NCBI RefSeq assembly: GCF_947496485.1
Contig: NZ_CANMCZ010000005.1
Location: forward strand, 1-64,000
Reading direction: 5' to 3'
Origin: an uncultured Winogradskyella sp.
GTDB lineage: Bacteria; Bacteroidota; Bacteroidia; Flavobacteriales; Flavobacteriaceae
DNA: 64,000 nt
In this document: piece by piece, positions 1-64,000 of the stretch
Layout: each line of letters starts with the position of its first letter
How positions within the stretch are numbered: the stretch's first letter is position 1
Translations under genes and position numbers: made by a program
The notes under the pieces: model-generated
Databases searched by the model: none
The model's input: only the letters and a program-made list of their open reading frames with translations
Told to the model about the DNA's origin: nothing

Positions 1-78
1 TGGTTTATGGTAGAGTATGACGAACCAATGACCGGTAACCGAAAAGAATTTAAAGCCCATTTTACCTTGAAACGATAA
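1..78 (+). CDS. C-terminal end of a type B T9SS-sorted (gliding motility-associated C-terminal domain) protein, partial
   Basis: Open from the left edge, ending in TAA at 76-78. The 25 visible residues begin WFMVEYDEP and end KEFKAHFTLKR. This matches the usual last strands of the CHU_C / type B sorting domain of Bacteroidota, in which YWFxVEY is followed by a K-E-F-K-x-H-F-x-L-K-R terminus. Such domains direct large adhesins through the type IX secretion system. The PorP/SprF-family gene starts 6 bp downstream, the normal partner arrangement for type B substrates. The function of the rest of the protein is outside the window. Confidence 0.75.
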   Translation, partial: WFMVEYDEPMTGNRKEFKAHFTLKR

Positions 79-84
79 AAAAAT

Positions 85-1095
85 ATGAGATTAAAAAAAT
101 ATTGTTTAATAGCATTAATAACTTTACTGGCAGATTTTAGTTTTGCTCAAGAAGGTATTCCTATTTATTCGGATTATTTAACTGATAATTATTACTTAAT
201 CCACCCTTCTATGGCTGGTGTAGCTAATTGTGCTAAGGTAAGATTAACAGCAAGGCAGCAATGGTTTGGTGTAGATGATGCACCAAGTTTACAAACATTA
301 AGCATGAACGGAAGAATTGGAGATTCACCAGTTGCAATAGGAGGTGTTCTTTTTAACGATGCTAATGGTTACCATTCTACAGTTGGTGGTTATGCCACAT
401 TTGCTTATCATTTGATGTTTTCAAGAAATGAAATTGATTTGAATATGTTATCATTTGGTTTGAGTGCAGGTTTTCTTCAATACAAATTAGATGAAACAGA
501 CTTTTTAGCACCAGGAGAATTTGATCAGTTAATAGCTGGAATAGAACAAAGTGCTACAAATTTTAATATTGATTTCGGTTTTTCATACCATTTCGTAGAT
601 TTTTATGCTCATTTTACGGCTAAAAATATTTTGAAAAATGAAGGCATAAATTTTAATAATCAAGGATTTGAGTTTAGAAACTTAAGAACCTATTTATTAT
701 CTATGGGTTATACATTTAGCAAATTCGGAAGCGATTGGAGTTACGAACCTTCACTTATGTACATGTATAGAGATGCAACCGAGGAGTCTTCAATAGATGC
801 TAACATAAAAGTATATCGGGAAATGGATTTTGGTAAAGTTTGGGGAGGATTATCTTATAGACGTAGTCTAGATGGAGCAGAATTTCAAGATGGTTCTGGT
901 ATTAGTAGTCAAAAATTACAGTATATAACTCCATTTTTAGGTGTTGATTACAATAACTTTGTTTTTGCTTACACCTATTCTTACCAAGCAAATACAGTAA
1001 ACTTTAATACAGGAGGTTTTCACCAAATAACATTGGGTTACAACTTTAATTGTAGAAGAGAGAAATATGAATGTAATTGTCCTGCAATAAACTAA
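85..1095 (+). CDS. PorP/SprF family type IX secretion system outer-membrane protein
   Basis: 336 aa with a signal peptide (cleavage near residue 21, FAQ). The N-terminal mature region (IPIYSDYL, then NYYLIHPSMAGV and RQQWFG near residues 40-62) is the family hallmark. The remainder is beta-barrel-like with alternating aromatic strands. PorP/SprF proteins are outer-membrane barrels that help secrete or anchor a cognate type B CTD adhesin encoded directly upstream, as here (gap 6 bp, probable operon). F. johnsoniae SprF serves SprB in this way. Many paralogs exist per genome, so it is probably not the core PorP. A strong bidirectional terminator follows. Confidence 0.85.
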   Translation: MRLKKYCLIALITLLADFSFAQEGIPIYSDYLTDNYYLIHPSMAGVANCAKVRLTARQQWFGVDDAPSLQTLSMNGRIGDSPVAIGGVLFNDANGYHSTVGGYATFAYHLMFSRNEIDLNMLSFGLSAGFLQYKLDETDFLAPGEFDQLIAGIEQSATNFNIDFGFSYHFVDFYAHFTAKNILKNEGINFNNQGFEFRNLRTYLLSMGYTFSKFGSDWSYEPSLMYMYRDATEESSIDANIKVYREMDFGKVWGGLSYRRSLDGAEFQDGSGISSQKLQYITPFLGVDYNNFVFAYTYSYQANTVNFNTGGFHQITLGYNFNCRREKYECNCPAIN

Positions 1096-1096
1096 T

Positions 1097-1128
1097 AAAA
1101 AAGGCTCAATGAAAATTGAGCCTTTTTT
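1097..1128. terminator. Bidirectional intrinsic terminator between convergent genes
   Basis: A 14-bp perfect stem (AAAAAAGGCTCAAT, 1097-1110) with a GAAA tetraloop is followed by its complement ending in a T run (1115-1128). The A tract on one side and the T tract on the other serve the PorP/SprF gene on plus and the VWA gene on minus. Confidence 0.9.
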
Positions 1129-1132
1129 GTTT

Positions 1133-2305
1133 TTAGGACTTTTCCCATTTATAATTTTTTTGTTTAGCTTGTGTTTTTATGGCTTTAATCAAAGCGCTTT
1201 CTAACCCATTTTCTGAATCTTTGGTTTTGTTCGAAATAAAGTCTCGACGTTTAATGTTAAGCTCAGCAATTTCTTTTTGAAGTGTTTCACGTTCTTTGCG
1301 TTTCTTTTCAATATAAGTTTTAATTTCGGATTGAGACTTTCCTTTTAATTCTTCAGGAAGTTGTTCATCTTTTAATTTTTCATAAGAGAAGTCATCTTCT
1401 TTTTCGGCATCAACTAAATCCCAAGAACTATTTTTATACAAACGTGAACTTTTACTAACCGTTCTACTTACGGCATTTGCTTTATTATAACTTCTAGCGT
1501 TAGAATCTTGTTCTGCTTGCAGTTCCATTTTCGCTCTTCCCTTTTTTCCATAGGCAACATATGTTCTATTTAATTTTTCATTCAACTCTAAGATTTTATC
1601 ATCATAAGGTGATGCTACATGTACAGTAGCTTTATTATGATTAATTGCCATATAGTTTCCATGTGTTAGGTCTGCACCATCTTTCCAGTAGGTTGAAATA
1701 CCTTGATTATAATCACCACAAAAAATAGTATTCACTGTAACATCATTTTGATGCGCCAGTTTTGAGGCATCTTTGTAGCTAACAGTTCCTTGTGTGTAAG
1801 GTTCATTTCCTGCTATGAAAATAAGTTTTAAATCATCTTTATCTTTTCCCCAATCTAATTGGTTTAAAGCTGTTGTAATCACCTTTCCACAGTATTCATT
1901 TCCGCCATTGGTAGTGAGTGAAAAGAGTGACTTTGAAATTTCATCTAAATCGTCACTAAAAGTGATTACTTGTCTTAGATAACCTTCATCAGCATTGAGA
2001 TTATCATTACCGTATTCGTAAAGGGCAATTTTAAGATTAGGACTTTCATCTTCACACTTTGCATAAGAAAGTTCATTTACAACCTGCCAAAGTTGTGCTT
2101 TAGCTTGGTCTATTAAACCATCCATGCTATTACTTGTGTCTAACAATAATGCTACTTTAATTTCTGGTTTTTCAGATTTCGAATTTGTTTCAATTACAGT
2201 TTCAACAACTGCTAAATCTTGCTGATTCGATTTCGAATTTGCGTTGCAAGTCATAAGTGTAATAAGGCTTAATGTGAGCAGTATAGGTTTAAATTGTGTT
2301 TTCAT
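1133..2305 (-). CDS. VWA-domain lipoprotein
   Basis: 390 aa. A lipoprotein signal peptide ends at Cys20 (LMTCNANSKSN). The residues after Cys are not acidic, so periplasmic retention is more likely than surface export. A von Willebrand A domain starts near residue 50 with the MIDAS motif DTSNS (D-x-S-x-S) and continues to about residue 230. The C-terminal 120 residues are lysine/glutamate-rich and probably helical (QSEIKTYIEKKRKER). Bacterial VWA proteins bind partners in a metal-dependent way; the partner is unknown. It lies 4 bp downstream of the SIMPL gene, so the two are probably translated from one mRNA. Confidence 0.75.
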   Translation of the reverse strand: MKTQFKPILLTLSLITLMTCNANSKSNQQDLAVVETVIETNSKSEKPEIKVALLLDTSNSMDGLIDQAKAQLWQVVNELSYAKCEDESPNLKIALYEYGNDNLNADEGYLRQVITFSDDLDEISKSLFSLTTNGGNEYCGKVITTALNQLDWGKDKDDLKLIFIAGNEPYTQGTVSYKDASKLAHQNDVTVNTIFCGDYNQGISTYWKDGADLTHGNYMAINHNKATVHVASPYDDKILELNEKLNRTYVAYGKKGRAKMELQAEQDSNARSYNKANAVSRTVSKSSRLYKNSSWDLVDAEKEDDFSYEKLKDEQLPEELKGKSQSEIKTYIEKKRKERETLQKEIAELNIKRRDFISNKTKDSENGLESALIKAIKTQAKQKNYKWEKS

Positions 2306-2309
2306 AATT

Positions 2310-3341
2310 TTAATTTTTAGTATTTAATTCTTTTACATCTATGGTTCCATTTGGAGAAATTACATAGTATTTATGGTCAATTTTTGTTTTAACAATCGGT
2401 TGTTCTTTTTTCTCTTTTGGTTTTGGAGTAAAGAGCAATTTTATATTCATTCCTATTTGAACAACTGGTTCTAAGATTGAAGGGTTTATTACGACATCAT
2501 AGCTTTCATAAGTTAATGGTTGGTAGTAATAAGATGTTTGCTTTTTTACCGAAGTAATGGGTTTCTTTTTCTCTAAAGCATCGAATGAGACACTGTTATA
2601 AGCCTGATAGCTTTGGTAGAAATCTTTTGGAAAGTAACAGTATTTATCATCTGCAATGGCAACATTATATTCAGACATATCAAAACCTAAAGTCGTATAA
2701 TAGGCTTTCTTTTCTTCAATAAGCTTTAATAATTGGTCTTGAAGATTTTTATAGACCGTTTGAATGTTTTCAATAAAGTAATCAACTTTAACCAAGTTAT
2801 AAACTTCGCTTTTTGCACAAGCCTCTAAAATTGCTTCAAACTGATTAGTCTTAGTAAATTGAATATGAATATTTTGCTGAAGCTCAAAACCTTTCGGTAC
2901 TTCAGTGTAGGTTTTGCTGAATAGTTTTTTAGTCACTTCAACTTCATAGTTTGGCACAAAAGAAATAACATCAATAGCAATATCCTTTTTAGTGATACCT
3001 TTACTAATAAGACGATACTTAATACTATCAATACGTTCTTTCATGAGCTGATTTGTTTTTTCTGCCGAAGGACCAATTTGCGATATATTAAATATGGCAG
3101 TATAAGTTGTAGCACTTACATTCTGAAGTGCTTTTACATCAATAGTCAAAACATTGCTTGGATGTAATACTTTGTTTATTTGCTGTTGAACAACCGGATT
3201 GTAAATATTTGCATTTCCAGAAGTTAAAATATTTTGTCGAGAAATATCTCGAGTAATTTGATTGTAGTTTCCTTTATGCTGAGCCGATAAGAAATAACAG
3301 CTAAGTAATAACATTACAAATGCTAAATTGCTTTTTTTCAT
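2310..3341 (-). CDS. SIMPL-domain (DUF541-like) exported protein
   Basis: 343 aa with a signal peptide (LLSCYFLSAQ). It could also be read as a lipoprotein at Cys15, but the sequence after it favours signal peptidase I. Residues about 60-270 resemble the SIMPL/DUF541 fold: a start like VLTIDVKALQNVSATTYTAIF, then repeated helices of the type MKERIDSIKYRLISKGITKKDI. SIMPL proteins are periplasmic or outer-membrane proteins of unclear biochemical role. The C-terminus (KPKEKKEQP onward) looks unstructured. It forms a two-gene unit with the downstream VWA lipoprotein (gap 4 bp), suggesting a shared envelope function that I cannot specify. Confidence 0.6.
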   Translation of the reverse strand: MKKSNLAFVMLLLSCYFLSAQHKGNYNQITRDISRQNILTSGNANIYNPVVQQQINKVLHPSNVLTIDVKALQNVSATTYTAIFNISQIGPSAEKTNQLMKERIDSIKYRLISKGITKKDIAIDVISFVPNYEVEVTKKLFSKTYTEVPKGFELQQNIHIQFTKTNQFEAILEACAKSEVYNLVKVDYFIENIQTVYKNLQDQLLKLIEEKKAYYTTLGFDMSEYNVAIADDKYCYFPKDFYQSYQAYNSVSFDALEKKKPITSVKKQTSYYYQPLTYESYDVVINPSILEPVVQIGMNIKLLFTPKPKEKKEQPIVKTKIDHKYYVISPNGTIDVKELNTKN

Positions 3342-3408
3342 TTTGATTTATGTTTTTGATTAATGATGCTGTAAAGCTCAGTTGAAAAAACTTTAAGAAA
3401 AAACAGCA

Positions 3409-3522
3409 ATGAGTAAAGTGCCATTTTCAATGAGTGAAGAGAATCATATATTTAGTGACGATGGCTTTTTAGTGGTAAAAAAGACTCAAATTCTAGATAA
3501 GCCATTTTTTGAAACCAAATAA
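3409..3522 (+). CDS. Possible small protein, 37 aa
   Basis: ATG at 3409, TAA at 3520. It encodes 37 residues beginning MSKVPFSMSEENHIF and ending DKPFFETK, with no signal peptide or membrane segment. It sits in the 214-bp gap before the histidine kinase, on the same strand, ending 34 bp before that start. Purine-rich sequence (AAGAAAAAACAGC) precedes the ATG. No homology is recognised; it could be chance, since no codon-use test was possible. Confidence 0.3.
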   Translation: MSKVPFSMSEENHIFSDDGFLVVKKTQILDKPFFETK

Positions 3523-3555
3523 AGTATGTAAGTTTATTCCAATTAATAAAACAGA

Positions 3556-5730
3556 TTGGTGAAAACATTCAAAACATATAGTATAACTCTACTTTTTCTA
3601 TTGCTTGGTAGTTTTGTTTTTGGACAGATAAACGAAAGAATAAAATCAGAGAGGGATAAAACATTCAATCTTAGAGGATCTGTTTATGATGAGGAGTCGA
3701 GAAAACCCTACAGTAATGTAGAAATCCTAATAAACGGTGGAAGATATACCACCACAGATATTAATGGTAATTTTAATGTGAGTGCAAAGATTGGTGATGA
3801 GCTGATTATAAGACACGAGGATTTTGAAACCATATTCCATACCATAGAGAATAGTGAGCGTATTACTATAAAGGTGAGGTCAGAAGATAATTGGAGTTCG
3901 AGAAAATCCAAAGATTATACCGCTATAAAGCGATTTAACCAAATGATTGATTCGGCTGATACCTATCTCAAAAAGGATGCCGAGAAAAGCATAAAATTTA
4001 TTGGCGATGCCTTAGATGTAGAAATTAGTTCCAAACAGAGAGCAGAAGCTCGTGAGTTGTTAGGTGATGTTTATGTACATTGGAAACAGTACGATTTGGC
4101 AATTTCGGAGTATAAAATTAGTCTTGAGAATGCTAAAACAGCTTCGGCAAACCTAAAATTAGCAAAAGCCTATTTCAGTGATGGTGATTTTCAAATGAGT
4201 ATTTCTACATATGAAAATCTTAATGAGAAGAAGTTAACTAACTATGAAAAAACAGTTCTATATGAAGGCATTGGTGATGCGTATTTAAAACTTAAAAATA
4301 TTCCTAAAGCAATCTCATCTTACGAAGAAGGTTTAGAAGTAGCGGAAAAACATTTGATAGCACCAAAAGTAACGGACTTAAATTCTAAAATAGCCAAGGC
4401 TTATAATGAAAAAGGTGAAAAAGATAAGGCTAAGACCTATTACAGTAATTCACTTAATCTAGCCACAAAAGAAAATAAAAAACGTGCAGTTGAAGAACAA
4501 ATTGAAGTTGCTGAATTCAATAGTGATAATCAAGATTATGAAGAGGAAATTGTATTAAGAAAGCAAGCGATTGAAGGCATAAAGGATATTGAAAAAGATT
4601 CAATTATACCAAACGAAAGTCCAATAACTTCTCAAAAACAGAATTATAAGATTGGTAATGCACTTATTTTACAAAATAATTATGCAGATGCGATACCCTA
4701 TTTAGAAGAAAGTAGGAAAGAGGCAGATGAAAAGGAGGATCTTGTGGTAAAAAAAGATGCCACGAGAAGACTTTCAGAAGCGCTTATAAAAACAGGTGAG
4801 ACTGATGAAGCACTTGCTATGATGGATAATTATAAAATTGTAGTAGATGAGTTATACGCTAAAAAAGAACAAGAAATTTCAAGAGCAGCACGCTTCAGTA
4901 GAAATATAGCAGAGCAACAAAACAGAATTACGTCTTTGGAGAGCGATAGAGCGCTATCTAAAAGTAAATATGAACTTACTCAAGAGCGAAACAAAAGTCA
5001 ACAACTCATTATATATTCACTTATTGGTGGCTTAATATTATTGTTGGTCACCGCATATTTCATGTTTAAATATATAAAGCAACAAAAATTAGCCAATAAT
5101 TTACTGGCGTTAAAATCGTTGCGAAGCCAAATGAATCCACACTTTATATTTAATGCCTTAAATTCAGTAAATAGCTTTATTGCATCGAATGATGAGCGTA
5201 CTGCAAATAAGTATTTATCTGATTTCTCACGTCTGATGCGTTCAGTATTGGAGAATAGCGAAGAGGATTTAATCCCACTTGAAAAAGAAATTGAATTATT
5301 AGATCTATACACTAAACTAGAGCATTTTAGATTTCAAGATAAGTTCGATTATTCAATAGATGTCGATGAAACTATTGATGTTGAAGAATTTCAGATTCCG
5401 CCAATGCTATTACAACCTTATATTGAAAATGCTGTGTGGCACGGTTTGCGTTATAAAACAGAAAAAGGACATTTAAGTATAGCAATAAAGCCAAAAGCCA
5501 AAGATGAAATAACTATTACCATTTCAGACGATGGTATTGGTAGAGAACGCTCTAAAGCCTTAAAAACAAACAATCAGAAAAAGCAGAATTCTAAAGGTAT
5601 GAACAACATTAAGAAACGTGTTGCAATTTTAAATGAAATGTATAAAGACAAAGTCGATGTAACGATTGAAGATTTTCAAGATTTAAAAGACGTAGGAACA
5701 AAAGTAGTCGTGACTTTAAAAAAAGATTAA
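3556..5730 (+). CDS. LytS-type sensor histidine kinase with carboxypeptidase-regulatory-like and TPR sensor region
   Basis: 724 aa. The start is TTG at 3556 or GTG at 3559; no ATG precedes the signal sequence KTYSITLLFLLLGSFVFGQ. Residues about 38-105 form a carboxypeptidase-regulatory-like beta-sandwich (GSVYDEESRKPYSNVEI, then TTDINGNF). TPR helices run over about 130-430, a transmembrane helix over 484-506 (IIYSLIGGLILLLVTAYF), then a LytS-type His_kinase domain. The phospho-acceptor is His529 in NPHFIFNALNS, and the ATP-binding lid region contains DDGIGRERS. The sensor should face the periplasm. It is coupled by a 2-bp gap to its LytTR response regulator. The ligand is unknown. Confidence 0.88.
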   Translation: MVKTFKTYSITLLFLLLGSFVFGQINERIKSERDKTFNLRGSVYDEESRKPYSNVEILINGGRYTTTDINGNFNVSAKIGDELIIRHEDFETIFHTIENSERITIKVRSEDNWSSRKSKDYTAIKRFNQMIDSADTYLKKDAEKSIKFIGDALDVEISSKQRAEARELLGDVYVHWKQYDLAISEYKISLENAKTASANLKLAKAYFSDGDFQMSISTYENLNEKKLTNYEKTVLYEGIGDAYLKLKNIPKAISSYEEGLEVAEKHLIAPKVTDLNSKIAKAYNEKGEKDKAKTYYSNSLNLATKENKKRAVEEQIEVAEFNSDNQDYEEEIVLRKQAIEGIKDIEKDSIIPNESPITSQKQNYKIGNALILQNNYADAIPYLEESRKEADEKEDLVVKKDATRRLSEALIKTGETDEALAMMDNYKIVVDELYAKKEQEISRAARFSRNIAEQQNRITSLESDRALSKSKYELTQERNKSQQLIIYSLIGGLILLLVTAYFMFKYIKQQKLANNLLALKSLRSQMNPHFIFNALNSVNSFIASNDERTANKYLSDFSRLMRSVLENSEEDLIPLEKEIELLDLYTKLEHFRFQDKFDYSIDVDETIDVEEFQIPPMLLQPYIENAVWHGLRYKTEKGHLSIAIKPKAKDEITITISDDGIGRERSKALKTNNQKKQNSKGMNNIKKRVAILNEMYKDKVDVTIEDFQDLKDVGTKVVVTLKKD

Positions 5731-5732
5731 AT

Positions 5733-6467
5733 ATGAAGTTAAATGCAATTATAGTTGAAGACGAAGAAACAAGTAGAGATATTCTTAGAAATTATCTTAC
5801 CAAGTATTGCCCAAATATTTCAATTTTAGGTGAAGCTGCCAACGTAGATGAAGCCCTGGTATTAATAAGAAATAACGACTTAGATGTGGTTTTTCTAGAT
5901 GTAGAAATGCCTTATGGTAATGCATTTGATTTATTAGATAAAGTGGGTGATATAAATTTTGAGACTATTTTTGTAACGGCTTATAATCATTATGCAATTG
6001 AAGCTTTAAACGCACACGCTTCTTATTATTTAATGAAACCTATTTCAATTGATGAGTTGATTAAAGCTGTGGATTATGTTACTGAAATTAGAACTAAAGA
6101 AGATGCTTTACAAGATCAGGTTTTAATACCTAAAACAAATTCAGTTAATGGTAAAATCACAATACCACAACAAGATGGTTTTGAAGTTTTAGAAACTGCA
6201 GATATAATGTATTGCAAAGCAGATGATAATTATACAGAGATCTTTCTTAACACTAACAAAAAGAAACTTGTGAGTAAAACATTAAAGTACATAGAAGAGA
6301 GCTTAAAAGATGCCAATTTTGCTAGAGTACACAAAAGCTATTTGGTGAATGTCAATGAAATAGTAAAGTATGTAAAAGGTAAAGGTGGAAGTGTGGTGTT
6401 GAGCAACGGAAAAGAGATTATGGTTTCTGCTTCTAAAAAGTCTGATTTATTATCTTATTTTAAGTAA
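5733..6467 (+). CDS. LytTR-family response regulator
   Basis: 244 aa. The receiver domain covers residues 1-120, with the acidic pocket EDEE near 9-12, phospho-acceptor Asp56 in VVFLDVEMP, Thr in FVTAYNH and Lys in YLMKPI. A LytTR DNA-binding domain follows at about 140-244 (ADDNYTEIFL, then ARVHKSYLVNVNEIVKYV). It pairs with the upstream LytS-type kinase (2-bp gap), forming a complete two-component system. LytTR domains bind pairs of short direct repeats. No such site is obvious in this interval, so its targets may lie elsewhere. The next gene starts 2 bp after the stop. Confidence 0.92.
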   Translation: MKLNAIIVEDEETSRDILRNYLTKYCPNISILGEAANVDEALVLIRNNDLDVVFLDVEMPYGNAFDLLDKVGDINFETIFVTAYNHYAIEALNAHASYYLMKPISIDELIKAVDYVTEIRTKEDALQDQVLIPKTNSVNGKITIPQQDGFEVLETADIMYCKADDNYTEIFLNTNKKKLVSKTLKYIEESLKDANFARVHKSYLVNVNEIVKYVKGKGGSVVLSNGKEIMVSASKKSDLLSYFK

Positions 6468-6469
6468 TT

Positions 6470-6985
6470 ATGCCAATTATAAAACCAGTAAAAGGAAAAC
6501 ATCCTCAAATACCAAAAGATTGCTATGTGGCCGAAAATGCAACCATAGTAGGTGAAGTTTCTATGGGTAGTGATTGTAGTATTTGGTTTAATGCCGTTAT
6601 TAGAGGAGATGTACATTTCATAAAAATGGGAAATAAGGTGAATGTGCAAGATGGAGCAGTTATTCATGCAACATATAAAAAATCGCCAACAACTATTGGT
6701 AATAATGTCTCTATTGGACATAATGCTATTGTGCATGGTTGCACTATAGAAGATAACGTACTCATTGGTATGGGAAGTATTGTTATGGACGATTGTGTAA
6801 TAGGGAGTAACAGTATTATAGCTGCAGGTGCTGTTGTTACTAAAAATACTATTGTAGAATCTGGTAGTATTTATGCAGGTGTTCCAGCAAAAAAAGTAAA
6901 GGATATTAGTACAGCATTAATTTCTGGAGAGATTAATAGAATTGCTGATAACTATGTAAAATACTCAAGTTGGTTTAAAGACTAG
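6470..6985 (+). CDS. Gamma-carbonic anhydrase family protein (YrdA/PaaY-like)
   Basis: 171 aa, left-handed beta-helix hexapeptide-repeat protein. Repeats such as ATIVGEVSMGSDCSIWFNAVIRGD and NVSIGHNAIVHGCTI are visible. The metal-binding histidines of the family are present (His in AVIHATY, His in SIGHNAIVHG). It is cytosolic and the length is standard. YrdA-like proteins bind zinc or other metal; carbonic anhydrase activity is often weak or unproven. The gene starts 2 bp after the response regulator and probably shares its transcript. Its 3' end overlaps the convergent minus-strand gene by 11 bp. Confidence 0.9.
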   Translation: MPIIKPVKGKHPQIPKDCYVAENATIVGEVSMGSDCSIWFNAVIRGDVHFIKMGNKVNVQDGAVIHATYKKSPTTIGNNVSIGHNAIVHGCTIEDNVLIGMGSIVMDDCVIGSNSIIAAGAVVTKNTIVESGSIYAGVPAKKVKDISTALISGEINRIADNYVKYSSWFKD

Positions 6986-7322
6986 ATTTCAGCTTAGCTA
7001 TCAATGCTTCAACATCTGGAATTTCATTCAAAATATCATTATTTAAAACCATTGTGAGTTGGCTACCTTCAAGTTTAAGAATTGCAGGATATATCATATT
7101 TACATTAGGAAAAGTCCTTTCAAATTCATCTTTATGGTAAAACTCCATTATTAGGTCACTTTCTTTTCTGAAAGCTTTCCACGTTTCATTTTCAGTAAAC
7201 GTATCGTAGGTTAACGCGCACAAACTGCATTTATAAGTTGAAGGGTTAAATAATTTATGTCCGGCATCAAATATGGCATTTAATTTTCCTGAATTAGCAT
7301 TGTATATGAAAATTAGCTTCAT
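6975..7322 (-). CDS. Conserved hypothetical protein with a CSLC motif
   Basis: 115 aa, no signal peptide. It begins MKLIFIYNANSGKLNAIFD and contains YKCSLCALTY near residues 31-40, a CxxC pair that could bind metal or be redox-active. The compact alpha/beta pattern suggests a small cytosolic domain. I recognise the type as a widespread Bacteroidota hypothetical but know no function. It is convergent with the gamma-carbonic anhydrase gene, overlapping it by 11 bp. It lies 33 bp downstream of murI on the same strand and may be cotranscribed with it. Confidence 0.6.
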   Translation of the reverse strand: MKLIFIYNANSGKLNAIFDAGHKLFNPSTYKCSLCALTYDTFTENETWKAFRKESDLIMEFYHKDEFERTFPNVNMIYPAILKLEGSQLTMVLNNDILNEIPDVEALIAKLKSSL

Positions 7323-7355
7323 GCTTTATAAGTGTGGGTTAAATATCAAAGCTTA

Positions 7356-8135
7356 CTAGAAATCTAAATAAGAAACATCAAATTCATTATTTAAAACTGA
7401 ATTCAATACGCTAATATCTCCGTTAGAAAATAATTTTATAGTTGGTTTATCGATAGAACTGTTCAATAGGTTCTGACGTGTTAAAATAGCCTGAGTTTGC
7501 TTAGCAACTGCCAAACCAGAATCGATAATCGTTATATTTTCTGGAAGCATTTTAGTAAGTGTCGGAATGAGATAAGGATAGTGCGTACAACCTAAAACCA
7601 AGTAATCTATGTCTTGTTTTAACATAGGTTCCAAATAGGTTTCTAACAATGCTTTCATTTCGTGAGAATCTAACTGACCAGTTTCAATAAGTGGCACAAT
7701 ACCTTCACCAACCTGCTCAATAACTTTTATTCCACTCGCATACAAGTCTGTTGTTTTATGAAATAACTGACTGCTCAATGTACCTTTAGTTGCCAAAATT
7801 CCGACAGTTTTAGATTGTGTATTTAAAGCAGCTGGTTTTATAGCTGGTTCTATACCAATAAAAGGGATATCGTAATTAGCCCTTAAATACGAAATTGCAT
7901 TAGTAGTTGCAGTATTGCAAGCAACGACTATAATTTTACAGCCTTTATCCAAAAGATATTCTGTATTTTTTATACTGAGCTGAAGAATCTTTTCTTCAGA
8001 TTTATTGCCATAAGGAGCATTTTTGCTATCTGCTAAATAGATGCAGTTTTCATTAGGTAAAAGTGTATGAATCTCCTTAAAGATAGATGTACCTCCTATA
8101 CCAGAATCGAATATGCCAATAGGTTTTTTACTCAT
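7356..8135 (-). CDS. murI: Glutamate racemase
   Basis: 259 aa, normal for MurI, which interconverts L- and D-glutamate for peptidoglycan. Signature regions: GIFDSGIGGTSIF at the start (substrate binding), VVACNTATTNA with the first catalytic Cys near residue 73, and LVLGCTHYPYL with the second catalytic Cys near 184. Cytosolic. It is the last clear envelope gene of a long minus-strand series (porG-uppS-bamA-ompH-skp-murI). A hairpin terminator separates it from skp, so it may be expressed partly by read-through or from its own promoter. Confidence 0.95.
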   Translation of the reverse strand: MSKKPIGIFDSGIGGTSIFKEIHTLLPNENCIYLADSKNAPYGNKSEEKILQLSIKNTEYLLDKGCKIIVVACNTATTNAISYLRANYDIPFIGIEPAIKPAALNTQSKTVGILATKGTLSSQLFHKTTDLYASGIKVIEQVGEGIVPLIETGQLDSHEMKALLETYLEPMLKQDIDYLVLGCTHYPYLIPTLTKMLPENITIIDSGLAVAKQTQAILTRQNLLNSSIDKPTIKLFSNGDISVLNSVLNNEFDVSYLDF

Positions 8136-8148
8136 TATTACAAAAATA

Positions 8149-8177
8149 AAAAGTCGCTTAATTTAAAGCGACTTTTT
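8149..8177 (-). terminator. Intrinsic terminator after skp
   Basis: Stem AAAAAGTCGCTT (8149-8160), short loop, and complement AAGCGACTTTTT (8166-8177). Flanking A and T tracts make it symmetric. On minus it follows the skp stop by about 20 bp and precedes murI. Confidence 0.8.
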
Positions 8178-8198
8178 AGCTGTATATTTTAGTTGTAA

Positions 8199-8699
8199 TT
8201 ATATGTTCAGGTGTTTTTTAACATCTGCCATAAGGTCTTTCCCATCTGCTACAATTAGCATTGCAGAATCCACTACATATTGAAAACCTTGAGCTTTTGC
8301 AACACTAGCAATTGCCTTATCTGCTTCTTCAACGATAGGCTTTAGTAGATTATACTCCTTTTCTTGTAAATCTTTTTGCGCTTGCTGCTGGTATTGACCT
8401 AAACTTTGCTTCATACCTTCAACTTCTTGCATACGTTTCTGGTTTTCTTCTTGAGTTTGTCCTTCAGCTTCAGCATTGTACTGCTTTAACTTTGTGTCTA
8501 ACTCTTTAAGAGAACCTTGTATCGTTGCCTGATAAGTTTCACTTAGCTTATCAATTTCTGCTTGAGCTTGCGTGTACGCAGGCATAGCTTTAATTAGCTC
8601 TTGTTTATTAATATGAGCAATTTTACTTTGGGCAGATGTAAAGCTTGTAGCTCCTACAAAAAGTACTGTTGCGAATAGTAATGTTTTTAAATGTTTCAT
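8199..8699 (-). CDS. OmpH/Skp family periplasmic chaperone
   Basis: 166 aa. A signal peptide (LLFATVLFVGATSFTSAQ) is followed by the OmpH/Skp fold: a short strand (SKIAHINKQELIKAMP), a long coiled-coil hairpin rich in Gln/Glu/Lys (residues about 40-125), and a returning strand (YVVDSAMLIVADG). Skp trimers hold unfolded outer-membrane proteins in the periplasm for delivery to BamA. It lies downstream of a second OmpH paralog and bamA on the same strand, a common order in Flavobacteriia. A terminator follows. Confidence 0.88.
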   Translation of the reverse strand: MKHLKTLLFATVLFVGATSFTSAQSKIAHINKQELIKAMPAYTQAQAEIDKLSETYQATIQGSLKELDTKLKQYNAEAEGQTQEENQKRMQEVEGMKQSLGQYQQQAQKDLQEKEYNLLKPIVEEADKAIASVAKAQGFQYVVDSAMLIVADGKDLMADVKKHLNI

Positions 8700-8732
8700 T
8701 GTTTCTAAATTGTATTTGTGTGTTATAAATTA

Positions 8733-9848
8733 TTATTTGTTGTCTTCTTTTTTCTTAGCTTTTGCTATAGAATCATTCTTTTTTATTTGTTTCTCACGCT
8801 CTTCACGTGCTTTTTTTCGTTGCTCTAAAATTTTCTTCTTTCTATCTTCTAATGCTTTTTTACGAGCTTCTCTATCTTTTACTTTTTTCTGGCGTTGTTC
8901 TTCTAAAATTTCAGCTTCTGTCTTTACTTTTTTAGTACTGGTTGAATCTTTTTTAACCGCAGCTTTTGCTTTTGTACTATCTGTTTTTACAATAGATTTT
9001 TTTATTGTTGTTGAATCTTTAACTGTTGTTTTTGCTTTATCATCAGTTGTAGCATTCTTATTGTTGCGAGCATCTATAGCCTTTTGACGACGCTCTACGG
9101 CTTCACGCTTTTTCGCTTCTCTTACAGAATCTTGTTGGATTTTTCTAGCTTCTGCGGCTTTTTCTCTCTCAAGACGTTTTGCTGCCAATTCTGCCTCTCT
9201 TGTTGCTTTTCGTTCGTCTAATGCTTTTTGACGATCATCTTTTTCCTCACTTACTATAGGAACAACTTCTTCATCTTCAAGTGCTTTACGCTCTTTTTTG
9301 TTTTTTGCTTGTGTTCTTTTAGATGTTCTGGTAATGGTCCGCAAAACTTGCTCGCTCATATCATAACGTTCTGCTGAATATAGCATTACAACATCTGCAG
9401 ATTTATCGAATACGAAATCATATTTCTTAGTTTCAGCAATTTCTTGTACTGCTGAAAAAATTTGATCTTGTATTGGTTCAATAAGTTGGCGTTTTTGAAT
9501 CATCAAATCTCCATTGGGTCCAAAGCGCTTTTGCTGATAGTCTAAAATTTCAGCTTCCTCAAACGAAATATCTTCAAAACGTTCATCATATAGCTCTTTA
9601 GTTAAAAGCACTCTTTCATTATCGAGTTCTTTTTTCTTCTGCTCAATAGCATTTAATTTTGTTTCTATTTCAGTTTTCCACTTAAGAACTTTCTTATCGA
9701 GTTGTGTTGAAGCTTCTTGGTACTCTGGGACATTTTGCAAAATATATTCTGTATCAATATAACCTATTCTAACACCTCGTTGTGCATTCGCACTAAAGCT
9801 CATTAGACTTATTATTGCCAGTAAAAAAAGAACTTTATATTTCATCAT
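8733..9848 (-). CDS. OmpH family protein with long charged C-terminal extension
   Basis: 371 aa. Signal peptide (LAIISLMSFSANAQ), then an OmpH/Skp core over about 22-180 (RIGYIDTEYILQNVPEY at the start, YDFVFDKSADVVMLYS at the end). The last 190 residues are an unusual Lys/Arg/Glu/Ala-rich tail with repeated RKA, KKA and DST(T/K) patterns, ending AKKKEDNK. The tail is predicted helical or disordered. The core suggests a periplasmic outer-membrane-protein chaperone. The highly basic tail is not part of E. coli Skp and might bind peptidoglycan, LPS or membranes (inference). It lies 151 bp downstream of bamA and 33 bp upstream of skp. Confidence 0.85.
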   Translation of the reverse strand: MMKYKVLFLLAIISLMSFSANAQRGVRIGYIDTEYILQNVPEYQEASTQLDKKVLKWKTEIETKLNAIEQKKKELDNERVLLTKELYDERFEDISFEEAEILDYQQKRFGPNGDLMIQKRQLIEPIQDQIFSAVQEIAETKKYDFVFDKSADVVMLYSAERYDMSEQVLRTITRTSKRTQAKNKKERKALEDEEVVPIVSEEKDDRQKALDERKATREAELAAKRLEREKAAEARKIQQDSVREAKKREAVERRQKAIDARNNKNATTDDKAKTTVKDSTTIKKSIVKTDSTKAKAAVKKDSTSTKKVKTEAEILEEQRQKKVKDREARKKALEDRKKKILEQRKKAREEREKQIKKNDSIAKAKKKEDNK

Positions 9849-9917
9849 TAATGTATTTTGTTATTTGAGACTTATATTGGTAAAACCAAAATTTGTCGTT
9901 TTAGTATTACTTTGCTT

Positions 9918-9925
9918 CAAATTTA
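9918..9925 (-). promoter_or_regulatory. Candidate -7 box for ompH-skp
   Basis: On the minus strand the sequence reads TAAATTTG, an exact match to the Bacteroidota primary-sigma -7 consensus TAnnTTTG, about 70 bp upstream of the ompH start. No clear -33 TTG is present at the right spacing, so this is a partial match. Confidence 0.4.
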
Positions 9926-9999
9926 ACGAAATATATTCTTAAAAATTTTAGCACCATGATGAAATACTCGATTAGCTATTAGAAAATATCGTGCCAAAC

Positions 10000-12591
10000 T
10001 TAAAATTGTTGTCCTATAATGAAGTGAGTTTCCCATCTTTTTGGAGATGATCCATCTGGTAATTTGTCGAAAGCATGTCCAAAATCTATACCAAGTAAAC
10101 CAAAAGCTGGCATAAATATTCTTAAACCAAAACCTGCGGATCTTTTGAGATTAAATGGGTCAAATTCTCTAAAGCTATTTACAGATTGACCTGCTTCTAA
10201 AAATGATAATGCATATATCTTTGCTTGTGCTCCCAAAGTTATAGGATAGCGCAACTCTAAAGAAAACTTGTTGTAGATAGAACCTCCGTCTGTAGTTGAA
10301 AGAGATTGATTAGGATAGCCTCGTAGTTGCACAATTTCTCTACCATCAAGAGAAAAATTACCTAAACCATCACCACCAACAAAGAAACGCTCAAATGGAA
10401 TAATACCTCTGTCATTATTGTAAGCACCAAGGAATCCGAATTCGACGCTTGGTCTCAAAACTAAGTTGTTTTTACCAAATTTTGCGAGAGATGTATACCA
10501 ATCTGCCTTGAATTTTATTTTGTAAAATTCTAACCAGTTGTAACGTTCTTGATCGATTTCTCCAATACGTGCAAAATCATCGACATCTGTAGGATCTAAT
10601 GAATCGCGTTCATCTTTTAAAGCTTTATAGTCTACACCATTTACTAATGAGTAAGGGAATGAGAATTTGGCTGAAGCAGTAAAACTAGAGCCACCAGTTG
10701 GGAAAATTGGATCTATGGTTAGATTATTTCTACTTAAACCTATGGTATACGATAGATTATTTGACGTTCCGTTTCCAAAGGTGAACAAACCTGTATTATA
10801 ATTATTAAGAGCGTAGTGTTGGTAACTAATGGCTTGTGATAATATAAAGAAATCATCTGGTTCTGTAAGCCTGGTAGATAAACCAAGAGTTAAACCTGTA
10901 ATATTAAAACTTCTACTTTTATCGGGTCTTCTAGTTGCTTGATTAAATAAAAATTGTTTTGAGTGAGAAAGTGAAGTTGATAATTGATATGGTTTTTTGC
11001 CACCTAGCCAAGGCTCACTAAAAGAGAAGCTATAAGTTTGAAAAAATTGACTTGCTTGAAGCCTTAATGCTAAACTTTGCCCATCTCCTCTTGGAACTGG
11101 TTTGTATGCTTCTTTTTTGAAAATATCCTTTATCGCGAAATTATTGAACGATAGACCTAAGGTACCAATGAAACCACCTCCACCATAACCACCTTGTAGT
11201 TGTATTTGACTAGATCCTTGTTCTACTACGGCATATTCTATATCTAAAGTACCATCAACTGGGTTTGGATTTTTAATGTTTGGAGTTAATTGTTGTGCAT
11301 CAAAGAAACCAAGTTGCCCGAGTTCTCTCATGGTTCTAATAATGTCAGATTTACGGTATAACTCACCAGGTCGTGTTCTAATTTCCCTGTATATAACATG
11401 GTCATTTGTAACATCGTTACCTACAATAGTTACATTATTATAATATGCTGGTTTACCTTCTGAAATACGAATTTCCATATCAATAACATTGCCTTCAGCA
11501 CTAATTTCGACAGGATTTATGGTAGAGAACATATAACCATAGTTCTGATATAAATTGGTTAAATCACTAGCGTCAGGATTGTTCTGATCTGCTATTCGTT
11601 CTCTAAGTTCAACTCCATTATAAGTGTCACCTTCTTTAATTCCTAAAACAGCAGCTAAAGTTTGATCAGAATAAACTGAATTACCTACAAAAGATATTTT
11701 TCCAAAAGTGTATTGTTGACCTTCTTCTACTTTGATATGAAGATCTATAGTTTTTTCATCGAGATAACTAATAGAATCCGAAATAATTCTAGCATCTCTA
11801 TAACCATTTTCCTTATAATAATCTACAACACTGACTAAGTCTGTTCTAAAGTCTTCTTCTATATATTTTGAACGTTTCAAAACTCTCAATGGGCTAAGGC
11901 TCTTTTTCTTCGTATTCTTCATAGCTTTACGAAGCTTTTTATCCTTTATCTTTTCGTTGCCTTCAAAATTGATTGCTTTAATTTTTACTTTTTGGCCTCT
12001 GTCTATTGCGATACGCATATCTACACGCTCTTTTTCCACAGAATCAATAACCTGAGAAGTAGTGATATTTACTTTAGTATTTAAGAACCCTTTCTTTTTG
12101 TATTTGTTAGTAAGGTAGTTCTTTGTTGTTGCAATAAGGTTTTCTGTAACTTTTTGACCTGTTTGAAGCTTATTTTCATTAACAATTTCTTCTTTTTTAC
12201 CTTTTTTAACACCCTCAATGGTAAGGTCTTTTAGTTCTGGCAAATCAATAAGTTTAATTTCTAAATCCGCTGTGTTTCCATCGATATTAGTAACATAGAT
12301 ATCTATACTGCTAAATAAGTTAGACTTCCACAAGGTCTTTACAGCATTAGCGATTTTTTCTCCGCCGATTTGTATTTCTTCATCCTTTCTAAGCTTAGAA
12401 TATGCGATAATTGTTTGTGCACTAAAATTGGTGTTACCTGTTACAGTAATATTTTTAATAACATATTTTTTACCACCTTCTACTTGAGCGTTACCTATGG
12501 GTGAAATTGTAAAAAGAAATACAGTACAAATTAGTGTAATTAATGACTTCAATACTGTTGTATTAGGTAAGTTGTTCGCTTGTTTTTCCAA
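10000..12591 (-). CDS. bamA: Outer membrane protein assembly factor BamA
   Basis: 863 aa. Signal peptide (LICTVFLFTISPIGNAQ), then POTRA repeats over about 40-450 (KNITVTGNTNFSAQTI, then INFEGNEKIKDKKL, ISFVGNSVYSDQTL and VTIVGNDVTNDHVI), then the Omp85 16-strand barrel. The barrel contains a VRGF-like element (LRGYPNQSL) and ends in Phe (HFIIGQQF), the usual C-terminal signal. BamA inserts beta-barrels into the outer membrane. The ATG lies inside uppS, giving a 29-bp overlap. Its neighbours, the OmpH/Skp chaperones and PorG, belong to the same biogenesis route. Confidence 0.95.
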   Translation of the reverse strand: MEKQANNLPNTTVLKSLITLICTVFLFTISPIGNAQVEGGKKYVIKNITVTGNTNFSAQTIIAYSKLRKDEEIQIGGEKIANAVKTLWKSNLFSSIDIYVTNIDGNTADLEIKLIDLPELKDLTIEGVKKGKKEEIVNENKLQTGQKVTENLIATTKNYLTNKYKKKGFLNTKVNITTSQVIDSVEKERVDMRIAIDRGQKVKIKAINFEGNEKIKDKKLRKAMKNTKKKSLSPLRVLKRSKYIEEDFRTDLVSVVDYYKENGYRDARIISDSISYLDEKTIDLHIKVEEGQQYTFGKISFVGNSVYSDQTLAAVLGIKEGDTYNGVELRERIADQNNPDASDLTNLYQNYGYMFSTINPVEISAEGNVIDMEIRISEGKPAYYNNVTIVGNDVTNDHVIYREIRTRPGELYRKSDIIRTMRELGQLGFFDAQQLTPNIKNPNPVDGTLDIEYAVVEQGSSQIQLQGGYGGGGFIGTLGLSFNNFAIKDIFKKEAYKPVPRGDGQSLALRLQASQFFQTYSFSFSEPWLGGKKPYQLSTSLSHSKQFLFNQATRRPDKSRSFNITGLTLGLSTRLTEPDDFFILSQAISYQHYALNNYNTGLFTFGNGTSNNLSYTIGLSRNNLTIDPIFPTGGSSFTASAKFSFPYSLVNGVDYKALKDERDSLDPTDVDDFARIGEIDQERYNWLEFYKIKFKADWYTSLAKFGKNNLVLRPSVEFGFLGAYNNDRGIIPFERFFVGGDGLGNFSLDGREIVQLRGYPNQSLSTTDGGSIYNKFSLELRYPITLGAQAKIYALSFLEAGQSVNSFREFDPFNLKRSAGFGLRIFMPAFGLLGIDFGHAFDKLPDGSSPKRWETHFIIGQQF

Positions 12592-13303
12592 ATCTTCGTT
12601 CTCTGTTTTGATAATTTATGAGCGCCTCATATAGATTTTCTTTCTTAAAATCTGGCCATAAAATATCGGTAAAATATAATTCTGCATAGGCAATTTGCCA
12701 AAGCAAAAAGTTACTAATACGTTGTTCCCCACTTGTGCGAATAAGCAGGTCAACATCTGGTAAATTTTGCGTGTAAAGATGCTTATTTATAATGGATTCA
12801 TCAATACTTTCAACAGAAATTATATTATTTTTAACTTTAAGTGATAATTCTTTAATAACATTAACAATTTCTTCACGAGATCCATAGCTTAAAGCTAAGG
12901 TTAATGTCATATTTGTATTATTTTTTGTCTTTTCTATAACATCTAAAAGTTCTTGATGAGCCTTTTTAGGTAAATCATTTAAGCATCCAATAGCTGATAA
13001 CTTTATATTATTGTCTTGTAAGGTCTTTATTTCTTTCTTCAAGGACTTTACTAAAAGCTTCATTAAAGTTTGTACTTCGAGTTTAGGTCTATTCCAGTTT
13101 TCTGTAGAAAAAGCATAGAGTGTTAAGTTTCTAATACCTAATTCAGCTGAAGCTTCAACAGTTTGCCTCACAGCTTTTGTTCCACTTTCGTGTCCAATGA
13201 CACGCAAAAGACCTTGTTGTTTTGCCCAACGCCCATTGCCATCCATAATAATTGCTATATGGTTGGGAAGCTTTTCTTTGTTTATTTGTTCTTTTAAACT
13301 CAT
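12563..13303 (-). CDS. uppS: Isoprenyl transferase (undecaprenyl diphosphate synthase)
   Basis: 246 aa. Motifs of cis-prenyltransferases: HIAIIMDGNGRWAKQ with catalytic Asp near residue 21, then LTLYAFSTENWNRP, and the C-terminal PDVDLLIRTSGEQRISNFLLWQ and ELYFTDILWPDF. It makes the C55 lipid carrier for peptidoglycan and surface polysaccharides; cytosolic face of the membrane. It is placed directly between porG (0-bp gap) and bamA (29-bp overlap), so translation of the three is probably coupled. Confidence 0.96.
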   Translation of the reverse strand: MSLKEQINKEKLPNHIAIIMDGNGRWAKQQGLLRVIGHESGTKAVRQTVEASAELGIRNLTLYAFSTENWNRPKLEVQTLMKLLVKSLKKEIKTLQDNNIKLSAIGCLNDLPKKAHQELLDVIEKTKNNTNMTLTLALSYGSREEIVNVIKELSLKVKNNIISVESIDESIINKHLYTQNLPDVDLLIRTSGEQRISNFLLWQIAYAELYFTDILWPDFKKENLYEALINYQNRERRFGKTSEQLT

Positions 13304-13993
13304 CTAAAAATTGCAATAGCAAGGTCTTCTACCAAAGGTGTAAGTTAGTGTAATTCCTGAAAATACATACCAATCATTACTATTAGTATTTCCAAAGCTT
13401 AAAGATTCTCTCCCTGCAGAGTCTGGTACGCTTCCATCTAATTCGTCAGAGAAGGTATAACGAGCTCCAACTTCTGCTGCCAAAACTAATTGATTCGACA
13501 TCCTTGTTTTGTAACCTAAAACCATAGGTATACCATAAGCCCAACTACTTGTATTTTCTGATGTATAGTCTCCTGTCGGCGTAAAATAATAATTGTCATG
13601 ATTAGCAATAGTGATACCTGAGTATATATACGGAGTACCTTTAAAACCAATTGTATGCAAATCAAAATCCATAAATGTAAATTCCATTCCTAAAGATATC
13701 TCTAAAAGACCAGTTTCAAAACCATAATCTCGTTGTACACGCCTGGGATCATTGGATTTACTATCAACACCTTCTAAGTCAGTATATATAATAGAAGCTC
13801 TAAAAGAATGTCTAGGACTTCTGTTCCATTTTACTATAGCACCCATTGCTGGCTGATTAGGCGAAATGTAATTTGTAGAGCCAACATCTCCAACAAAATT
13901 ACTTCCACCAAAGAAAACACCAACCTCATAAATTTGAGCGTCAACATTTTTGGATATAAAAAGGCCAAATAAAATTAGGATAAAGTACCTCAT
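13304..13993 (-). CDS. porG: DUF6089 / PorG-type outer-membrane protein of the type IX secretion system
   Basis: 229 aa, signal peptide (ILFGLFISKNVDAQ) and an eight-strand-like outer-membrane barrel (YEVGVFFGGSNFVGDVG at the start, GITLTYTFGRRPCYCNF at the end). The family is a homologue of P. gingivalis PorG, which is needed for type IX secretion. In many Bacteroidota the gene sits next to uppS and bamA, as here, and this synteny is the main support beyond the family pattern. It ends in a Cys-rich CYCNF. It abuts uppS and has a good promoter upstream. Confidence 0.75.
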   Translation of the reverse strand: MRYFILILFGLFISKNVDAQIYEVGVFFGGSNFVGDVGSTNYISPNQPAMGAIVKWNRSPRHSFRASIIYTDLEGVDSKSNDPRRVQRDYGFETGLLEISLGMEFTFMDFDLHTIGFKGTPYIYSGITIANHDNYYFTPTGDYTSENTSSWAYGIPMVLGYKTRMSNQLVLAAEVGARYTFSDELDGSVPDSAGRESLSFGNTNSNDWYVFSGITLTYTFGRRPCYCNF

Positions 13994-14010
13994 AATTTTT
14001 TAAGAGTTTG

Positions 14011-14039
14011 CAAATATAGTAATTAAGATTTGTGTTCAA
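14011..14039 (-). promoter_or_regulatory. Promoter for porG-uppS-bamA
   Basis: Minus strand: TTG at 14039-14037, an 18-bp spacer, then TATATTTG at 14018-14011. This fits the Bacteroidota promoter (-33 TTG, -7 TAnnTTTG). The predicted start is about 12 bp before the porG ATG, giving a very short leader. Confidence 0.6.
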
Positions 14040-14104
14040 TAATTTGACACAAATTGGTATTACAGATAAACAGAATTTGAAGGTAATTATTGTATAATTT
14101 GGCT

Positions 14105-14983
14105 TTAGTTACGACGATCTTCTCCCCAAAGTAATTTTTTTCTAAGCGTATCCAAAAAAGTCTCTTCTAAACGTTCTACCATCTTAATAACAAAATTTGC
14201 TTTTTCTATGGTTACAGTTGTTGTATTTGGTAAGGTCGCTATCCTAGAGTCTAGAGATATTAAAAATTGATCTTCACGACCATTTACCTTTAGAGTTACT
14301 TTAGTATTATCTGGAATAATCAAAGGACGCGCGCTGAGGTTATGTGGTGCAATGGGTGTTAGTGCAAAATTGTTAGCATCTGGAGTAATAACTGGTCCAC
14401 CACAACTCAGTGAATAGCCAGTGGAACCTGTTGGTGTAGATAAAATGAGCCCATCGGCCCAGTAAGACGTTAAATACTCATCATTAAGATGGGTTTCAAC
14501 AGTTATCATTGATGTTGTATTCTTTCTGCTTATGGCAATTTCGTTAAGTGCAAAATTAGTTTCTTCTATATCATTATTTTTAGGAGATGCTGATACACTT
14601 AGTAGTGTGCGTTCAGAAATCTTATACTTACCTTCGAAAATCTCAGAAAGTGCAGTTTCAATTTCATTGGTCTGTATGGTAGCTAAAAACCCTAACCGAC
14701 CTGTGTTAATTCCAACTATAGGAATCCCTAAATTTCTAACATAGGTAATAGCTCTTAAAATTGTTCCATCGCCACCAATGCTAATTAATAAATCGAAACT
14801 ACCATCTAGTTTGTTAAATTTTCTTATTGAGGAACTATTTTGTATTGCAGAATTTTGAGTTTTAATAAAATCTTGTTCAAAATAAACAATAGCCTCTTTC
14901 TCCAATAAAAAGTACAGAAGTTTTTCTACTACTTCTTGAGTGTTATCCTTAATGTAATTCTGACCATAAATTGCTATTTTCAT
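14105..14983 (-). CDS. nadK: NAD kinase
   Basis: 292 aa. The GGDGT motif is in LLISIGGDGTILRA (about 66-75), followed by GINTGRLGFLA and the glycine-rich region DGLILSTPTGSTGYSLSCGGP (about 176-196) that binds NAD. It phosphorylates NAD to NADP using ATP or polyphosphate; cytosolic. It starts 2 bp after the CBS-domain gene, so they form an operon. Low-scoring open frames on the opposite strand here are artefacts. Confidence 0.96.
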   Translation of the reverse strand: MKIAIYGQNYIKDNTQEVVEKLLYFLLEKEAIVYFEQDFIKTQNSAIQNSSSIRKFNKLDGSFDLLISIGGDGTILRAITYVRNLGIPIVGINTGRLGFLATIQTNEIETALSEIFEGKYKISERTLLSVSASPKNNDIEETNFALNEIAISRKNTTSMITVETHLNDEYLTSYWADGLILSTPTGSTGYSLSCGGPVITPDANNFALTPIAPHNLSARPLIIPDNTKVTLKVNGREDQFLISLDSRIATLPNTTTVTIEKANFVIKMVERLEETFLDTLRKKLLWGEDRRN

Positions 14984-14985
14984 TC

Positions 14986-15642
14986 TTACATATTTAGGTA
15001 TTTATCAAGATATTGAGATCTTGATTTTAGGCTTTCTATGTAGGAATCATCTTCATGACCAGATACAATGTTATAACTGTATCGTCTAAAGGTTTGAATG
15101 ATTTCATTGAGACTCCCGTTACCAATTTTTATAGTTACTCTAACTAAATCACCATCCATTTTAGAAATAAACGCACCTAAAAGTTTGGCATCATTAGATT
15201 CTACAATTTGACTGATTTCGCTAAATGAATAATCATGTATTCCTTTTTCTACAATTAATATGCCGCCAGGTTCAGAGAAGAAAGGTGTTTCATTAAATAA
15301 ATGTATAATATCATTGAGCTCATAATACCCAAGGTATTTATTATTATGGTCTAATACTGGCATTATGTTAGAATCGTTTTGAGCAAACGCTTCAAGAACA
15401 TCTAACCAATTTGTAGTTTGTCTCACAAAAAAACCTTCAATAGCATAATTACAATCACTTACTATCTTAGCACTTTCAAAACAATGTACGTCAGTTTCTG
15501 AAATACAGCCTTGATAAATTCCATCCTTCTGAATAGGAATATGTGAATAAGTAAGCTGATTAAATAGCAATTGTAAATCACCTATTTTATCAGTAGTACT
15601 AAGTGGTTTTACATCATTAATTACAAAATCCTGTAGTTGCAT
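14986..15642 (-). CDS. CBS-domain protein
   Basis: 218 aa, soluble. Two CBS motifs occupy about residues 5-125 (LSTTDKIGDLQLLFNQLTYSHIP, then WLDVLEAFAQNDSNIMPVLD with NKYLGYYELNDII). The C-terminal part (about 130-218, GGILIVEKGIHDYSFSEISQIV) resembles an ACT-like regulatory fold. CBS pairs bind adenosine nucleotides. Being 2 bp upstream of nadK suggests an energy- or nucleotide-sensing role, but this is inference. It is divergent from pdxJ. Confidence 0.8.
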   Translation of the reverse strand: MQLQDFVINDVKPLSTTDKIGDLQLLFNQLTYSHIPIQKDGIYQGCISETDVHCFESAKIVSDCNYAIEGFFVRQTTNWLDVLEAFAQNDSNIMPVLDHNNKYLGYYELNDIIHLFNETPFFSEPGGILIVEKGIHDYSFSEISQIVESNDAKLLGAFISKMDGDLVRVTIKIGNGSLNEIIQTFRRYSYNIVSGHEDDSYIESLKSRSQYLDKYLNM

Positions 15643-15705
15643 AGCTAAGCATTAAATATGTTGCAAATTAATCAAAAATTACCATAAAAAGCGTTCTCAT
15701 GTTTG

Positions 15706-15713
15706 TATTTTTG
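15706..15713 (+). promoter_or_regulatory. Candidate -7 box for pdxJ
   Basis: TATTTTTG matches TAnnTTTG exactly and lies 20 bp before the pdxJ ATG. There is no convincing -33 TTG at the expected distance. Confidence 0.45.
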
Positions 15714-15732
15714 TGATTCAAAACCTATTGAT

Positions 15733-16446
15733 ATGACCAAACTTAGCGTTAATATAAATAAGATAGCAACCTTAAGAAATAGCAGAGGAGGAGACGTTCC
15801 AAATGTCGTTCAATTTGCAAAAGATGTTCAGCGTTTTGGAGCTGAAGGTGTTACCATTCATCCAAGACCAGATGAGCGTCATATTCGTTATAAGGATGCA
15901 TATGATCTAAAACCAGAAGTTTATAGCGAGTATAACATAGAGGGCAATCCAATTCCAAAATTTGTAAATATGGTTTTAGAGATAAAGCCAACACAGGTAA
16001 CCTTAGTCCCAGATGCTATTGATGCAATAACCTCTAATGCAGGTTGGGATACTTTAAAACATAAAAATTTCTTAGTTGAAGTAATTAAAGAATTTAAAGG
16101 TAATGGGATTAGAACGTCAATTTTTGTAGATCCGGATTTACATCAAATAGAAGGTGCTAAATCTACTGGTACTGACAGAATAGAATTATATACTGAAGCC
16201 TTTGCACACCAATATGGCATGGGTAATAAAGAGGCTATAAATCCTTACATGGAATGTGCTGGTTTGGCAAATGCGATAGGTCTTGGTATTAATGCTGGCC
16301 ACGATTTGTCATTAGATAACATAAAATTCTTTAAAGAAAATATTACAGGCTTATTAGAAGTGTCAATCGGACATGCTCTCATCGCTGAGAGTTTGTATAT
16401 GGGAGTTGAGACTGTTATTGGTAAGTATTTAGATAAGTTGAAATGA
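15733..16446 (+). CDS. pdxJ: Pyridoxine 5'-phosphate synthase
   Basis: 237 aa from the ATG at 15733. A TTG 30 bp upstream is in frame but overlaps the promoter and would add residues foreign to the family. PdxJ condenses 1-deoxyxylulose 5-phosphate with 3-amino-2-oxopropyl phosphate in vitamin B6 synthesis. Conserved blocks: LSVNINKIATLRNSRGG, GVTIHPRPDERHIRY, VTLVPD, FVDPD, and GLGINAGHDLSLDN near the end. TIM barrel, cytosolic. Its stop overlaps the next start by 4 bp (ATGA). Confidence 0.96.
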   Translation: MTKLSVNINKIATLRNSRGGDVPNVVQFAKDVQRFGAEGVTIHPRPDERHIRYKDAYDLKPEVYSEYNIEGNPIPKFVNMVLEIKPTQVTLVPDAIDAITSNAGWDTLKHKNFLVEVIKEFKGNGIRTSIFVDPDLHQIEGAKSTGTDRIELYTEAFAHQYGMGNKEAINPYMECAGLANAIGLGINAGHDLSLDNIKFFKENITGLLEVSIGHALIAESLYMGVETVIGKYLDKLK

Positions 16447-17207
16447 TATTACACTCTAACATTATAGGTGAAGGTAAACCTTTTATTATTCTTCACGGTT
16501 TTTTAGGAATGGGTGACAACTGGAAAAGCTTAGCTAAGCAATTTGCCGAAGCTGATTTTGAAGTTCATCTAGTTGATCAGCGCAATCATGGACGTAGTTT
16601 CCATTCAGACCGTTTTGATTACGAGCTAATGGCTGAAGATTTGAAAAACTATTGTGATGATCATAATTTAAGTGATATTATTTTGCTAGGTCATTCCATG
16701 GGAGGAAAAACGGCAATGTTGTTTGCAACCAAATATCCTGAACTAGTTAGTAAACTTATAGTTGCTGATATTTCACCTCGTTATTATCCTGTGCATCATG
16801 ATGCTATTCTAGAAGGACTAAGTCGTTTAGATTTTTCAGAACTTAAGAGTAGAGGTAAAGCAGATGAATTTTTGAGTGATTATGTTCCTGAAATGGGAAC
16901 ACGTATGTTTTTGCTCAAAAATTTATATTGGGTTGAAAAAGGAGAATTAGGATTGCGAATTAATTTACCAGTTTTAAAAGAAAATGTTTCAGAAGTTGGT
17001 GAAGCATTGCCAATACATGCAACTTTTAAAAAAGACTCTTTGTTTTTACGTGGTGATAAATCTGAGTATATAGGACAAGGTGACGAAGCAATTATTCAAC
17101 GACACTTTCCAGATTCAAAAATTATTACCATTTCTAATGCAGGTCATTGGTTACATGCAGAGAATCCTAAAGATTTTTATGAGAAAGTAATTAATTTTGT
17201 ATCTTAA
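16443..17207 (+). CDS. Alpha/beta hydrolase (YbfF-like esterase)
   Basis: 254 aa. Typical alpha/beta-hydrolase layout: oxyanion region ILHGFLGMGDNW, DQRNHGRS, nucleophile elbow GHSMGGKTAM (Ser near 94), acid in RGDKSEYI, and catalytic His in NAGHWLHAENP (near 239). The closest resemblance is to the YbfF family of acyl-CoA or short-chain esterases; the substrate is uncertain. It is translationally coupled to pdxJ by a 4-bp overlap. It has no signal peptide and should be cytosolic. Confidence 0.88.
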   Translation: MILHSNIIGEGKPFIILHGFLGMGDNWKSLAKQFAEADFEVHLVDQRNHGRSFHSDRFDYELMAEDLKNYCDDHNLSDIILLGHSMGGKTAMLFATKYPELVSKLIVADISPRYYPVHHDAILEGLSRLDFSELKSRGKADEFLSDYVPEMGTRMFLLKNLYWVEKGELGLRINLPVLKENVSEVGEALPIHATFKKDSLFLRGDKSEYIGQGDEAIIQRHFPDSKIITISNAGHWLHAENPKDFYEKVINFVS

Positions 17208-17226
17208 ATAAAAACAAAATTATATC

Positions 17227-17574
17227 ATGAATTTATTAATTAGACTTTTACTTAATGCAGTTGCAGTTTTTGTTTTAGCACATGTTTTAAATGGAGTAAG
17301 TGTAGATGGGTATTTAGGTGCTATAATAGTTGCAGTAGTACTATCCATACTTAATTTGTTGGTAAAACCAATTTTGGTGATACTAACCTTGCCAATAACA
17401 ATAATTACTTTAGGCTTGTTTCTGCTTGTTATAAATGCATTAATCATCTTATTAGCAGATAAACTTATAGACGGTTTTGGAGTAAGTAGTTTTTGGACAG
17501 CACTTATTTTCAGTATCCTCTTATCTATACTGCAATCATTGTTACAATCGTTCTTAAAAGAAGATAAAAAGTAG
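17227..17574 (+). CDS. Small membrane protein of the YvlD / 'phage holin 4' family
   Basis: 115 aa with four hydrophobic segments (about 3-22, 28-50, 53-76, 88-110). The family motif NLLVKPILVILTLPITIITLG is clear. Despite the domain name, this is a chromosomal inner-membrane family (YvlD-like), not evidence of a prophage, and its function is unknown. It begins 20 bp after the hydrolase gene and could share its transcript. Confidence 0.85.
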   Translation: MNLLIRLLLNAVAVFVLAHVLNGVSVDGYLGAIIVAVVLSILNLLVKPILVILTLPITIITLGLFLLVINALIILLADKLIDGFGVSSFWTALIFSILLSILQSLLQSFLKEDKK

Positions 17575-17601
17575 CTCAAAACCAAACGTCTAAAACTGTT
17601 G

Positions 17602-17629
17602 TTGGGTTGCAAAAAATATTGTATTTTTG
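17602..17629 (+). promoter_or_regulatory. Promoter for tig
   Basis: TTG at 17602-17604, a 17-bp spacer, then TATTTTTG at 17622-17629, an exact TAnnTTTG -7 box. The predicted transcript starts about 20 bp before the tig ATG at 17655. Confidence 0.6.
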
Positions 17630-17654
17630 CAGCCCAATTTTAGTTTCAATAATA

Positions 17655-18977
17655 ATGAACATTACAAGAGAAAACATCGATGCATTAAATGCAGTTGTAA
17701 AAGTGGATATCGCTAAAGAAGATTACAGCGACAAAGTAGAGAAAATCTTAACAGATTACCGAAAGTCTGCTAACATTCCTGGTTTTAGAAAAGGTCATGT
17801 GCCAATGGGAATGGTTAAAAAACAATATGGTAAAGCTGTATTGGTTGATGAGGTAAACAAATTGCTTCAAGATGCACTTGGTAAGTACTTAGTAGAAGAA
17901 AAATTAGATGTTTTAGGTAATCCTTTGCCAAAAGCACAAGATGATTTAGATTGGGATGCAGATGCCTTTACTTTTGAGTTCGAATTAGGTTTAGCTCCAG
18001 AATTCGATGTAAACCTTAAAAGTAAAAAAGCAATTACGCATTACAATATTGTTGCAGATAATAAAATGATTGATAATCAAATTGAGCATATTCAAAAGCA
18101 ATATGGTAAGATTATTTCTCAAAATGAAGTTACTAAAGATTCCGAAATTACGGGAACTTTCTTCAATGAAGAGAAGAATATTGATAATTCTACTATGATC
18201 ACTTTAGATAAATTAAAAGGGAAAACAAATCCTAAGAAATTTATTGGCGCCAAAGTGGGAGATGTTATATCGTTAAAAACTAAAGGTTTGTTTAATGATG
18301 ACCATGACTTAATGACATTTTTAAAAGTATCTCACGACGATGCTCATGGTTTAGATGTTGAAGTTAATTTTGAAGTTACCGAGATTAATGGAAGAGAATT
18401 AGCAGATTTAGATCAAGATTTGTTTGATAAGCTTTTTGGAGCTAAAGCAGTAACTTCTGTTACCGAGTTAAAAGAAAAAATCAAAGAAGATTCAGAAAAG
18501 CAATTTGCACAACAAGGTGATCAGAAATTATTAAATGATGTTACTGAATATTTAGTTGAAAATACAAAATTCGATTTACCAGCAAGTTTCTTACAAAAGT
18601 GGATGCAAACAGCTGGTGAAGAAGAAATGAGTGAAGAGCAAGCTAAAGAGGAATATGAAAAGTCTGAAAAAAGTATGCGCTACCAGTTAATTGAAGGAAA
18701 ATTAATCCAAGAACATAACCTACAAGTTCAGTTTGAAGACTTGAAAGCGTATTCAATGGAAATGATTAAAGGGCAAATGGCTCAATTTGGTCAAATGAAT
18801 CCTTCTGAAAAAGAATTAGAGGACATTGCAGCACGTATTTTAGGAAACCAAGAAGAGGTAAAACGTTTGTCTGAGCAGTTAATGAGTCAGAAATTGTTAA
18901 ACTTATATAAGACTGAAGCGAATATTAAAACAAAAGAAATCACTTATGATGATTTTGTTAAAGAATTCTACAGTTAA
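17655..18977 (+). CDS. tig: Trigger factor
   Basis: 440 aa from the ATG at 17655 (MNITRENIDALNAVVKVDI). The in-frame TTG 48 bp upstream lies inside the promoter and is rejected. The ribosome-binding tail motif appears as IPGFRKGHVPMGMVKKQYG (residues about 37-55). A divergent PPIase-like middle domain and a long helical C-terminal chaperone domain follow. Trigger factor binds nascent chains at the ribosome exit tunnel. It stands directly before clpP-clpX, the classic tig-clpP-clpX order, with a terminator or attenuator between tig and clpP. Confidence 0.92.
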   Translation: MNITRENIDALNAVVKVDIAKEDYSDKVEKILTDYRKSANIPGFRKGHVPMGMVKKQYGKAVLVDEVNKLLQDALGKYLVEEKLDVLGNPLPKAQDDLDWDADAFTFEFELGLAPEFDVNLKSKKAITHYNIVADNKMIDNQIEHIQKQYGKIISQNEVTKDSEITGTFFNEEKNIDNSTMITLDKLKGKTNPKKFIGAKVGDVISLKTKGLFNDDHDLMTFLKVSHDDAHGLDVEVNFEVTEINGRELADLDQDLFDKLFGAKAVTSVTELKEKIKEDSEKQFAQQGDQKLLNDVTEYLVENTKFDLPASFLQKWMQTAGEEEMSEEQAKEEYEKSEKSMRYQLIEGKLIQEHNLQVQFEDLKAYSMEMIKGQMAQFGQMNPSEKELEDIAARILGNQEEVKRLSEQLMSQKLLNLYKTEANIKTKEITYDDFVKEFYS

Positions 18978-19004
18978 ACGATATTGAATAAATTAGTATC
19001 TTTA

Positions 19005-19040
19005 AGGCGTAGAACTGAAATAGTTTTACGCTTTTTTTTT
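19005..19040 (+). terminator. Intrinsic terminator or attenuator between tig and clpP
   Basis: Stem AGGCGTAGAACT (19005-19016) pairs with AGTTTTACGCTT (19022 onward), with G-T wobble, and is followed by a run of nine or more T. It sits 28 bp after the tig stop. Confidence 0.75.
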
Positions 19041-19064
19041 AATCAAAAAACAATTTAAAAATAT

Positions 19065-19739
19065 ATGGATTACGGTAAAGAATTCGAAAAATTTGCGATA
19101 AAAGATCAAGGCATCAATAGTAATTATTATAGTAAGATTATTGAGAGTATGTATCCAACTAACTTAACGCCAAATATTATTGAAGAGCGCCAGATGAATA
19201 TCGCTGTTTTTGATGTATTTTCTCGTTTAATGATGGATCGTATTATCTTTTTGGGAACTGGTGTAAATGATCAGGTAGCTAATATTATACAGGCACAGTT
19301 ATTATTCTTACAAAGTACTGATGCATCTAAGGATGTTCAAATTTATATCAACTCACCTGGAGGTTCAGTATATGCTGGTTTAGGTATTTATGATACAATG
19401 CAATTTATAAAACCAGACGTAGCAACAATTTGTACAGGTATTGCAGCTTCTATGGCGGCTGTGTTATTGTGTGCCGGTGAAAAAGGGAAACGCTCTGCAT
19501 TAAAACACTCTCGTGTAATGATTCATCAACCAATGAGTGGTACGCAAGGGCAAGTATCTGATATGGAAATTGCAGTTCGTGAAACTTTAAAAATAAAGAA
19601 AGAATTATATGATATTATCTCTAGCCATTCAGGTAAAACATACGATCAAGTTGAAAAGGATTCTGACCGTGATTACTGGATGACTTCGAATGAAGCGTTA
19701 GATTACGGAATGATTGATGAAGTATTAGCACGCAAGTAA
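19065..19739 (+). CDS. clpP: ATP-dependent Clp protease proteolytic subunit
   Basis: 224 aa. The catalytic triad is present: Ser129 in GIAASMAAVLL, His154 in RVMIHQP, and Asp in SDRDYWMT near 203. The N-terminal about 30 residues (MDYGKEFEKFAIKDQGINSNYY) are longer than in E. coli and probably processed, as in other Bacteroidota. It forms a tetradecameric serine protease with ClpX, which is encoded 45 bp downstream. Cytosolic. Confidence 0.97.
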   Translation: MDYGKEFEKFAIKDQGINSNYYSKIIESMYPTNLTPNIIEERQMNIAVFDVFSRLMMDRIIFLGTGVNDQVANIIQAQLLFLQSTDASKDVQIYINSPGGSVYAGLGIYDTMQFIKPDVATICTGIAASMAAVLLCAGEKGKRSALKHSRVMIHQPMSGTQGQVSDMEIAVRETLKIKKELYDIISSHSGKTYDQVEKDSDRDYWMTSNEALDYGMIDEVLARK

Positions 19740-19784
19740 TTACCTTTAATTTCGACTATATAATTCCTAATTAGAATTTAAATT

Positions 19785-21017
19785 ATGGCAAAAGAAGAAT
19801 TAGAATGTTCATTTTGTGGAAGGAAAAAGCCAGAAACAAATTTATTAATTGCAGGACTAGACGCACATATTTGTGACCGCTGTATTGAGCAGGCTCATGG
19901 TATTGTAATTGAAGAATCAAAACAAACAGGCAACTCTGAATTAAGCGCTGAGTTAATGCTCAGAAAGCCTAAGGAAATTAAGGCATTTTTAGATGAATAC
20001 ATTATAGGACAAGAATACACTAAGCGTGTAATGTCTGTTGCCGTTTATAATCACTATAAGCGTTTATTACAACCGCCATCTGATGATGATATAGAAATAC
20101 AGAAAAGTAATATCATTATGGTTGGCCAAACAGGAACAGGTAAAACACTAATGGCTAAAACTGTTGCTAGAATGTTAAATGTGCCTTTAGCCATTGTTGA
20201 TGCAACTGTGCTCACAGAAGCAGGTTATGTAGGTGAAGATGTAGAAAGTATTTTAACGCGTCTGTTGCAAGCTGCAGATTATAATCTAGAAAAAGCAGAA
20301 CGAGGTATTGTCTTTATTGATGAAATCGATAAAATCGCACGAAAAAGTGATAACCCTTCTATTACTAGAGATGTTTCTGGTGAAGGTGTTCAACAGGCTT
20401 TGTTGAAATTATTGGAAGGAACTGTAGTTAATGTACCACCAAAAGGTGGTCGTAAACACCCTGATCAAAAATTCATTGAAGTAAATACTGAACATATCCT
20501 ATTTATTGCAGGTGGTGCATTTGATGGTATAGAACGTGTCATTACTAAGCGCTTAAATATGCAGGCAATTGGTTATAGTTCTATTAATTCTGATGATAAT
20601 GTTGATGATGATAATATTCTTCAATATATAATTCCAAAGGATTTAAAAGATTTTGGTTTAATACCAGAAATTATTGGGCGGTTACCTGTGTTAACTCATA
20701 TGGATCCGTTAGATGCTAATACCTTAAGGGCTATTTTAACTGAACCTAAGAATGCCATTATAAAACAATACAAAAAGTTGTTTAAAATGGATGAGGTTGA
20801 GTTGACAATTACAGAAGGCGCTTTAAATTACATTGTAGGAAAAGCTATTGAATATAAACTTGGAGCTCGAGGATTGCGTTCACTTTGCGAGGAAATCTTA
20901 ACAGAAGCTATGTTTAATTTGCCAGGTTCTGGTGATACCAAATTGAATGTCACCAAAGCTTATGCAGAAGATAGATTGTCTAAATCTACATTGAAGAAGT
21001 TAAAAGCAGTATCTTAA
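19785..21017 (+). CDS. clpX: ATP-dependent Clp protease ATP-binding subunit
   Basis: 410 aa. N-terminal zinc-binding domain with CSFC and CDRC (residues 9-34), Walker A GQTGTGKT, pore loop GYVGEDV, Walker [11 protein letters not shown], and a C-terminal AAA+ small domain ([14 protein letters not shown], sensor 2 arginine). ClpX unfolds substrates and feeds them to ClpP. Standard length. A strong terminator follows. Confidence 0.97.
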
Positions 21018-21041
21018 AAAATAAAAATTCGTATTAAAAAT

Positions 21042-21078
21042 AAAACCACAATTTCTAATTTAGAAATTGTGGTTTTTT
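21042..21078 (+). terminator. Intrinsic terminator after clpX
   Basis: Perfect stem AAAACCACAATTTCTA (21042-21057), 3-base loop, complement TAGAAATTGTGG followed by a T run to 21078. The rest of the gap to 21265 shows no further gene. Confidence 0.88.
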
Positions 21079-21265
21079 AGTTAGGGATTGATTAATATAA
21101 TATTGCTTGCAATATCTTTAATGTAATTGTAATAAATAGCACATTTATTTGATGCTAATATATTAGCTTCGGTCTGAAACAACAGAAGTTTGATTTGTTT
21201 ATTAGTTAAAACTAATTTAATCTTCGTTGTATGAAACTTTAATGCATTTTTTAAGGATAAAATGT

Positions 21266-22483
21266 TTAAGGTTTACTTTTATTGTAAGTGACGTTAGGAG
21301 TTAATCTTAAGACAGCTCTCAATTTATTTTCTTCAGATTCAAACCGAAGGGCATAATCGTCAAATCCTTCTTTAACAGCAACCAGCTGGTAATCACCAAA
21401 AGCTTTAATTTTAAAGCGGTAAGACGCGTCAATACTTGTAGTTTGTCTTTCTATTTCTTTACCTTCATCATTTAGTAATACAACAGTAGAATTAGGTAAT
21501 ATTCTATCATCTTCAGTTACAACCACACCTTGTAATTCTCTGTAAATGGCTTCTGCTTTAAAATGGTACATATTAAAGCCATTGGTAGCATGGTTTTTAT
21601 CAGATGAGAATACACCTGTTTTATCATTAATAATCATAAAGCCAATTTCGTCTTTTTGAGAATTAATAGTGGTTCCCAAATTTCTGGGTTTAGAATAATC
21701 TCCTTTACTCATGTTAGAAATAAAAACATCATAGCCACCAATACTATTATAGCCTGTAGATGAGAAAAAGAGTTCTTTTCCTCGTTCCGAAGTATGAGGA
21801 TATTTTTCATCAAAGGCTGAGTTAACGAAACTTCCAAGATTTATGGGATTACCAATGCTTCCATCTTCATGTATATCTGATTTATATAGATCAAATCCGC
21901 CAAAACCTCCAGCCATATTAGAAGAAAAATACAGAAAATTACCATCTGCAGAAATGTGTGGATTTTCTACAGAATAATCATTACTACTAATAGCTAGTTC
22001 CATATGATTCTCCCATTTACCGTAAGAATCTTTTTCTAAAGTTGCCTTATACAATTTATAGTTTTTTGTATTTTCAATATCACTTCGTGTGTAGTATATA
22101 GTATGTCCATCTAACGAAAATGCTACCTGACCTTCATTAGCTTTTGTGTTCAATATTCTGCTGAATAATAAAGGTGGTGAAAAATCACTGTTTTGCTTTA
22201 TGTCCATGCAAAATAAATCTGTGTATGGCTCTTTGGTAATAGGATCAATATTTTTGTTTAAGCCACCAATTTTTTTTGATGAAACAATGACGAGTTTATT
22301 TCTAAAAACTGCACTAGCAATTTCAGAGTATTTTGAATTTATTCTTGAGACATTGACATCAAAAACATAGCCACTCTTATTCAATTTATCAACTGTAATG
22401 TTTTTTACTGGGTCTGTTTTGTAGGACGAGCCATAAATACAAAACATAAGTGCTACTGAGAGCAGGTTTATTGTAGATTTCAT
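21266..22483 (-). CDS. PD40 beta-propeller protein with C-terminal carboxypeptidase-regulatory-like domain, no OmpA domain
   Basis: 405 aa from ATG at 22483 (MKSTINLLSVALMFCIYGSS, signal sequence). An upstream ATG would add nine residues before the signal and is less likely. PD40/WD40-like blades at about 110-310 carry repeated motifs: EGQVAFSLDGHTIYYTR, ENPHISADGNFLYFSSN and DEKYPHTSERGKELFFSS. A carboxypeptidase-regulatory-like module is at about 325-395 (LQGVVVTEDDRILPNSTVVLL). The layout resembles PorE/OmpA-family T9SS proteins but stops before any OmpA peptidoglycan-binding domain. Role unknown. Confidence 0.7.
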   Translation of the reverse strand: MKSTINLLSVALMFCIYGSSYKTDPVKNITVDKLNKSGYVFDVNVSRINSKYSEIASAVFRNKLVIVSSKKIGGLNKNIDPITKEPYTDLFCMDIKQNSDFSPPLLFSRILNTKANEGQVAFSLDGHTIYYTRSDIENTKNYKLYKATLEKDSYGKWENHMELAISSNDYSVENPHISADGNFLYFSSNMAGGFGGFDLYKSDIHEDGSIGNPINLGSFVNSAFDEKYPHTSERGKELFFSSTGYNSIGGYDVFISNMSKGDYSKPRNLGTTINSQKDEIGFMIINDKTGVFSSDKNHATNGFNMYHFKAEAIYRELQGVVVTEDDRILPNSTVVLLNDEGKEIERQTTSIDASYRFKIKAFGDYQLVAVKEGFDDYALRFESEENKLRAVLRLTPNVTYNKSKP

Positions 22484-22614
22484 AACGTAGGGATAATGGA
22501 TTAATAACACAATTTACCATTAACTGTATGAAGCCAATAATTTGATGATGTTTCTTAGATAAGAATCAGGATTTTCCGATAATGATAAGAATAATACAAA
22601 TTTTATCGATGAAA

Positions 22615-24132
22615 TTACTTACTATTTAAGTGTAATAATGCATCAACATAGTCTCTAGAATTGGATAAACGAGGTACTTTGTGTTGACCACCAAGCTTGT
22701 CATTTTCTTTAAGCCAATCATAGAATAAGTTTGGTCTTGCACTATGAATAGAAGGTCTATTTAAGGTCATATTATTATAACGCTTGGCTTCGTAATCAGA
22801 GTTTAAAGATTTTAGTGCATCATCAAAGAGTTTTTCAAAATCAGACATGTTTTTTGGTGGGGTTTTAAACTCTATAATCCACTCGTGAGCACCTTTTTCT
22901 TTACCTTTCATAAAGATTGGTGCAGCTGTATAGTCTACAATTTCAGATGAGGTGTGTTTACATACTTTTTTAAGTGCTTCTTCGGCATTTTCTATAATTA
23001 ACTCCTCACCAAAGGCATTGATATGGTGTTTTGTTCTTCCCGAGACCCTGATTCTATGTGGACTTAAGCTTACAAATCTAATAGTATCTCCAATCTTATA
23101 GCGCCAAAGACCTGCATTGGTAGTTATTACAACAGCATAATTGACGCCAAGCTCTACTTCACTCAATGGAATAACTTTTTGTGTATTGGTTCCATAAGTA
23201 TTCATTGGTATAAACTCATAGAAAATCCCATAATCTAACATCAGTAATAAATCACTAGAATAGTTTTGATCTTGAATAGCGAAAAAGCCTTCAGATGCAT
23301 TATAGATTTCGTAATATTTAAACTGATGAGATGGTAATATAGCTTTGTATTGATCTACATAAGGATTGAAACTCACTCCACCATGAAAGTAAGCTTCCAA
23401 ATTTGGCCATATGTCAAACAAATTATTTTTTCCTATTTTATCTAAAACATTATTAAGAAGTACCAGCATCCAAGATGGTACACCAGCCAAACTTGTTACG
23501 TTCTCTTCTATAGTTTCGTCAACAATGGCTTGCATTTTAGTTTCCCATTCACTCATTAAAGAAACTCTACTGCTGGGAGTACTACTAAATTCTGCCCAAA
23601 ATGGCATATTATCAATAAGAATGGCACTTAGGTCACCGAATACAGTTCCATTTTCTTTGTACAATTCTTTACTACCTCCAAGGCGCAAACTTTTACCTGT
23701 AAATAATTGCGAATCTTCATTATTATTCAAATACATACATAGTAAATCTTTACTAGCAGCATAATGGCAATCTTCTAAAGATTCCGTGCTTACAGGAATA
23801 AATTTGCTTTTTGCATTTGTAGTTCCACTAGATTTTGCAAACCACTTTATAGGTCTTGGCCAGTAAATATTTTGTTGACCTTCACGAGATCGCTTTATAA
23901 GAGGTTGAATTGTTTCGTAGTTAACAACAGGAATACGTTCATTAAATTCTTTATAAGTTTTTATTGAAGCAAAATCATATTGTTTACCAATTTCAGTGTC
24001 CTTTGCAATTTTTAGTAAACTAAAGAGTAACTCGTTCTGTACTTCGTTAGGGTATTTTAAAAACAATTCAATTTGATGAAATCGCTTTTTTAAAAACCAC
24101 GATGCAATAGAATTTACAATAGGGATTGGCAT
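22615..24132 (-). CDS. GH3 auxin-responsive-promoter family protein (acyl-adenylate-forming enzyme)
   Basis: 505 aa. Characteristic regions: IKWFAKSSGTTNAKSKFIPVS (about 87-107, the ATP-binding P-loop-like motif of acyl-adenylating enzymes), YEIYNASEGFFAIQ (about 272-285), and VVITTNAGLWRYKIGDTIRFV. The family name comes from plant enzymes that conjugate amino acids to jasmonate or auxin. The bacterial substrate is unknown. It is a monocistronic cytosolic protein; close homologues are common in Flavobacteriaceae. Confidence 0.88.
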   Translation of the reverse strand: MPIPIVNSIASWFLKKRFHQIELFLKYPNEVQNELLFSLLKIAKDTEIGKQYDFASIKTYKEFNERIPVVNYETIQPLIKRSREGQQNIYWPRPIKWFAKSSGTTNAKSKFIPVSTESLEDCHYAASKDLLCMYLNNNEDSQLFTGKSLRLGGSKELYKENGTVFGDLSAILIDNMPFWAEFSSTPSSRVSLMSEWETKMQAIVDETIEENVTSLAGVPSWMLVLLNNVLDKIGKNNLFDIWPNLEAYFHGGVSFNPYVDQYKAILPSHQFKYYEIYNASEGFFAIQDQNYSSDLLLMLDYGIFYEFIPMNTYGTNTQKVIPLSEVELGVNYAVVITTNAGLWRYKIGDTIRFVSLSPHRIRVSGRTKHHINAFGEELIIENAEEALKKVCKHTSSEIVDYTAAPIFMKGKEKGAHEWIIEFKTPPKNMSDFEKLFDDALKSLNSDYEAKRYNNMTLNRPSIHSARPNLFYDWLKENDKLGGQHKVPRLSNSRDYVDALLHLNSK

Positions 24133-24205
24133 GGATTAGCTATCTTTAGCCGTTAAACGGCATTTGGCAATTATTCGTTTTTACTTATTTTCAGATTTAG
24201 TTTTC

Positions 24206-24213
24206 TAAATTTG
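24206..24213 (+). promoter_or_regulatory. Candidate -7 box for the DUF2797 gene
   Basis: TAAATTTG is an exact TAnnTTTG match, 27 bp before the ATG at 24241. No good -33 element was found. Confidence 0.4.
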
Positions 24214-24240
24214 AAAAGTTAAATTTACTAAATTTCTTTT

Positions 24241-25032
24241 ATGGTCTACACAGGAGTTCTCACTAAAATGCAAACTGAGTTTTTAGAACCAATTCAGTAT
24301 TATTTGGTTTTTGAAAGTGATTTTATTCATATGAATCAATTATTGAATAAGTCTATTGACATTAAACTCGTTGGACATCAATGTTTAAGCTGTGGATTTG
24401 ATAGACCGATATATAGACAAGGATTTTGTAAGACGTGCTTTTTTGATAAGCCATTAGCTGGGGATTGGATAATGAGACCAGAGTTAAGTACAGCACATTT
24501 AGGAAAAGAGGATAGAGATTTAGAATACGAAAAGAAAGTGCAGTTACAACCTCATATAGTATATTTAGCTAATTCTAGTAATGTAAAAGTTGGAGTCACA
24601 CGGAAAAGCCAAGTACCAATCCGCTGGATAGACCAAGGAGCACATGAAGCTATAGAAATTGTTGAAGTTCCTAATAGATATTTGGCTGGTATTACAGAAG
24701 TCGCTTTAAAAGATCATGTGGCAGACAAAACCAATTGGCGAAATATGTTGAAAAATGATATTAAGGATGAAGATTTATTAGAATGGAGGCAGAATTTAAA
24801 GCAATATATTCCAGATGAAGTTCAAGATTACTTTATCGAAAATAATTCTGAAACACATTTACAGTTTCCAGTAGATAAATATCCCGAAAAGCCTAAAAGC
24901 TTAAATCTAAAAAAACAGATTGAATATTCTGGTAAGTTAGTAGGTATAAAAGGTCAATATCTTATTTTCGACGATCAAACCGTTTTTAATATTAGGGCTA
25001 ATGAAGGTTTGGTTGTTGAGATAAATATTTGA
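24241..25032 (+). CDS. DUF2797 protein
   Basis: 263 aa. Zinc-ribbon-like cysteines (CLSCGF near residues 53-58 and CKTCFF near 69-74) are followed by conserved HIVYLANSSNVKVGVTRKSQVPIRWIDQGA. That stretch resembles a GIY-YIG-like core (YLA and KVG spaced as in that fold, with Arg downstream), which fits what is known of DUF2797. No function is established. Cytosolic. It stands alone between divergent GH3 and a small membrane-protein gene. Confidence 0.75.
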   Translation: MVYTGVLTKMQTEFLEPIQYYLVFESDFIHMNQLLNKSIDIKLVGHQCLSCGFDRPIYRQGFCKTCFFDKPLAGDWIMRPELSTAHLGKEDRDLEYEKKVQLQPHIVYLANSSNVKVGVTRKSQVPIRWIDQGAHEAIEIVEVPNRYLAGITEVALKDHVADKTNWRNMLKNDIKDEDLLEWRQNLKQYIPDEVQDYFIENNSETHLQFPVDKYPEKPKSLNLKKQIEYSGKLVGIKGQYLIFDDQTVFNIRANEGLVVEINI

Positions 25033-25080
25033 TTAACATCTTTTAAAATTGTTAGAAATCCGTTAAATCATATTTTAGTC

Positions 25081-25117
25081 ACTCAATTTTTAGTTAACTT
25101 AAATAAAAAAATTGAGT
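25081..25117 (+). other. Inverted repeat in the leader of the 83-aa membrane-protein gene
   Basis: ACTCAATTTTT (25081-25091) and AAAAATTGAGT (25107-25117) form a perfect 11-bp stem with a 15-base loop, ending 1 bp before the ATG at 25119. No T run follows, so it is not a classical terminator. It could occlude initiation or bind a protein dimer. Confidence 0.5.
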
Positions 25118-25118
25118 T

Positions 25119-25370
25119 ATGAAGAGTTCACCATTCCCTTATGTTATCATTACCACACTTTTATTAGTTACAATTACTATAATGTGTGCTATGAATCTTC
25201 CTTTTAATTGGATCTTTTATTTAACTGTTGTTGGTCAAGCGTCGGTCGTATTGATGGTTTACAAAGTTTTAACTGATAATTATTCTACAGATAAAACGTT
25301 TGAGCATTTTTATGAAGATTTTCCTATTGACCCGGTAAAAGCGAAGGCTATGAATGAAAAATTTAGATAA
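25119..25370 (+). CDS. Small two-helix membrane protein
   Basis: 83 aa. Two hydrophobic stretches (about 6-27, VIITTLLLVTITIMCAM, and 29-50, FNWIFYLTVVGQASVVLMVY) are followed by a charged soluble tail (YSTDKTFEHFYEDFPIDP). I recognise it as a type of small conserved flavobacterial membrane protein without a known function. The start is next to an 11-bp inverted repeat. A bidirectional terminator follows. Confidence 0.65.
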   Translation: MKSSPFPYVIITTLLLVTITIMCAMNLPFNWIFYLTVVGQASVVLMVYKVLTDNYSTDKTFEHFYEDFPIDPVKAKAMNEKFR

Positions 25371-25386
25371 AGGGAATTATTTTAAA

Positions 25387-25419
25387 AAAAAAGAGCAACA
25401 GTTATGTTGCTCTTTTTTT
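25387..25419. terminator. Bidirectional terminator
   Basis: AAAAAAGAGCAACA (25387-25400), GTTA loop, TGTTGCTCTTTTTT (25405-25418). It separates the plus-strand membrane-protein gene from minus-strand rpsU. Confidence 0.88.
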
Positions 25420-25436
25420 ACTTTATATAAAAAAGT

Positions 25437-25631
25437 CTATACGTTTTCAGCGTCTCTTAAACCTTGAATGTATTCAGCTTTCTGAATTTCTCTTCTTCTT
25501 TTTACAGAAGGCTTAGTAAAATAACGAGACTCTCTAAGGTTCTGCATAATCTGTACATTTCTGTGTTTACGCTTGTAACGCTTAAGAGCACGTTCTATAT
25601 TTTCTCCTTCTTTAATTTCGATTTTAATCAT
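25437..25631 (-). CDS. rpsU: 30S ribosomal protein S21
   Basis: 64 aa, the expected length, with the bS21 pattern IEIKEGENIERALKRYKRKHRN and a basic C-terminal half (SVKRRREIQKAEYIQGL). bS21 sits near the 3' end of 16S rRNA; in Flavobacteriia it helps occlude the anti-Shine-Dalgarno sequence. An AAGGA lies about 26 bases before the ATG, too far to act as a normal Shine-Dalgarno. Monocistronic between two termination/promoter regions. Confidence 0.95.
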   Translation of the reverse strand: MIKIEIKEGENIERALKRYKRKHRNVQIMQNLRESRYFTKPSVKRRREIQKAEYIQGLRDAENV

Positions 25632-25673
25632 TATATCGATACTTTTTTGTTATCTAATCCTTCAAATGGTCGG

Positions 25674-25681
25674 CAAATATA
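25674..25681 (-). promoter_or_regulatory. Candidate -7 box for rpsU
   Basis: Minus strand TATATTTG, an exact TAnnTTTG match, about 43 bp upstream of the rpsU ATG. The -33 region is only a weak T-rich match. Confidence 0.45.
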
Positions 25682-25732
25682 TGCTAACTATTTGAAAATA
25701 AAAAATTAAATGAGCGTTTTAGAAATTATTTT

Positions 25733-26596
25733 TTAACCCAAATATGTTTTTAAGATTTTACTCTTACTAGCATGGCGTAATCTTCTAATACCTTTTTCTC
25801 TTATTTGTCTTACGCGCTCTCTTGTTAGATCGTAAATACCTCCAATTTCTTCAAGTGTCATAGGTGGTTGATCTCCAATACCAAAGTTTAAGCGAATAAC
25901 ATCACTTTCCTTTTGTGTAAGAGTTTCTAGAGCACGTTCAACTTCAGTATTTAAAGACTCTTTCATTAAGGCCTTATCTGGTCTTGGTGATTCTGTAGCA
26001 CTTACAACATCGTATAGACTAAATGTTTCTCCATCCTTTAATGGTGCGTCCATAGATAAATGACGACCAGAATTTTTCATGGATTGTTTTACTTCACGAG
26101 CACTTATATCTAATTCGCGTGCAATTTCTTCTGCATTCGGAGGTCTTTGATGTAGTTGCTCTAAATGAGAAAATGCTTTATTGATTTTATTGATAGTTCC
26201 AATTTTATTTAATGGCAAGCGTACAATACGAGATTGTTCTGCTAAAGCTTGTAATATAGCTTGTCTAATCCACCATACTGCATAAGAAATAAATTTGAAT
26301 CCTCTAGTTTCATCAAATCGTTTAGCTGCTTTTACCAAACCTGCATTACCTTCATTAATTAAATCTGGTAATTTTAAACCTTGGTTTTGATATTGCTTAG
26401 CCACCGAAACCACAAATCTTAAATTCGCTGTGGTTAATTTATCTAATGCAACTTGGTCACCTTTTCGTATAAGTTGTGCAAGCTCTACTTCTTCTTCTGC
26501 TGTAATTAGTGGTATTTTACTAATGTCCTGAAGATACTTATCCAATGATTTATCTTCTCTGTTGGTAACTTGCTTGGTGATTTTTAATTGCCTCAT
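25733..26596 (-). CDS. rpoD: Primary RNA polymerase sigma factor (RpoD/SigA)
   Basis: 287 aa, the short Bacteroidota form without region 1.1. Region 1.2 is [17 protein letters not shown]. Region 2 includes [22 protein letters not shown] and the [17 protein letters not shown] helix for -10 recognition. Region 3 follows, and region 4 ends with [22 protein letters not shown]. It reads the TAnnTTTG promoters seen across the window. Transcribed on minus, upstream of rpsU. Confidence 0.95.
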
Positions 26597-26711
26597 GTAT
26601 CCGTTTTAAATTTAGTGAACCTACATTATAACTTAATTATTTAGAAAAGCAAGGAAATAGGTAATTATTAACGAAAATTAACTAAAATTGAGTGTTTTTG
26701 AATGAGCAACA

Positions 26712-29369
26712 CTAATTTTTAGTCGAATCTTGGGCTTTTTTGTCTTTAGATTTTTTCTTTCCACCTAAAATGCCTCCCAAGACATCTTTTACTCCTTCTT
26801 TAATTTTATCGTTAGTGTTTGCTTTGATACTATCTGTTTTCTTAGTTGTAGAATCAGTTTTAGTGTTATTAGAATTTCCACCTAGAATTCCACCTAGCAG
26901 ATCTTCAATTTTGTTACTACCTTGGTTAAGTAATTTTTGCTTTTGAATTTCAATGAGTTGTTTCGTTAAATTTGAAACACCACTTGTTAAATCAGTTTTA
27001 ATTTGAGGACTTGAAAAAGTGCCACCAATATTCGCTGTTACTGGTATAGTAATTTTATTGACTTCAGCATCATTTATTTTTCCAATCAATCGATTTACAT
27101 CACCACCCAAATATTTTGCTGGTACTTTTAATACAGCACTATAATTCATGGTGTTAGAAAAACTATGTGAGCCAGAAACTTCAATGGGAATGTCTTTATA
27201 ATTTATCGTAAATGGTTTTACCGAAACCTCTCCGTTTTCAAAACTCAATTTGGTTTTTATAGCTTTTAAATCTAATTCATCGAAATTAATAAAGTCTAAT
27301 TTGCTGCCTAAGCCTGATAGTATTGGACTGTTGCCAGCATTAACCTTATCGGTTAGAACTTCGGCTAAAGCATTGCCTGTAATAGTTGCTAAATCTGGTG
27401 AAAAATTTTCATCTAAAACACCACTTAAATCTATTGTAGAGTTGAGTTTGCCTTGTAATACTTTAGCAATAGGTGCTAAGAATTTCAACATTTCTAAATC
27501 CTTAAATGATTGCGAAATATCAAATTGTTGCATGGCTAATTGCATATCGAAACTTGGTTTCGCTTCTTTTGTAGATACGTTACCTGATATGCCTAATTTA
27601 CCATTAAACAGATCTGTGGTCATATTTTTAAGATTAGCATTCTGATCTTTAATAAGTAATTGACCTTTTACATTCTTTAAATTTAAGTTGTCATAGATAA
27701 CTGTGTTAGCATTAGCAACTATTGTGCAATCTAAAAAATCAGGAATTTTCAAAGACTCTTTATTAGACGTTGTTTTATTAGAAGTCGCACTGGCAGTTTC
27801 ATCTTCTACCATAAAATCCGAAATCGCAAACGTGTTAGATTTTACGTTAAAATTTCCTTGAAGCTTTTTGTCGCTCAATAGAAAGCCTAGTAAATTATTA
27901 ATGGTTCCTGTAGCAGAGAAATCACTCTTCCCAGTCAGAGCATCAAAATTATTTAGACTGACTGTTCCTGGTTTAAAGGTTAAATCTGCTTTATTAATTT
28001 GAATAGGGTTTACTATGTCCTCAGAAGAAAATATAAAATCTGAAATTGAAACACTACCATTATTTTTAATACGCTGGTAAGCATTGGTTTCAATAGCGTT
28101 CATATCAAAAGCAGTATTTAGTTGTCCTTTTAAAATGCCACTTAGTTCATTTTCTAACTCAATAGGATAAGCTTTGGTAATATTAGCTAAGTTTAGAACT
28201 CCGTCTAAATTGGCGTTTACTAACATATTACCAGTTAAGTTTTTTATATGAGCTTCAGATTTAAACACATCTTGATCAATCTTAAAATCGAGTTGATTAA
28301 CGTCTACAAACGTATCATCTACGTTACCAGTTGTGTTTTTTACAGAAGCATTAATATTAATATTCTTAACGCTTTTAGGAAGATTAGGATATTTAAATGA
28401 GGCATTATCCGAACGCATGTTAATATCTAAAGTAGGAATGGTTTCTTCTGAAACCAACCCTTTTATGATACCATTGACTGTGAAATTTCCAGTTGTGGTT
28501 ACATTTTCAATATTCTTAGCGTATTCCTTGGGAATAACTGCTAAAAAATCCTTGAACGAAGATTCAGGGTTTTTAAAACTTATATCAATTTGTTGACCTT
28601 CTTCAACCATTTGTACGTAACCCTGAAACTCTAAAGGGAGTTGATTTATAAAGCCTTTGTTATCCTTGAAGGTATATTTTTCTTGTTCTAAATCTAAGTC
28701 AATTAAAGCTTCTAACTTAATAATATTATTACTTAAATATTCAGTACTGTCAATAGACATGCTAATTCTAGCCTCTGTTTCGGTGTCTAACTCTGAAAGT
28801 TCACCAGAAAAGATACCCTTACCACTATGATTAATTTCTGTAGCATATAGATTTGTATTGGATTCTTCATTGATGTATGTAAATGCACTATTATTAATTT
28901 CATAGTTTTCAATATCGAAACTAAAACTACTAGTGCCAGAATCTGTTACTTCATTAATGTTTTCTTTTTCTTTAACAATATCATAATTAACAGTACCATT
29001 ATTATTAGTCTTAAGAGTCAAAAGCATCTCATCTGCGATAATTTCGTTTACTACAAGTGGTTCTTCTGTACCCTGAAATAATTGACCTATTGACATTTCA
29101 AAAGACAATGATTTTGCAGTGGCTAACGTTTCATCTTCAAAAGGAGCTCTCGTCTTTATCTTTAAGTTTTCAACACTCACTTCAGCCTTTGGAAAGCTAC
29201 TGATTAAGCTGAGACTTATATCATCAAAACTTAATTCAGCATTAAGATTTTCATCTGCATAATTCTGAACGATGGTATCTATTTTGGATTCCAAAACAAA
29301 AGGGATAGCGATAAGTATAGCGATGAAAATTAATAGGACGATTCCAATAATTTTGAAAATTTTCTTCAT
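26712..29369 (-). CDS. AsmA-like envelope protein
   Basis: 885 aa. A single N-terminal signal/transmembrane helix (FKIIGIVLLIFIAILIAIPFVLE) is followed by an AsmA N-terminal domain and long repetitive beta-strand sequence. The AsmA C-terminal domain (about 600-820) contains GNALAEVLTDKVNAGNSPILSG. The last 60 residues are Lys/Asp/Thr-rich. AsmA-family proteins (AsmA, TamB, YhdP) form periplasm-spanning grooves linked to lipid transport between membranes; assignment to a subfamily is not possible here. Monocistronic. Confidence 0.85.
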   Translation of the reverse strand: MKKIFKIIGIVLLIFIAILIAIPFVLESKIDTIVQNYADENLNAELSFDDISLSLISSFPKAEVSVENLKIKTRAPFEDETLATAKSLSFEMSIGQLFQGTEEPLVVNEIIADEMLLTLKTNNNGTVNYDIVKEKENINEVTDSGTSSFSFDIENYEINNSAFTYINEESNTNLYATEINHSGKGIFSGELSELDTETEARISMSIDSTEYLSNNIIKLEALIDLDLEQEKYTFKDNKGFINQLPLEFQGYVQMVEEGQQIDISFKNPESSFKDFLAVIPKEYAKNIENVTTTGNFTVNGIIKGLVSEETIPTLDINMRSDNASFKYPNLPKSVKNININASVKNTTGNVDDTFVDVNQLDFKIDQDVFKSEAHIKNLTGNMLVNANLDGVLNLANITKAYPIELENELSGILKGQLNTAFDMNAIETNAYQRIKNNGSVSISDFIFSSEDIVNPIQINKADLTFKPGTVSLNNFDALTGKSDFSATGTINNLLGFLLSDKKLQGNFNVKSNTFAISDFMVEDETASATSNKTTSNKESLKIPDFLDCTIVANANTVIYDNLNLKNVKGQLLIKDQNANLKNMTTDLFNGKLGISGNVSTKEAKPSFDMQLAMQQFDISQSFKDLEMLKFLAPIAKVLQGKLNSTIDLSGVLDENFSPDLATITGNALAEVLTDKVNAGNSPILSGLGSKLDFINFDELDLKAIKTKLSFENGEVSVKPFTINYKDIPIEVSGSHSFSNTMNYSAVLKVPAKYLGGDVNRLIGKINDAEVNKITIPVTANIGGTFSSPQIKTDLTSGVSNLTKQLIEIQKQKLLNQGSNKIEDLLGGILGGNSNNTKTDSTTKKTDSIKANTNDKIKEGVKDVLGGILGGKKKSKDKKAQDSTKN

Positions 29370-29479
29370 GAGGTGTTTTATGATTTTATAGAATAACTTC
29401 TAATTGATATACGCTAAATTCAGCATAATAGTTGCTATTAGAAACAAGTTTAAGAAGATTTTAGTGTTTTGGTTAGCTC

Positions 29480-30184
29480 TTACAGTAAATTTATTTCCTC
29501 ATTTACTTTTAGGTTGAATCGTCTTCGGAAAACATAAACACCTAAGTATAAAAACGGTGTGTCTAAGGCTGCGACAATAACCTTAAAAAGGAATCCGCTG
29601 ACCAGTAAGCCTTTAAAATTTGCCCAATCGATGATGCCAAAAGAACAAAGTAATGTTACAATGGTAAAGGTGTCTACAAACTGAGAAAACCACGTGGAAA
29701 AATTATTGCGAAGCCACAGATGTTTACCTTTGGTTAAGCGTTTCCAGAAATGATAAATTTGAATATCCACAAACTGAGCGAATAGGTAAGTAATCATACT
29801 TGCAAATACTGCGATAGCTGAATTTCCGAAGACTTTATTAAATATCGTGTCATCTACATAAGACCAAGAGGTTGCAGGAACTTGAGACCCTGTGTAGATG
29901 ATTAATAGAGAAAAAAGCGATGCAAAAATACCAACCACAACAACATCATTAGCTCGCTTTTTTCCATAAATTTCACTAATTAAATCTGTAATTAAAAATG
30001 TGATAGGATAAGGCAATATGCCTACAGAAATCTCAAATAGTTTAGAGCCAAAGATTTCAACATCAACAGGATACCAATAAAAGAATTTCTGAAATATTAA
30101 GTTTGAAACGACAAGCGAAGTCATAAAAAGTCCACCAAGTAATAGGTAAATACGCTGGGCTAAGAGCTTGTCTTTTAATGCCAT
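29480..30184 (-). CDS. Queuosine precursor transporter (YhhQ/VUT family)
   Basis: 234 aa, about six transmembrane segments. Family markers: ILPYPITFLITDLISEIYGKKRANDVV (about 56-82), AQFVDIQIYHFWKR, and LWLRNNFSTWFSQFVDTF. YhhQ imports preQ0/preQ1 for tRNA queuosine synthesis; no queuosine enzyme is adjacent here. Inner membrane. It is divergent from folK. Confidence 0.9.
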   Translation of the reverse strand: MALKDKLLAQRIYLLLGGLFMTSLVVSNLIFQKFFYWYPVDVEIFGSKLFEISVGILPYPITFLITDLISEIYGKKRANDVVVVGIFASLFSLLIIYTGSQVPATSWSYVDDTIFNKVFGNSAIAVFASMITYLFAQFVDIQIYHFWKRLTKGKHLWLRNNFSTWFSQFVDTFTIVTLLCSFGIIDWANFKGLLVSGFLFKVIVAALDTPFLYLGVYVFRRRFNLKVNEEINLL

Positions 30185-30255
30185 TAAAAATGGTTGATAA
30201 ATAGTTTCAGTAAAGATATAAGAATAATATTTGTTTTAGTTATTTTGTTGTTTCC

Positions 30256-31383
30256 ATGAAATCAACCAAAACCGTTTACATAGCATTAGGAAGTAACAAA
30301 GGCAATAAATTGCAGTTTTTGCAATCTGCTGTGGATGCTATTTTTGAAACGATTGGTACAGTAAAGAAGATTTCTAAAGTGTATGAAACACCCGCTATTG
30401 GCTTTGAAGGTGATGATTTTTACAATGCTTGTATTAAGGTTGAAACAGATTTAAAACCTAAAAAAATACTCAAGGCACTAAAGTCTATTGAGAAAAACCT
30501 TGGAAGAACTAAGAAAACTACTAAATACTATGAATCTCGGGAAATAGATTTAGATATTTTGTTTTATGATGATGAGATTATAGACGAGAAAACTTTAGTA
30601 ATTCCACATCCTCAATTGCATAAGCGCAGATTTGTACTTCAACCACTTTTTGATATAGCAAAGGACATTGAACATCCTATTTTAAAAACATCTATTGAGG
30701 CTTTACTTCAAGAATGTAAAGATGAATCCGTTATAGAGCCTATTAAGATTTGGTTAAAGAATCCTGTAAAGCAATTTAGTTTTTCTAACTACAACTTTAT
30801 AGCGATTGAAGGTAATATTGGTGCAGGTAAAACAAGTTTAGCAAATAAAATTGCTCAAGATTTTAATGCCAAATTAATTTTAGAACGTTTTGCTGACAAT
30901 CCGTTTTTACCAAAATTTTACAAAGAACCTTTGCGTTATGCCTTTACACTAGAAATGTCATTCTTAGCAGATCGATATCAGCAAATTTCTGATGATTTAT
31001 CGCAATTAGATTTATTCAAAGATTTTATGGTGAGTGACTATGATGTTTTTAAGTCCTTAATCTTTTCTAAGATTACATTAGCTGAAGATGAATTTCGATT
31101 GTATAGAAAATTATTCTACCAAGTATATAAGGATATTGCTAAGCCAGATTTATATGTTTACCTCTATCAAAACACTGAACGTTTACAGGCAAACATTAAG
31201 AAACGTGGACGTAATTACGAGAAAGATATAAAAGACGATTATCTAGAAAAAATCAATGCTGGTTATTTAGATTTCTTAAAAAGCCAACCTGAAATGAATG
31301 TGAAAATAATTGATATTTCTGAAAAGGATTTTGTTAAGAATCGCGCGGATTATTTGTGGTTGTTGGGTGAGATAAATATTTAG
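30256..31383 (+). CDS. folK: Fusion of 6-hydroxymethyl-dihydropterin pyrophosphokinase (FolK) and deoxynucleoside kinase
   Basis: 375 aa in two domains. Residues about 5-160 are FolK: YIALGSNKGNKLQFLQSA, the ETPAIGFEGDDFYNACIKVET block and ESREIDLDILFYDDEII with HPQLHKRRFVLQPL. Residues about 172-375 are a deoxynucleoside kinase: P-loop GNIGAGKTS, then ERFADNPFLPKFY and DRYQQISDD. FolK activates the pterin for folate synthesis; the kinase salvages deoxynucleosides. Both domains keep their key motifs, so both are probably active. This fusion recurs in Flavobacteriia. Confidence 0.92.
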   Translation: MKSTKTVYIALGSNKGNKLQFLQSAVDAIFETIGTVKKISKVYETPAIGFEGDDFYNACIKVETDLKPKKILKALKSIEKNLGRTKKTTKYYESREIDLDILFYDDEIIDEKTLVIPHPQLHKRRFVLQPLFDIAKDIEHPILKTSIEALLQECKDESVIEPIKIWLKNPVKQFSFSNYNFIAIEGNIGAGKTSLANKIAQDFNAKLILERFADNPFLPKFYKEPLRYAFTLEMSFLADRYQQISDDLSQLDLFKDFMVSDYDVFKSLIFSKITLAEDEFRLYRKLFYQVYKDIAKPDLYVYLYQNTERLQANIKKRGRNYEKDIKDDYLEKINAGYLDFLKSQPEMNVKIIDISEKDFVKNRADYLWLLGEINI

Positions 31384-31418
31384 TTGATTAGTGTGTTGTG
31401 TTTTTAATTCGATAAAGT

Positions 31419-32132
31419 ATGATAATTGTAAAAGGTTTATTTAGTCTAATAATGTTTTTTAGCTTAAACTCATTATTAGCGCAGGATACAACTATTACTG
31501 ATTTAGATGATTTCAGTCAATTAAAAATCGGAGAAGAAAATTATATATACACTGGTTTCAAGTCATGGTACAGGAGTGATTGCCTTTACGACCAAGAAGT
31601 GACATGTAGAAATGTAACAAATGGAGGAGTGAGGTTACTTATTAAAAGTAGAGATAATTATATAGAGGAAAAATTATTGATTGGTAATAGGGCTGGATAT
31701 CAAAGGCCTGGATTTGACTCATTAATTTACAAAATTCCACATAAAGATTTGAACAATGCTCTCTTAACTAGAAAATTGTATGATGAAAATTTATATACAG
31801 AAGAAAGCCCTTTTGTAATTGATACATTAAACTTAAAACTCATTGATAGTATTGTTTTTAAAAAAAAGAAATATATTCGACGCATCTTTAAGAAAAGTTA
31901 TCGAGATAGTTTGAGAATATATGTCTTTTCGTCTTCAGGTAAACCAAACGATAGTAAATTGCATTTTTGGGTTCAAGGAATAGGTATAATAAAAGTAGTT
32001 GACCAAAATTGTTGGAATTGTTCTTTCGAACTAAATTATGAAGACCGTTTAACACAACGAAAAAATAAACTATTTAGTAAATTACTGATAGCGATTAAAG
32101 AAAAGTATAAAGACCCAAGTTGGATTATTTAG
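31419..32132 (+). CDS. Exported hypothetical protein
   Basis: 237 aa with a signal peptide (LFSLIMFFSLNSLLAQ). The mature part has four Cys (DCLYDQEVTC and NCWNCSF) that could form disulfides. No transmembrane helix or known motif is recognised. It stands alone 35 bp after folK-dNK on the same strand, so it may be its operon partner, but the functions look unrelated. Its locally lower GC and lack of family suggest a lineage-specific gene. Confidence 0.55.
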   Translation: MIIVKGLFSLIMFFSLNSLLAQDTTITDLDDFSQLKIGEENYIYTGFKSWYRSDCLYDQEVTCRNVTNGGVRLLIKSRDNYIEEKLLIGNRAGYQRPGFDSLIYKIPHKDLNNALLTRKLYDENLYTEESPFVIDTLNLKLIDSIVFKKKKYIRRIFKKSYRDSLRIYVFSSSGKPNDSKLHFWVQGIGIIKVVDQNCWNCSFELNYEDRLTQRKNKLFSKLLIAIKEKYKDPSWII

Positions 32133-32166
32133 CATAAGTTTAATTAGTACTTTTAATCAAGAATAT

Positions 32167-32826
32167 TTAAAAGCAAGTGTATAGTGTTGTTAATATTTTT
32201 CCTTGATTCTCTTCTAGAATACTCTCGCTTAAGATTTTCTCTTCTCTAACTTTCAGGTTAAATGGAGATTTCAACAAATCAACACCACTATTTTGTTTTA
32301 GTCGTATCCCTTGACCAGAAAGAATATCTTTATTGGGAATGAAATTCGCCATTGGAATATGCTCAGTGAGAATCACAAATTTATAAGTACTTAGTTTTTT
32401 GACGATGTCTTGAATTTCAGCATTAGACAAGTGTTGAAGTACTTGTCTCAAAATAATACAATCTGCTTTTGGTAGTTTGTCTTTAGCAATATCCAAACAA
32501 TGAAATTCTAAGTTATCATCTTTGAATTTAGATATATTTCTTTCAATGAGATGTTCTACTATATCAACAGCAATATATTTTTTAGCGTATTTGGTAAGAT
32601 GTTTTCCAATATGGAAATCACCGCAACCTAAGTCGCAAACGGTTAAAGAATTGTTATGTGTTTTTAAGAACGAAATGACAGTATCTAAATAAGGTTTCAC
32701 AATTTTATAATTATGAGAACCATCACCAGAATAAAAATCAAAATCTTTTCCACCCCAAAGATGCTGTTCATAGATTTGACTCATAGCATCTTTTGTTGGC
32801 CAAGGTGCTTTTGATTTTTTTGTCAA
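32167..32826 (-). CDS. Class I SAM-dependent methyltransferase
   Basis: 219 aa. SAM-binding motif I is LTVCDLGCGDFHIGKHL (about 60-76), motif II KYIAVDIVEHLIER, then FHCLDIAKDKLPKADCIILRQVLQHL. The start is TTG at 32826 (residues TKKSKAPWPTKDAM follow); no ATG lies closer to the expected N-terminus. Substrate unknown. It starts 5 bp after the TrmH-family gene ends, so the two are an operon, suggesting an RNA-related role (inference). Confidence 0.82.
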   Translation of the reverse strand: MTKKSKAPWPTKDAMSQIYEQHLWGGKDFDFYSGDGSHNYKIVKPYLDTVISFLKTHNNSLTVCDLGCGDFHIGKHLTKYAKKYIAVDIVEHLIERNISKFKDDNLEFHCLDIAKDKLPKADCIILRQVLQHLSNAEIQDIVKKLSTYKFVILTEHIPMANFIPNKDILSGQGIRLKQNSGVDLLKSPFNLKVREEKILSESILEENQGKILTTLYTCF

Positions 32827-32831
32827 CTGCT

Positions 32832-33365
32832 TTAGAGGTTTGAAATTTTACTAAACACATCCCAAATCACAACGCCACAACTCACAGAAATATTTAAAGA
32901 ATGTTTAGTCCCAAATTGTGGAATCTCAATAACGACATCACTCTCATCAACTACTTCTTGTGTAACACCTTTTACTTCATTACCAAAAATGAAAGCGTAT
33001 TTAGTATTAGGTTGAAGTTTAAAATCATTGAGCATTATTGCGTTTTCAGCTTGTTCAATAGAACAAATTTTCACACCTTCATCTTTCATCTTTTTAACTA
33101 AATCAATTGTGCATTTAATATATTCCCAATCGACAGTTTCGGTGCTTCCTAAAGCTGTTTTGCGAATGTCATTATGTGGTGGTTGTGCTGTTATGCCACA
33201 GAGATAAATTTTTTCAATTAGAAAAGCATCACTGGTTCTAAAGACAGAACCAATATTATTTAGGCTTCTAATATTATCTAGAATTATAATGATAGGAGAT
33301 TTTTTAACTTTTTTAAATTCTGATACTTCTAATCGATCTAATTCTTCGTTTTTTAATTTTCTCAT
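32832..33365 (-). CDS. TrmH/SpoU family RNA 2'-O-methyltransferase
   Basis: 177 aa from ATG at 33365; a TTG 12 bp upstream is in frame but less likely. SPOUT motifs: IIIILDNIRSLNNIGSVFRTSDAF (motif 1), KYAFIFGNEVKGVTQEVVDESD (motif 2) and IEIPQFGTKHSLNISVSCGVVIWD (motif 3, knot). These enzymes methylate ribose 2'-OH in tRNA or rRNA; the target cannot be read from the sequence. Divergent from mutS. Confidence 0.9.
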   Translation of the reverse strand: MRKLKNEELDRLEVSEFKKVKKSPIIIILDNIRSLNNIGSVFRTSDAFLIEKIYLCGITAQPPHNDIRKTALGSTETVDWEYIKCTIDLVKKMKDEGVKICSIEQAENAIMLNDFKLQPNTKYAFIFGNEVKGVTQEVVDESDVVIEIPQFGTKHSLNISVSCGVVIWDVFSKISNL

Positions 33366-33469
33366 ATTTATCAACAACTGTAGATAACTTATAGCTTTTA
33401 GGCTTCAATAAACCTTAAATAATAAGTAAATTAGCATTCTTATAATTTCAACAAAAATAAAGAAAACAG

Positions 33470-36082
33470 TTGGCTAAAAAGGCAAAAAAAGTAACACCAT
33501 TAATGAAGCAGTATAATGCGATTAAGGTTAAATATCCTGATGCATTATTATTATTTCGAGTAGGTGACTTTTACGAAACTTTTGGTAGTGACGCTGTAAA
33601 AGCGTCTAAGATTTTAGATATTATCTTAACTAAACGTGGTGCTGGTAGTGAGAGTGAGACTGAATTGGCTGGTTTTCCACACCATTCATTAAACACCTAT
33701 TTGCCAAAATTGGTAAGATCAGGAGAGCGTGTTGCTATTTGTGATCAGTTAGAAGATCCAAAGCAAACCAAGACCATTGTAAAACGGGGTGTTACAGAAT
33801 TGGTTACACCTGGTGTGGCCCTTAATGATGATATTTTACATTCTAAGTCTAACAATTTTTTATGTGCGGTTCATTTTGACAAGAAATATATCGGTGTTTC
33901 ATTCTTAGATATTTCTACAGGCGAGTTTTTGACCTCTCAAGGTAATGCCGAGTACATCGATAAATTGCTTCAAAATTTTAATCCGAGCGAAGTTTTAATT
34001 TCAAAGCAGTGCAGAAAAGAGTTTATCGAGACTTTTGGAAATGATTTTCATACTTTTTATTTAGAGGATTGGGTGTTTCAAGCTGATTATGCCAATGAAA
34101 CGTTGATTAAGCATTTTAACACAAAAACATTAAAAGGCTTCGGAATTGAAGATTTATATGAGGGTATTATAGCTTCTGGAGTTGTATTGCATTACTTAAG
34201 TGAAACGCGTCACAATAAGTTAGAGCATATTGCTACGATTTCGAGAATTGCAACCGACGATTACGTGTGGATGGATAAATTCACGATTAGAAATCTTGAG
34301 CTCTATAATTCTACAAATGCTAATGCAGTTACTTTAATTAACGTTATTGATAAAACGATTTCTGCAATGGGAGGCCGAACGTTAAAACGTTGGTTGGCAT
34401 TACCATTAAAGCATTCTGAAAAAATAAAACAGCGGCATGAAGTTGTAAAGTATTTGTTAGAAAATGAGTCAGTACTTCAAAAGGTTCAAGAGCAAATAAA
34501 GCATATTGGTGATATAGAACGCCTTATTTCTAAAATAGCAACAACTAAAGTATGTCCTCGGGAAGTTATTCAGCTTAAAAACTCATTAGAGGCAATTGTG
34601 CCTATAAAATCGGTTGCTGAAACTTGTGATAATGAAGCCTTAAAAATTTTAGGCGATAATTTACATCGTTGCGATTTATTGCGAGAAAAAATAAAGGAAA
34701 CATTAAATGAAGAAGCACCAGTTAATGTTCTTAAAGGCAATACAATAACTGAGGGATTTTCTCAAGAATTAGATGAGCTCAGAGGTTTGTCAAAATCTGG
34801 AAAAGATTATCTAGATAATATGTTGCAACGTGAAAGTAATCGCACAGGCATCACATCTTTAAAAATTGCCTCAAACAACGTTTTTGGTTATTACATAGAA
34901 GTCAGAAATTCACATAAAGATAAAGTTCCAGAAGAATGGATACGCAAACAAACCTTAGTTAATGCAGAGCGTTACATTACGGAAGAATTAAAAGAATATG
35001 AAGCAAAAATTTTAGGTGCTGAAGAACGTATTTTAGGGATTGAGCAGCAACTATTCACTGAATTGGTGACATGGATGCATCAATTTATTGTGCAAGTGCA
35101 ACAAAATGCGCAACTGATTGGTCAATTAGATTGTTTATGTGGTTTTGCAAGTTTAGCAAAAGCAAATAAGTATACCTATCCACAAATTGATGATAGTTTC
35201 GATTTAGAGATAAAAGATGGTCGTCACCCAGTGATTGAAAAGCAACTACCACTTGGTGAGCCTTACATAGCTAATGATGTTTATTTAGATCGAGAATCAC
35301 AGCAAATTATTATGATTACGGGTCCTAATATGTCAGGTAAGTCGGCTATTTTAAGACAAACGGCTTTAATTGTATTATTAGCGCAAATAGGAAGTTTTGT
35401 ACCTGCAAAGGAAGCAAGAATTGGATTAGTAGATAAGATTTTTACTAGAGTTGGAGCTAGCGATAATATTTCAATGGGAGAATCTACCTTTATGGTTGAG
35501 ATGAACGAAACGGCATCAATTCTTAATAATATTTCAGATAGGAGTTTAGTATTGCTAGATGAAATTGGACGAGGAACAAGTACTTATGATGGTATTTCCA
35601 TAGCTTGGGCCATTAGTGAATACCTGCATGAGCATCCTTCAAAACCAAAAACATTATTTGCTACACATTACCATGAGTTAAACGAGATGACTGAAACATT
35701 TGGAAGAATTAAAAACTTCAATGTCTCGGTAAAGGAGTTAAAGGATAATGTACTATTTGTTCGAAAGTTGGTGGAAGGTGGAAGCGAACATAGTTTTGGG
35801 ATTCACGTCGCAAAAATGGCAGGAATGCCACAACAAGTGATTAGAAGAGCAAACAAAATTCTTTCAAAATTAGAGAAATCGCATTCTAGCGAGGAATTAA
35901 CAGATAAAGTGAAGACATTGAAAGACGATTTACAATTAAGCTTTTTTAATCTCGATGACCCATTACTTGTTGAAATAAAGGACGAAATTTTGCATACAGA
36001 TATAGATACCTTAACGCCTGTAGAAGCGTTGATGAAACTCAATGAAATAAAGCGAATGCTAGTGAAGAAAAAACAAGCCTAA
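33470..36082 (+). CDS. mutS: DNA mismatch repair protein MutS
   Basis: 870 aa from a TTG start at 33470 ([19 protein letters not shown]). The mismatch-binding Phe-x-Glu is in [12 protein letters not shown] (about 30-41). Walker A is GPNMSGKS (about 621), followed by the [23 protein letters not shown] and ATHYHEL motifs. The first ATG is 12 codons in and would remove residues usual for the family, so TTG is preferred. MutS recognises base mismatches; MutL is not in the window. The tRNA cluster follows. Confidence 0.95.
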
Positions 36083-36111
36083 AACTTTTTTTATTTATTT
36101 ATAAAAAAGGC

Positions 36112-36141
36112 TTTGCTTTTCTAAGAAATATTTTAAATTTG
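36112..36141 (+). promoter_or_regulatory. Promoter for the tRNA pair
   Basis: TTTG at 36112-36115, an 18-bp spacer, then TAAATTTG at 36134-36141. Both boxes match the Bacteroidota consensus, the best such promoter in the window. It lies about 36 bp before tRNA-Gly. Confidence 0.75.
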
Positions 36142-36177
36142 CATCCGCTTTTATAGCGAACAAGTTCTTTAAAAACT

Positions 36178-36249
36178 GCGAAAGTAGCTCAGGGGTAGAG
36201 CATCACCTTGCCAAGGTGAGGGTCGCGGGTTCAAATCCCGTCTTTCGCT
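36178..36249 (+). tRNA. tRNA-Gly (GCC)
   Basis: 72 bases without encoded CCA. Acceptor GCGAAAG pairs with CTTTCGC. The anticodon stem CACC/GGTG encloses TTGCCAA, anticodon GCC. The T arm is GCGGG-TTCAAAT-CCCGT. Confidence 0.96.
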
Positions 36250-36296
36250 CTATTCATTAAAATATACCAATTTGATTACATTGCTGTAATCAGGAT

Positions 36297-36380
36297 GCTG
36301 AAGTGGTGGAATTGGTAGACACGTTGGACTTAAAATCCAATGTCCATTAGGACGTACGGGTTCAAGTCCCGTCTTCAGTA
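36297..36380 (+). tRNA. tRNA-Leu (UAA)
   Basis: 84 bases with the long variable arm of class II tRNA (TGTCCATTAGGACG). The anticodon stem TTGGA/TCCAA encloses CTTAAAA, anticodon TAA. T arm ACGGG-TTCAAGT-CCCGT, acceptor CTGAAG/CTTCAG. CCA is not encoded. Confidence 0.95.
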
Positions 36381-36386
36381 CAGATG

Positions 36387-36416
36387 AAAAGCCGAAACGA
36401 TAGTTTCGGCTTTTTT
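36387..36416 (+). terminator. Intrinsic terminator of the tRNA operon
   Basis: AAAAGCCGAAAC, GATA loop, GTTTCGGCTTTTTT. It starts 7 bp after tRNA-Leu. The remaining 180 bp before the PUL regulator gene holds a TATACAATACAT stretch at about 36456-36467 similar to the PUL operator half-sites. Confidence 0.88.
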
Positions 36417-36598
36417 ATTTCATGTAATTTGCGCTAAATTTATTTTAATTTATACTATACAATACATCTTTTTAACACTACAATTATGTTTTAACCCTTT
36501 TATTTATATATATTAGTACCTTAACATAACTTATTCTTTTATTTATTTCACCTAATTATAACAGTGTTAAGATTGTACTGTTAAAGTGGTTAATTGAT

Positions 36599-39403
36599 AT
36601 GAATTTAGTTAAAAGAAATCTTCTTTTTACATTATTTTTAGTTGCGACGAGTTCTTTTTCGCAAGAGATTCCTCCTATTCAAGTTTTTACACCTCGAGAT
36701 TATAATGCTGATGATCAAAACTGGTCTATTTCTCAAGATGAAAATGATATTATATATGTAGCAAATAATAAAGGTTTATTAGAGTATAATGGAGAAAAAT
36801 GGAATTTATACACTACTCCAAATAAAACTATTCTTCGGTCTGTAGAAGTAATTGACGGAATCATATACACAGGTAACTATATGGATTTTGGTTATTGGAA
36901 GCGTAATGAATTTGGGCTCCTAGATTATACATCATTGGCAGTTAATATAGAAAATGGATTAATAGAGGATGAGGAAATATGGGAAATAACAGAATTAGAG
37001 AACTGGGTTTTATTTCAATCTTTTGACAGAATATACATATATAATACAATCGATAAAGATTTTAAAATTGTAAAGTCTCAGACCAGAATTAACAAAATGT
37101 TCAAAGTTGATGATGGTATTTATTTTCAGAAGATCAACAAGGGTATATTTAAGATAGCCAATGGGAAGGATGAATTACTAACCTCTAATTTTAATATTAG
37201 AGACAAAGAAGTAGTTAATATATTTTCTAATGATGGAGAGTTGCTATTTGAAACTAAAGAAGATGGTTTTTATATTTTTGATGGCGAAAATATTCAGAAA
37301 TGGAATATCGATGCTAATGAACTTTTGTCTAGGGTAAGTGTTTATAATAGCATTAAACTCAAAGATGGAAGTTTTGTCTTAGGTACAATTTCTAATGGTA
37401 TTATCCAACTCAATTCAAAAGGTGAAGTAATCCTAAGAATTGATCAACCTAGAGGCTTAAGTAATAATACAGTATTATCTATTTTTGAAGATACTTTTGG
37501 TGATATTTGGTTGGGGTTAGATAATGGCATTAATAACTTAAGTTTAAACTCTCCTTTTAAAATTTATAGAGATAATGAAGGTATTTTAGGAACTATTTAT
37601 GCTTCTGCTAAAACGGAAACTAATTTATACCTTGGTACTAATCAGGGCTTATTCTATAGGCGATTAGGTGCTGATGATAAGTTTCAATTTATTGAAAATA
37701 CAAAAGGACAAGTTTGGAGTTTGCAAAATATTGATAATACATTGTTTTGTGGTCATGATAAAGGGACATTCATTGTTAAGGGCAATACTGCTTCCATGAT
37801 TTCTAATGAGAAAGGAACATGGTTTGTTAAGGAAATTGAAGGGAATTCAAACTTACTGATTCAAGGAAATTATAGAGGTTTACATATTTTAGAAAAAAAT
37901 AGTAACACTTGGCTGTTAAGAAATAAAATTGAAGGTTTTGATATCTCTTCTAGATATTTTGAATTCATAAGTACTACTGAACTTCTAATGAGTCATGAGT
38001 ATAAAGGAGTCTATAAATTACAACTAGATACTGAATACACTAATGTTATTACTTATAATAAGCTTGAAATTGATAAAGGGATTAGTACTAGTATTATAGA
38101 TTATAATAATAAACTCTATTACGTTTATGAAGATCGTATTTTTCGGTATGACGATAAAGAGAATAAATTAAAGATAGATACGCTACTAGGATCCCTCTTT
38201 AAAAATAAAAAATTCACTTCAGGAAAATTAATTAATGATAAAGAAGCGAACAGGCTTTGGAGTTTTTCAAAGGATCATTTACTATATGTAGAACCTAGCA
38301 AGCTAACCAATGAACTAAAAATAAAATCAGTTCCTCTGTCAACTCAAATGCGAAAAAGTAAGCTAGGTTTTGAGAATATTCTTCATTTAGATAATGATAA
38401 TTATTTGTTAGGTACAACAGAAGGATTAATAGTTATAGATTTAAATAAGGTTGAGGATAAGACTTATAGTATTGTCTTGAACACGGTGTCTTATAACTCT
38501 TTGCACGAGGAAATGACACCTTTGCGATTATCTGAAATTGCAGAATTAAGGAACAAAGATCGAAACATTTATTTTACTTATAGTGTCACTGGTTTTAACA
38601 AATTTGCATCGCCATTATATCAGTACCGATTAATAGGAATTTATAACGAATGGAGTTCTTGGTCAACTAACTCTGAGATATTATTTGAAAACTTATCGCA
38701 TGGTGAATACAAGTTTGAAGTAAGAGCTAAAGTAGGTGGTAGTTTAACTGAAAACACACTATCATTTTCTTTTAATATAGCAAAGCCATGGTATCTAAAG
38801 CCATTAGCCATCGTTTTGTATATCATAATATTTCTATTACTAATATACTTATTGTATTATTTCAATAGAAGATATTATAAAAAACAGCAGCAAAAGCTTT
38901 TGGCAAAAAAAGAAAGAGAATTAGAGTTAGAACAATTTCAAAATCAACGGCAAATAATGGAGATTAAAAACTATAATTTGCAATTAGATATTGAGAATAA
39001 AAATAGAGAGTTGGGAACAGCTACAATGAATTTGGTTAAGCGGAACGAGCTACTAAATAATATTAAAGAAGAGTTGAGCAGAACTAAATCAATAGATGGT
39101 ATTAAAGGGGTCATAAAACTTGTAAACTCCAATCTAAACGATACAAGTGATTGGAAACTTTTTGAAGAAGCTTTTAATAATGTCGATAAAGACTTTATGA
39201 AAAAGATAAAAACACTTCACCCTTCCATTACACCAAATGATTTAAGATTATGCGCCTATTTAAGGCTAAATCTATCTTCAAAAGAGATAGCCCCTCTCCT
39301 TAACATATCGCATAAAAGCGTAGAAGTTAAGCGCTATCGTTTACGAAAAAAAATGGGCTTAAATCACGATCAAAGCTTATCTAACTACATTATCGACCTG
39401 TAA
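36599..39403 (+). CDS. PUL sensor-regulator: periplasmic beta-propeller, Y_Y_Y domain, transmembrane helix and LuxR-type HTH
   Basis: 934 aa. A signal sequence (LLFTLFLVATSSFSQ) is followed by two-component-regulator propeller blades over about 40-650 (DIWLGLDNGINNLSL and NLYLGTNQGLFYRR are typical). A Y_Y_Y domain is at about 660-730, a transmembrane helix at about 737-757 (AIVLYIIIFLLLIYLLYYF), a coiled coil at about 765-850, and a LuxR-type HTH at about 880-934 (SSKEIAPLLNISHKSVEVKRY). There is no kinase or receiver domain, so signal passes directly from periplasm to DNA. By position it should control the PUL; paired operator-like sites follow its stop codon. Confidence 0.9.
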   Translation: MNLVKRNLLFTLFLVATSSFSQEIPPIQVFTPRDYNADDQNWSISQDENDIIYVANNKGLLEYNGEKWNLYTTPNKTILRSVEVIDGIIYTGNYMDFGYWKRNEFGLLDYTSLAVNIENGLIEDEEIWEITELENWVLFQSFDRIYIYNTIDKDFKIVKSQTRINKMFKVDDGIYFQKINKGIFKIANGKDELLTSNFNIRDKEVVNIFSNDGELLFETKEDGFYIFDGENIQKWNIDANELLSRVSVYNSIKLKDGSFVLGTISNGIIQLNSKGEVILRIDQPRGLSNNTVLSIFEDTFGDIWLGLDNGINNLSLNSPFKIYRDNEGILGTIYASAKTETNLYLGTNQGLFYRRLGADDKFQFIENTKGQVWSLQNIDNTLFCGHDKGTFIVKGNTASMISNEKGTWFVKEIEGNSNLLIQGNYRGLHILEKNSNTWLLRNKIEGFDISSRYFEFISTTELLMSHEYKGVYKLQLDTEYTNVITYNKLEIDKGISTSIIDYNNKLYYVYEDRIFRYDDKENKLKIDTLLGSLFKNKKFTSGKLINDKEANRLWSFSKDHLLYVEPSKLTNELKIKSVPLSTQMRKSKLGFENILHLDNDNYLLGTTEGLIVIDLNKVEDKTYSIVLNTVSYNSLHEEMTPLRLSEIAELRNKDRNIYFTYSVTGFNKFASPLYQYRLIGIYNEWSSWSTNSEILFENLSHGEYKFEVRAKVGGSLTENTLSFSFNIAKPWYLKPLAIVLYIIIFLLLIYLLYYFNRRYYKKQQQKLLAKKERELELEQFQNQRQIMEIKNYNLQLDIENKNRELGTATMNLVKRNELLNNIKEELSRTKSIDGIKGVIKLVNSNLNDTSDWKLFEEAFNNVDKDFMKKIKTLHPSITPNDLRLCAYLRLNLSSKEIAPLLNISHKSVEVKRYRLRKKMGLNHDQSLSNYIIDL

Positions 39404-39405
39404 AA

Positions 39406-39448
39406 CCTATACAAACAGATTTTTCACCTATACAAAACCCATACAAAA
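39406..39448. promoter_or_regulatory. Three phased repeats of an operator half-site after the regulator gene
   Basis: CCTATACAAA at 39406, CCTATACAAA at 39427 and CCCATACAAA at 39438, spaced 21 and 11 bp, i.e. on one face of the helix. Read on minus, the last two form TTGTAT and TTGTATAGGTG, 11 bp apart. This is the same pair, in the opposite orientation, as those in front of susC and the glycosidase-barrel gene. Confidence 0.6.
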
Positions 39449-39570
39449 GGCAAATCTATAAATTTTTGGTTGTATAATTTATGTTTTCGAAATCTTCTTG
39501 TTAATTCGAAAATGCCGAAATTCAAGTAGTTTACTTAAGAATTCCTTATTAATTTTGTATGTTTTTTAGA

Positions 39571-39624
39571 TTGTATGTTTTTTGTATAGTCTTTTTTTGC
39601 GAATTCAACATTTTTTTATGTTAG
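39571..39624 (+). promoter_or_regulatory. Putative operator and promoter of susC
   Basis: Operator: TTGTAT at 39571 and TTGTATAG at 39582 (11-bp period). Then seven T and G (39592-39599, possible -33 TTTG), a 17-bp spacer containing GAATTCAACATTTTTT, and TATGTTAG at 39617-39624 as a degenerate -7. The same series of elements recurs at 47337-47391. A further TTGTATG lies at 39555. An alternative -7 (TAATTTTG) is at 39550. Confidence 0.55.
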
Positions 39625-39649
39625 GTTGCATTATCTAACATATGAAACT

Positions 39650-42600
39650 ATGAAAATAAAACTTTTTATGCTCTTTGCTTTTTTCTTTACGGTTGCAATG
39701 CATGGGCAAAATGTCAATGTTAAGGGAACAGTGACTGAAGTTTCTTCAGGACAACCCTTACCAGGTGTTAATGTAATTATCAAGAATACATCTACAGGAA
39801 CAGCCACAGATTTTGATGGTAATTTCACCTTAAATGATGTCCCTTTAAATACGGTAATCGTTATTTCTTATATAGGTTTTATAACCCAAGAGATAACAAT
39901 CACCAACGACAAACCACTTACTATTTTATTACAAGAAGATGCAGAATCTTTGGATGAAGTAGTAGTTATAGGTTATGGAACTCAATCTAAAAAAGAAGTA
40001 ACAGGTGCAGTATCCGTAGTTTCTAGTGAAACAGTTGATGCATTAAAACCAACACGAATTGAACAAGCGTTGCAAGGTCAAGTTGCTGGTGTAAATATTG
40101 TATCAAATTCTGGTTCTCCAGGCGCAGGTTCAACAATAAGTATTAGAGGAGTTTCCACAAACGGTGCAACGCAACCTTTAATTTTGGTAGATGGTACTGT
40201 TGTAGAAGATTTGAGTGTCATTAACCCAAATGATATTGAGACTATAAATATATTAAAGGATGCAACTGCAGGTATCTATGGCGTTAGAGCTGCAAATGGT
40301 GTGATTCTTATTACGACCAAATCGGGTAGAAAAAGTATGCCATTGACTGTTGATGTAACAGCTTTTGGTGCTATTCAAGAAACGACCAGAGAAGTTCCTT
40401 TGTTAAATGCTACAGAATATGCATTATTACTTAATGAATCGTTTGCAGCTAATGGGGAGGCAATACCTTATCCAGACGTTTCAGGTTTAGGTCAAGGAAC
40501 GGATTGGCAGAAGGAAGTTTTCCAAACTGCACCACTATTTAGTAATGCCATAACTTTAAGAGGTGGTGGTGAAAAATCAACTTATGCCTTTGGTAGTTCA
40601 TTTTTAACTCAAGATGGTATTGTTGGCGGAAATAAATCAAATTTCTCCAGATTAACGAAAAGATTAAGTTACAGTTTAGATTTTTTAGAAAATTTTAAAA
40701 TCAATACTGGTATAACTTGGACACATACCACTAGAAAAGCATTACCAGAGAATGGAATTGGTTCTGTACTCTTTAATGCCGTGAACATGGCTCCAACACT
40801 AGGCATAAATGATGCTGCAACTAATCTTGGTTTTGAAGTTGTAAACCCATTAAAGCAAATTGATAACACTTACAATAGAGGTTTAGTCGATAAATTAAAT
40901 GGAAACATTAATTTATCGTATAATTTTTTGGAACATTTTACGGCTCAAGCGAGTTATCAATTTAACTACTCTCAGGAGACCAATACGTCTTTTTCTCCTT
41001 TTGTGGATTACGGTATTGAAGGAACGGTTGATAAAGTATTTGATTTGTTACCGAACGATGATGTGGATAATAATTCAACTTTTAGAGGCAAAACGTACCG
41101 CAGAGATTATACCTTTGATGCCTTTATTAAGTATGAAAATACTTTTGGTGACGACCATAACCTAAATTTATTATTAGGGACTTCAGTTTTTAAAACTACT
41201 GGTGATTTTAATTTTTTCGCAGGCTTTGGTATTAGAGATAATAATATTGCCTTTGCAAATTTAGATGATGCGCTTAGAATAGAGAATCTCAATCCTAATG
41301 GAAATGATCTAAGTTATGATTCTAGGTTATTATCTTATTTTGCAAGAGCACAATACGACTATAAAGGAAAATATTTATTTTCCGCCGTCGTAAGACGTGA
41401 TGGTTCCAGTAATTTTGGTCCAGAAAATAAATTTGGTATTTTCCCTTCTGGTTCTATCGGTTGGGTGGCTTCAGACGAAGCATTCTTAGAAGATAGTGAT
41501 TTTATGAACTTTCTAAAATTAAGAGCTTCTTATGGTATTTTGGGTAACGATAGAATTGGTGCTTTTGGATTTGTTTCGGTTCTGGATGGAGAAGCAACTT
41601 ATGTGTTTGATGACACCTTAGTTTTTGGTAATGCTGCAGGAAGAATTGGTAATCCCGAAATACGCTGGGAAAAACAAAAAACATTCGATGTTGGTTTAGA
41701 TATGCGTTTTTGGGATAATAAAATAGATGTAACGCTAGATTACTTTGAAAAACGTACAGAAGACTTGTTGGTGCAACCTGAAGCTTCAGGTATAATCGGT
41801 ACAGGTGCTCCAGGCGCATCTCCCCCAATAATTAATGCCGGAATTGTTGAAAACAAGGGTATAGAATTCGCCATAGGCTATTCAGAACAACTGAGTGATA
41901 ATGTTAGGTTCAACCTTAAGTATAATATTACAGCCATAGATAATAATGTCGTCTCAGTAAGTCAAGAAGGTGGATTTGTACCAGGGGGTGCATTTGGTAT
42001 AGGTCAAGAACCACCATCACGTATGGAAGCTGGTCAGCCAATAGGCTACTTTAGAGGTTTTAGAACTGATGGAATTTTCCAGAATCAAGCACAAATTGAT
42101 AACTCGGCAGTGCTCAATAGTAATACACAACCTGGTGATCTTATTTTTGTAGATATCAATGGTGATGGCGTTATAAACGATATGGATAAGACAAATATTG
42201 GAGACCCAATACCAGACGCCACAATGGGATTAAACTTGTCTTTCGATTTTTATAATTTCGATTTTGGAGCCTATGCTTTTGCATCAGTAGGAAATGAAAT
42301 TGTAAGAAACTACGAGAGAAATCTTCCTTTAACCAATAGAACTATACAGTATTTAAACCGTTGGACAGGTGAGGGTACAAGTAATAGCTTCCCAAGAGTA
42401 ACCACAGGTGCTACTAATAATACCTTATTCTCAGATTTTTATGTAGAAGACGGTTCTTTTATTAGATTACAGAATGTGCAGTTAGGTTATACGATAAACG
42501 CTGAGACATCAGAAAAATGGGGAATTAGTAAATTGAGATTTTATATATCTGCTCAAAATTTAGTTACATTAACAGAATATACAGGTTATGACCCAACAAC

Positions 42601-42691
42601 ATCAAATGGTGCGCCAATTGGTGGTGGGATTGATTACGGATTTTATCCTAATCCAATAAGATATGAATTAGGAATGAACTTAAAATTTTAA
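39650..42691 (+). CDS. SusC-type TonB-dependent outer-membrane glycan transporter
   Basis: 1013 aa from ATG at 39650; the in-frame TTG 24 bp upstream is rejected because the signal peptide MKIKLFMLFAFFFTVAMHGQ starts here. A carboxypeptidase-regulatory-like domain is at about 22-95 (VKGTVTEVSSGQPLPGVNVI), then a TonB-box region (LDEVVVIGYGTQ), a plug domain with ILKDATAGIYGVRAANGVILITTK, and the SusC signature barrel to the C-terminal Phe (YELGMNLKF). It should import beta-glucan oligosaccharides together with the SusD 7 bp downstream. Confidence 0.95.
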   Translation: MKIKLFMLFAFFFTVAMHGQNVNVKGTVTEVSSGQPLPGVNVIIKNTSTGTATDFDGNFTLNDVPLNTVIVISYIGFITQEITITNDKPLTILLQEDAESLDEVVVIGYGTQSKKEVTGAVSVVSSETVDALKPTRIEQALQGQVAGVNIVSNSGSPGAGSTISIRGVSTNGATQPLILVDGTVVEDLSVINPNDIETINILKDATAGIYGVRAANGVILITTKSGRKSMPLTVDVTAFGAIQETTREVPLLNATEYALLLNESFAANGEAIPYPDVSGLGQGTDWQKEVFQTAPLFSNAITLRGGGEKSTYAFGSSFLTQDGIVGGNKSNFSRLTKRLSYSLDFLENFKINTGITWTHTTRKALPENGIGSVLFNAVNMAPTLGINDAATNLGFEVVNPLKQIDNTYNRGLVDKLNGNINLSYNFLEHFTAQASYQFNYSQETNTSFSPFVDYGIEGTVDKVFDLLPNDDVDNNSTFRGKTYRRDYTFDAFIKYENTFGDDHNLNLLLGTSVFKTTGDFNFFAGFGIRDNNIAFANLDDALRIENLNPNGNDLSYDSRLLSYFARAQYDYKGKYLFSAVVRRDGSSNFGPENKFGIFPSGSIGWVASDEAFLEDSDFMNFLKLRASYGILGNDRIGAFGFVSVLDGEATYVFDDTLVFGNAAGRIGNPEIRWEKQKTFDVGLDMRFWDNKIDVTLDYFEKRTEDLLVQPEASGIIGTGAPGASPPIINAGIVENKGIEFAIGYSEQLSDNVRFNLKYNITAIDNNVVSVSQEGGFVPGGAFGIGQEPPSRMEAGQPIGYFRGFRTDGIFQNQAQIDNSAVLNSNTQPGDLIFVDINGDGVINDMDKTNIGDPIPDATMGLNLSFDFYNFDFGAYAFASVGNEIVRNYERNLPLTNRTIQYLNRWTGEGTSNSFPRVTTGATNNTLFSDFYVEDGSFIRLQNVQLGYTINAETSEKWGISKLRFYISAQNLVTLTEYTGYDPTTSNGAPIGGGIDYGFYPNPIRYELGMNLKF

Positions 42692-42698
42692 TAGAACG

Positions 42699-44162
42699 AT
42701 GAAAAATTTAAAAATCACTTATATTTTTATAGCATTGTTTGTCATGGCTTCATGCAGTGATGACTTTGTAGATGTAGATTCTAACAATGAAAATTCAGAA
42801 GATTATTTTAATTCAGAAGAGGATTATCAAGACGCCTTAATTGGTGCATATGATTTATTGCAATCAACATACTTAAATGTCATGTTAGGCGAAATTGCGT
42901 CGGACAACACATTAGCTGGTGGCGAAAATGCCAATGATGTCCCAGGAATTCAAGAAGTAGATGATATGATACATACTCCAATAAATGCTCAGCTAAGAGA
43001 TATTTGGAGTTGGATGTACGCTGGTGTTAACAGAGCCAATTACATTATGGAATTTCAAAATAAAACAGATTTTTCTGGTAAAGAAAGTGTTTTAGCACAA
43101 GCTAGATTCTTAAGAGCATACTATTATTTTGAATTAGTTAAGTGGTTCGGAGATGTACCTTTTGCGGTTGATCAACGTATCCAATTTGGAGATCAGTTTT
43201 CAATTGGTAGAACACCTAAAGCAGAAATCTATGCACAGATAGAACAAGATTTAATATTTGCAGCAGATAATTTGCCTTACATTCAGTCTCAAAAAGGTAG
43301 AATAACTAAAGGTGCTTCACAGGCTTTATTAGGTAAAGTGTATTTGTTTCAAAATAAATTTCCTGAAGCTGCAACTGTTTTAGAAGATTTAATTGATAAT
43401 GGACCATACGATTTATTATCTGATTACAGTACTATGTTCGAAAATGATAATGAAAACAATATAGAATCAGTGTTTGAGGTACAGTACACAGATCAAGAAG
43501 GTGCTGGTTTTGGATGTTTACAATGTAGTGAAGGAAATGTGGCAGTAGGATTTAATGGTATTAGAAACTACAATGGGCCTAACTTTGAATCTGGTTTTAG
43601 TTTCAATGTACCAGTGCAAGAGGTTGTAGATGAGTTTGAAGATGGGGACATGAGGTTAGAAACTGCAATTTTAGATATTGAGGCTTGGGCTGCAGATACT
43701 GGTGCTACATTTGGTACTGGTTTTGAACATACAGGCTACTTCAATAGAAAATATATTTCAAGAGAAGGAGATGCAAATATTGGAGATGCAAATTTAACTA
43801 ACCCTAATAATTACAGAGCAATACGTTTTGCAGATGTATTATTAATGGCTGCAGAAGCTCTTAATAGAGGTAGTATTAGTGATATGAGAGCGCAAATGTA
43901 TTTAAACAGAGTTAGAGAGCGTGCTTTCGGAAATTCAGATAACAATGTAAGTGCTACAGGTGCTGCATTAACTGAAGCTATTTATCATGAAAGAAGAGTA
44001 GAATTAGTTGGTGAAGGCCATCATTTCTTTGATTTGGTTAGAACAGGAAGAGCAGCTTCAGAAATTGATGGTTTCCAATCTGGTAAGCACGAATTGTTCC
44101 CGATTCCATTAATAGAAATACAATTAGCTGGTAATCAGTGGCAACAAAATCCAGGATATTAA
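42699..44162 (+). CDS. SusD/RagB-type surface glycan-binding lipoprotein
   Basis: 487 aa. The lipoprotein signal ends at Cys19 and is followed by SDDFVD, very close to the surface lipoprotein export signal known from F. johnsoniae (SDDFE). SusD features: RANYIMEF, ARFLRAYYYFELVKWFGDVPF (about 128-148), TPR-like helices, and the C-terminal RAIRFADVLLMAAEAL and ERRVELVGEGHHFFDLVRTG. It caps the SusC barrel and captures oligosaccharide. It starts 7 bp after susC. Confidence 0.95.
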   Translation: MKNLKITYIFIALFVMASCSDDFVDVDSNNENSEDYFNSEEDYQDALIGAYDLLQSTYLNVMLGEIASDNTLAGGENANDVPGIQEVDDMIHTPINAQLRDIWSWMYAGVNRANYIMEFQNKTDFSGKESVLAQARFLRAYYYFELVKWFGDVPFAVDQRIQFGDQFSIGRTPKAEIYAQIEQDLIFAADNLPYIQSQKGRITKGASQALLGKVYLFQNKFPEAATVLEDLIDNGPYDLLSDYSTMFENDNENNIESVFEVQYTDQEGAGFGCLQCSEGNVAVGFNGIRNYNGPNFESGFSFNVPVQEVVDEFEDGDMRLETAILDIEAWAADTGATFGTGFEHTGYFNRKYISREGDANIGDANLTNPNNYRAIRFADVLLMAAEALNRGSISDMRAQMYLNRVRERAFGNSDNNVSATGAALTEAIYHERRVELVGEGHHFFDLVRTGRAASEIDGFQSGKHELFPIPLIEIQLAGNQWQQNPGY

Positions 44163-44173
44163 AAAAGAGCAAC

Positions 44174-46132
44174 ATGAAAAAAATAAAATTAATTTTAGCA
44201 AGTTTTCTGTTCATAGCTTTTATCGGCTGTGAAGAAGATGAACGTGGAACACAATTCGTAGATAATGCTGATGCACCAAGCGAAGTTAATCTGCAGTTTA
44301 CAATTGCACAAGATAATTCAGGCTTAGTAAGCATCACTCCTAATGGAGTGGGAGCTACAAAGTTTAACGTTGCATTTGGTGATGGGACTGGAAACACTGC
44401 AGATTTAGAACCTGGGCAAACTATTGATAATGTGTATCCAGAAGGTACATATACAGTTACAACTATCGCGACCGGCATTAATGGTTTAGAAACTCAAGTA
44501 GAGCAACAATTAGTGGTATCATTTAGAGCACCAGAAAATTTGAATATCACGGCAGAAGTTGACGCTTCGAATCCGTTTCAGGTTAATGTTTCGGCGACAG
44601 CAGATTTTGCAGCATCATTCTTGGTTTATTTTGATACTTCAAATCCAGATGAAGAGCCTACACCTTTAGGAGTAGATGGTACTGTCAGTAATATTTACCC
44701 ATTAGTAGGTGATTACACAATTAGAGTTGTAGCTCTAAGTGGAGGTAATGAAACAACTGAGGGTTTAGAAGATGTAACGATTTCTTCACCAACAGAATTA
44801 CCGATAGATTTTGAAGCTTTTGATATAACAGTATTTTTTGGGTTTGGTGGTGCTTCAGGTGACATTATTGCCAATCCGGATACAAATGGGAATGCTTCTG
44901 CGACTGTTGCTAGAACTGTTAAGGGTGGACCAGAACCTTGGGCAGGTAATGTGATTGAGCTTTCTGCACCAATGGATTTTAGTACTCAAAAAATTATGAC
45001 CTTAGATGTTTGGTCACCTAGGGCTGAAGGGACATTTTTAATGAAATTAGAAAACTTGACGGACAATGGAATCTTTATTGAGAAATCAGTAACCTTGCAG
45101 GGTAATGGTGCTTGGGAAGAAGTATCTATAGATTTCTCTGATATTGATACTTCACAAGAGTATCAAAAAATAGTTTGGTTTTTTGATTTTGGCACTATCG
45201 GAGATGGAAGTACTGATTGGACGTTTTATCTTGATAATATAGATCAAACTGCTCCAGTAAATCCTGTTTTTGATGACGGATTACTAACGAATGGAGATTT
45301 TGAAAATGGAAGTGATTCATGGCTTGTTGGGGTAGATGATTCTAGTTCAGCTCCTGTGGTAACTAATGGCGGAAACACCTATTATTCTGTAGATGTAACT
45401 ACCGCAGGAAATCCTTTTGATGTAAACCTTAGTCAAAAACTTGAAATTATTCAAGGGGAAACATATACTTTAACTTTTGATGCCTGGTCTGATGTAAATA
45501 GATCAATAATAGCAGGAATCGGTTTAAGTAGCGGTGATTTTTCTAATACTAATGAAACAGTAAATATAACACCGACAGTAACCAATTATACACTTACACT
45601 GACTGCAACAGGTTTTGGAGCATTAGATGCGCGTGTTCTCTTTGATGTAGGGGCAGAAGTTGGTATGGTTAATATTGATAACGTATCATTAATAATACCT
45701 ACCAATAATTTATTAACCAACGGTGATTTTGAAAATGGAAGTGACTCTTGGATAGTCGGTGTAGATGATAACAGTCCGGCTCCAGTAGTAACCGTTGATG
45801 GAAACACCTATTATTCTGTAGATGTGACTTCTGCAGGTGATGCATTTGCTGTTAACGTAAGTCAAAAACTTGAAGTTATTCAAGACGAAACTTATACATT
45901 AACTTTTGATGCTTGGTCTGATGTTAATAGATCAATAATAGCCGGAATAGGTCTAAGTGGTGGTGATTTCTCTAATACTAATGAAACTGTGAACATAACA
46001 CCAACAGTAACTACATATACACTCACATTAACGGCAACAGGTTTTGGAGCATTAGATGCACGGGTTCTTTTTGATATAGGAGCAGAAGTTGGTATGGTTA
46101 ATATAGATAATGTATCATTATCACTTAATTAA
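44174..46132 (+). CDS. Surface glycan-binding lipoprotein with duplicated C-terminal carbohydrate-binding modules
   Basis: 652 aa from ATG at 44174 (lipoprotein signal, Cys18 followed by EEDE, so probably surface-exported). Layout: two PKD/Ig-like domains (about 35-210; FNVAFGDGTGNTADL is PKD-like), a beta-sandwich module (about 215-360, LPIDFEAFDITVFFGFGGA) related to one in the 653-aa lipoprotein downstream, then two near-identical CBM4/9-like modules (about 370-512 and 513-652, LLTNGDFENGSDSW). There are no catalytic motifs. In laminarin PULs such proteins hold polysaccharide at the cell surface. It starts 11 bp after susD. Confidence 0.8.
   Translation: MKKIKLILASFLFIAFIGCEEDERGTQFVDNADAPSEVNLQFTIAQDNSGLVSITPNGVGATKFNVAFGDGTGNTADLEPGQTIDNVYPEGTYTVTTIATGINGLETQVEQQLVVSFRAPENLNITAEVDASNPFQVNVSATADFAASFLVYFDTSNPDEEPTPLGVDGTVSNIYPLVGDYTIRVVALSGGNETTEGLEDVTISSPTELPIDFEAFDITVFFGFGGASGDIIANPDTNGNASATVARTVKGGPEPWAGNVIELSAPMDFSTQKIMTLDVWSPRAEGTFLMKLENLTDNGIFIEKSVTLQGNGAWEEVSIDFSDIDTSQEYQKIVWFFDFGTIGDGSTDWTFYLDNIDQTAPVNPVFDDGLLTNGDFENGSDSWLVGVDDSSSAPVVTNGGNTYYSVDVTTAGNPFDVNLSQKLEIIQGETYTLTFDAWSDVNRSIIAGIGLSSGDFSNTNETVNITPTVTNYTLTLTATGFGALDARVLFDVGAEVGMVNIDNVSLIIPTNNLLTNGDFENGSDSWIVGVDDNSPAPVVTVDGNTYYSVDVTSAGDAFAVNVSQKLEVIQDETYTLTFDAWSDVNRSIIAGIGLSGGDFSNTNETVNITPTVTTYTLTLTATGFGALDARVLFDIGAEVGMVNIDNVSLSLN
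45281..46129 (+). repeat. In-frame tandem duplication of a CBM4/9-like module, period 429 bp
   Basis: Unit 1 at 45281-45709 and unit 2 at 45710-46129. Both start Leu-Leu-Thr-Asn-Gly-Asp-Phe-Glu-Asn-Gly-Ser-Asp-Ser-Trp and both end VGMVNIDNVSL. I count about 16 amino-acid differences in 137, with strong nucleotide similarity, which suggests recent duplication or gene conversion. Confidence 0.9.
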
Positions 46133-46190
46133 GTTTAGAACGATTTGTGTTTTAAAATTAACAATAGAAAAAATAGTTAAAACAATTAAC

Positions 46191-47135
46191 ATGAAAAATT
46201 TAAAATATATAGTATTGAGTTTATTCTCATTGTTAGCAGTGACAAGCTGTCAAGAGGAAGATTTAACCTTTGGGGATATAACAACACCAGCAAACATACA
46301 AATAGACGTTGATATTGCAGGTGCAGATATAGACAATCCAAATGGTGATGGCACTGGTATTATAAACTTAACAACTTCTGCGGATAACGCATTATCAATA
46401 CATTACAAGATATTAGGCGAAACCGTCTTGGCGGATGGAAATGGTAGTGCTACGTATCGTTTTACAGAATTAGGTCTAAACACTTACACTATAACTGTTA
46501 TTGTTTTTGGAACTGGTGGTAATTCATCTAGTCAAAGTATTGATGTAGATGTACTTTCGTTATTTGAAGCACCAGAGGCACTATTAGCAAAGATAGAAGG
46601 ATTAACTTTTAGAATAAAAGCTGAATTGGGAGGCGTGAACGGTGTAACGGGTCATTTTGGTTTAGGTCCAATTGGAGGTTCAGGTTTTGGTGAATTCTTT
46701 TCTGCTGGTGCTTTTGACAAAAGTGAAAGCGGTATGTACGATGATAGATATATCTTTAACGCAGATGGTACTTTTACACATATAACTAATAGTGAAAATG
46801 ATGACCCAATAATAGACACATCTGGTACTGTTTTTGGAAGACAAAATTTAATTGACGAGCTTAATGAAGGACCGGGTAATGCTGTAGGAGCTGATATTGA
46901 GCAATATGCATATTCAGATTTTTCTGGGAATTGGCAGCTTATTCCTTTTGGGGATGAAGGAGTTGCTCTGCGCTTATCTGGTTTAGGTTTTATTGGTTAT
47001 TATGTTGGTGGGGACCATACTTACGAACTTTTCCAATGGGACGATGTAAATTTACCAAATGAAGATTTAGTTCTAAGAACAACTGATGGGAATAATGAAT
47101 TTGATTGGTGGTTTAGAATAACTAGTAGTGACTAA
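46191..47135 (+). CDS. Second surface glycan-binding lipoprotein
   Basis: 314 aa from ATG at 46191. Lipoprotein signal (YIVLSLFSLLAVTSCQEEDLTFGD), acidic after Cys20, so probably surface-exposed. An Ig/PKD-like domain spans about 35-125 (LSIHYKILGETVLADGNGSATYRF). The C-terminal domain (about 140-314) has GHFGLGPIGGSGFGEFFSAGAFD and ends EFDWWFRITSSD, rich in exposed Trp/Tyr as expected for glycan binding. The N-terminal frame extended upstream is not part of the protein. A promoter-bearing gap of 320 bp follows. Confidence 0.72.
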   Translation: MKNLKYIVLSLFSLLAVTSCQEEDLTFGDITTPANIQIDVDIAGADIDNPNGDGTGIINLTTSADNALSIHYKILGETVLADGNGSATYRFTELGLNTYTITVIVFGTGGNSSSQSIDVDVLSLFEAPEALLAKIEGLTFRIKAELGGVNGVTGHFGLGPIGGSGFGEFFSAGAFDKSESGMYDDRYIFNADGTFTHITNSENDDPIIDTSGTVFGRQNLIDELNEGPGNAVGADIEQYAYSDFSGNWQLIPFGDEGVALRLSGLGFIGYYVGGDHTYELFQWDDVNLPNEDLVLRTTDGNNEFDWWFRITSSD

Positions 47136-47336
47136 ACGCTACGATTGGGGATTTGTCCTAATTGCTGAATAGAAGCGGACATAAATATGTTTGATGTAGA
47201 GTAAAAAATATTGAGATAATGTATAATTTTCTATATAAAAACAGATATAAATATCTATTAATAAGAAAGTTATAAATTAATTTTAATCATTTTGCTCCTT
47301 TCAATCTTTACTAGTCATATGATTGTTAAAATTATA

Positions 47337-47391
47337 TTGTATTGATTTTGTATAGGTGTTTTTTTGAGAAATTAATATTTTTTTAACCTAA
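47337..47391 (+). promoter_or_regulatory. Putative operator and promoter of the glycosidase-barrel gene
   Basis: TTGTAT at 47337 and TTGTATAGGTG at 47348 (11-bp period), then seven T and G at 47359-47366 (possible -33), a 17-bp spacer with GAAATTAATATTTTTT, and TAACCTAA at 47384-47391 in the -7 position; a TAATTTTA lies at 47389. Order and spacing match the susC upstream region almost base for base. The rest of 47136-47455 shows no gene. Confidence 0.55.
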
Positions 47392-47455
47392 TTTTATCAA
47401 ATCAACAGCTATGTTGTCAATTAACTAATTAATATCCAACTTAAAAATTAAGATT

Positions 47456-50400
47456 ATGAGAAACTATTTTCTGAGACTAATATTAATACTAATTACAATT
47501 CCGGGATTTGCACAAGCTGATAAAGTTACCGTTGTAAGAAATGCGGACGGAATGAAATTAGTAGTAAATGGAGAGGACTTCATGATAAACGGAGTCAACT
47601 GGGATTATGTGCCAATTGGAACTACAATTACCGATGCAGGTATTTGGGGTAAGTCAGATGATATCATTAAAGCGGCTCTGGATGGGGAAATGCCCTTATT
47701 AAAAAATATGGGAGTAAACGCTATCAGAACATATGGTCTTCCTCCTAAGTGGATAACTTACATTTACGAAAACTATGGCATATACACGATGCTAAACATA
47801 ACCTTTGGGGCCTACGGACTTACAATTAATGGTGCTTGGACACCACAAACAGATTACAATGACCCTGCAACAAAAGAAGTTTTAATGGCAGAAGCTACTA
47901 ACATGGCTAATACCTACAAGGACACTCCAGGTTTACTTGTATATATGATTGGTAATGAAAATAATTATCACTTATCATGGACTGGAGCAGAAACTGAGGC
48001 TATTCCTATAGAGCAAGACGATTATTCTGTTGCTGCAAGATATTTATATAGAACGATGAATGATGCGACAAAACTGGTAAAAGAGATCGATTCTAATCAT
48101 CCAGTAGCGATATGTAATGGCGATGTAGGCTTTATAGATATAGTAGCTGAAGAATGCAAGGATGTAGATATTTATGGTACTAATATGTATAGAGGGGTTT
48201 CATTTGGTGATGCATTTCAAGTAATTAAAGACAAATTAGATATGCCAGTTCTTTTTGCTGAATTTGGTGCAGATGCCTTTAACGCCAGAGACAATGAAGA
48301 AGATCAATATTCTCAAGCTTATTATAACGTTGGAAATTGGAAAGATATTTATCAAAACGCTGCAGGTTTAGGGAAAGTTGGAAATTCGCTAGGGGGATTT
48401 ACATTTCAATTTAGTGATGGATGGTGGAAATACAAACAAACGGAAAATTTAGATGTTCATGACAATGTCGCCGTTTGGCCAAATGGAGGTTATGCTAGAG
48501 ATCAAGCAAAGGAAGGCGATTTGAATATGAATGAAGAATGGTTCGGTATCTGTGCAAAAGGACCAACTGATGAAAGAGGTCTTTACACACTGTATCCTAG
48601 AGCTGCTTATTATGCATTAAAAGAAGTACATCAATTGAACCCTTATGAAGAAGGATTATCCTTAGAATTCACTGAGAATTATTTTAATAATATTCAGTTA
48701 ATGGAGGCGGTTTTAAAAGCACGTGGCGATAAGGCAGCGCTTGATGGCGGACAAAGTCAGAAAATTAGAATAAGTAATCTAAGTGCGAGATTTACAACAT
48801 TCAATACAGGTGGAAGTCTTATAACTACGCCAGATACACCAGAGCCAGATGGAATTATATTTCCCAATCAATTAGGGTTCGATCATATGCAATCCTACTT
48901 TATAGGTGTCGAAGGTAATCCTGCGCCAAATATGAGAGCTAATGTAAATTTTAATATTGTTGGTAATGTAGCTCAAAACCCAATCGATGAGATTTTTTAT
49001 GAGAATAGATCTAGACCACTTACAGTAAATTCTGATAATGGAAACGTCGTTTTAGGGGATGTAAATAAGGTGAATGTTTACAATGCAGAATTTGAGTGGA
49101 ACACCAAGCATGCTGATATTAGAGGTTTTTACAGAACAGGTCATTATCATTGGGGATATGAAGGTGACTTTTTTGGTCTATATCCAGAAGCGAATTATGG
49201 GCCTAATTTAGATATATATGGTGGTGAAATTTTAGGAATGGAATTTGACGGTAAAGGGGATTTAAATGGTTTAAAGGCAGCGTTTGGTCCACAACTTTGG
49301 TGGGGAGCAAACCCTACAGCGCTATTAAAATATACAAAAAAAATAGCAAATTTTGATGTTACAGGAATTTATCATAGAGATATACAGACAGAACTCTTAT
49401 TTGATGAAAATGGCCAACGTGTTTTAGATGCAAATCAACTTCGAAGTGGTATTATTCCAGCATGGCCTACTGAAAGAGCAACAATTGTAATAGAAAGAGA
49501 ATTCGATAAGTTTGGTATTACACTTGGTGGTATTTGGGGCGGAAGTCCATTAAATGGAAGTGCTTTTCAAGATGTTACTGGTGAACCAGGAAATTATACG
49601 GTCTTTGAAGACAAAATTACGGGCAAAGATAATTGGGGAGGAAAAGCTAAAATCACTTATCAAGGTGGAAAAGTTAATGCTTATGCTCAAGCTGGTGTTA
49701 TGGGCTTAGTTGCTAATGGTGGTGCAGATCAAACTCAAATGTTTACAGGATGGAAATTAAAAGACAACGGTAGTGGAAACCAATCTAATATCCTTGCAGG
49801 ATTTACTTATACAATAGGTGATATTCAAATAGCACCGAATTTTTTATGGCAAAAACCATTAGTAGACGCTATGCCAAGTGATGTTGATGCACCTGGGAGA
49901 TTGAGAAATGTTATTAGTGACCCTTTCGCAGTAAGAGGTAATAGAGAAACTACGGCTGGTGAAATGTTAATTACTTTCGATCCAACTCCTGGTACATGGA
50001 TGTATGAGTGGAATAACGATCGTGCTGAAGATGCAAAGTTTGCAATGAATCTTGGTTTTGTTTATCGTCATTTACCTACACAGCAAGATGCACATATTGG
50101 TTTTAATGCTAATCGTACATTTTTTGCTTTTCCAAATACAGTGCCTGCAGAAGATTTATGGGAAATACATTCAAGGATGGTATCTAAATTAAATCCTGAT
50201 TTAGGCATTATCGGAAATTTCTACTATGGTAATGCTCAAGCTAATGGTGATAGTGAAAGGTTAATTAAGCGTTTTGGCGGTGATATAAGAATGATTTATA
50301 ATAAAATGAAAGTGGAAACTCATGTTAAGGTTAATGATTGGGGACCTTTTGATTACCATCGGGATTTTAACTTAACGTATCCGTTACAGTTAATGTTAGA

Positions 50401-50614
50401 TGTTTCTACATCATTAGGAAAACCAGATTGGTTTATTTTACCAAGTACAACAATAGGTATAAGAGGAACATGGCGTTCAATGGATGAGTTTTCTCCAAGA
50501 TATCTGCCAAACCAAGCCCCTGAATTCGGAGTTCCACCAGTTAGTGCTGTTGGGTTTCCAAATGGTAATGAATGGGAAATAAGAACTTATGTGAACATTA
50601 ATATTGGAAAATAA
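47456..50614 (+). CDS. GH-A clan glycosidase fused to a probable outer-membrane beta-barrel
   Basis: 1052 aa. Signal peptide (LRLILILITIPGFAQA). Residues about 25-400 form a TIM-barrel hydrolase recalling GH2-type and GH72-like beta-glucanases: FMINGVNWDYVPIG, LLKNMGVNAIRTYGLP, acid/base candidate Glu168 in MIGNENNY, and nucleophile candidate Glu269 in VLFAEFGADAF. Residues about 430-1052 are strand-rich with alternating aromatic and glycine residues (AEFEWNTKHADIRGFYRTGHYHW region, final WEIRTYVNINIGK), looking like a porin-type barrel. I infer a surface enzyme anchored by its own barrel. It starts a second transcription unit with its own operator-like promoter. Confidence 0.7.
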   Translation: MRNYFLRLILILITIPGFAQADKVTVVRNADGMKLVVNGEDFMINGVNWDYVPIGTTITDAGIWGKSDDIIKAALDGEMPLLKNMGVNAIRTYGLPPKWITYIYENYGIYTMLNITFGAYGLTINGAWTPQTDYNDPATKEVLMAEATNMANTYKDTPGLLVYMIGNENNYHLSWTGAETEAIPIEQDDYSVAARYLYRTMNDATKLVKEIDSNHPVAICNGDVGFIDIVAEECKDVDIYGTNMYRGVSFGDAFQVIKDKLDMPVLFAEFGADAFNARDNEEDQYSQAYYNVGNWKDIYQNAAGLGKVGNSLGGFTFQFSDGWWKYKQTENLDVHDNVAVWPNGGYARDQAKEGDLNMNEEWFGICAKGPTDERGLYTLYPRAAYYALKEVHQLNPYEEGLSLEFTENYFNNIQLMEAVLKARGDKAALDGGQSQKIRISNLSARFTTFNTGGSLITTPDTPEPDGIIFPNQLGFDHMQSYFIGVEGNPAPNMRANVNFNIVGNVAQNPIDEIFYENRSRPLTVNSDNGNVVLGDVNKVNVYNAEFEWNTKHADIRGFYRTGHYHWGYEGDFFGLYPEANYGPNLDIYGGEILGMEFDGKGDLNGLKAAFGPQLWWGANPTALLKYTKKIANFDVTGIYHRDIQTELLFDENGQRVLDANQLRSGIIPAWPTERATIVIEREFDKFGITLGGIWGGSPLNGSAFQDVTGEPGNYTVFEDKITGKDNWGGKAKITYQGGKVNAYAQAGVMGLVANGGADQTQMFTGWKLKDNGSGNQSNILAGFTYTIGDIQIAPNFLWQKPLVDAMPSDVDAPGRLRNVISDPFAVRGNRETTAGEMLITFDPTPGTWMYEWNNDRAEDAKFAMNLGFVYRHLPTQQDAHIGFNANRTFFAFPNTVPAEDLWEIHSRMVSKLNPDLGIIGNFYYGNAQANGDSERLIKRFGGDIRMIYNKMKVETHVKVNDWGPFDYHRDFNLTYPLQLMLDVSTSLGKPDWFILPSTTIGIRGTWRSMDEFSPRYLPNQAPEFGVPPVSAVGFPNGNEWEIRTYVNINIGK

Positions 50615-50625
50615 AAATCAGAAAA

Positions 50626-52587
50626 ATGAAAAGTATAAAGTTTAACAATTCAAAAATCACATATGTCTTAGGATTGGTTTTAATCTTAAGTTTTGGATGT
50701 GAAAGAGATCTTAGTGATGATGCGGTAGAAGCATCATTTTCTAGTGAAGGTGAAATATTTATAGATAATTTTGTAGGTATGGGAACTAATTTTTATTTAC
50801 CGTTTGCAGACTCAAAATTAGATGCATTTTCCGTAGATAATGATGAAGGTTTTGAAAGTTCAGCATCTTATCGTGTTGATGTACCAAATGCAAGTGATCC
50901 AACAGGAAGTTATGCAGGTGCAATTCTAAGAGTTGATGGCGCAGGTAGAGATTTATCAGGTTATGATGCGCTTACATTTTGGGCAAAGGCATCTCAAGGA
51001 GTGAATGTAGATGCCGTAGGTTTTGGTCAGGATTTTTTACAAAATGAATTCCAAGTTACTGCAAACAATTTGAGTATAGGAACTAATTGGGCAAAGTATA
51101 CAATTCCAATTCCAGATGCTTCAAAATTAGTAGAAGAACGAGGCGTATTTTGGTATGCTGCTGGGACTCAAGCAACAAATGGTTCGGGATATGTTATTTG
51201 GTTTGATGAAATTAAGTTTGAAAGCCTGGGAACAATAGCTCACCCTCGACCAAAAATATTTGATGGCAACGATATGACACAACAAACCTTTAATCTGGCT
51301 ACTATTAATATATACGGTTTAACACAAACATTTAATTTAGCTAACGGTATTAATCAAACAGTTGCAATAACACCTGGTTATTTTGAATTTACGTCATCTA
51401 ACCCTAATGTAGCTACTGTTAATGAATTAGGAGTGATTACAGTAAATAGTCCAGGTACAACAGTAATTACAGCAACATTAGATGGTGTTGATGCACAAGG
51501 ATCATTGACTTTAACCTCATTAGGTGATTTTACTCCAGCTGACACTCCAGACGAAGATCCGGCGAATGTAATTTCAATCTTTAGTGATGCTTACAACAAT
51601 GTCCCTGTTGATTATTATAATGGATTTTTTAATGGTGATGGACAAACAACTCAAGGTGGTGTTGGTCCTGGTGGCGCAGATATTAGTATTAATGGAAATG
51701 GTATTATAAATTACACTCAATTGAATTTTGTTGGTATAGGTACATTTTTAAATGTTCAACCTATTGATGCAACTCAAATGACCCATATACATGTAGATAT
51801 TAATGTTCAAGAGGCCATAGATTCTGGTGATCAATTAACGCTACAATTACTTAATGGTGTTCAGACTGCTAATGAACTTTCTGGTTCTGTAGTTTTAAAT
51901 AGTTCTGAGCTGACATCAAATGGCTGGGAAAGTTTTGATATACCCCTCGGTAACTTCGGATTAGGTGCCAGAGACGCTCTTGGACTACTGTTTTTTAATT
52001 CTACGAATAGTGCTAATGTTCCAACGATTTCAAATATTTATGTAGATAATATTTACTTCTACAAAGAGGTAATAGATCCATCACCCAATGTTGATGATTC
52101 TGCTGCGACTGAAGTTTCATTACCTGTAGGTTTCGAATCTACTACATTAACTTATCAAATTGGTGTATTTGGCGGAGCAGATTCTGCAGTTGAGGTAAAT
52201 CCTGATCAATCAGGTATTAACCCAACATCTACAATTCTTAGAAGCACAAAAACTGTTGGTGCAGAATTCTTTGCAGGAACCACGTTGCAGTTAGATGCAC
52301 CAGTTGACTTTTCGACATCTCAGGTGTTTAGAATGAAAGTCTGGTCTCCAAAAGCTGGAATACCAGTTAGGATAAAACTTGAAAATTCTGCCAATTCAGC
52401 TCAATTTATTGAATTAGATGCTAATACAACTACAACGAATGAATGGGAAGAATTAGAATGGGATTTTAGCAACGCTAACTTTAATGTTGGACCTTTAGAT
52501 ATAGTGGTTATTTTCTTTGAGTTTGTGCCAGGAACTTCAGGAGATGGTTCTGTTTATTATTGTGACGATTTAAAAATTTTAAATTAA
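50626..52587 (+). CDS. Third multi-module glycan-binding lipoprotein
   Basis: 653 aa. Lipoprotein signal with Cys25 (SFGCERDLSDDA), acidic and so probably surface-exported. Modules: CBM-like jelly roll about 45-190 (ILRVDGAGRDLSGYDALTFWAK), a bacterial Ig-like 2 domain about 240-300 (VATVNELGVITVNSPGTTVI), a second jelly roll about 310-480, and a third about 490-653 (LPVGFESTTLTYQIGVFGGA, MKVWSPKAGIPVRIKLEN). The last is related to a module of the 652-aa binding lipoprotein. No catalytic residues are evident. It lies 11 bp after the glycosidase-barrel gene and 12 bp before GH16. Confidence 0.78.
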   Translation: MKSIKFNNSKITYVLGLVLILSFGCERDLSDDAVEASFSSEGEIFIDNFVGMGTNFYLPFADSKLDAFSVDNDEGFESSASYRVDVPNASDPTGSYAGAILRVDGAGRDLSGYDALTFWAKASQGVNVDAVGFGQDFLQNEFQVTANNLSIGTNWAKYTIPIPDASKLVEERGVFWYAAGTQATNGSGYVIWFDEIKFESLGTIAHPRPKIFDGNDMTQQTFNLATINIYGLTQTFNLANGINQTVAITPGYFEFTSSNPNVATVNELGVITVNSPGTTVITATLDGVDAQGSLTLTSLGDFTPADTPDEDPANVISIFSDAYNNVPVDYYNGFFNGDGQTTQGGVGPGGADISINGNGIINYTQLNFVGIGTFLNVQPIDATQMTHIHVDINVQEAIDSGDQLTLQLLNGVQTANELSGSVVLNSSELTSNGWESFDIPLGNFGLGARDALGLLFFNSTNSANVPTISNIYVDNIYFYKEVIDPSPNVDDSAATEVSLPVGFESTTLTYQIGVFGGADSAVEVNPDQSGINPTSTILRSTKTVGAEFFAGTTLQLDAPVDFSTSQVFRMKVWSPKAGIPVRIKLENSANSAQFIELDANTTTTNEWEELEWDFSNANFNVGPLDIVVIFFEFVPGTSGDGSVYYCDDLKILN

Positions 52588-52599
52588 AAAGAGATAGCT

Positions 52600-53430
52600 A
52601 TGAAACATTTAAAAAAAGTATGTTTACCAGTATTATTAGGTTTAACATTGATTTTCTTAAGTTGTGATACTGATGAGACTCAGACTGTGACCAATTTTAA
52701 TAATCTCGTTATGGAAGATAATTTTTCAACCGCTGGTGTTCTTGATTCAAACCTTTGGAATTTTGATATAGGTAATGGAGCAGCACAAGGGATTCCTGGT
52801 TGGGGAAATAATGAACTTCAATATTACACGGATAGAACTGAGAATGCTGTTGTAGAAGATGGGATGCTTAAAATTACAGCTAGGCAAGAGTCTTTTGAAG
52901 GATTGGGTTATACATCAGCCAGAATACAAACTAAAGGAAAGTTTCAACAAAAATATGGGCGTTTTGAAGCTCGTATAAAATTACCATGGGGTCAAGGTCT
53001 ATGGCCAGCATTTTGGATGTTAGGGGATGACAATAATGGTAATGAGGTATGGCCACAAATAGGTGAAATAGATATTATGGAGAATAGAGGTCAGGAGCCA
53101 ACGTTAATTAATGGCAGTGTTCATGGTCCAGGATATTCAGGTGGTGAAGCAATTACAAAAGCTTTTGAGCTTGAAAATGATCGTTTTGATACAGGTTTTC
53201 ATATTTTTGGTATAGAATGGGGTGAAGACTACATTAATTACTACGTGGATGATGTATTATATAATCAGATAACACCTTCAGATGTGACAGGTCAATGGGT
53301 ATTTAATGATGAATTTTACATTATAATGAACGTTGCAGTAGGGGGAAATTATGTAGGCTCACCAAATGCATCAACTGTATTTCCGCAAGAAATGATTGTC
53401 GATTATGTAAGAGTATATTCGGCAAATTAA
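52600..53430 (+). CDS. GH16 laminarinase (endo-beta-1,3-glucanase), lipoprotein
   Basis: 276 aa. Lipoprotein signal with Cys22 followed by DTDET (acidic, surface export likely). The GH16 catalytic motif is GEIDIMENRG: nucleophile Glu156, Asp158 and acid/base Glu161. Other GH16 laminarinase features are YTDRTENAVVEDGMLKITAR, KFQQKYGRFEARIKLPWGQGLWPAFWML and the C-terminal MIVDYVRVY. It would cut laminarin at the cell surface to sizes that pass SusC/SusD. A terminator follows. Confidence 0.95.
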   Translation: MKHLKKVCLPVLLGLTLIFLSCDTDETQTVTNFNNLVMEDNFSTAGVLDSNLWNFDIGNGAAQGIPGWGNNELQYYTDRTENAVVEDGMLKITARQESFEGLGYTSARIQTKGKFQQKYGRFEARIKLPWGQGLWPAFWMLGDDNNGNEVWPQIGEIDIMENRGQEPTLINGSVHGPGYSGGEAITKAFELENDRFDTGFHIFGIEWGEDYINYYVDDVLYNQITPSDVTGQWVFNDEFYIIMNVAVGGNYVGSPNASTVFPQEMIVDYVRVYSAN

Positions 53431-53446
53431 ATCTAATTAAGCTATG

Positions 53447-53479
53447 AAAAGGTTAAGACGCTAAAAATCTTGACCTTTT
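53447..53479 (+). terminator. Intrinsic terminator after GH16
   Basis: AAAAGGTTAAGA pairs with TCTTGACCTTTTT (one G-T) around a 9-base loop. It separates the surface genes from the periplasmic and cytosolic genes of the PUL. Confidence 0.8.
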
Positions 53480-53539
53480 TAGTCAATACTAACCAATTAT
53501 AATTTCAAGAGTAAATTTATAATTAATCATACCAAGACA

Positions 53540-56500
53540 TTGAATTCTACTAATACACTAAACGAAGACATTGCATTAAAATCTGTTTCAATAGATAATG
53601 AAGCTTATTTTAAGATTTCTAACAGTAATAGAATGCGTCCTTTTTTTATGAGCATTGTCAGTGATTCTAATCACTGGATGTTTATATCTAGTAATGGAGG
53701 TTTAACAGCAGGACGTAAAAATTCTGAATTTGCACTATTTCCATATTACACAGATGATAAAATTACAGAATCTGCTGATATTACAGGTAATAAATCAATT
53801 TTTCAGGTAAATAGAAATAATCAAAAGTTTGTTTGGGAACCTCTAGCTATAAGACCTTCAGGTGGATATTATATCACTCAAAACCTGTATAAAAATAAGT
53901 TTGGAAATAAGATTATATTCGAAGAAATTAATCACGATTTAGAATTAATATTTAGATACCAATGGAGTTCTAGTAATAAATATGGATTCGTAAAGAAGTC
54001 TACTTTAATAAATACATCCAAAGAATCTGTTAGTGTTAGACTTATTGATGGGATTCAAAATATTGTGCCTGCCGGTATCGGTAGCTATATACAAAATCAA
54101 TCAAGTAATTTGGTTGATGCCTATAAGCGGAATGAATTAGAAGAACCTACAGGACTAGGAATCTTTGCGCTTAGTGCTATTCTTGTTGATAAAGCTGAAG
54201 CAAGCGAAGCCTTAAAAGCAAATGTTGTTTGGTCTTTAGGCTTAGACAACCCAAAATATTTAGTGTCTTCTTTGCAATTAAACAAGTTTAGATCTGGTGA
54301 ACACGTTAGACAAGAGGTAGACGTAAAAGCTGAAAAAGGTGCTTATTTTGTGTCTGCAGAAATTGAATTAGCTGTAGATTCTTTCAAGGAATGGATGATT
54401 GTTGCAAATGTAAACCAAAATCATTCAGATATTGCGTTATTGTCTAAGCAAATAAGAGAAGATAAATCGTTGGCAAATAAAGTCAATGAAGATATTAATT
54501 ATGGAACCGATAAACTCGTTGAGTTAAGTGCGGCATCAGATGCTATTCAAATTACTGCAGATAGTTTAAGAGATACACGTCATTTCGCCAATACATTATT
54601 TAATATAATGCGAGGTGGAATTTTTGATGATAATTATAGAATTGAAAAATGGGATTTTAGCAATTACCTTGAAAATGCCAATAAAAAAGTAGCACGTACA
54701 TCAGAACCTATTCTAGCTGATCTTCCAGATATTTTCTCTTTGGCAGAAATACAAAAAATAGCATACAATAGCGAAGACAAAAACTTTAGACGTCTTTGCT
54801 TGGAGTATATGCCATTAAAATTTAGTCGCCGTCATGGCGATCCAAGTCGTCCTTGGAATAAATTCTCTATTAATACGAAAAGTGAAATAGACGGCTCTAA
54901 AATTTTAGATTACGAAGGGAATTGGAGAGATATATTTCAAAACTGGGAAGCCTTAGCGCACTCGTATCCGGAGTTTATAGAAAGTATGATTCATAAATTC
55001 CTGAATGCATCTACGTTTGACGGTTACAATCCTTATAGAGTAACAAAAAGCGGCTTCGATTGGGAAATAATCGAACCAGATGACCCATGGTCTTATATTG
55101 GCTATTGGGGAGACCATCAAATTATATACTTGCTTAAGTTTTTAGAATTTATCAATAATCATAAGCCAGGTAAATTAGAAAGTTTCTTTACAGAAGATCT
55201 CTTTGTATACGCTAATGTGCCGTATAAAATAAAACCATACGAAGACTTATTAAAAAATCCAAAAGACACTATTGTATTTGATGATGCATTGGATCATAAA
55301 ATCCATGAAGAGCGCGAACAACTAGGTGCTGATGGTGCTTTGCTTAGAGATGAGAACAGATTCATTGTAAAAGCAAATTTTATTGAAAAAATACTGGCAA
55401 CATCTTTAGCAAAGCTATCAAACTTTATACCTGAAGGTGGAATTTGGATGAATACACAGCGTCCAGAATGGAATGATGCAAACAATGCATTAGTTGGCAA
55501 TGGAGTCTCAATGGTAACACTTTATTATTTACGTAGATTTTTCAACTTCTTTGAAGATTTACTAGCTTCAACACATATTGATGATGTAGAAATTTCTAAT
55601 GAAATTTATGACTTCTTCAGTAGGATATTAGAAACTTTTGAAAACAAAAAAGACTTATTATCAGATTCAATAAATGATGTTGATAAAAAAGTAATATTAG
55701 ATAGTTTAGGAAAAGCAGGTAGCGACTATAGAACTCATATTTATAACCATGCCTTTTCTGGAAGAAAAACGACACTTTCAATTAATAGGTTGAAAGCCTT
55801 TGTTACCATTAGTAAATCTTATTTAGAACATTCTATTAGAGCAAATAAGCGTTCAGATAATTTATACCACGCCTATAACTTAATGACTGTTAATCAAAAT
55901 AACTCTATTTCAATTTCATATTTAAGTGAAATGCTTGAGGGTCAGGTTGCTGTTTTAAGTTCTGGTTATTTAACTTCAAGAGAGTCATTAAAGGTTCTAG
56001 ATGCTTTAAAAGGCAGTAAGCTTTTTAGAGAAGATCAATACAGTTATTTATTATATCCAAACAAAGAATTAAAAGGCTTTTTAGAACGAAATACAATTCC
56101 ACAAGAGGCTGTAAATTCTTCAGAATTAATGCAAGTATTAGTCAATGACGGTAATAAACAGATTTTAGAAAAGGATATTAACGGCGACTATCATTTCAAT
56201 GGTAATTTTAAAAATGCCAGTGATGTTTCTGATGCTTTGATAAAACTTTCCGAAACCAAATACAAATCTTTAGTAGATTCCGATTCAAAATTAATTTTAG
56301 AAGCTTTTGAGTCCGTTTTTAACCACAAAGCATTTACAGGAAGATCTGGTACTTTTTACGGTTACGAAGGGCTTGGGTCTATTTATTGGCATATGGTTTC
56401 TAAGTTATTATTGGCCGTTCAAGAGTGTTGTATAAAGGCTGTGAATGATGGAGAGAACGAAATTATTGTAGGTCATTTATTAGAGCATTTTTATGAAATC

Positions 56501-56986
56501 AACGAAGGCATCGGTGTACATAAATCACCTGAGTTATATGGTGCTTTCCCTACTGATCCTTATTCGCACACACCAGGAGGCAAAGGTGCGCAACAACCAG
56601 GAATGACAGGGCAGGTAAAAGAAGATATTTTAAGCAGATTTGGTGAATTAGGAATCTTTGTTTCTAATGGTAAGCTTTTTTTTAATCCAAGTCTATTGAG
56701 AAAAAATGAGTTTTTTACTGAAGCTACAGTTTTTGAATATGTAGATCTCTTTAAGGAAAGAAAAAGTATTCAAATGGAGTCAGGATCATTAGGATTTACT
56801 TATTGTCAAGTACCAATTGTATACCAAATATCAGAAAAAGACAGTTTAGAGATTTATTTTAAAGTTGGTAGTTCTAAAACGATGGAAAGTTTAATAGTAG
56901 ATACTTCAATAAGCGAGCAAATTTTTATGAGAACGGGAGAAGTAACTAAAATTATTGCTAATATAAATTCTGCTTATTTAAAGTAA
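53540..56986 (+). CDS. GH149-like beta-1,3-oligoglucan phosphorylase
   Basis: 1148 aa, no signal peptide, cytosolic. Likely start TTG at 53540; the first ATG is residue 33 and would cut into conserved NSNRMRPFFMSIVSDSNHWMF. The N-terminal beta-sandwich with SNGGLTAGRKNSEFALFPYYTDDKI resembles GH94-type phosphorylases. The (alpha/alpha)6 part holds GGIWMNTQRPEWNDANNALVGNG with proposed catalytic Asp646 in EWND. Length above 1100 and the laminarin PUL context favour GH149 over GH94 (about 800-900 aa); GH161 is the alternative. It would phosphorolyse beta-1,3-gluco-oligosaccharides to glucose 1-phosphate, saving ATP. Confidence 0.8.
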   Translation: MNSTNTLNEDIALKSVSIDNEAYFKISNSNRMRPFFMSIVSDSNHWMFISSNGGLTAGRKNSEFALFPYYTDDKITESADITGNKSIFQVNRNNQKFVWEPLAIRPSGGYYITQNLYKNKFGNKIIFEEINHDLELIFRYQWSSSNKYGFVKKSTLINTSKESVSVRLIDGIQNIVPAGIGSYIQNQSSNLVDAYKRNELEEPTGLGIFALSAILVDKAEASEALKANVVWSLGLDNPKYLVSSLQLNKFRSGEHVRQEVDVKAEKGAYFVSAEIELAVDSFKEWMIVANVNQNHSDIALLSKQIREDKSLANKVNEDINYGTDKLVELSAASDAIQITADSLRDTRHFANTLFNIMRGGIFDDNYRIEKWDFSNYLENANKKVARTSEPILADLPDIFSLAEIQKIAYNSEDKNFRRLCLEYMPLKFSRRHGDPSRPWNKFSINTKSEIDGSKILDYEGNWRDIFQNWEALAHSYPEFIESMIHKFLNASTFDGYNPYRVTKSGFDWEIIEPDDPWSYIGYWGDHQIIYLLKFLEFINNHKPGKLESFFTEDLFVYANVPYKIKPYEDLLKNPKDTIVFDDALDHKIHEEREQLGADGALLRDENRFIVKANFIEKILATSLAKLSNFIPEGGIWMNTQRPEWNDANNALVGNGVSMVTLYYLRRFFNFFEDLLASTHIDDVEISNEIYDFFSRILETFENKKDLLSDSINDVDKKVILDSLGKAGSDYRTHIYNHAFSGRKTTLSINRLKAFVTISKSYLEHSIRANKRSDNLYHAYNLMTVNQNNSISISYLSEMLEGQVAVLSSGYLTSRESLKVLDALKGSKLFREDQYSYLLYPNKELKGFLERNTIPQEAVNSSELMQVLVNDGNKQILEKDINGDYHFNGNFKNASDVSDALIKLSETKYKSLVDSDSKLILEAFESVFNHKAFTGRSGTFYGYEGLGSIYWHMVSKLLLAVQECCIKAVNDGENEIIVGHLLEHFYEINEGIGVHKSPELYGAFPTDPYSHTPGGKGAQQPGMTGQVKEDILSRFGELGIFVSNGKLFFNPSLLRKNEFFTEATVFEYVDLFKERKSIQMESGSLGFTYCQVPIVYQISEKDSLEIYFKVGSSKTMESLIVDTSISEQIFMRTGEVTKIIANINSAYLK

Positions 56987-56997
56987 AAATAAGGTCA

Positions 56998-58285
56998 ATG
57001 AAAAAAAGAACATTTATATTACTGTCTGTAATTACAGTATTTATGATGTCTTGCAATGAAAGTAAAAAAGATAAAGATTCCTCAAATAAAAAAAGAAGTG
57101 ACAGCTAAAGATATATTAGGAAACCCAGATTACTTAGCTATTTCATATGGCGGTTATAGAGAGAAAACGAGAGAGGTTCAGCCATCAATTGAAGAACTAA
57201 AGGATGATTTGAGAATACTATCTGCGATGGGTATAAAAATTATTAGAACGTATAATGTTCAGACACCATTGCCGCACGCTTCAAATATATTGAAAGCTAT
57301 TTCTGAGCTTAAGAAAGAAGATCAAAACTTTGAAATGTATGTAATGTTAGGGGCTTGGATAGATTGTCTTAATGCATGGACGGAGTATCCGGTTAATCAT
57401 GATGTTGAAAGTCCAAATAATTCTGGTGAAATAGATAGAGCAGTAGCGTTAGCCAATCAATATCCAGATATCGTAAAAATAATTGCAGTTGGTAATGAAG
57501 CCATGGTAAAATGGGCGACGAGCTATTTTGTTCAGCCTAGTGTAATTTTAAAATGGGTAAATCATTTGCAAGACTTAAAGAAGTCTAACAAACTTCCTAA
57601 GGATTTATGGATTACAAGTTCAGACGATTTTTCATCTTGGGGAGGCGGCGATTCGCAATATCATGTGGAAGATTTAAACGAATTGATAAAGGCCGTAGAT
57701 TATATTTCGATGCATACATATCCTTATCATAACACACATTACAATCCTGAATTTTGGGGTATTCCTGAAAGTGATAGTGAACTTCCAAGTATTGAAAAAA
57801 TTAATAGGACGATGGAACGTGCCATCGAATTTTCAAAAAAACAATACGATGGCGTTAGTAATTACATGAAAAGCTTAGGAGTAAACAAACCAATTCATAT
57901 TGGTGAAACAGGCTGGGCGAGTATTTCTAATGGACATTATGGACCTGAAGGTTCTAAAGCTACAGACGAGTATAAACAAGGATTATTTTATAAACAAATG
58001 GTAGAGTGGACAAATAAAATAAAAATATCATGTTTTTATTTTGAAGCTTTTAATGAGCAGTGGAAAGATGCCCATAATCCTAAGGGGTCAGAAAATCATT
58101 TTGGTTTATTCACTATAGAAGGAAAAGCGAAATACCCAATTTGGGATTTAGTGGATAAAGGAATTTTTGAGGGGTTAACAAGAAATGGTAATACCATTAC
58201 TAAAACCTATAATGGTGAGTATAAATCATTAATGGTTGATGTATTAGTACCACCATCAGAAGAAGAGATTATGGCAGGTAGGTAA
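56998..58285 (+). CDS. GH17 beta-1,3-glucanase lipoprotein, signal peptide out of frame (apparent frameshift)
   Basis: ATG at 56998 encodes a lipoprotein signal (MKKRTFILLSVITVFMMSC, Cys19) but stops at 57106. The catalytic part continues in the next frame (open from 57056). Removing one A from the A7 tract at 57088-57094 joins them into a 428-aa protein, matching its 424-aa neighbour. GH17 features: AKDILGNPDYLAISYGGYR, acid/base Glu in VGNEAMVKW (57497-57499), nucleophile Glu in HIGETGWAS (57905-57907). The ATG at 57056 reads only through the shifted signal region and would give a cytosolic form. It could be a sequencing error, slippage-corrected gene or true lesion. Non-acidic residues after Cys suggest a periplasmic location. 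Confidence 0.85.
57088..57094 (+). other. A7 homopolymer at the GH17 frame break
   Basis: Seven A between T (57087) and G (57095). Six would put the lipoprotein signal in frame with EVTAKDILGNP, the same junction as in the downstream paralogue (QLTAKDILGNP). Confidence 0.85.
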
Positions 58286-58378
58286 GAATTATAAAACTTA
58301 TAAAAGCCATACATGTTAAATAAGTTTGGGTTATTAAATAAAGAAAAGCGATAAAAGGAAATTAATAAAAACTAAATC

Positions 58379-59653
58379 ATGAAATTTATTAAATACATTT
58401 TTATAACTGCAGTTGTATCGATTTTTATTTGGTCCTGTAATCAAAATCCCAAGTCAAAAGAACAGATGCAAACGGAAAGTCAATTAACAGCAAAGGATAT
58501 TTTGGGTAACCCAGCATATCAAGCGATGTCTTATGGTGGCTACAGGCATGCAGACCATAGTATCGAGCCGACATTAGATGAACTTAAAGAGGACATGAAA
58601 ATTTTGTCCGCAATGGGTATAAAGTTAATCCGTACCTACAAGCTTCTTAAACCGCAAGCTGCTAATCTGGTAAAAGTCATTAGCGAAATCAAAAAAGAAG
58701 ACCCTAATTTTGAAATGTATGTGATGTTAGGAGCATGGATTGATTGTAAGAATGCGTTCAATTCGGGAAATGGAGAACCAGATCACAATCAGGAGAATGA
58801 AGAAAATCCCGCCGAGATAGAAAGAGCCGTAGCACTAGCAAACAAGTATCCAGATATTATAAAAGTGATTGCTGTAGGCAATGAAGCTATGGTTAAATGG
58901 GCTGCTAGTTATTATGTTCAGCCAGGTGTAATCTTAAAATGGGTAAACCATTTACAAGGGTTGAAAAAAGATGGAAAGCTGTCTAAAGATTTATGGATAA
59001 CGAGTTCAGATAATTTTGCCTCTTGGGGAGGAGGAGGTAATGAGTACCATGTCGAAGATTTAAATAAATTAATAAAAGCGGTAGATTTTATTTCAATGCA
59101 TACCTATCCTATGCACGATACGCATTATCAGCCAGAATTTTGGCAAAAACCATTTGCTAAAGAAGGTATGACAGATATAGAGAAAATTGATGCTTCTATG
59201 TTAAGATCAAAAGAATATGCCATTGCACAGTACGAAAATGTTAAAAAGTACATGGAAAGCCTTGGTCTAAATAAACCAATACATATTGGTGAAACAGGAT
59301 GGGCAAGTTTTTCAGATGGCTATTACGGCCCAGATGGATCTAAGGCATGCGATGAATATAAAGAAGCATTTTATTACAAACACATGAGAGATTGGACAAA
59401 TGCAGCAGGAATGTCTTGTTTTTATTTTGAAGGCTTTGATGAACCTTGGAAAGGTGGGGACAATCCTGGAAATTCAGAAAAACACTTTGGACTATTTACA
59501 GTTGATGGAAAAGCAAAATATGTACTTTGGGATGAAGTAGACAAAGGTACATTTGATGGATTAACAAGAAACGGAAATCGCATAACTAAAACCTATAATG
59601 GTGAGAAAAATGCAGTAATGAAGGATGTGTTAGTGCCGCCTACAAAGGAATAA
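58379..59653 (+). CDS. GH17 beta-1,3-glucanase lipoprotein
   Basis: 424 aa. Lipoprotein signal with Cys20 (FIWSCNQNPKSKEQ); no acidic export signal, so probably periplasmic. GH17 TIM barrel with acid/base Glu169 in AVGNEAMVKW and nucleophile Glu305 in HIGETGWASFSDG. It is a close paralogue of the preceding frameshifted gene (identical over VMLGAWIDC, VGNEAMVKWA and VQP.VILKWVNHLQ). Flavobacterial GH17 enzymes act on linear beta-1,3-gluco-oligosaccharides, complementing GH30, which removes beta-1,6 branches. Neighbouring gap 32 bp to GH30. Confidence 0.93.
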   Translation: MKFIKYIFITAVVSIFIWSCNQNPKSKEQMQTESQLTAKDILGNPAYQAMSYGGYRHADHSIEPTLDELKEDMKILSAMGIKLIRTYKLLKPQAANLVKVISEIKKEDPNFEMYVMLGAWIDCKNAFNSGNGEPDHNQENEENPAEIERAVALANKYPDIIKVIAVGNEAMVKWAASYYVQPGVILKWVNHLQGLKKDGKLSKDLWITSSDNFASWGGGGNEYHVEDLNKLIKAVDFISMHTYPMHDTHYQPEFWQKPFAKEGMTDIEKIDASMLRSKEYAIAQYENVKKYMESLGLNKPIHIGETGWASFSDGYYGPDGSKACDEYKEAFYYKHMRDWTNAAGMSCFYFEGFDEPWKGGDNPGNSEKHFGLFTVDGKAKYVLWDEVDKGTFDGLTRNGNRITKTYNGEKNAVMKDVLVPPTKE

Positions 59654-59685
59654 GCTTTAATGCATAAAAATTAATTAATAACGAT

Positions 59686-61179
59686 ATGAAACTAACTAAC
59701 CTATTTTCGATTTTATTCTTAGCCTTATTAATTATGAGTTGTACTGAAAAACAAGAAGAATTAAAAGTTGAAGTTTACGAAACATCAGCTAGCGGCAATA
59801 AGTTAGCACTTGTAACAGATTTTACAACATCAGATAGTGTCTCGACAATTAGACTAAATCCGGATAAAAAATATCAAACTATAACAGGATTTGGCGGTGC
59901 ATTTACAGAATCATCAGCATATTTATTAAATAAGTTGAGTAAGGAAAACAGGGCAAAAATTATTGAAGCTTATTTTGCGGAGTCAGGAGCTGCATATTCA
60001 CTAACAAGAACACATATGAATTCTTGTGATTTTTCATTAGGTCAATATTCTTATGCACCTGTTAAAGGAGATAAAGCGTTAGAGCATTTTACAATACAAG
60101 AGGATAAAGATGATTTAATACCATTTATCAAGGATGCTATGGCAGCATCAAAAGAAGGCTTTAAAATATTTGGTTCTCCATGGACAGCATCACCTTGGAT
60201 GAAAGATAATAACGAATGGGTAGGCGGCAAGTTACTGCCAGAATATTATGATACTTGGGCATTATTCTTTTCAAAATACGTTGATGCTTATAAAGCTGAA
60301 GGCATTGATATTTGGGGTTTTACTGTAGAGAACGAACCTCTCGGGAATGGTAACAACTGGGAAAGTATGCATTATTCGCCTGATGAAATGACCAACTTTG
60401 TTATGAATCATTTAGGTCCAAAACTGGAAGCAGATGGTAAAGGGAATTTGAAAATTTTAGGCTATGACCAAAACAGAGAGCATCTAAAAGAATGGGTAGA
60501 TTCTCAATTTAAAAATGAAGAAACCTCAAAATATTTTGACGGAACAGCCATTCATTGGTATGCTAGTACATTCGATTACTTCCCTGAAGAATTGCAATAT
60601 GCGCATAATAAAGCACCGAATAAATATTTAATTCAATCCGAAGCCTGTGTAGATGCAGAAACACCGGTATGGAAAGATGATGCATGGTACTGGAAAAAAG
60701 AAGCTACGGATTGGGGTTGGACATGGGCACCAGAAAAAGACAAACATTTACATCCTAAATATGCACCTGTTAATCGCTATGCAAGAGATATCATTGGGTG
60801 TTTGAATAACTGGGTTGACGGTTGGGTAGATTGGAACATGGTTTTAGATAAACAAGGTGGGCCAAACTGGTTCAAAAATTGGTGTATTGCACCTGTGATT
60901 GTAGATCCGGATGCAGATGAGGTGTATATGACACCAATCTATTACACTATGGCTCATTTTAGCAAATATATAAGACCTGGAGCAGAAGTAATAGGTGTCG
61001 ATAAGACAGATGATGACTTAATGGTGACTGCCTCTAAAAATCCAGATGGCTCAATTGCAGTAGTCATATTTAATGAAGGTAAAGATCCTAAAAATTTTGA
61101 TTTAAACCTTAATGATGAAAAAATAAATATAGGAATAAGTGCACAAGCTATTCAAACGATTTTGATTCCAACTAACTAA
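59686..61179 (+). CDS. GH30 beta-1,6-glucanase/glucosidase lipoprotein
   Basis: 497 aa. Lipoprotein signal with Cys19 (LLIMSCTEKQEELK), not acidic. GH30 catalytic TIM barrel: ITGFGGAFTESSAYLLN, SLTRTHMNSCDFS, acid/base Glu217 in GFTVENEPLG and nucleophile Glu319 in YLIQSEACV. The flanking beta-sandwich closes with GSIAVVIFNEG. GH30 subfamily 1/3 members in laminarin PULs release the beta-1,6-linked glucose side chains. It probably works in the periplasm next to the GH17 pair. It precedes the symporter by 11 bp. Confidence 0.93.
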   Translation: MKLTNLFSILFLALLIMSCTEKQEELKVEVYETSASGNKLALVTDFTTSDSVSTIRLNPDKKYQTITGFGGAFTESSAYLLNKLSKENRAKIIEAYFAESGAAYSLTRTHMNSCDFSLGQYSYAPVKGDKALEHFTIQEDKDDLIPFIKDAMAASKEGFKIFGSPWTASPWMKDNNEWVGGKLLPEYYDTWALFFSKYVDAYKAEGIDIWGFTVENEPLGNGNNWESMHYSPDEMTNFVMNHLGPKLEADGKGNLKILGYDQNREHLKEWVDSQFKNEETSKYFDGTAIHWYASTFDYFPEELQYAHNKAPNKYLIQSEACVDAETPVWKDDAWYWKKEATDWGWTWAPEKDKHLHPKYAPVNRYARDIIGCLNNWVDGWVDWNMVLDKQGGPNWFKNWCIAPVIVDPDADEVYMTPIYYTMAHFSKYIRPGAEVIGVDKTDDDLMVTASKNPDGSIAVVIFNEGKDPKNFDLNLNDEKINIGISAQAIQTILIPTN

Positions 61180-61190
61180 AAATAATTATT

Positions 61191-62756
61191 ATGTCAAACA
61201 TTAAAACTGCCGCAAAAGATAAAGTCCCAGTTGGGCAAAAAGCCGCCTTTGGTGCTGGTCATTTTATATTAAATATTTTACCTGGAACTCTGGGCGTTTT
61301 TATCCAATTCTTCTTACTTACAGCTTGGGGAGTAGACCCCTTGTGGGCAGGGCTTTTAGGTGGTTTACCAAGAATATTTGACTCAATAACGGATCCTATA
61401 ATGGGTTTCATTTCTGATAACACTAAATCTAAATGGGGACGAAGACGACCTTATATTTTCGTTGGTGCAATTATAAGTGGAATACTCTTCTTTTTAATGT
61501 GGCAAATAGATGATAATGCTTCACAATCGTATATTATTTGGCATGTCATGGTAGTTCAATTATTGTTCTTAATTGGTAATACTATGTTTGCAACACCATT
61601 GGTTGGACTTGGATATGAAATGACCTCAGATTATAACGAGCGTACACGTTTAATGGCTTTTTCTAATACTATGGGCCAAATAGCTTGGATGATTGTACCT
61701 TGGTTATATGTTATCATTCCAGATACAAATACGTTCAACACACAAACCGAAGGTGTTAGAACAATGGCACTTATTGTTGGTGCATTGTGTGTAGTTTTTG
61801 GAATACTACCAGCCATATTTTGTAAGGGTATAGATTCTTCACACATGGAGAATCGAAAAGAGATTAACTTTAAAACACTAGCAGCCAATATGAAAGAATT
61901 ATTGGCTGGTATTAGACAAGTTGCTAAAAACAAACCTTTCATGAAGTTATGTGGTGCAACGTTTTTAGTTTTTAACGGATTTCAACTTGTAGCAGCTTTT
62001 GGCGTTTTCATAATAGTATTCTACATGTATAGTGGTAGTTATGAAATAGCCGGGACATGGCCCGCTTGGTTTAATACCATTAATGCAATGATTACAGCAT
62101 TTATAGTCATACCAATTATATCAAAAATGGCAAATAAATGGGGAAAAAAGAAGGCTTTTATAATTTCTACAACTTTATCAATTATTGGCTATATTCTGAA
62201 ATGGTGGGGCTTTGATAAAGAATTAAACAGTCAATTTAATCAAACAGGATTAGGGAAGAGTTTAAATTCTGGAGTTGGTTCTTTATTTGAATCATTAAAT
62301 CCAGTACTTGATAATATCGGAATGTCATGGTTTAGTATAGATCCAAATGGTGAGGTGCCATGGTTAATATTCCTGCCAATTCCTTTATTTGCTTTTGGTA
62401 TGGGTGGATTATTTACATTGATGATGTCAATGACGGCAGATGTTTGTGATTTAGACGAGTTAGAAAATGGGATGCCTAGAAAAGAAGGTACGTTTGGAGC
62501 AATTTATTGGTTGATGGTTAAAATTGGTCAGTCAATAGCACTTGTTTTAGGAGGTGTGATTTTAAGTATTGTAGGCTTTGACCCTAATGTTACAGAACAA
62601 TCAATAGATACCATGAATAATCTTAGAATAGCTGATATTATAGTGCCATCCCTTACTGCAGCTCTTGCTATATGGGTGATGTGGCGATATGATCTCGATG
62701 AGGATAGGGCGAGAGGAATAAAGGAAGAATTAGTTAAACGAAGAGGGGAATTATAA
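61191..62756 (+). CDS. MFS sugar:cation symporter (GPH family)
   Basis: 521 aa with about 12 transmembrane helices. The family loop between helices 2 and 3 is SITDPIMGFISDNTKSKWGRRRPYIFVGA (about 61-92), and MTADVCDLDELENGMPRKEGTFGAIYW (about 418-444) matches the GPH second-half motif. It should move gluco-oligosaccharides or glucose from periplasm to cytosol. By position it connects periplasmic GH17/GH30 with the cytosolic GH17 and phosphorylase. An extra loop (about 345-385, NSQFNQTGLGKSLNSGVG) is longer than usual. Confidence 0.9.
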   Translation: MSNIKTAAKDKVPVGQKAAFGAGHFILNILPGTLGVFIQFFLLTAWGVDPLWAGLLGGLPRIFDSITDPIMGFISDNTKSKWGRRRPYIFVGAIISGILFFLMWQIDDNASQSYIIWHVMVVQLLFLIGNTMFATPLVGLGYEMTSDYNERTRLMAFSNTMGQIAWMIVPWLYVIIPDTNTFNTQTEGVRTMALIVGALCVVFGILPAIFCKGIDSSHMENRKEINFKTLAANMKELLAGIRQVAKNKPFMKLCGATFLVFNGFQLVAAFGVFIIVFYMYSGSYEIAGTWPAWFNTINAMITAFIVIPIISKMANKWGKKKAFIISTTLSIIGYILKWWGFDKELNSQFNQTGLGKSLNSGVGSLFESLNPVLDNIGMSWFSIDPNGEVPWLIFLPIPLFAFGMGGLFTLMMSMTADVCDLDELENGMPRKEGTFGAIYWLMVKIGQSIALVLGGVILSIVGFDPNVTEQSIDTMNNLRIADIIVPSLTAALAIWVMWRYDLDEDRARGIKEELVKRRGEL

Positions 62757-62780
62757 AAAATTAAATTAATAAATAAGTAA

Positions 62781-63698
62781 ATGTCTTACAGAGAAGAATC
62801 GTATTACAAATATAAGAGCTATAGCCAAATCGCTACACAAGGTATTGATGTATCAAAACTCTCATTAGAAGAATTAAAAAACCTATGGCGTAAAACTATG
62901 GAAGATGGTTTTCATGGTATATGTTTTAGTATGTATGAAGATGGCCAAAACCCAGGAGATGATATCAGTTTTGAACAGGTTGAACGTCGTGTGAAAATTT
63001 TAAAACCTCATGTGAAAGCTATACGTTCTTTTTCATGTATTGAGGGCAATGAACATGTGCCAGTAGCTGCTAAAAAACAAGGTTTGAAAACCCTTGTTGG
63101 TGCTTGGTTAAGTGACGATAAAGAAGATAATGAAAAGGAAATAGAAGGTTTAATCGCTCTTGCTAAGGCAGGTCATGTAGATGCAGCAGCAGTAGGAAAC
63201 GAAGTGTTATATCGTAACGATTTGTCGTTAGAAGAGCTGTTGGGTTACATTAAGCGTGTTAAGGACGCATTGGCTGGTTTAGATATTCCTGTTGGTTATG
63301 TTGATGCTTATTACGAGTTTTCGCGTCACCCAGAACTAGTGGAACATACTGATATTGTATTAGCTAATTTATACCCATTTTGGGAAGGTTGCCCAATTGA
63401 GTATGCTCTCGGGCATATGCAAGCCATGTACGGACAAGTTGTTGATGCTGCGCAAGGTAAACCAATCATTATTACTGAAACGGGTTGGCCTAGTGAAGGT
63501 GGAAGTTTTAGAGGTGCTGTCGCTGGTGATTCTGCCGCAATGAAATATTTTATAGATACTATTAATTGGACTAAAGAGAATGACATACCCATATTTTATT
63601 TTTCATCGTTTGATGAATCATGGAAAACTGGCGATGAAGGAGATGTTGGGGCCTATTGGGGACTTTGGGATAAACATGAAAAGCTTAAATATAGCTAA
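62781..63698 (+). CDS. Cytosolic GH17-family protein
   Basis: 305 aa, no signal peptide. Acid/base Glu141 in AAVGNEVLYR and nucleophile Glu233 in IIITETGWPSEGG; other GH17 features are SCIEGNEHVP, VLANLYPFWEG and YFSSFDESWK. It differs clearly from the two lipoprotein GH17s and belongs to a separate clade with the next gene. It may trim or transglycosylate beta-1,3-gluco-oligosaccharides in the cytosol alongside the phosphorylase. It starts 24 bp after the symporter. Confidence 0.9.
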   Translation: MSYREESYYKYKSYSQIATQGIDVSKLSLEELKNLWRKTMEDGFHGICFSMYEDGQNPGDDISFEQVERRVKILKPHVKAIRSFSCIEGNEHVPVAAKKQGLKTLVGAWLSDDKEDNEKEIEGLIALAKAGHVDAAAVGNEVLYRNDLSLEELLGYIKRVKDALAGLDIPVGYVDAYYEFSRHPELVEHTDIVLANLYPFWEGCPIEYALGHMQAMYGQVVDAAQGKPIIITETGWPSEGGSFRGAVAGDSAAMKYFIDTINWTKENDIPIFYFSSFDESWKTGDEGDVGAYWGLWDKHEKLKYS

Positions 63699-63715
63699 GA
63701 GATAAGCGTGTTGTT

Positions 63716-64000
63716 ATGTCTTTAAGGAAAGAAAAGTTTTTTGCATTAGCATCCATCCATTATGAAGGGATGTCAATTGAAGATTTAAGAAAGTTGTTCA
63801 GGAAAACCTTAAGATCTGGTATGCATGGTTTATGTTCTAGTCCTTATGAAGAAGGACAAGAACCTGGTGATCTACTGTCCGAAGAGCAAATAAGACGAAG
63901 ATTAAAAATAATAAAGCCATATACACAGTGGACTAGGTCTTTTTCATGCACAGATGGTAATGAAATAATAGCAAAAGTTGCTAAGGAGCTTGGCATGAAA
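63716..64000 (+). CDS. Second cytosolic GH17-like protein, partial (runs off right edge)
   Basis: ATG at 63716; 95 codons are visible with no stop. The residues SIEDLRKLFRKTLRSGMHGLCSSPYEEGQEPGD and WTRSFSCTDGNEIIAKVAKELG align with the preceding gene (LSLEELKNLWRKTMEDGFHG, then IRSFSCIEGNEHVPVAAKKQG). It is therefore a tandem paralogue. No signal peptide. The catalytic glutamates lie beyond the window. The gap to the preceding gene is 17 bp, so they share an operon. Confidence 0.85.
   Translation, partial: MSLRKEKFFALASIHYEGMSIEDLRKLFRKTLRSGMHGLCSSPYEEGQEPGDLLSEEQIRRRLKIIKPYTQWTRSFSCTDGNEIIAKVAKELGMK

Follow-up and report, generated by a model that had tools for sequence, protein, structure and literature searches.

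A glycosidase fused to a predicted outer-membrane beta-barrel in laminarin-type gene clusters of Bacteroidota

The window analyzed here is a stretch of 64,000 nucleotides from an uncultured Winogradskyella sp. (contig NZ_CANMCZ010000005.1), and it contains a locus of the beta-1,3-glucan (laminarin) type. The following genes and features were annotated.

36599..39403, plus strand: sensor/regulator with Reg_prop, Y_Y_Y, and LuxR-type HTH domains
39580..39599, plus strand: promoter-like element, copy upstream of SusC
39626..42691, plus strand: SusC (TIGR04056, 834 bits)
42699..44162, plus strand: SusD (Pfam)
44138..46132, plus strand: CBM4_9 lipoprotein, probably surface glycan-binding (Pfam, N terminus)
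46110..47135, plus strand: lipoprotein with the start CQEEDLT (N terminus)
47346..47366, plus strand: promoter-like element, copy ahead of the fused gene
47456..50614, plus strand: fused ORF, 1052 amino acids
47456..47512, plus strand: putative signal peptide, residues 1-19 (by eye; hydrophobic start, type I)
47513..48745, plus strand: GH-A glycosidase domain, residues 20-430
47957..47959, plus strand: E168 in the motif GNEN, putative acid/base (role assigned from clan GH-A)
48260..48262, plus strand: E269 in the motif FAEFG, putative nucleophile (role assigned from clan GH-A)
48746..48766, plus strand: linker, about residues 431-437, between the end of the glycosidase helix at 430 and strand 1 at 438
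48767..50608, plus strand: predicted outer-membrane beta-barrel of 24-26 strands, residues 438-1051 (AlphaFold2, topology, fold matches, alternation)
50626..52587, plus strand: Lipo653, partner lipoprotein with the start CERDLSDDA, a Big_2 module, and another module resembling 8qx6
52600..53430, plus strand: GH16 lipoprotein with the start CDTDETQ, probably at the surface (Pfam, N terminus)
53540..56986, plus strand: GH149-type beta-1,3-oligosaccharide phosphorylase without a signal peptide (phmmer to 6hq6)
57056..58285, plus strand: GH17 enzyme without a signal peptide
58379..59653, plus strand: GH17 lipoprotein
59686..61179, plus strand: GH30 lipoprotein
61191..62756, plus strand: MFS sugar transporter
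62781..63698, plus strand: GH17 enzyme without a signal peptide

The phosphorylase matched 6hq6, which we take to belong to family GH149, with 1695 bits over residues 3-1143 (phmmer), and 8qx6, which one Lipo653 module resembles, was deposited as a PKD domain-containing protein. The three GH17 genes differ in predicted compartment, with a lipoprotein at 58379-59653 and signal-less proteins at 57056-58285 and 62781-63698. The promoter-like element of 20 to 21 bases has just two copies in the 4.11-Mb genome, ahead of SusC and of the fused gene, which suggests two co-regulated transcription units. A preliminary description of this DNA had assigned the fused gene its own copy of the PUL promoter element, and this assignment holds. 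A looser form of the element was found within 350 bases upstream in 3 of 79 relatives (0.05 expected from shuffles), and the element was therefore rejected as a general feature of the fusion family. With GH16, GH17, and GH30 genes and SusC/SusD in one cluster, the locus has the arrangement of variant B laminarin PULs described in the available text of PMC6298971.

The preliminary description had read the 47456..50614 product as a GH-A style glycosidase joined to a C-terminal outer-membrane barrel, and this fusion is confirmed. The mature protein would begin at Q20, which is invariant in 43 of 43 alignment rows; in agreement with the reported absence of a lipoprotein cysteine, the signal looks like type I and no lipobox was found at the N terminus. 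The domain has a TIM barrel with two glutamates after strands 4 and 7, as in clan GH-A, and both E168 and E269 are kept in 169 of 169 alignment rows (some genes fetched twice are included), so the loss of catalytic glutamates in homologs, named beforehand as evidence against the proposal, was not found. The only Pfam match of the fused ORF was to the GH2-type TIM barrel PF02836 (residues 33-280; 34.1 bits, cutoff 21). The TIM barrel begins immediately behind the signal peptide, so the protein lacks the accessory domains of GH2 enzymes, and GH2 sugar-binding or Ig-like beta-sandwich domains ahead of it had no Pfam match up to an E value of 1. NCBIfam gave nothing above the cutoff, and about 600 residues have no family assignment in Pfam or NCBIfam. 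A whole-alignment search of solved-structure sequences returned enzyme-domain matches only. GH157 and GH158, solved with laminari-oligosaccharides according to the structure titles, are near folds of the glycosidase domain, and GH157, GH158, and GH2 enzymes share 13 to 22% identity with it. The most likely substrates are beta-1,3-glucan oligosaccharides.

The remainder of the protein was predicted by AlphaFold2 to form a barrel of 26 strands, or 24 if one short hairpin is taken as a loop (pTM, 0.74; mean pLDDT of the barrel, 73). In the first structure model, based on 43 rows, the final helix of the glycosidase domain stops at residue 430, the linker has low confidence, and residues 430-545 were poorly defined; a second model was therefore made, in which barrel strand 1 starts at residue 438. 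The strands are even in number, amphipathic, and antiparallel, as in outer-membrane barrels, and the strand connectors alternate in length with medians of 2 and 26 residues (P = 1.7e-4), with exceptions among both the "short" connectors (3 of 12, with 6, 10, and 21 residues) and the "long" ones (4 of 13, with 6 to 7 residues). An alternation pattern was a further line of evidence for the barrel. Residues of the strands facing inward are polar and have a conservation of 0.827, versus 0.725 for those facing the lipid. Among the matches listed, all solved structures with a similar fold are outer-membrane barrels, with AlgE tying with uptake porins. At the sequence level, the barrel profile found nothing among solved-structure sequences (the best hit, an antibody chain, had an E value of 1.1). 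The fused ORF had no match to the plug, carboxypeptidase-like, or receptor domains of SusC and TonB-dependent receptors (Pfam, NCBIfam), to autotransporter or T9SS sorting profiles (Pfam up to an E value of 1, NCBIfam up to 0.1), or to the POTRA and Omp85 domains (Pfam) that mark PL-Omp85 proteins. Structure prediction, proposed in the preliminary description as a check, thus yielded a barrel and not the beta-sandwich or propeller named there as the contrary outcome.

Outer-membrane barrels have short turns on their periplasmic face. In the model, the start of strand 1 and the end of the last strand both lie on the short-turn face, and both barrel termini should face the periplasm. Since the N terminus of the barrel lies on this face and the linker is only about 7 residues long, the enzyme should hang beneath the barrel in the periplasm, except if the chain passes through the barrel itself. 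The display of the enzyme on the cell surface, as originally suggested, is thus not borne out: the even strand count, the positions of the termini, and the short linker point to the periplasm. The long loops of the modelled barrel could close the pore.

Relatives without the barrel also bear on the location of the enzyme. Of 13 enzyme-only forms, 12 end within 12 residues of the end of the glycosidase domain, and that of L179 (8382-10457) has an extra C-terminal part of 264 residues of another kind. Lipoprotein sorting is read from acidic versus non-acidic N termini, and the surface-type lipoproteins of the window locus start with CEEDE, CQEED, or CSDDF. When the 13 enzyme-only N termini were read by eye, 7 were type I, 1 was cut, and 5 were lipoprotein signals lacking a pair of neighboring acidic residues. 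More distant GH-A relatives, lipoproteins of about 340 amino acids with 31 to 34% identity, were found in L292 (7914-8939), L293 (7423-8457), and L294 (7895-8908), in loci of the fusion's type, flanked by GH17 and by GH30 or MFS, beside GH149. They have non-acidic N termini and form a putative soluble counterpart of the fusion. The signals of the bare enzymes and the 340-residue relatives fit a periplasmic enzyme. By eye, a relative of 399 amino acids in L295 (7440-8636) combines a type I signal with a tail at the C terminus that resembles a T9SS sorting domain; it looks secreted, which counts against the periplasmic placement, and its gene order is not laminarin-type.

The family is widespread in Bacteroidota. 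In the family of the window, 132 of 397 genomes had any match, and 79 genomes, including the window's own, matched over at least 990 residues, with identities of 62 to 78% for all but the window's own. Profile matches were obtained in 52 of 395 genomes of the phylum, 29 of 395 of the class, and 37 of 92 of one other family, counts that include weak matches to the glycosidase domain alone. With the barrel profile, 30 of 296 phylum genomes were matched, comprising 28 fused forms (one with its frame split across two contigs) and 2 remnants, and a barrel without the enzyme was found in none of the 296. In two enzyme-only genes, in G507:C314 (L188) and G1131:C219 (L283), the profile match continues past the stop and covers the beginning of the barrel, a pattern resembling barrel loss; an intact fusion is also present elsewhere in G1131. 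Because loci L031 to L110 are the 80 top-scoring of at least 584 confirmed matches, fused forms are over-represented among the loci compared. Both 10-kb flanks were available for 60 of 80 named relatives, and these contained Lipo653 and GH16 in all 60, the regulator in 55, GH149 in 54, GH17a in 46, SusD in 20, and SusC in 19. Similarly, in the 20-kb neighborhoods of 20 genomes, 10 inside and 10 outside the window's family, Lipo653, GH16, and the MFS carrier were present in all 20 and GH149 was present in 19.

The presence of Lipo653 follows that of the barrel. Strong matches to Lipo653 (450 bits or more, a threshold chosen by the analyst) were found in 95 of 98 fused loci versus 0 of 19 enzyme-only loci (Fisher test, 4e-19), the latter including the unsound loci L289 and L189 and having stretches shorter on average than the fused ones. 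The enzyme-only locus L180 has a weak match of 183 bits. In the three fused loci lacking a match, the contig ends there (L073 and L097) or the lipoprotein lies in an adjoining stretch (L287, for L194). In a FastTree phylogeny of the glycosidase domain, from which L287 was omitted as the same gene as L194, the barrel changes state seven times, and Lipo653 changes with it in a mean of 5.9 of 6 supported independent pairs (median P, 0.031; range, 0.031 to 0.0625). A smaller IQ-TREE phylogeny took 21 of the 80 loci L031 to L110, set the Lipo653 of L194 as present, since it lies in L287, and left out L287, L289, L073, and L097 (the last three with contigs ending at or near the gene), and L189 (a broken gene); Lipo653 followed the barrel in 4 of 4 pairs (P = 0.125), too few for significance. 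The barrel and Lipo653 thus act as a unit that can come apart from the enzyme. Two genomes of one genus, both with SusC/SusD, differ in both traits, with G982 fused and having Lipo653 and G827 enzyme-only without it; the pair was rejected as proof of simple loss, as their glycosidase domains are not sisters and the branch leading to the G827 row (L281) is long.

The preliminary description had placed the fusion next to SusC/SusD, which is true of the window but does not hold in general. Of 20 genomes scanned over 20 kb, 4 had SusC/SusD in the cluster (G157, G338, G283, and G069), G211 had it at 18.6 kb, and G518 had a weak SusC-like match at 16.5 kb; the other 14 showed none over this distance. 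Two cultured flavobacteria that carry the fused gene, Flavivirga rizhaonensis (L054) and Flagellimonas allohymeniacidonis (L050), lacked SusC/SusD matches within their 10-kb flanks. SusC/SusD was absent from the fetched stretch in 76 of 98 fused loci, and neither port was found there in 13 of 19 enzyme-only loci. The expectation that SusC/SusD would be commoner in enzyme-only loci was not borne out (6 of 19 versus 22 of 98 fused loci, P = 0.39; pairs, median P = 0.25; second tree, P = 1); since its presence does not differ significantly between the groups, a replacement of SusC/SusD by the barrel has no statistical support. A SusD of the window type (at least 50% identity) was present in 5 of 20 genomes, and in 14 of 20 the best-scoring SusD was at most 39% identical to that of the window. 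G435 gave no match with the window's SusD query, and its candidacy as a genome lacking any SusD was dropped when family searches found one SusC/SusD pair 35 kb away. Given this distance, and about 29 kb between the fusion and the window-type SusD of G267, a SusC/SusD pair can serve from afar.

Our preferred reading, to which we assign a probability of roughly 0.57, is that the fusion forms a channel across the outer membrane, carries its own glycosidase in the periplasm, and, together with Lipo653, serves as a port for laminarin oligosaccharides. The surface GH16 would cut laminarin and release oligosaccharides, which the barrel may admit without TonB while Lipo653 binds them or caps, gates, or otherwise assists the barrel. 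The glycosidase domain at the inner mouth would trim the incoming oligosaccharides at once and, because of this immediate trimming, they could not leak back. The coupling of cleavage to passage in a glucan locus, raised in the preliminary description, is supported as a possibility. The GH17 and GH30 lipoproteins would then finish trimming in the periplasm, the MFS carrier would bring short oligosaccharides into the cytosol, and GH149 would phosphorolyse them there. In the genome of the window, the port would operate in parallel with a SusC/SusD pair whose promoter-like element it shares; many relatives seem to have no other outer-membrane port in the cluster.

Four other readings were weighed. 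The barrel may be an anchor, part of a utilisome scaffold spanning the envelope, that ties the enzyme in the periplasm to the lipoprotein at the surface without conducting sugar. The tight pairing with Lipo653 and long loops that could fill the lumen fit this idea, but 24 to 26 strands with a conserved polar interior would exceed the need of an anchor, and most clusters show no other port nearby; it is unlikely overall. It seems improbable that the barrel moves Lipo653 or GH16 to the surface, with the glycosidase as a passenger of operon history, in the way that the Slam proteins of Neisseria translocate lipoproteins: the joint gain and loss of barrel and Lipo653 would be explained, but surface-type lipoproteins such as SusD and CBM4_9 apparently occur in other kinds of loci without the barrel, and the glutamates of the supposed passenger are kept in every row. 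An autotransporter-like barrel that exports the glycosidase or holds it outside the cell, suggested by the apparent surface exposure of GH16 and the lipoprotein partners and by the secreted look of L295, is improbable too, given the topology and linker described above, the lack of autotransporter or T9SS matches in Pfam and NCBIfam, and a barrel with double the 12 strands found in autotransporters. Very improbable is an AlgE-like exporter that releases a glucan or transglycosylation product edited by the enzyme, as AlgE ties with uptake porins in fold and the scanned neighbors are catabolic (GH16, GH17, GH30, MFS, and the phosphorylase), with no synthase or glycosyltransferase matched among them.

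Laminarin is among the major algal sugars, and SusC/SusD genes are taken as the sign that Bacteroidota import it. If the uptake reading is true, a sugar channel with an enzyme at its exit would be a simple route to one-way passive uptake. Tentatively, and at somewhat less than even odds, we propose further that Bacteroidota possess another type of outer-membrane glycan importer that does not depend on TonB: a giant glycosidase-porin, paired with a surface lipoprotein, where cleavage on the periplasmic side of the pore allows sugar to travel inward only. This importer would be the sole outer-membrane port encoded in many laminarin clusters and would therefore carry part of the ocean laminarin flux now counted through SusC/SusD genes. 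CAZyme genes without susCD are filed as "CAZyme clusters" in the available text of PMC10108472, and if clusters with the fused port feed cells without SusC/SusD, surveys based on SusC/SusD miss them.

In Muricauda laminarin PULs, a gene called "GH2" was suggested to be a beta-1,6-glucosidase (PMC13188888), and it very probably belongs to the fusion family, because the record SGIU01000001 compared there is our L050, which carries the regulator, the fused gene, the lipoprotein, GH16, GH17, and GH30. The available text of that paper presents a plain glycosidase without a barrel and does not mention SusD, TonB, or the outer membrane, with SusC appearing only in a reference. The "GH0" of variant-1 laminarin PULs, in the available part of PMC10108472, is perhaps the fusion family or equally the 340-residue relatives. 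In a literature search of titles and abstract openings, mostly outside subscription papers, no glycosidase-porin fusion of this kind was described.

Compared with known systems, the fused protein differs from GH157, GH158, and GH2 enzymes in lacking the GH2 accessory domains and in having an outer-membrane barrel. The barrels of ScrY, LamB, the OprD/Occ channels, and AlgE have 16 to 18 strands and, unlike the fusion, bear no fused enzyme. As in the SusC/SusD importers, genes for a barrel and a lipoprotein are adjacent in glycan loci, but the fusion has an enzyme in place of plug, carboxypeptidase-like, or TonB-receptor domains. A parallel in architecture is with PlpD and the PL-Omp85 proteins, in which an N-terminal enzyme sits on a C-terminal outer-membrane barrel; according to the available text of PMC11116518, PlpD was long thought to be secreted and its enzyme stays periplasmic, a precedent for the placement predicted for the fusion. 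PlpD consists of a patatin-like domain, POTRA, and a 16-strand Omp85 barrel. The fusion described here differs from PlpD in having a glycosidase, no POTRA match, 24 to 26 predicted strands, and a place in a laminarin locus.
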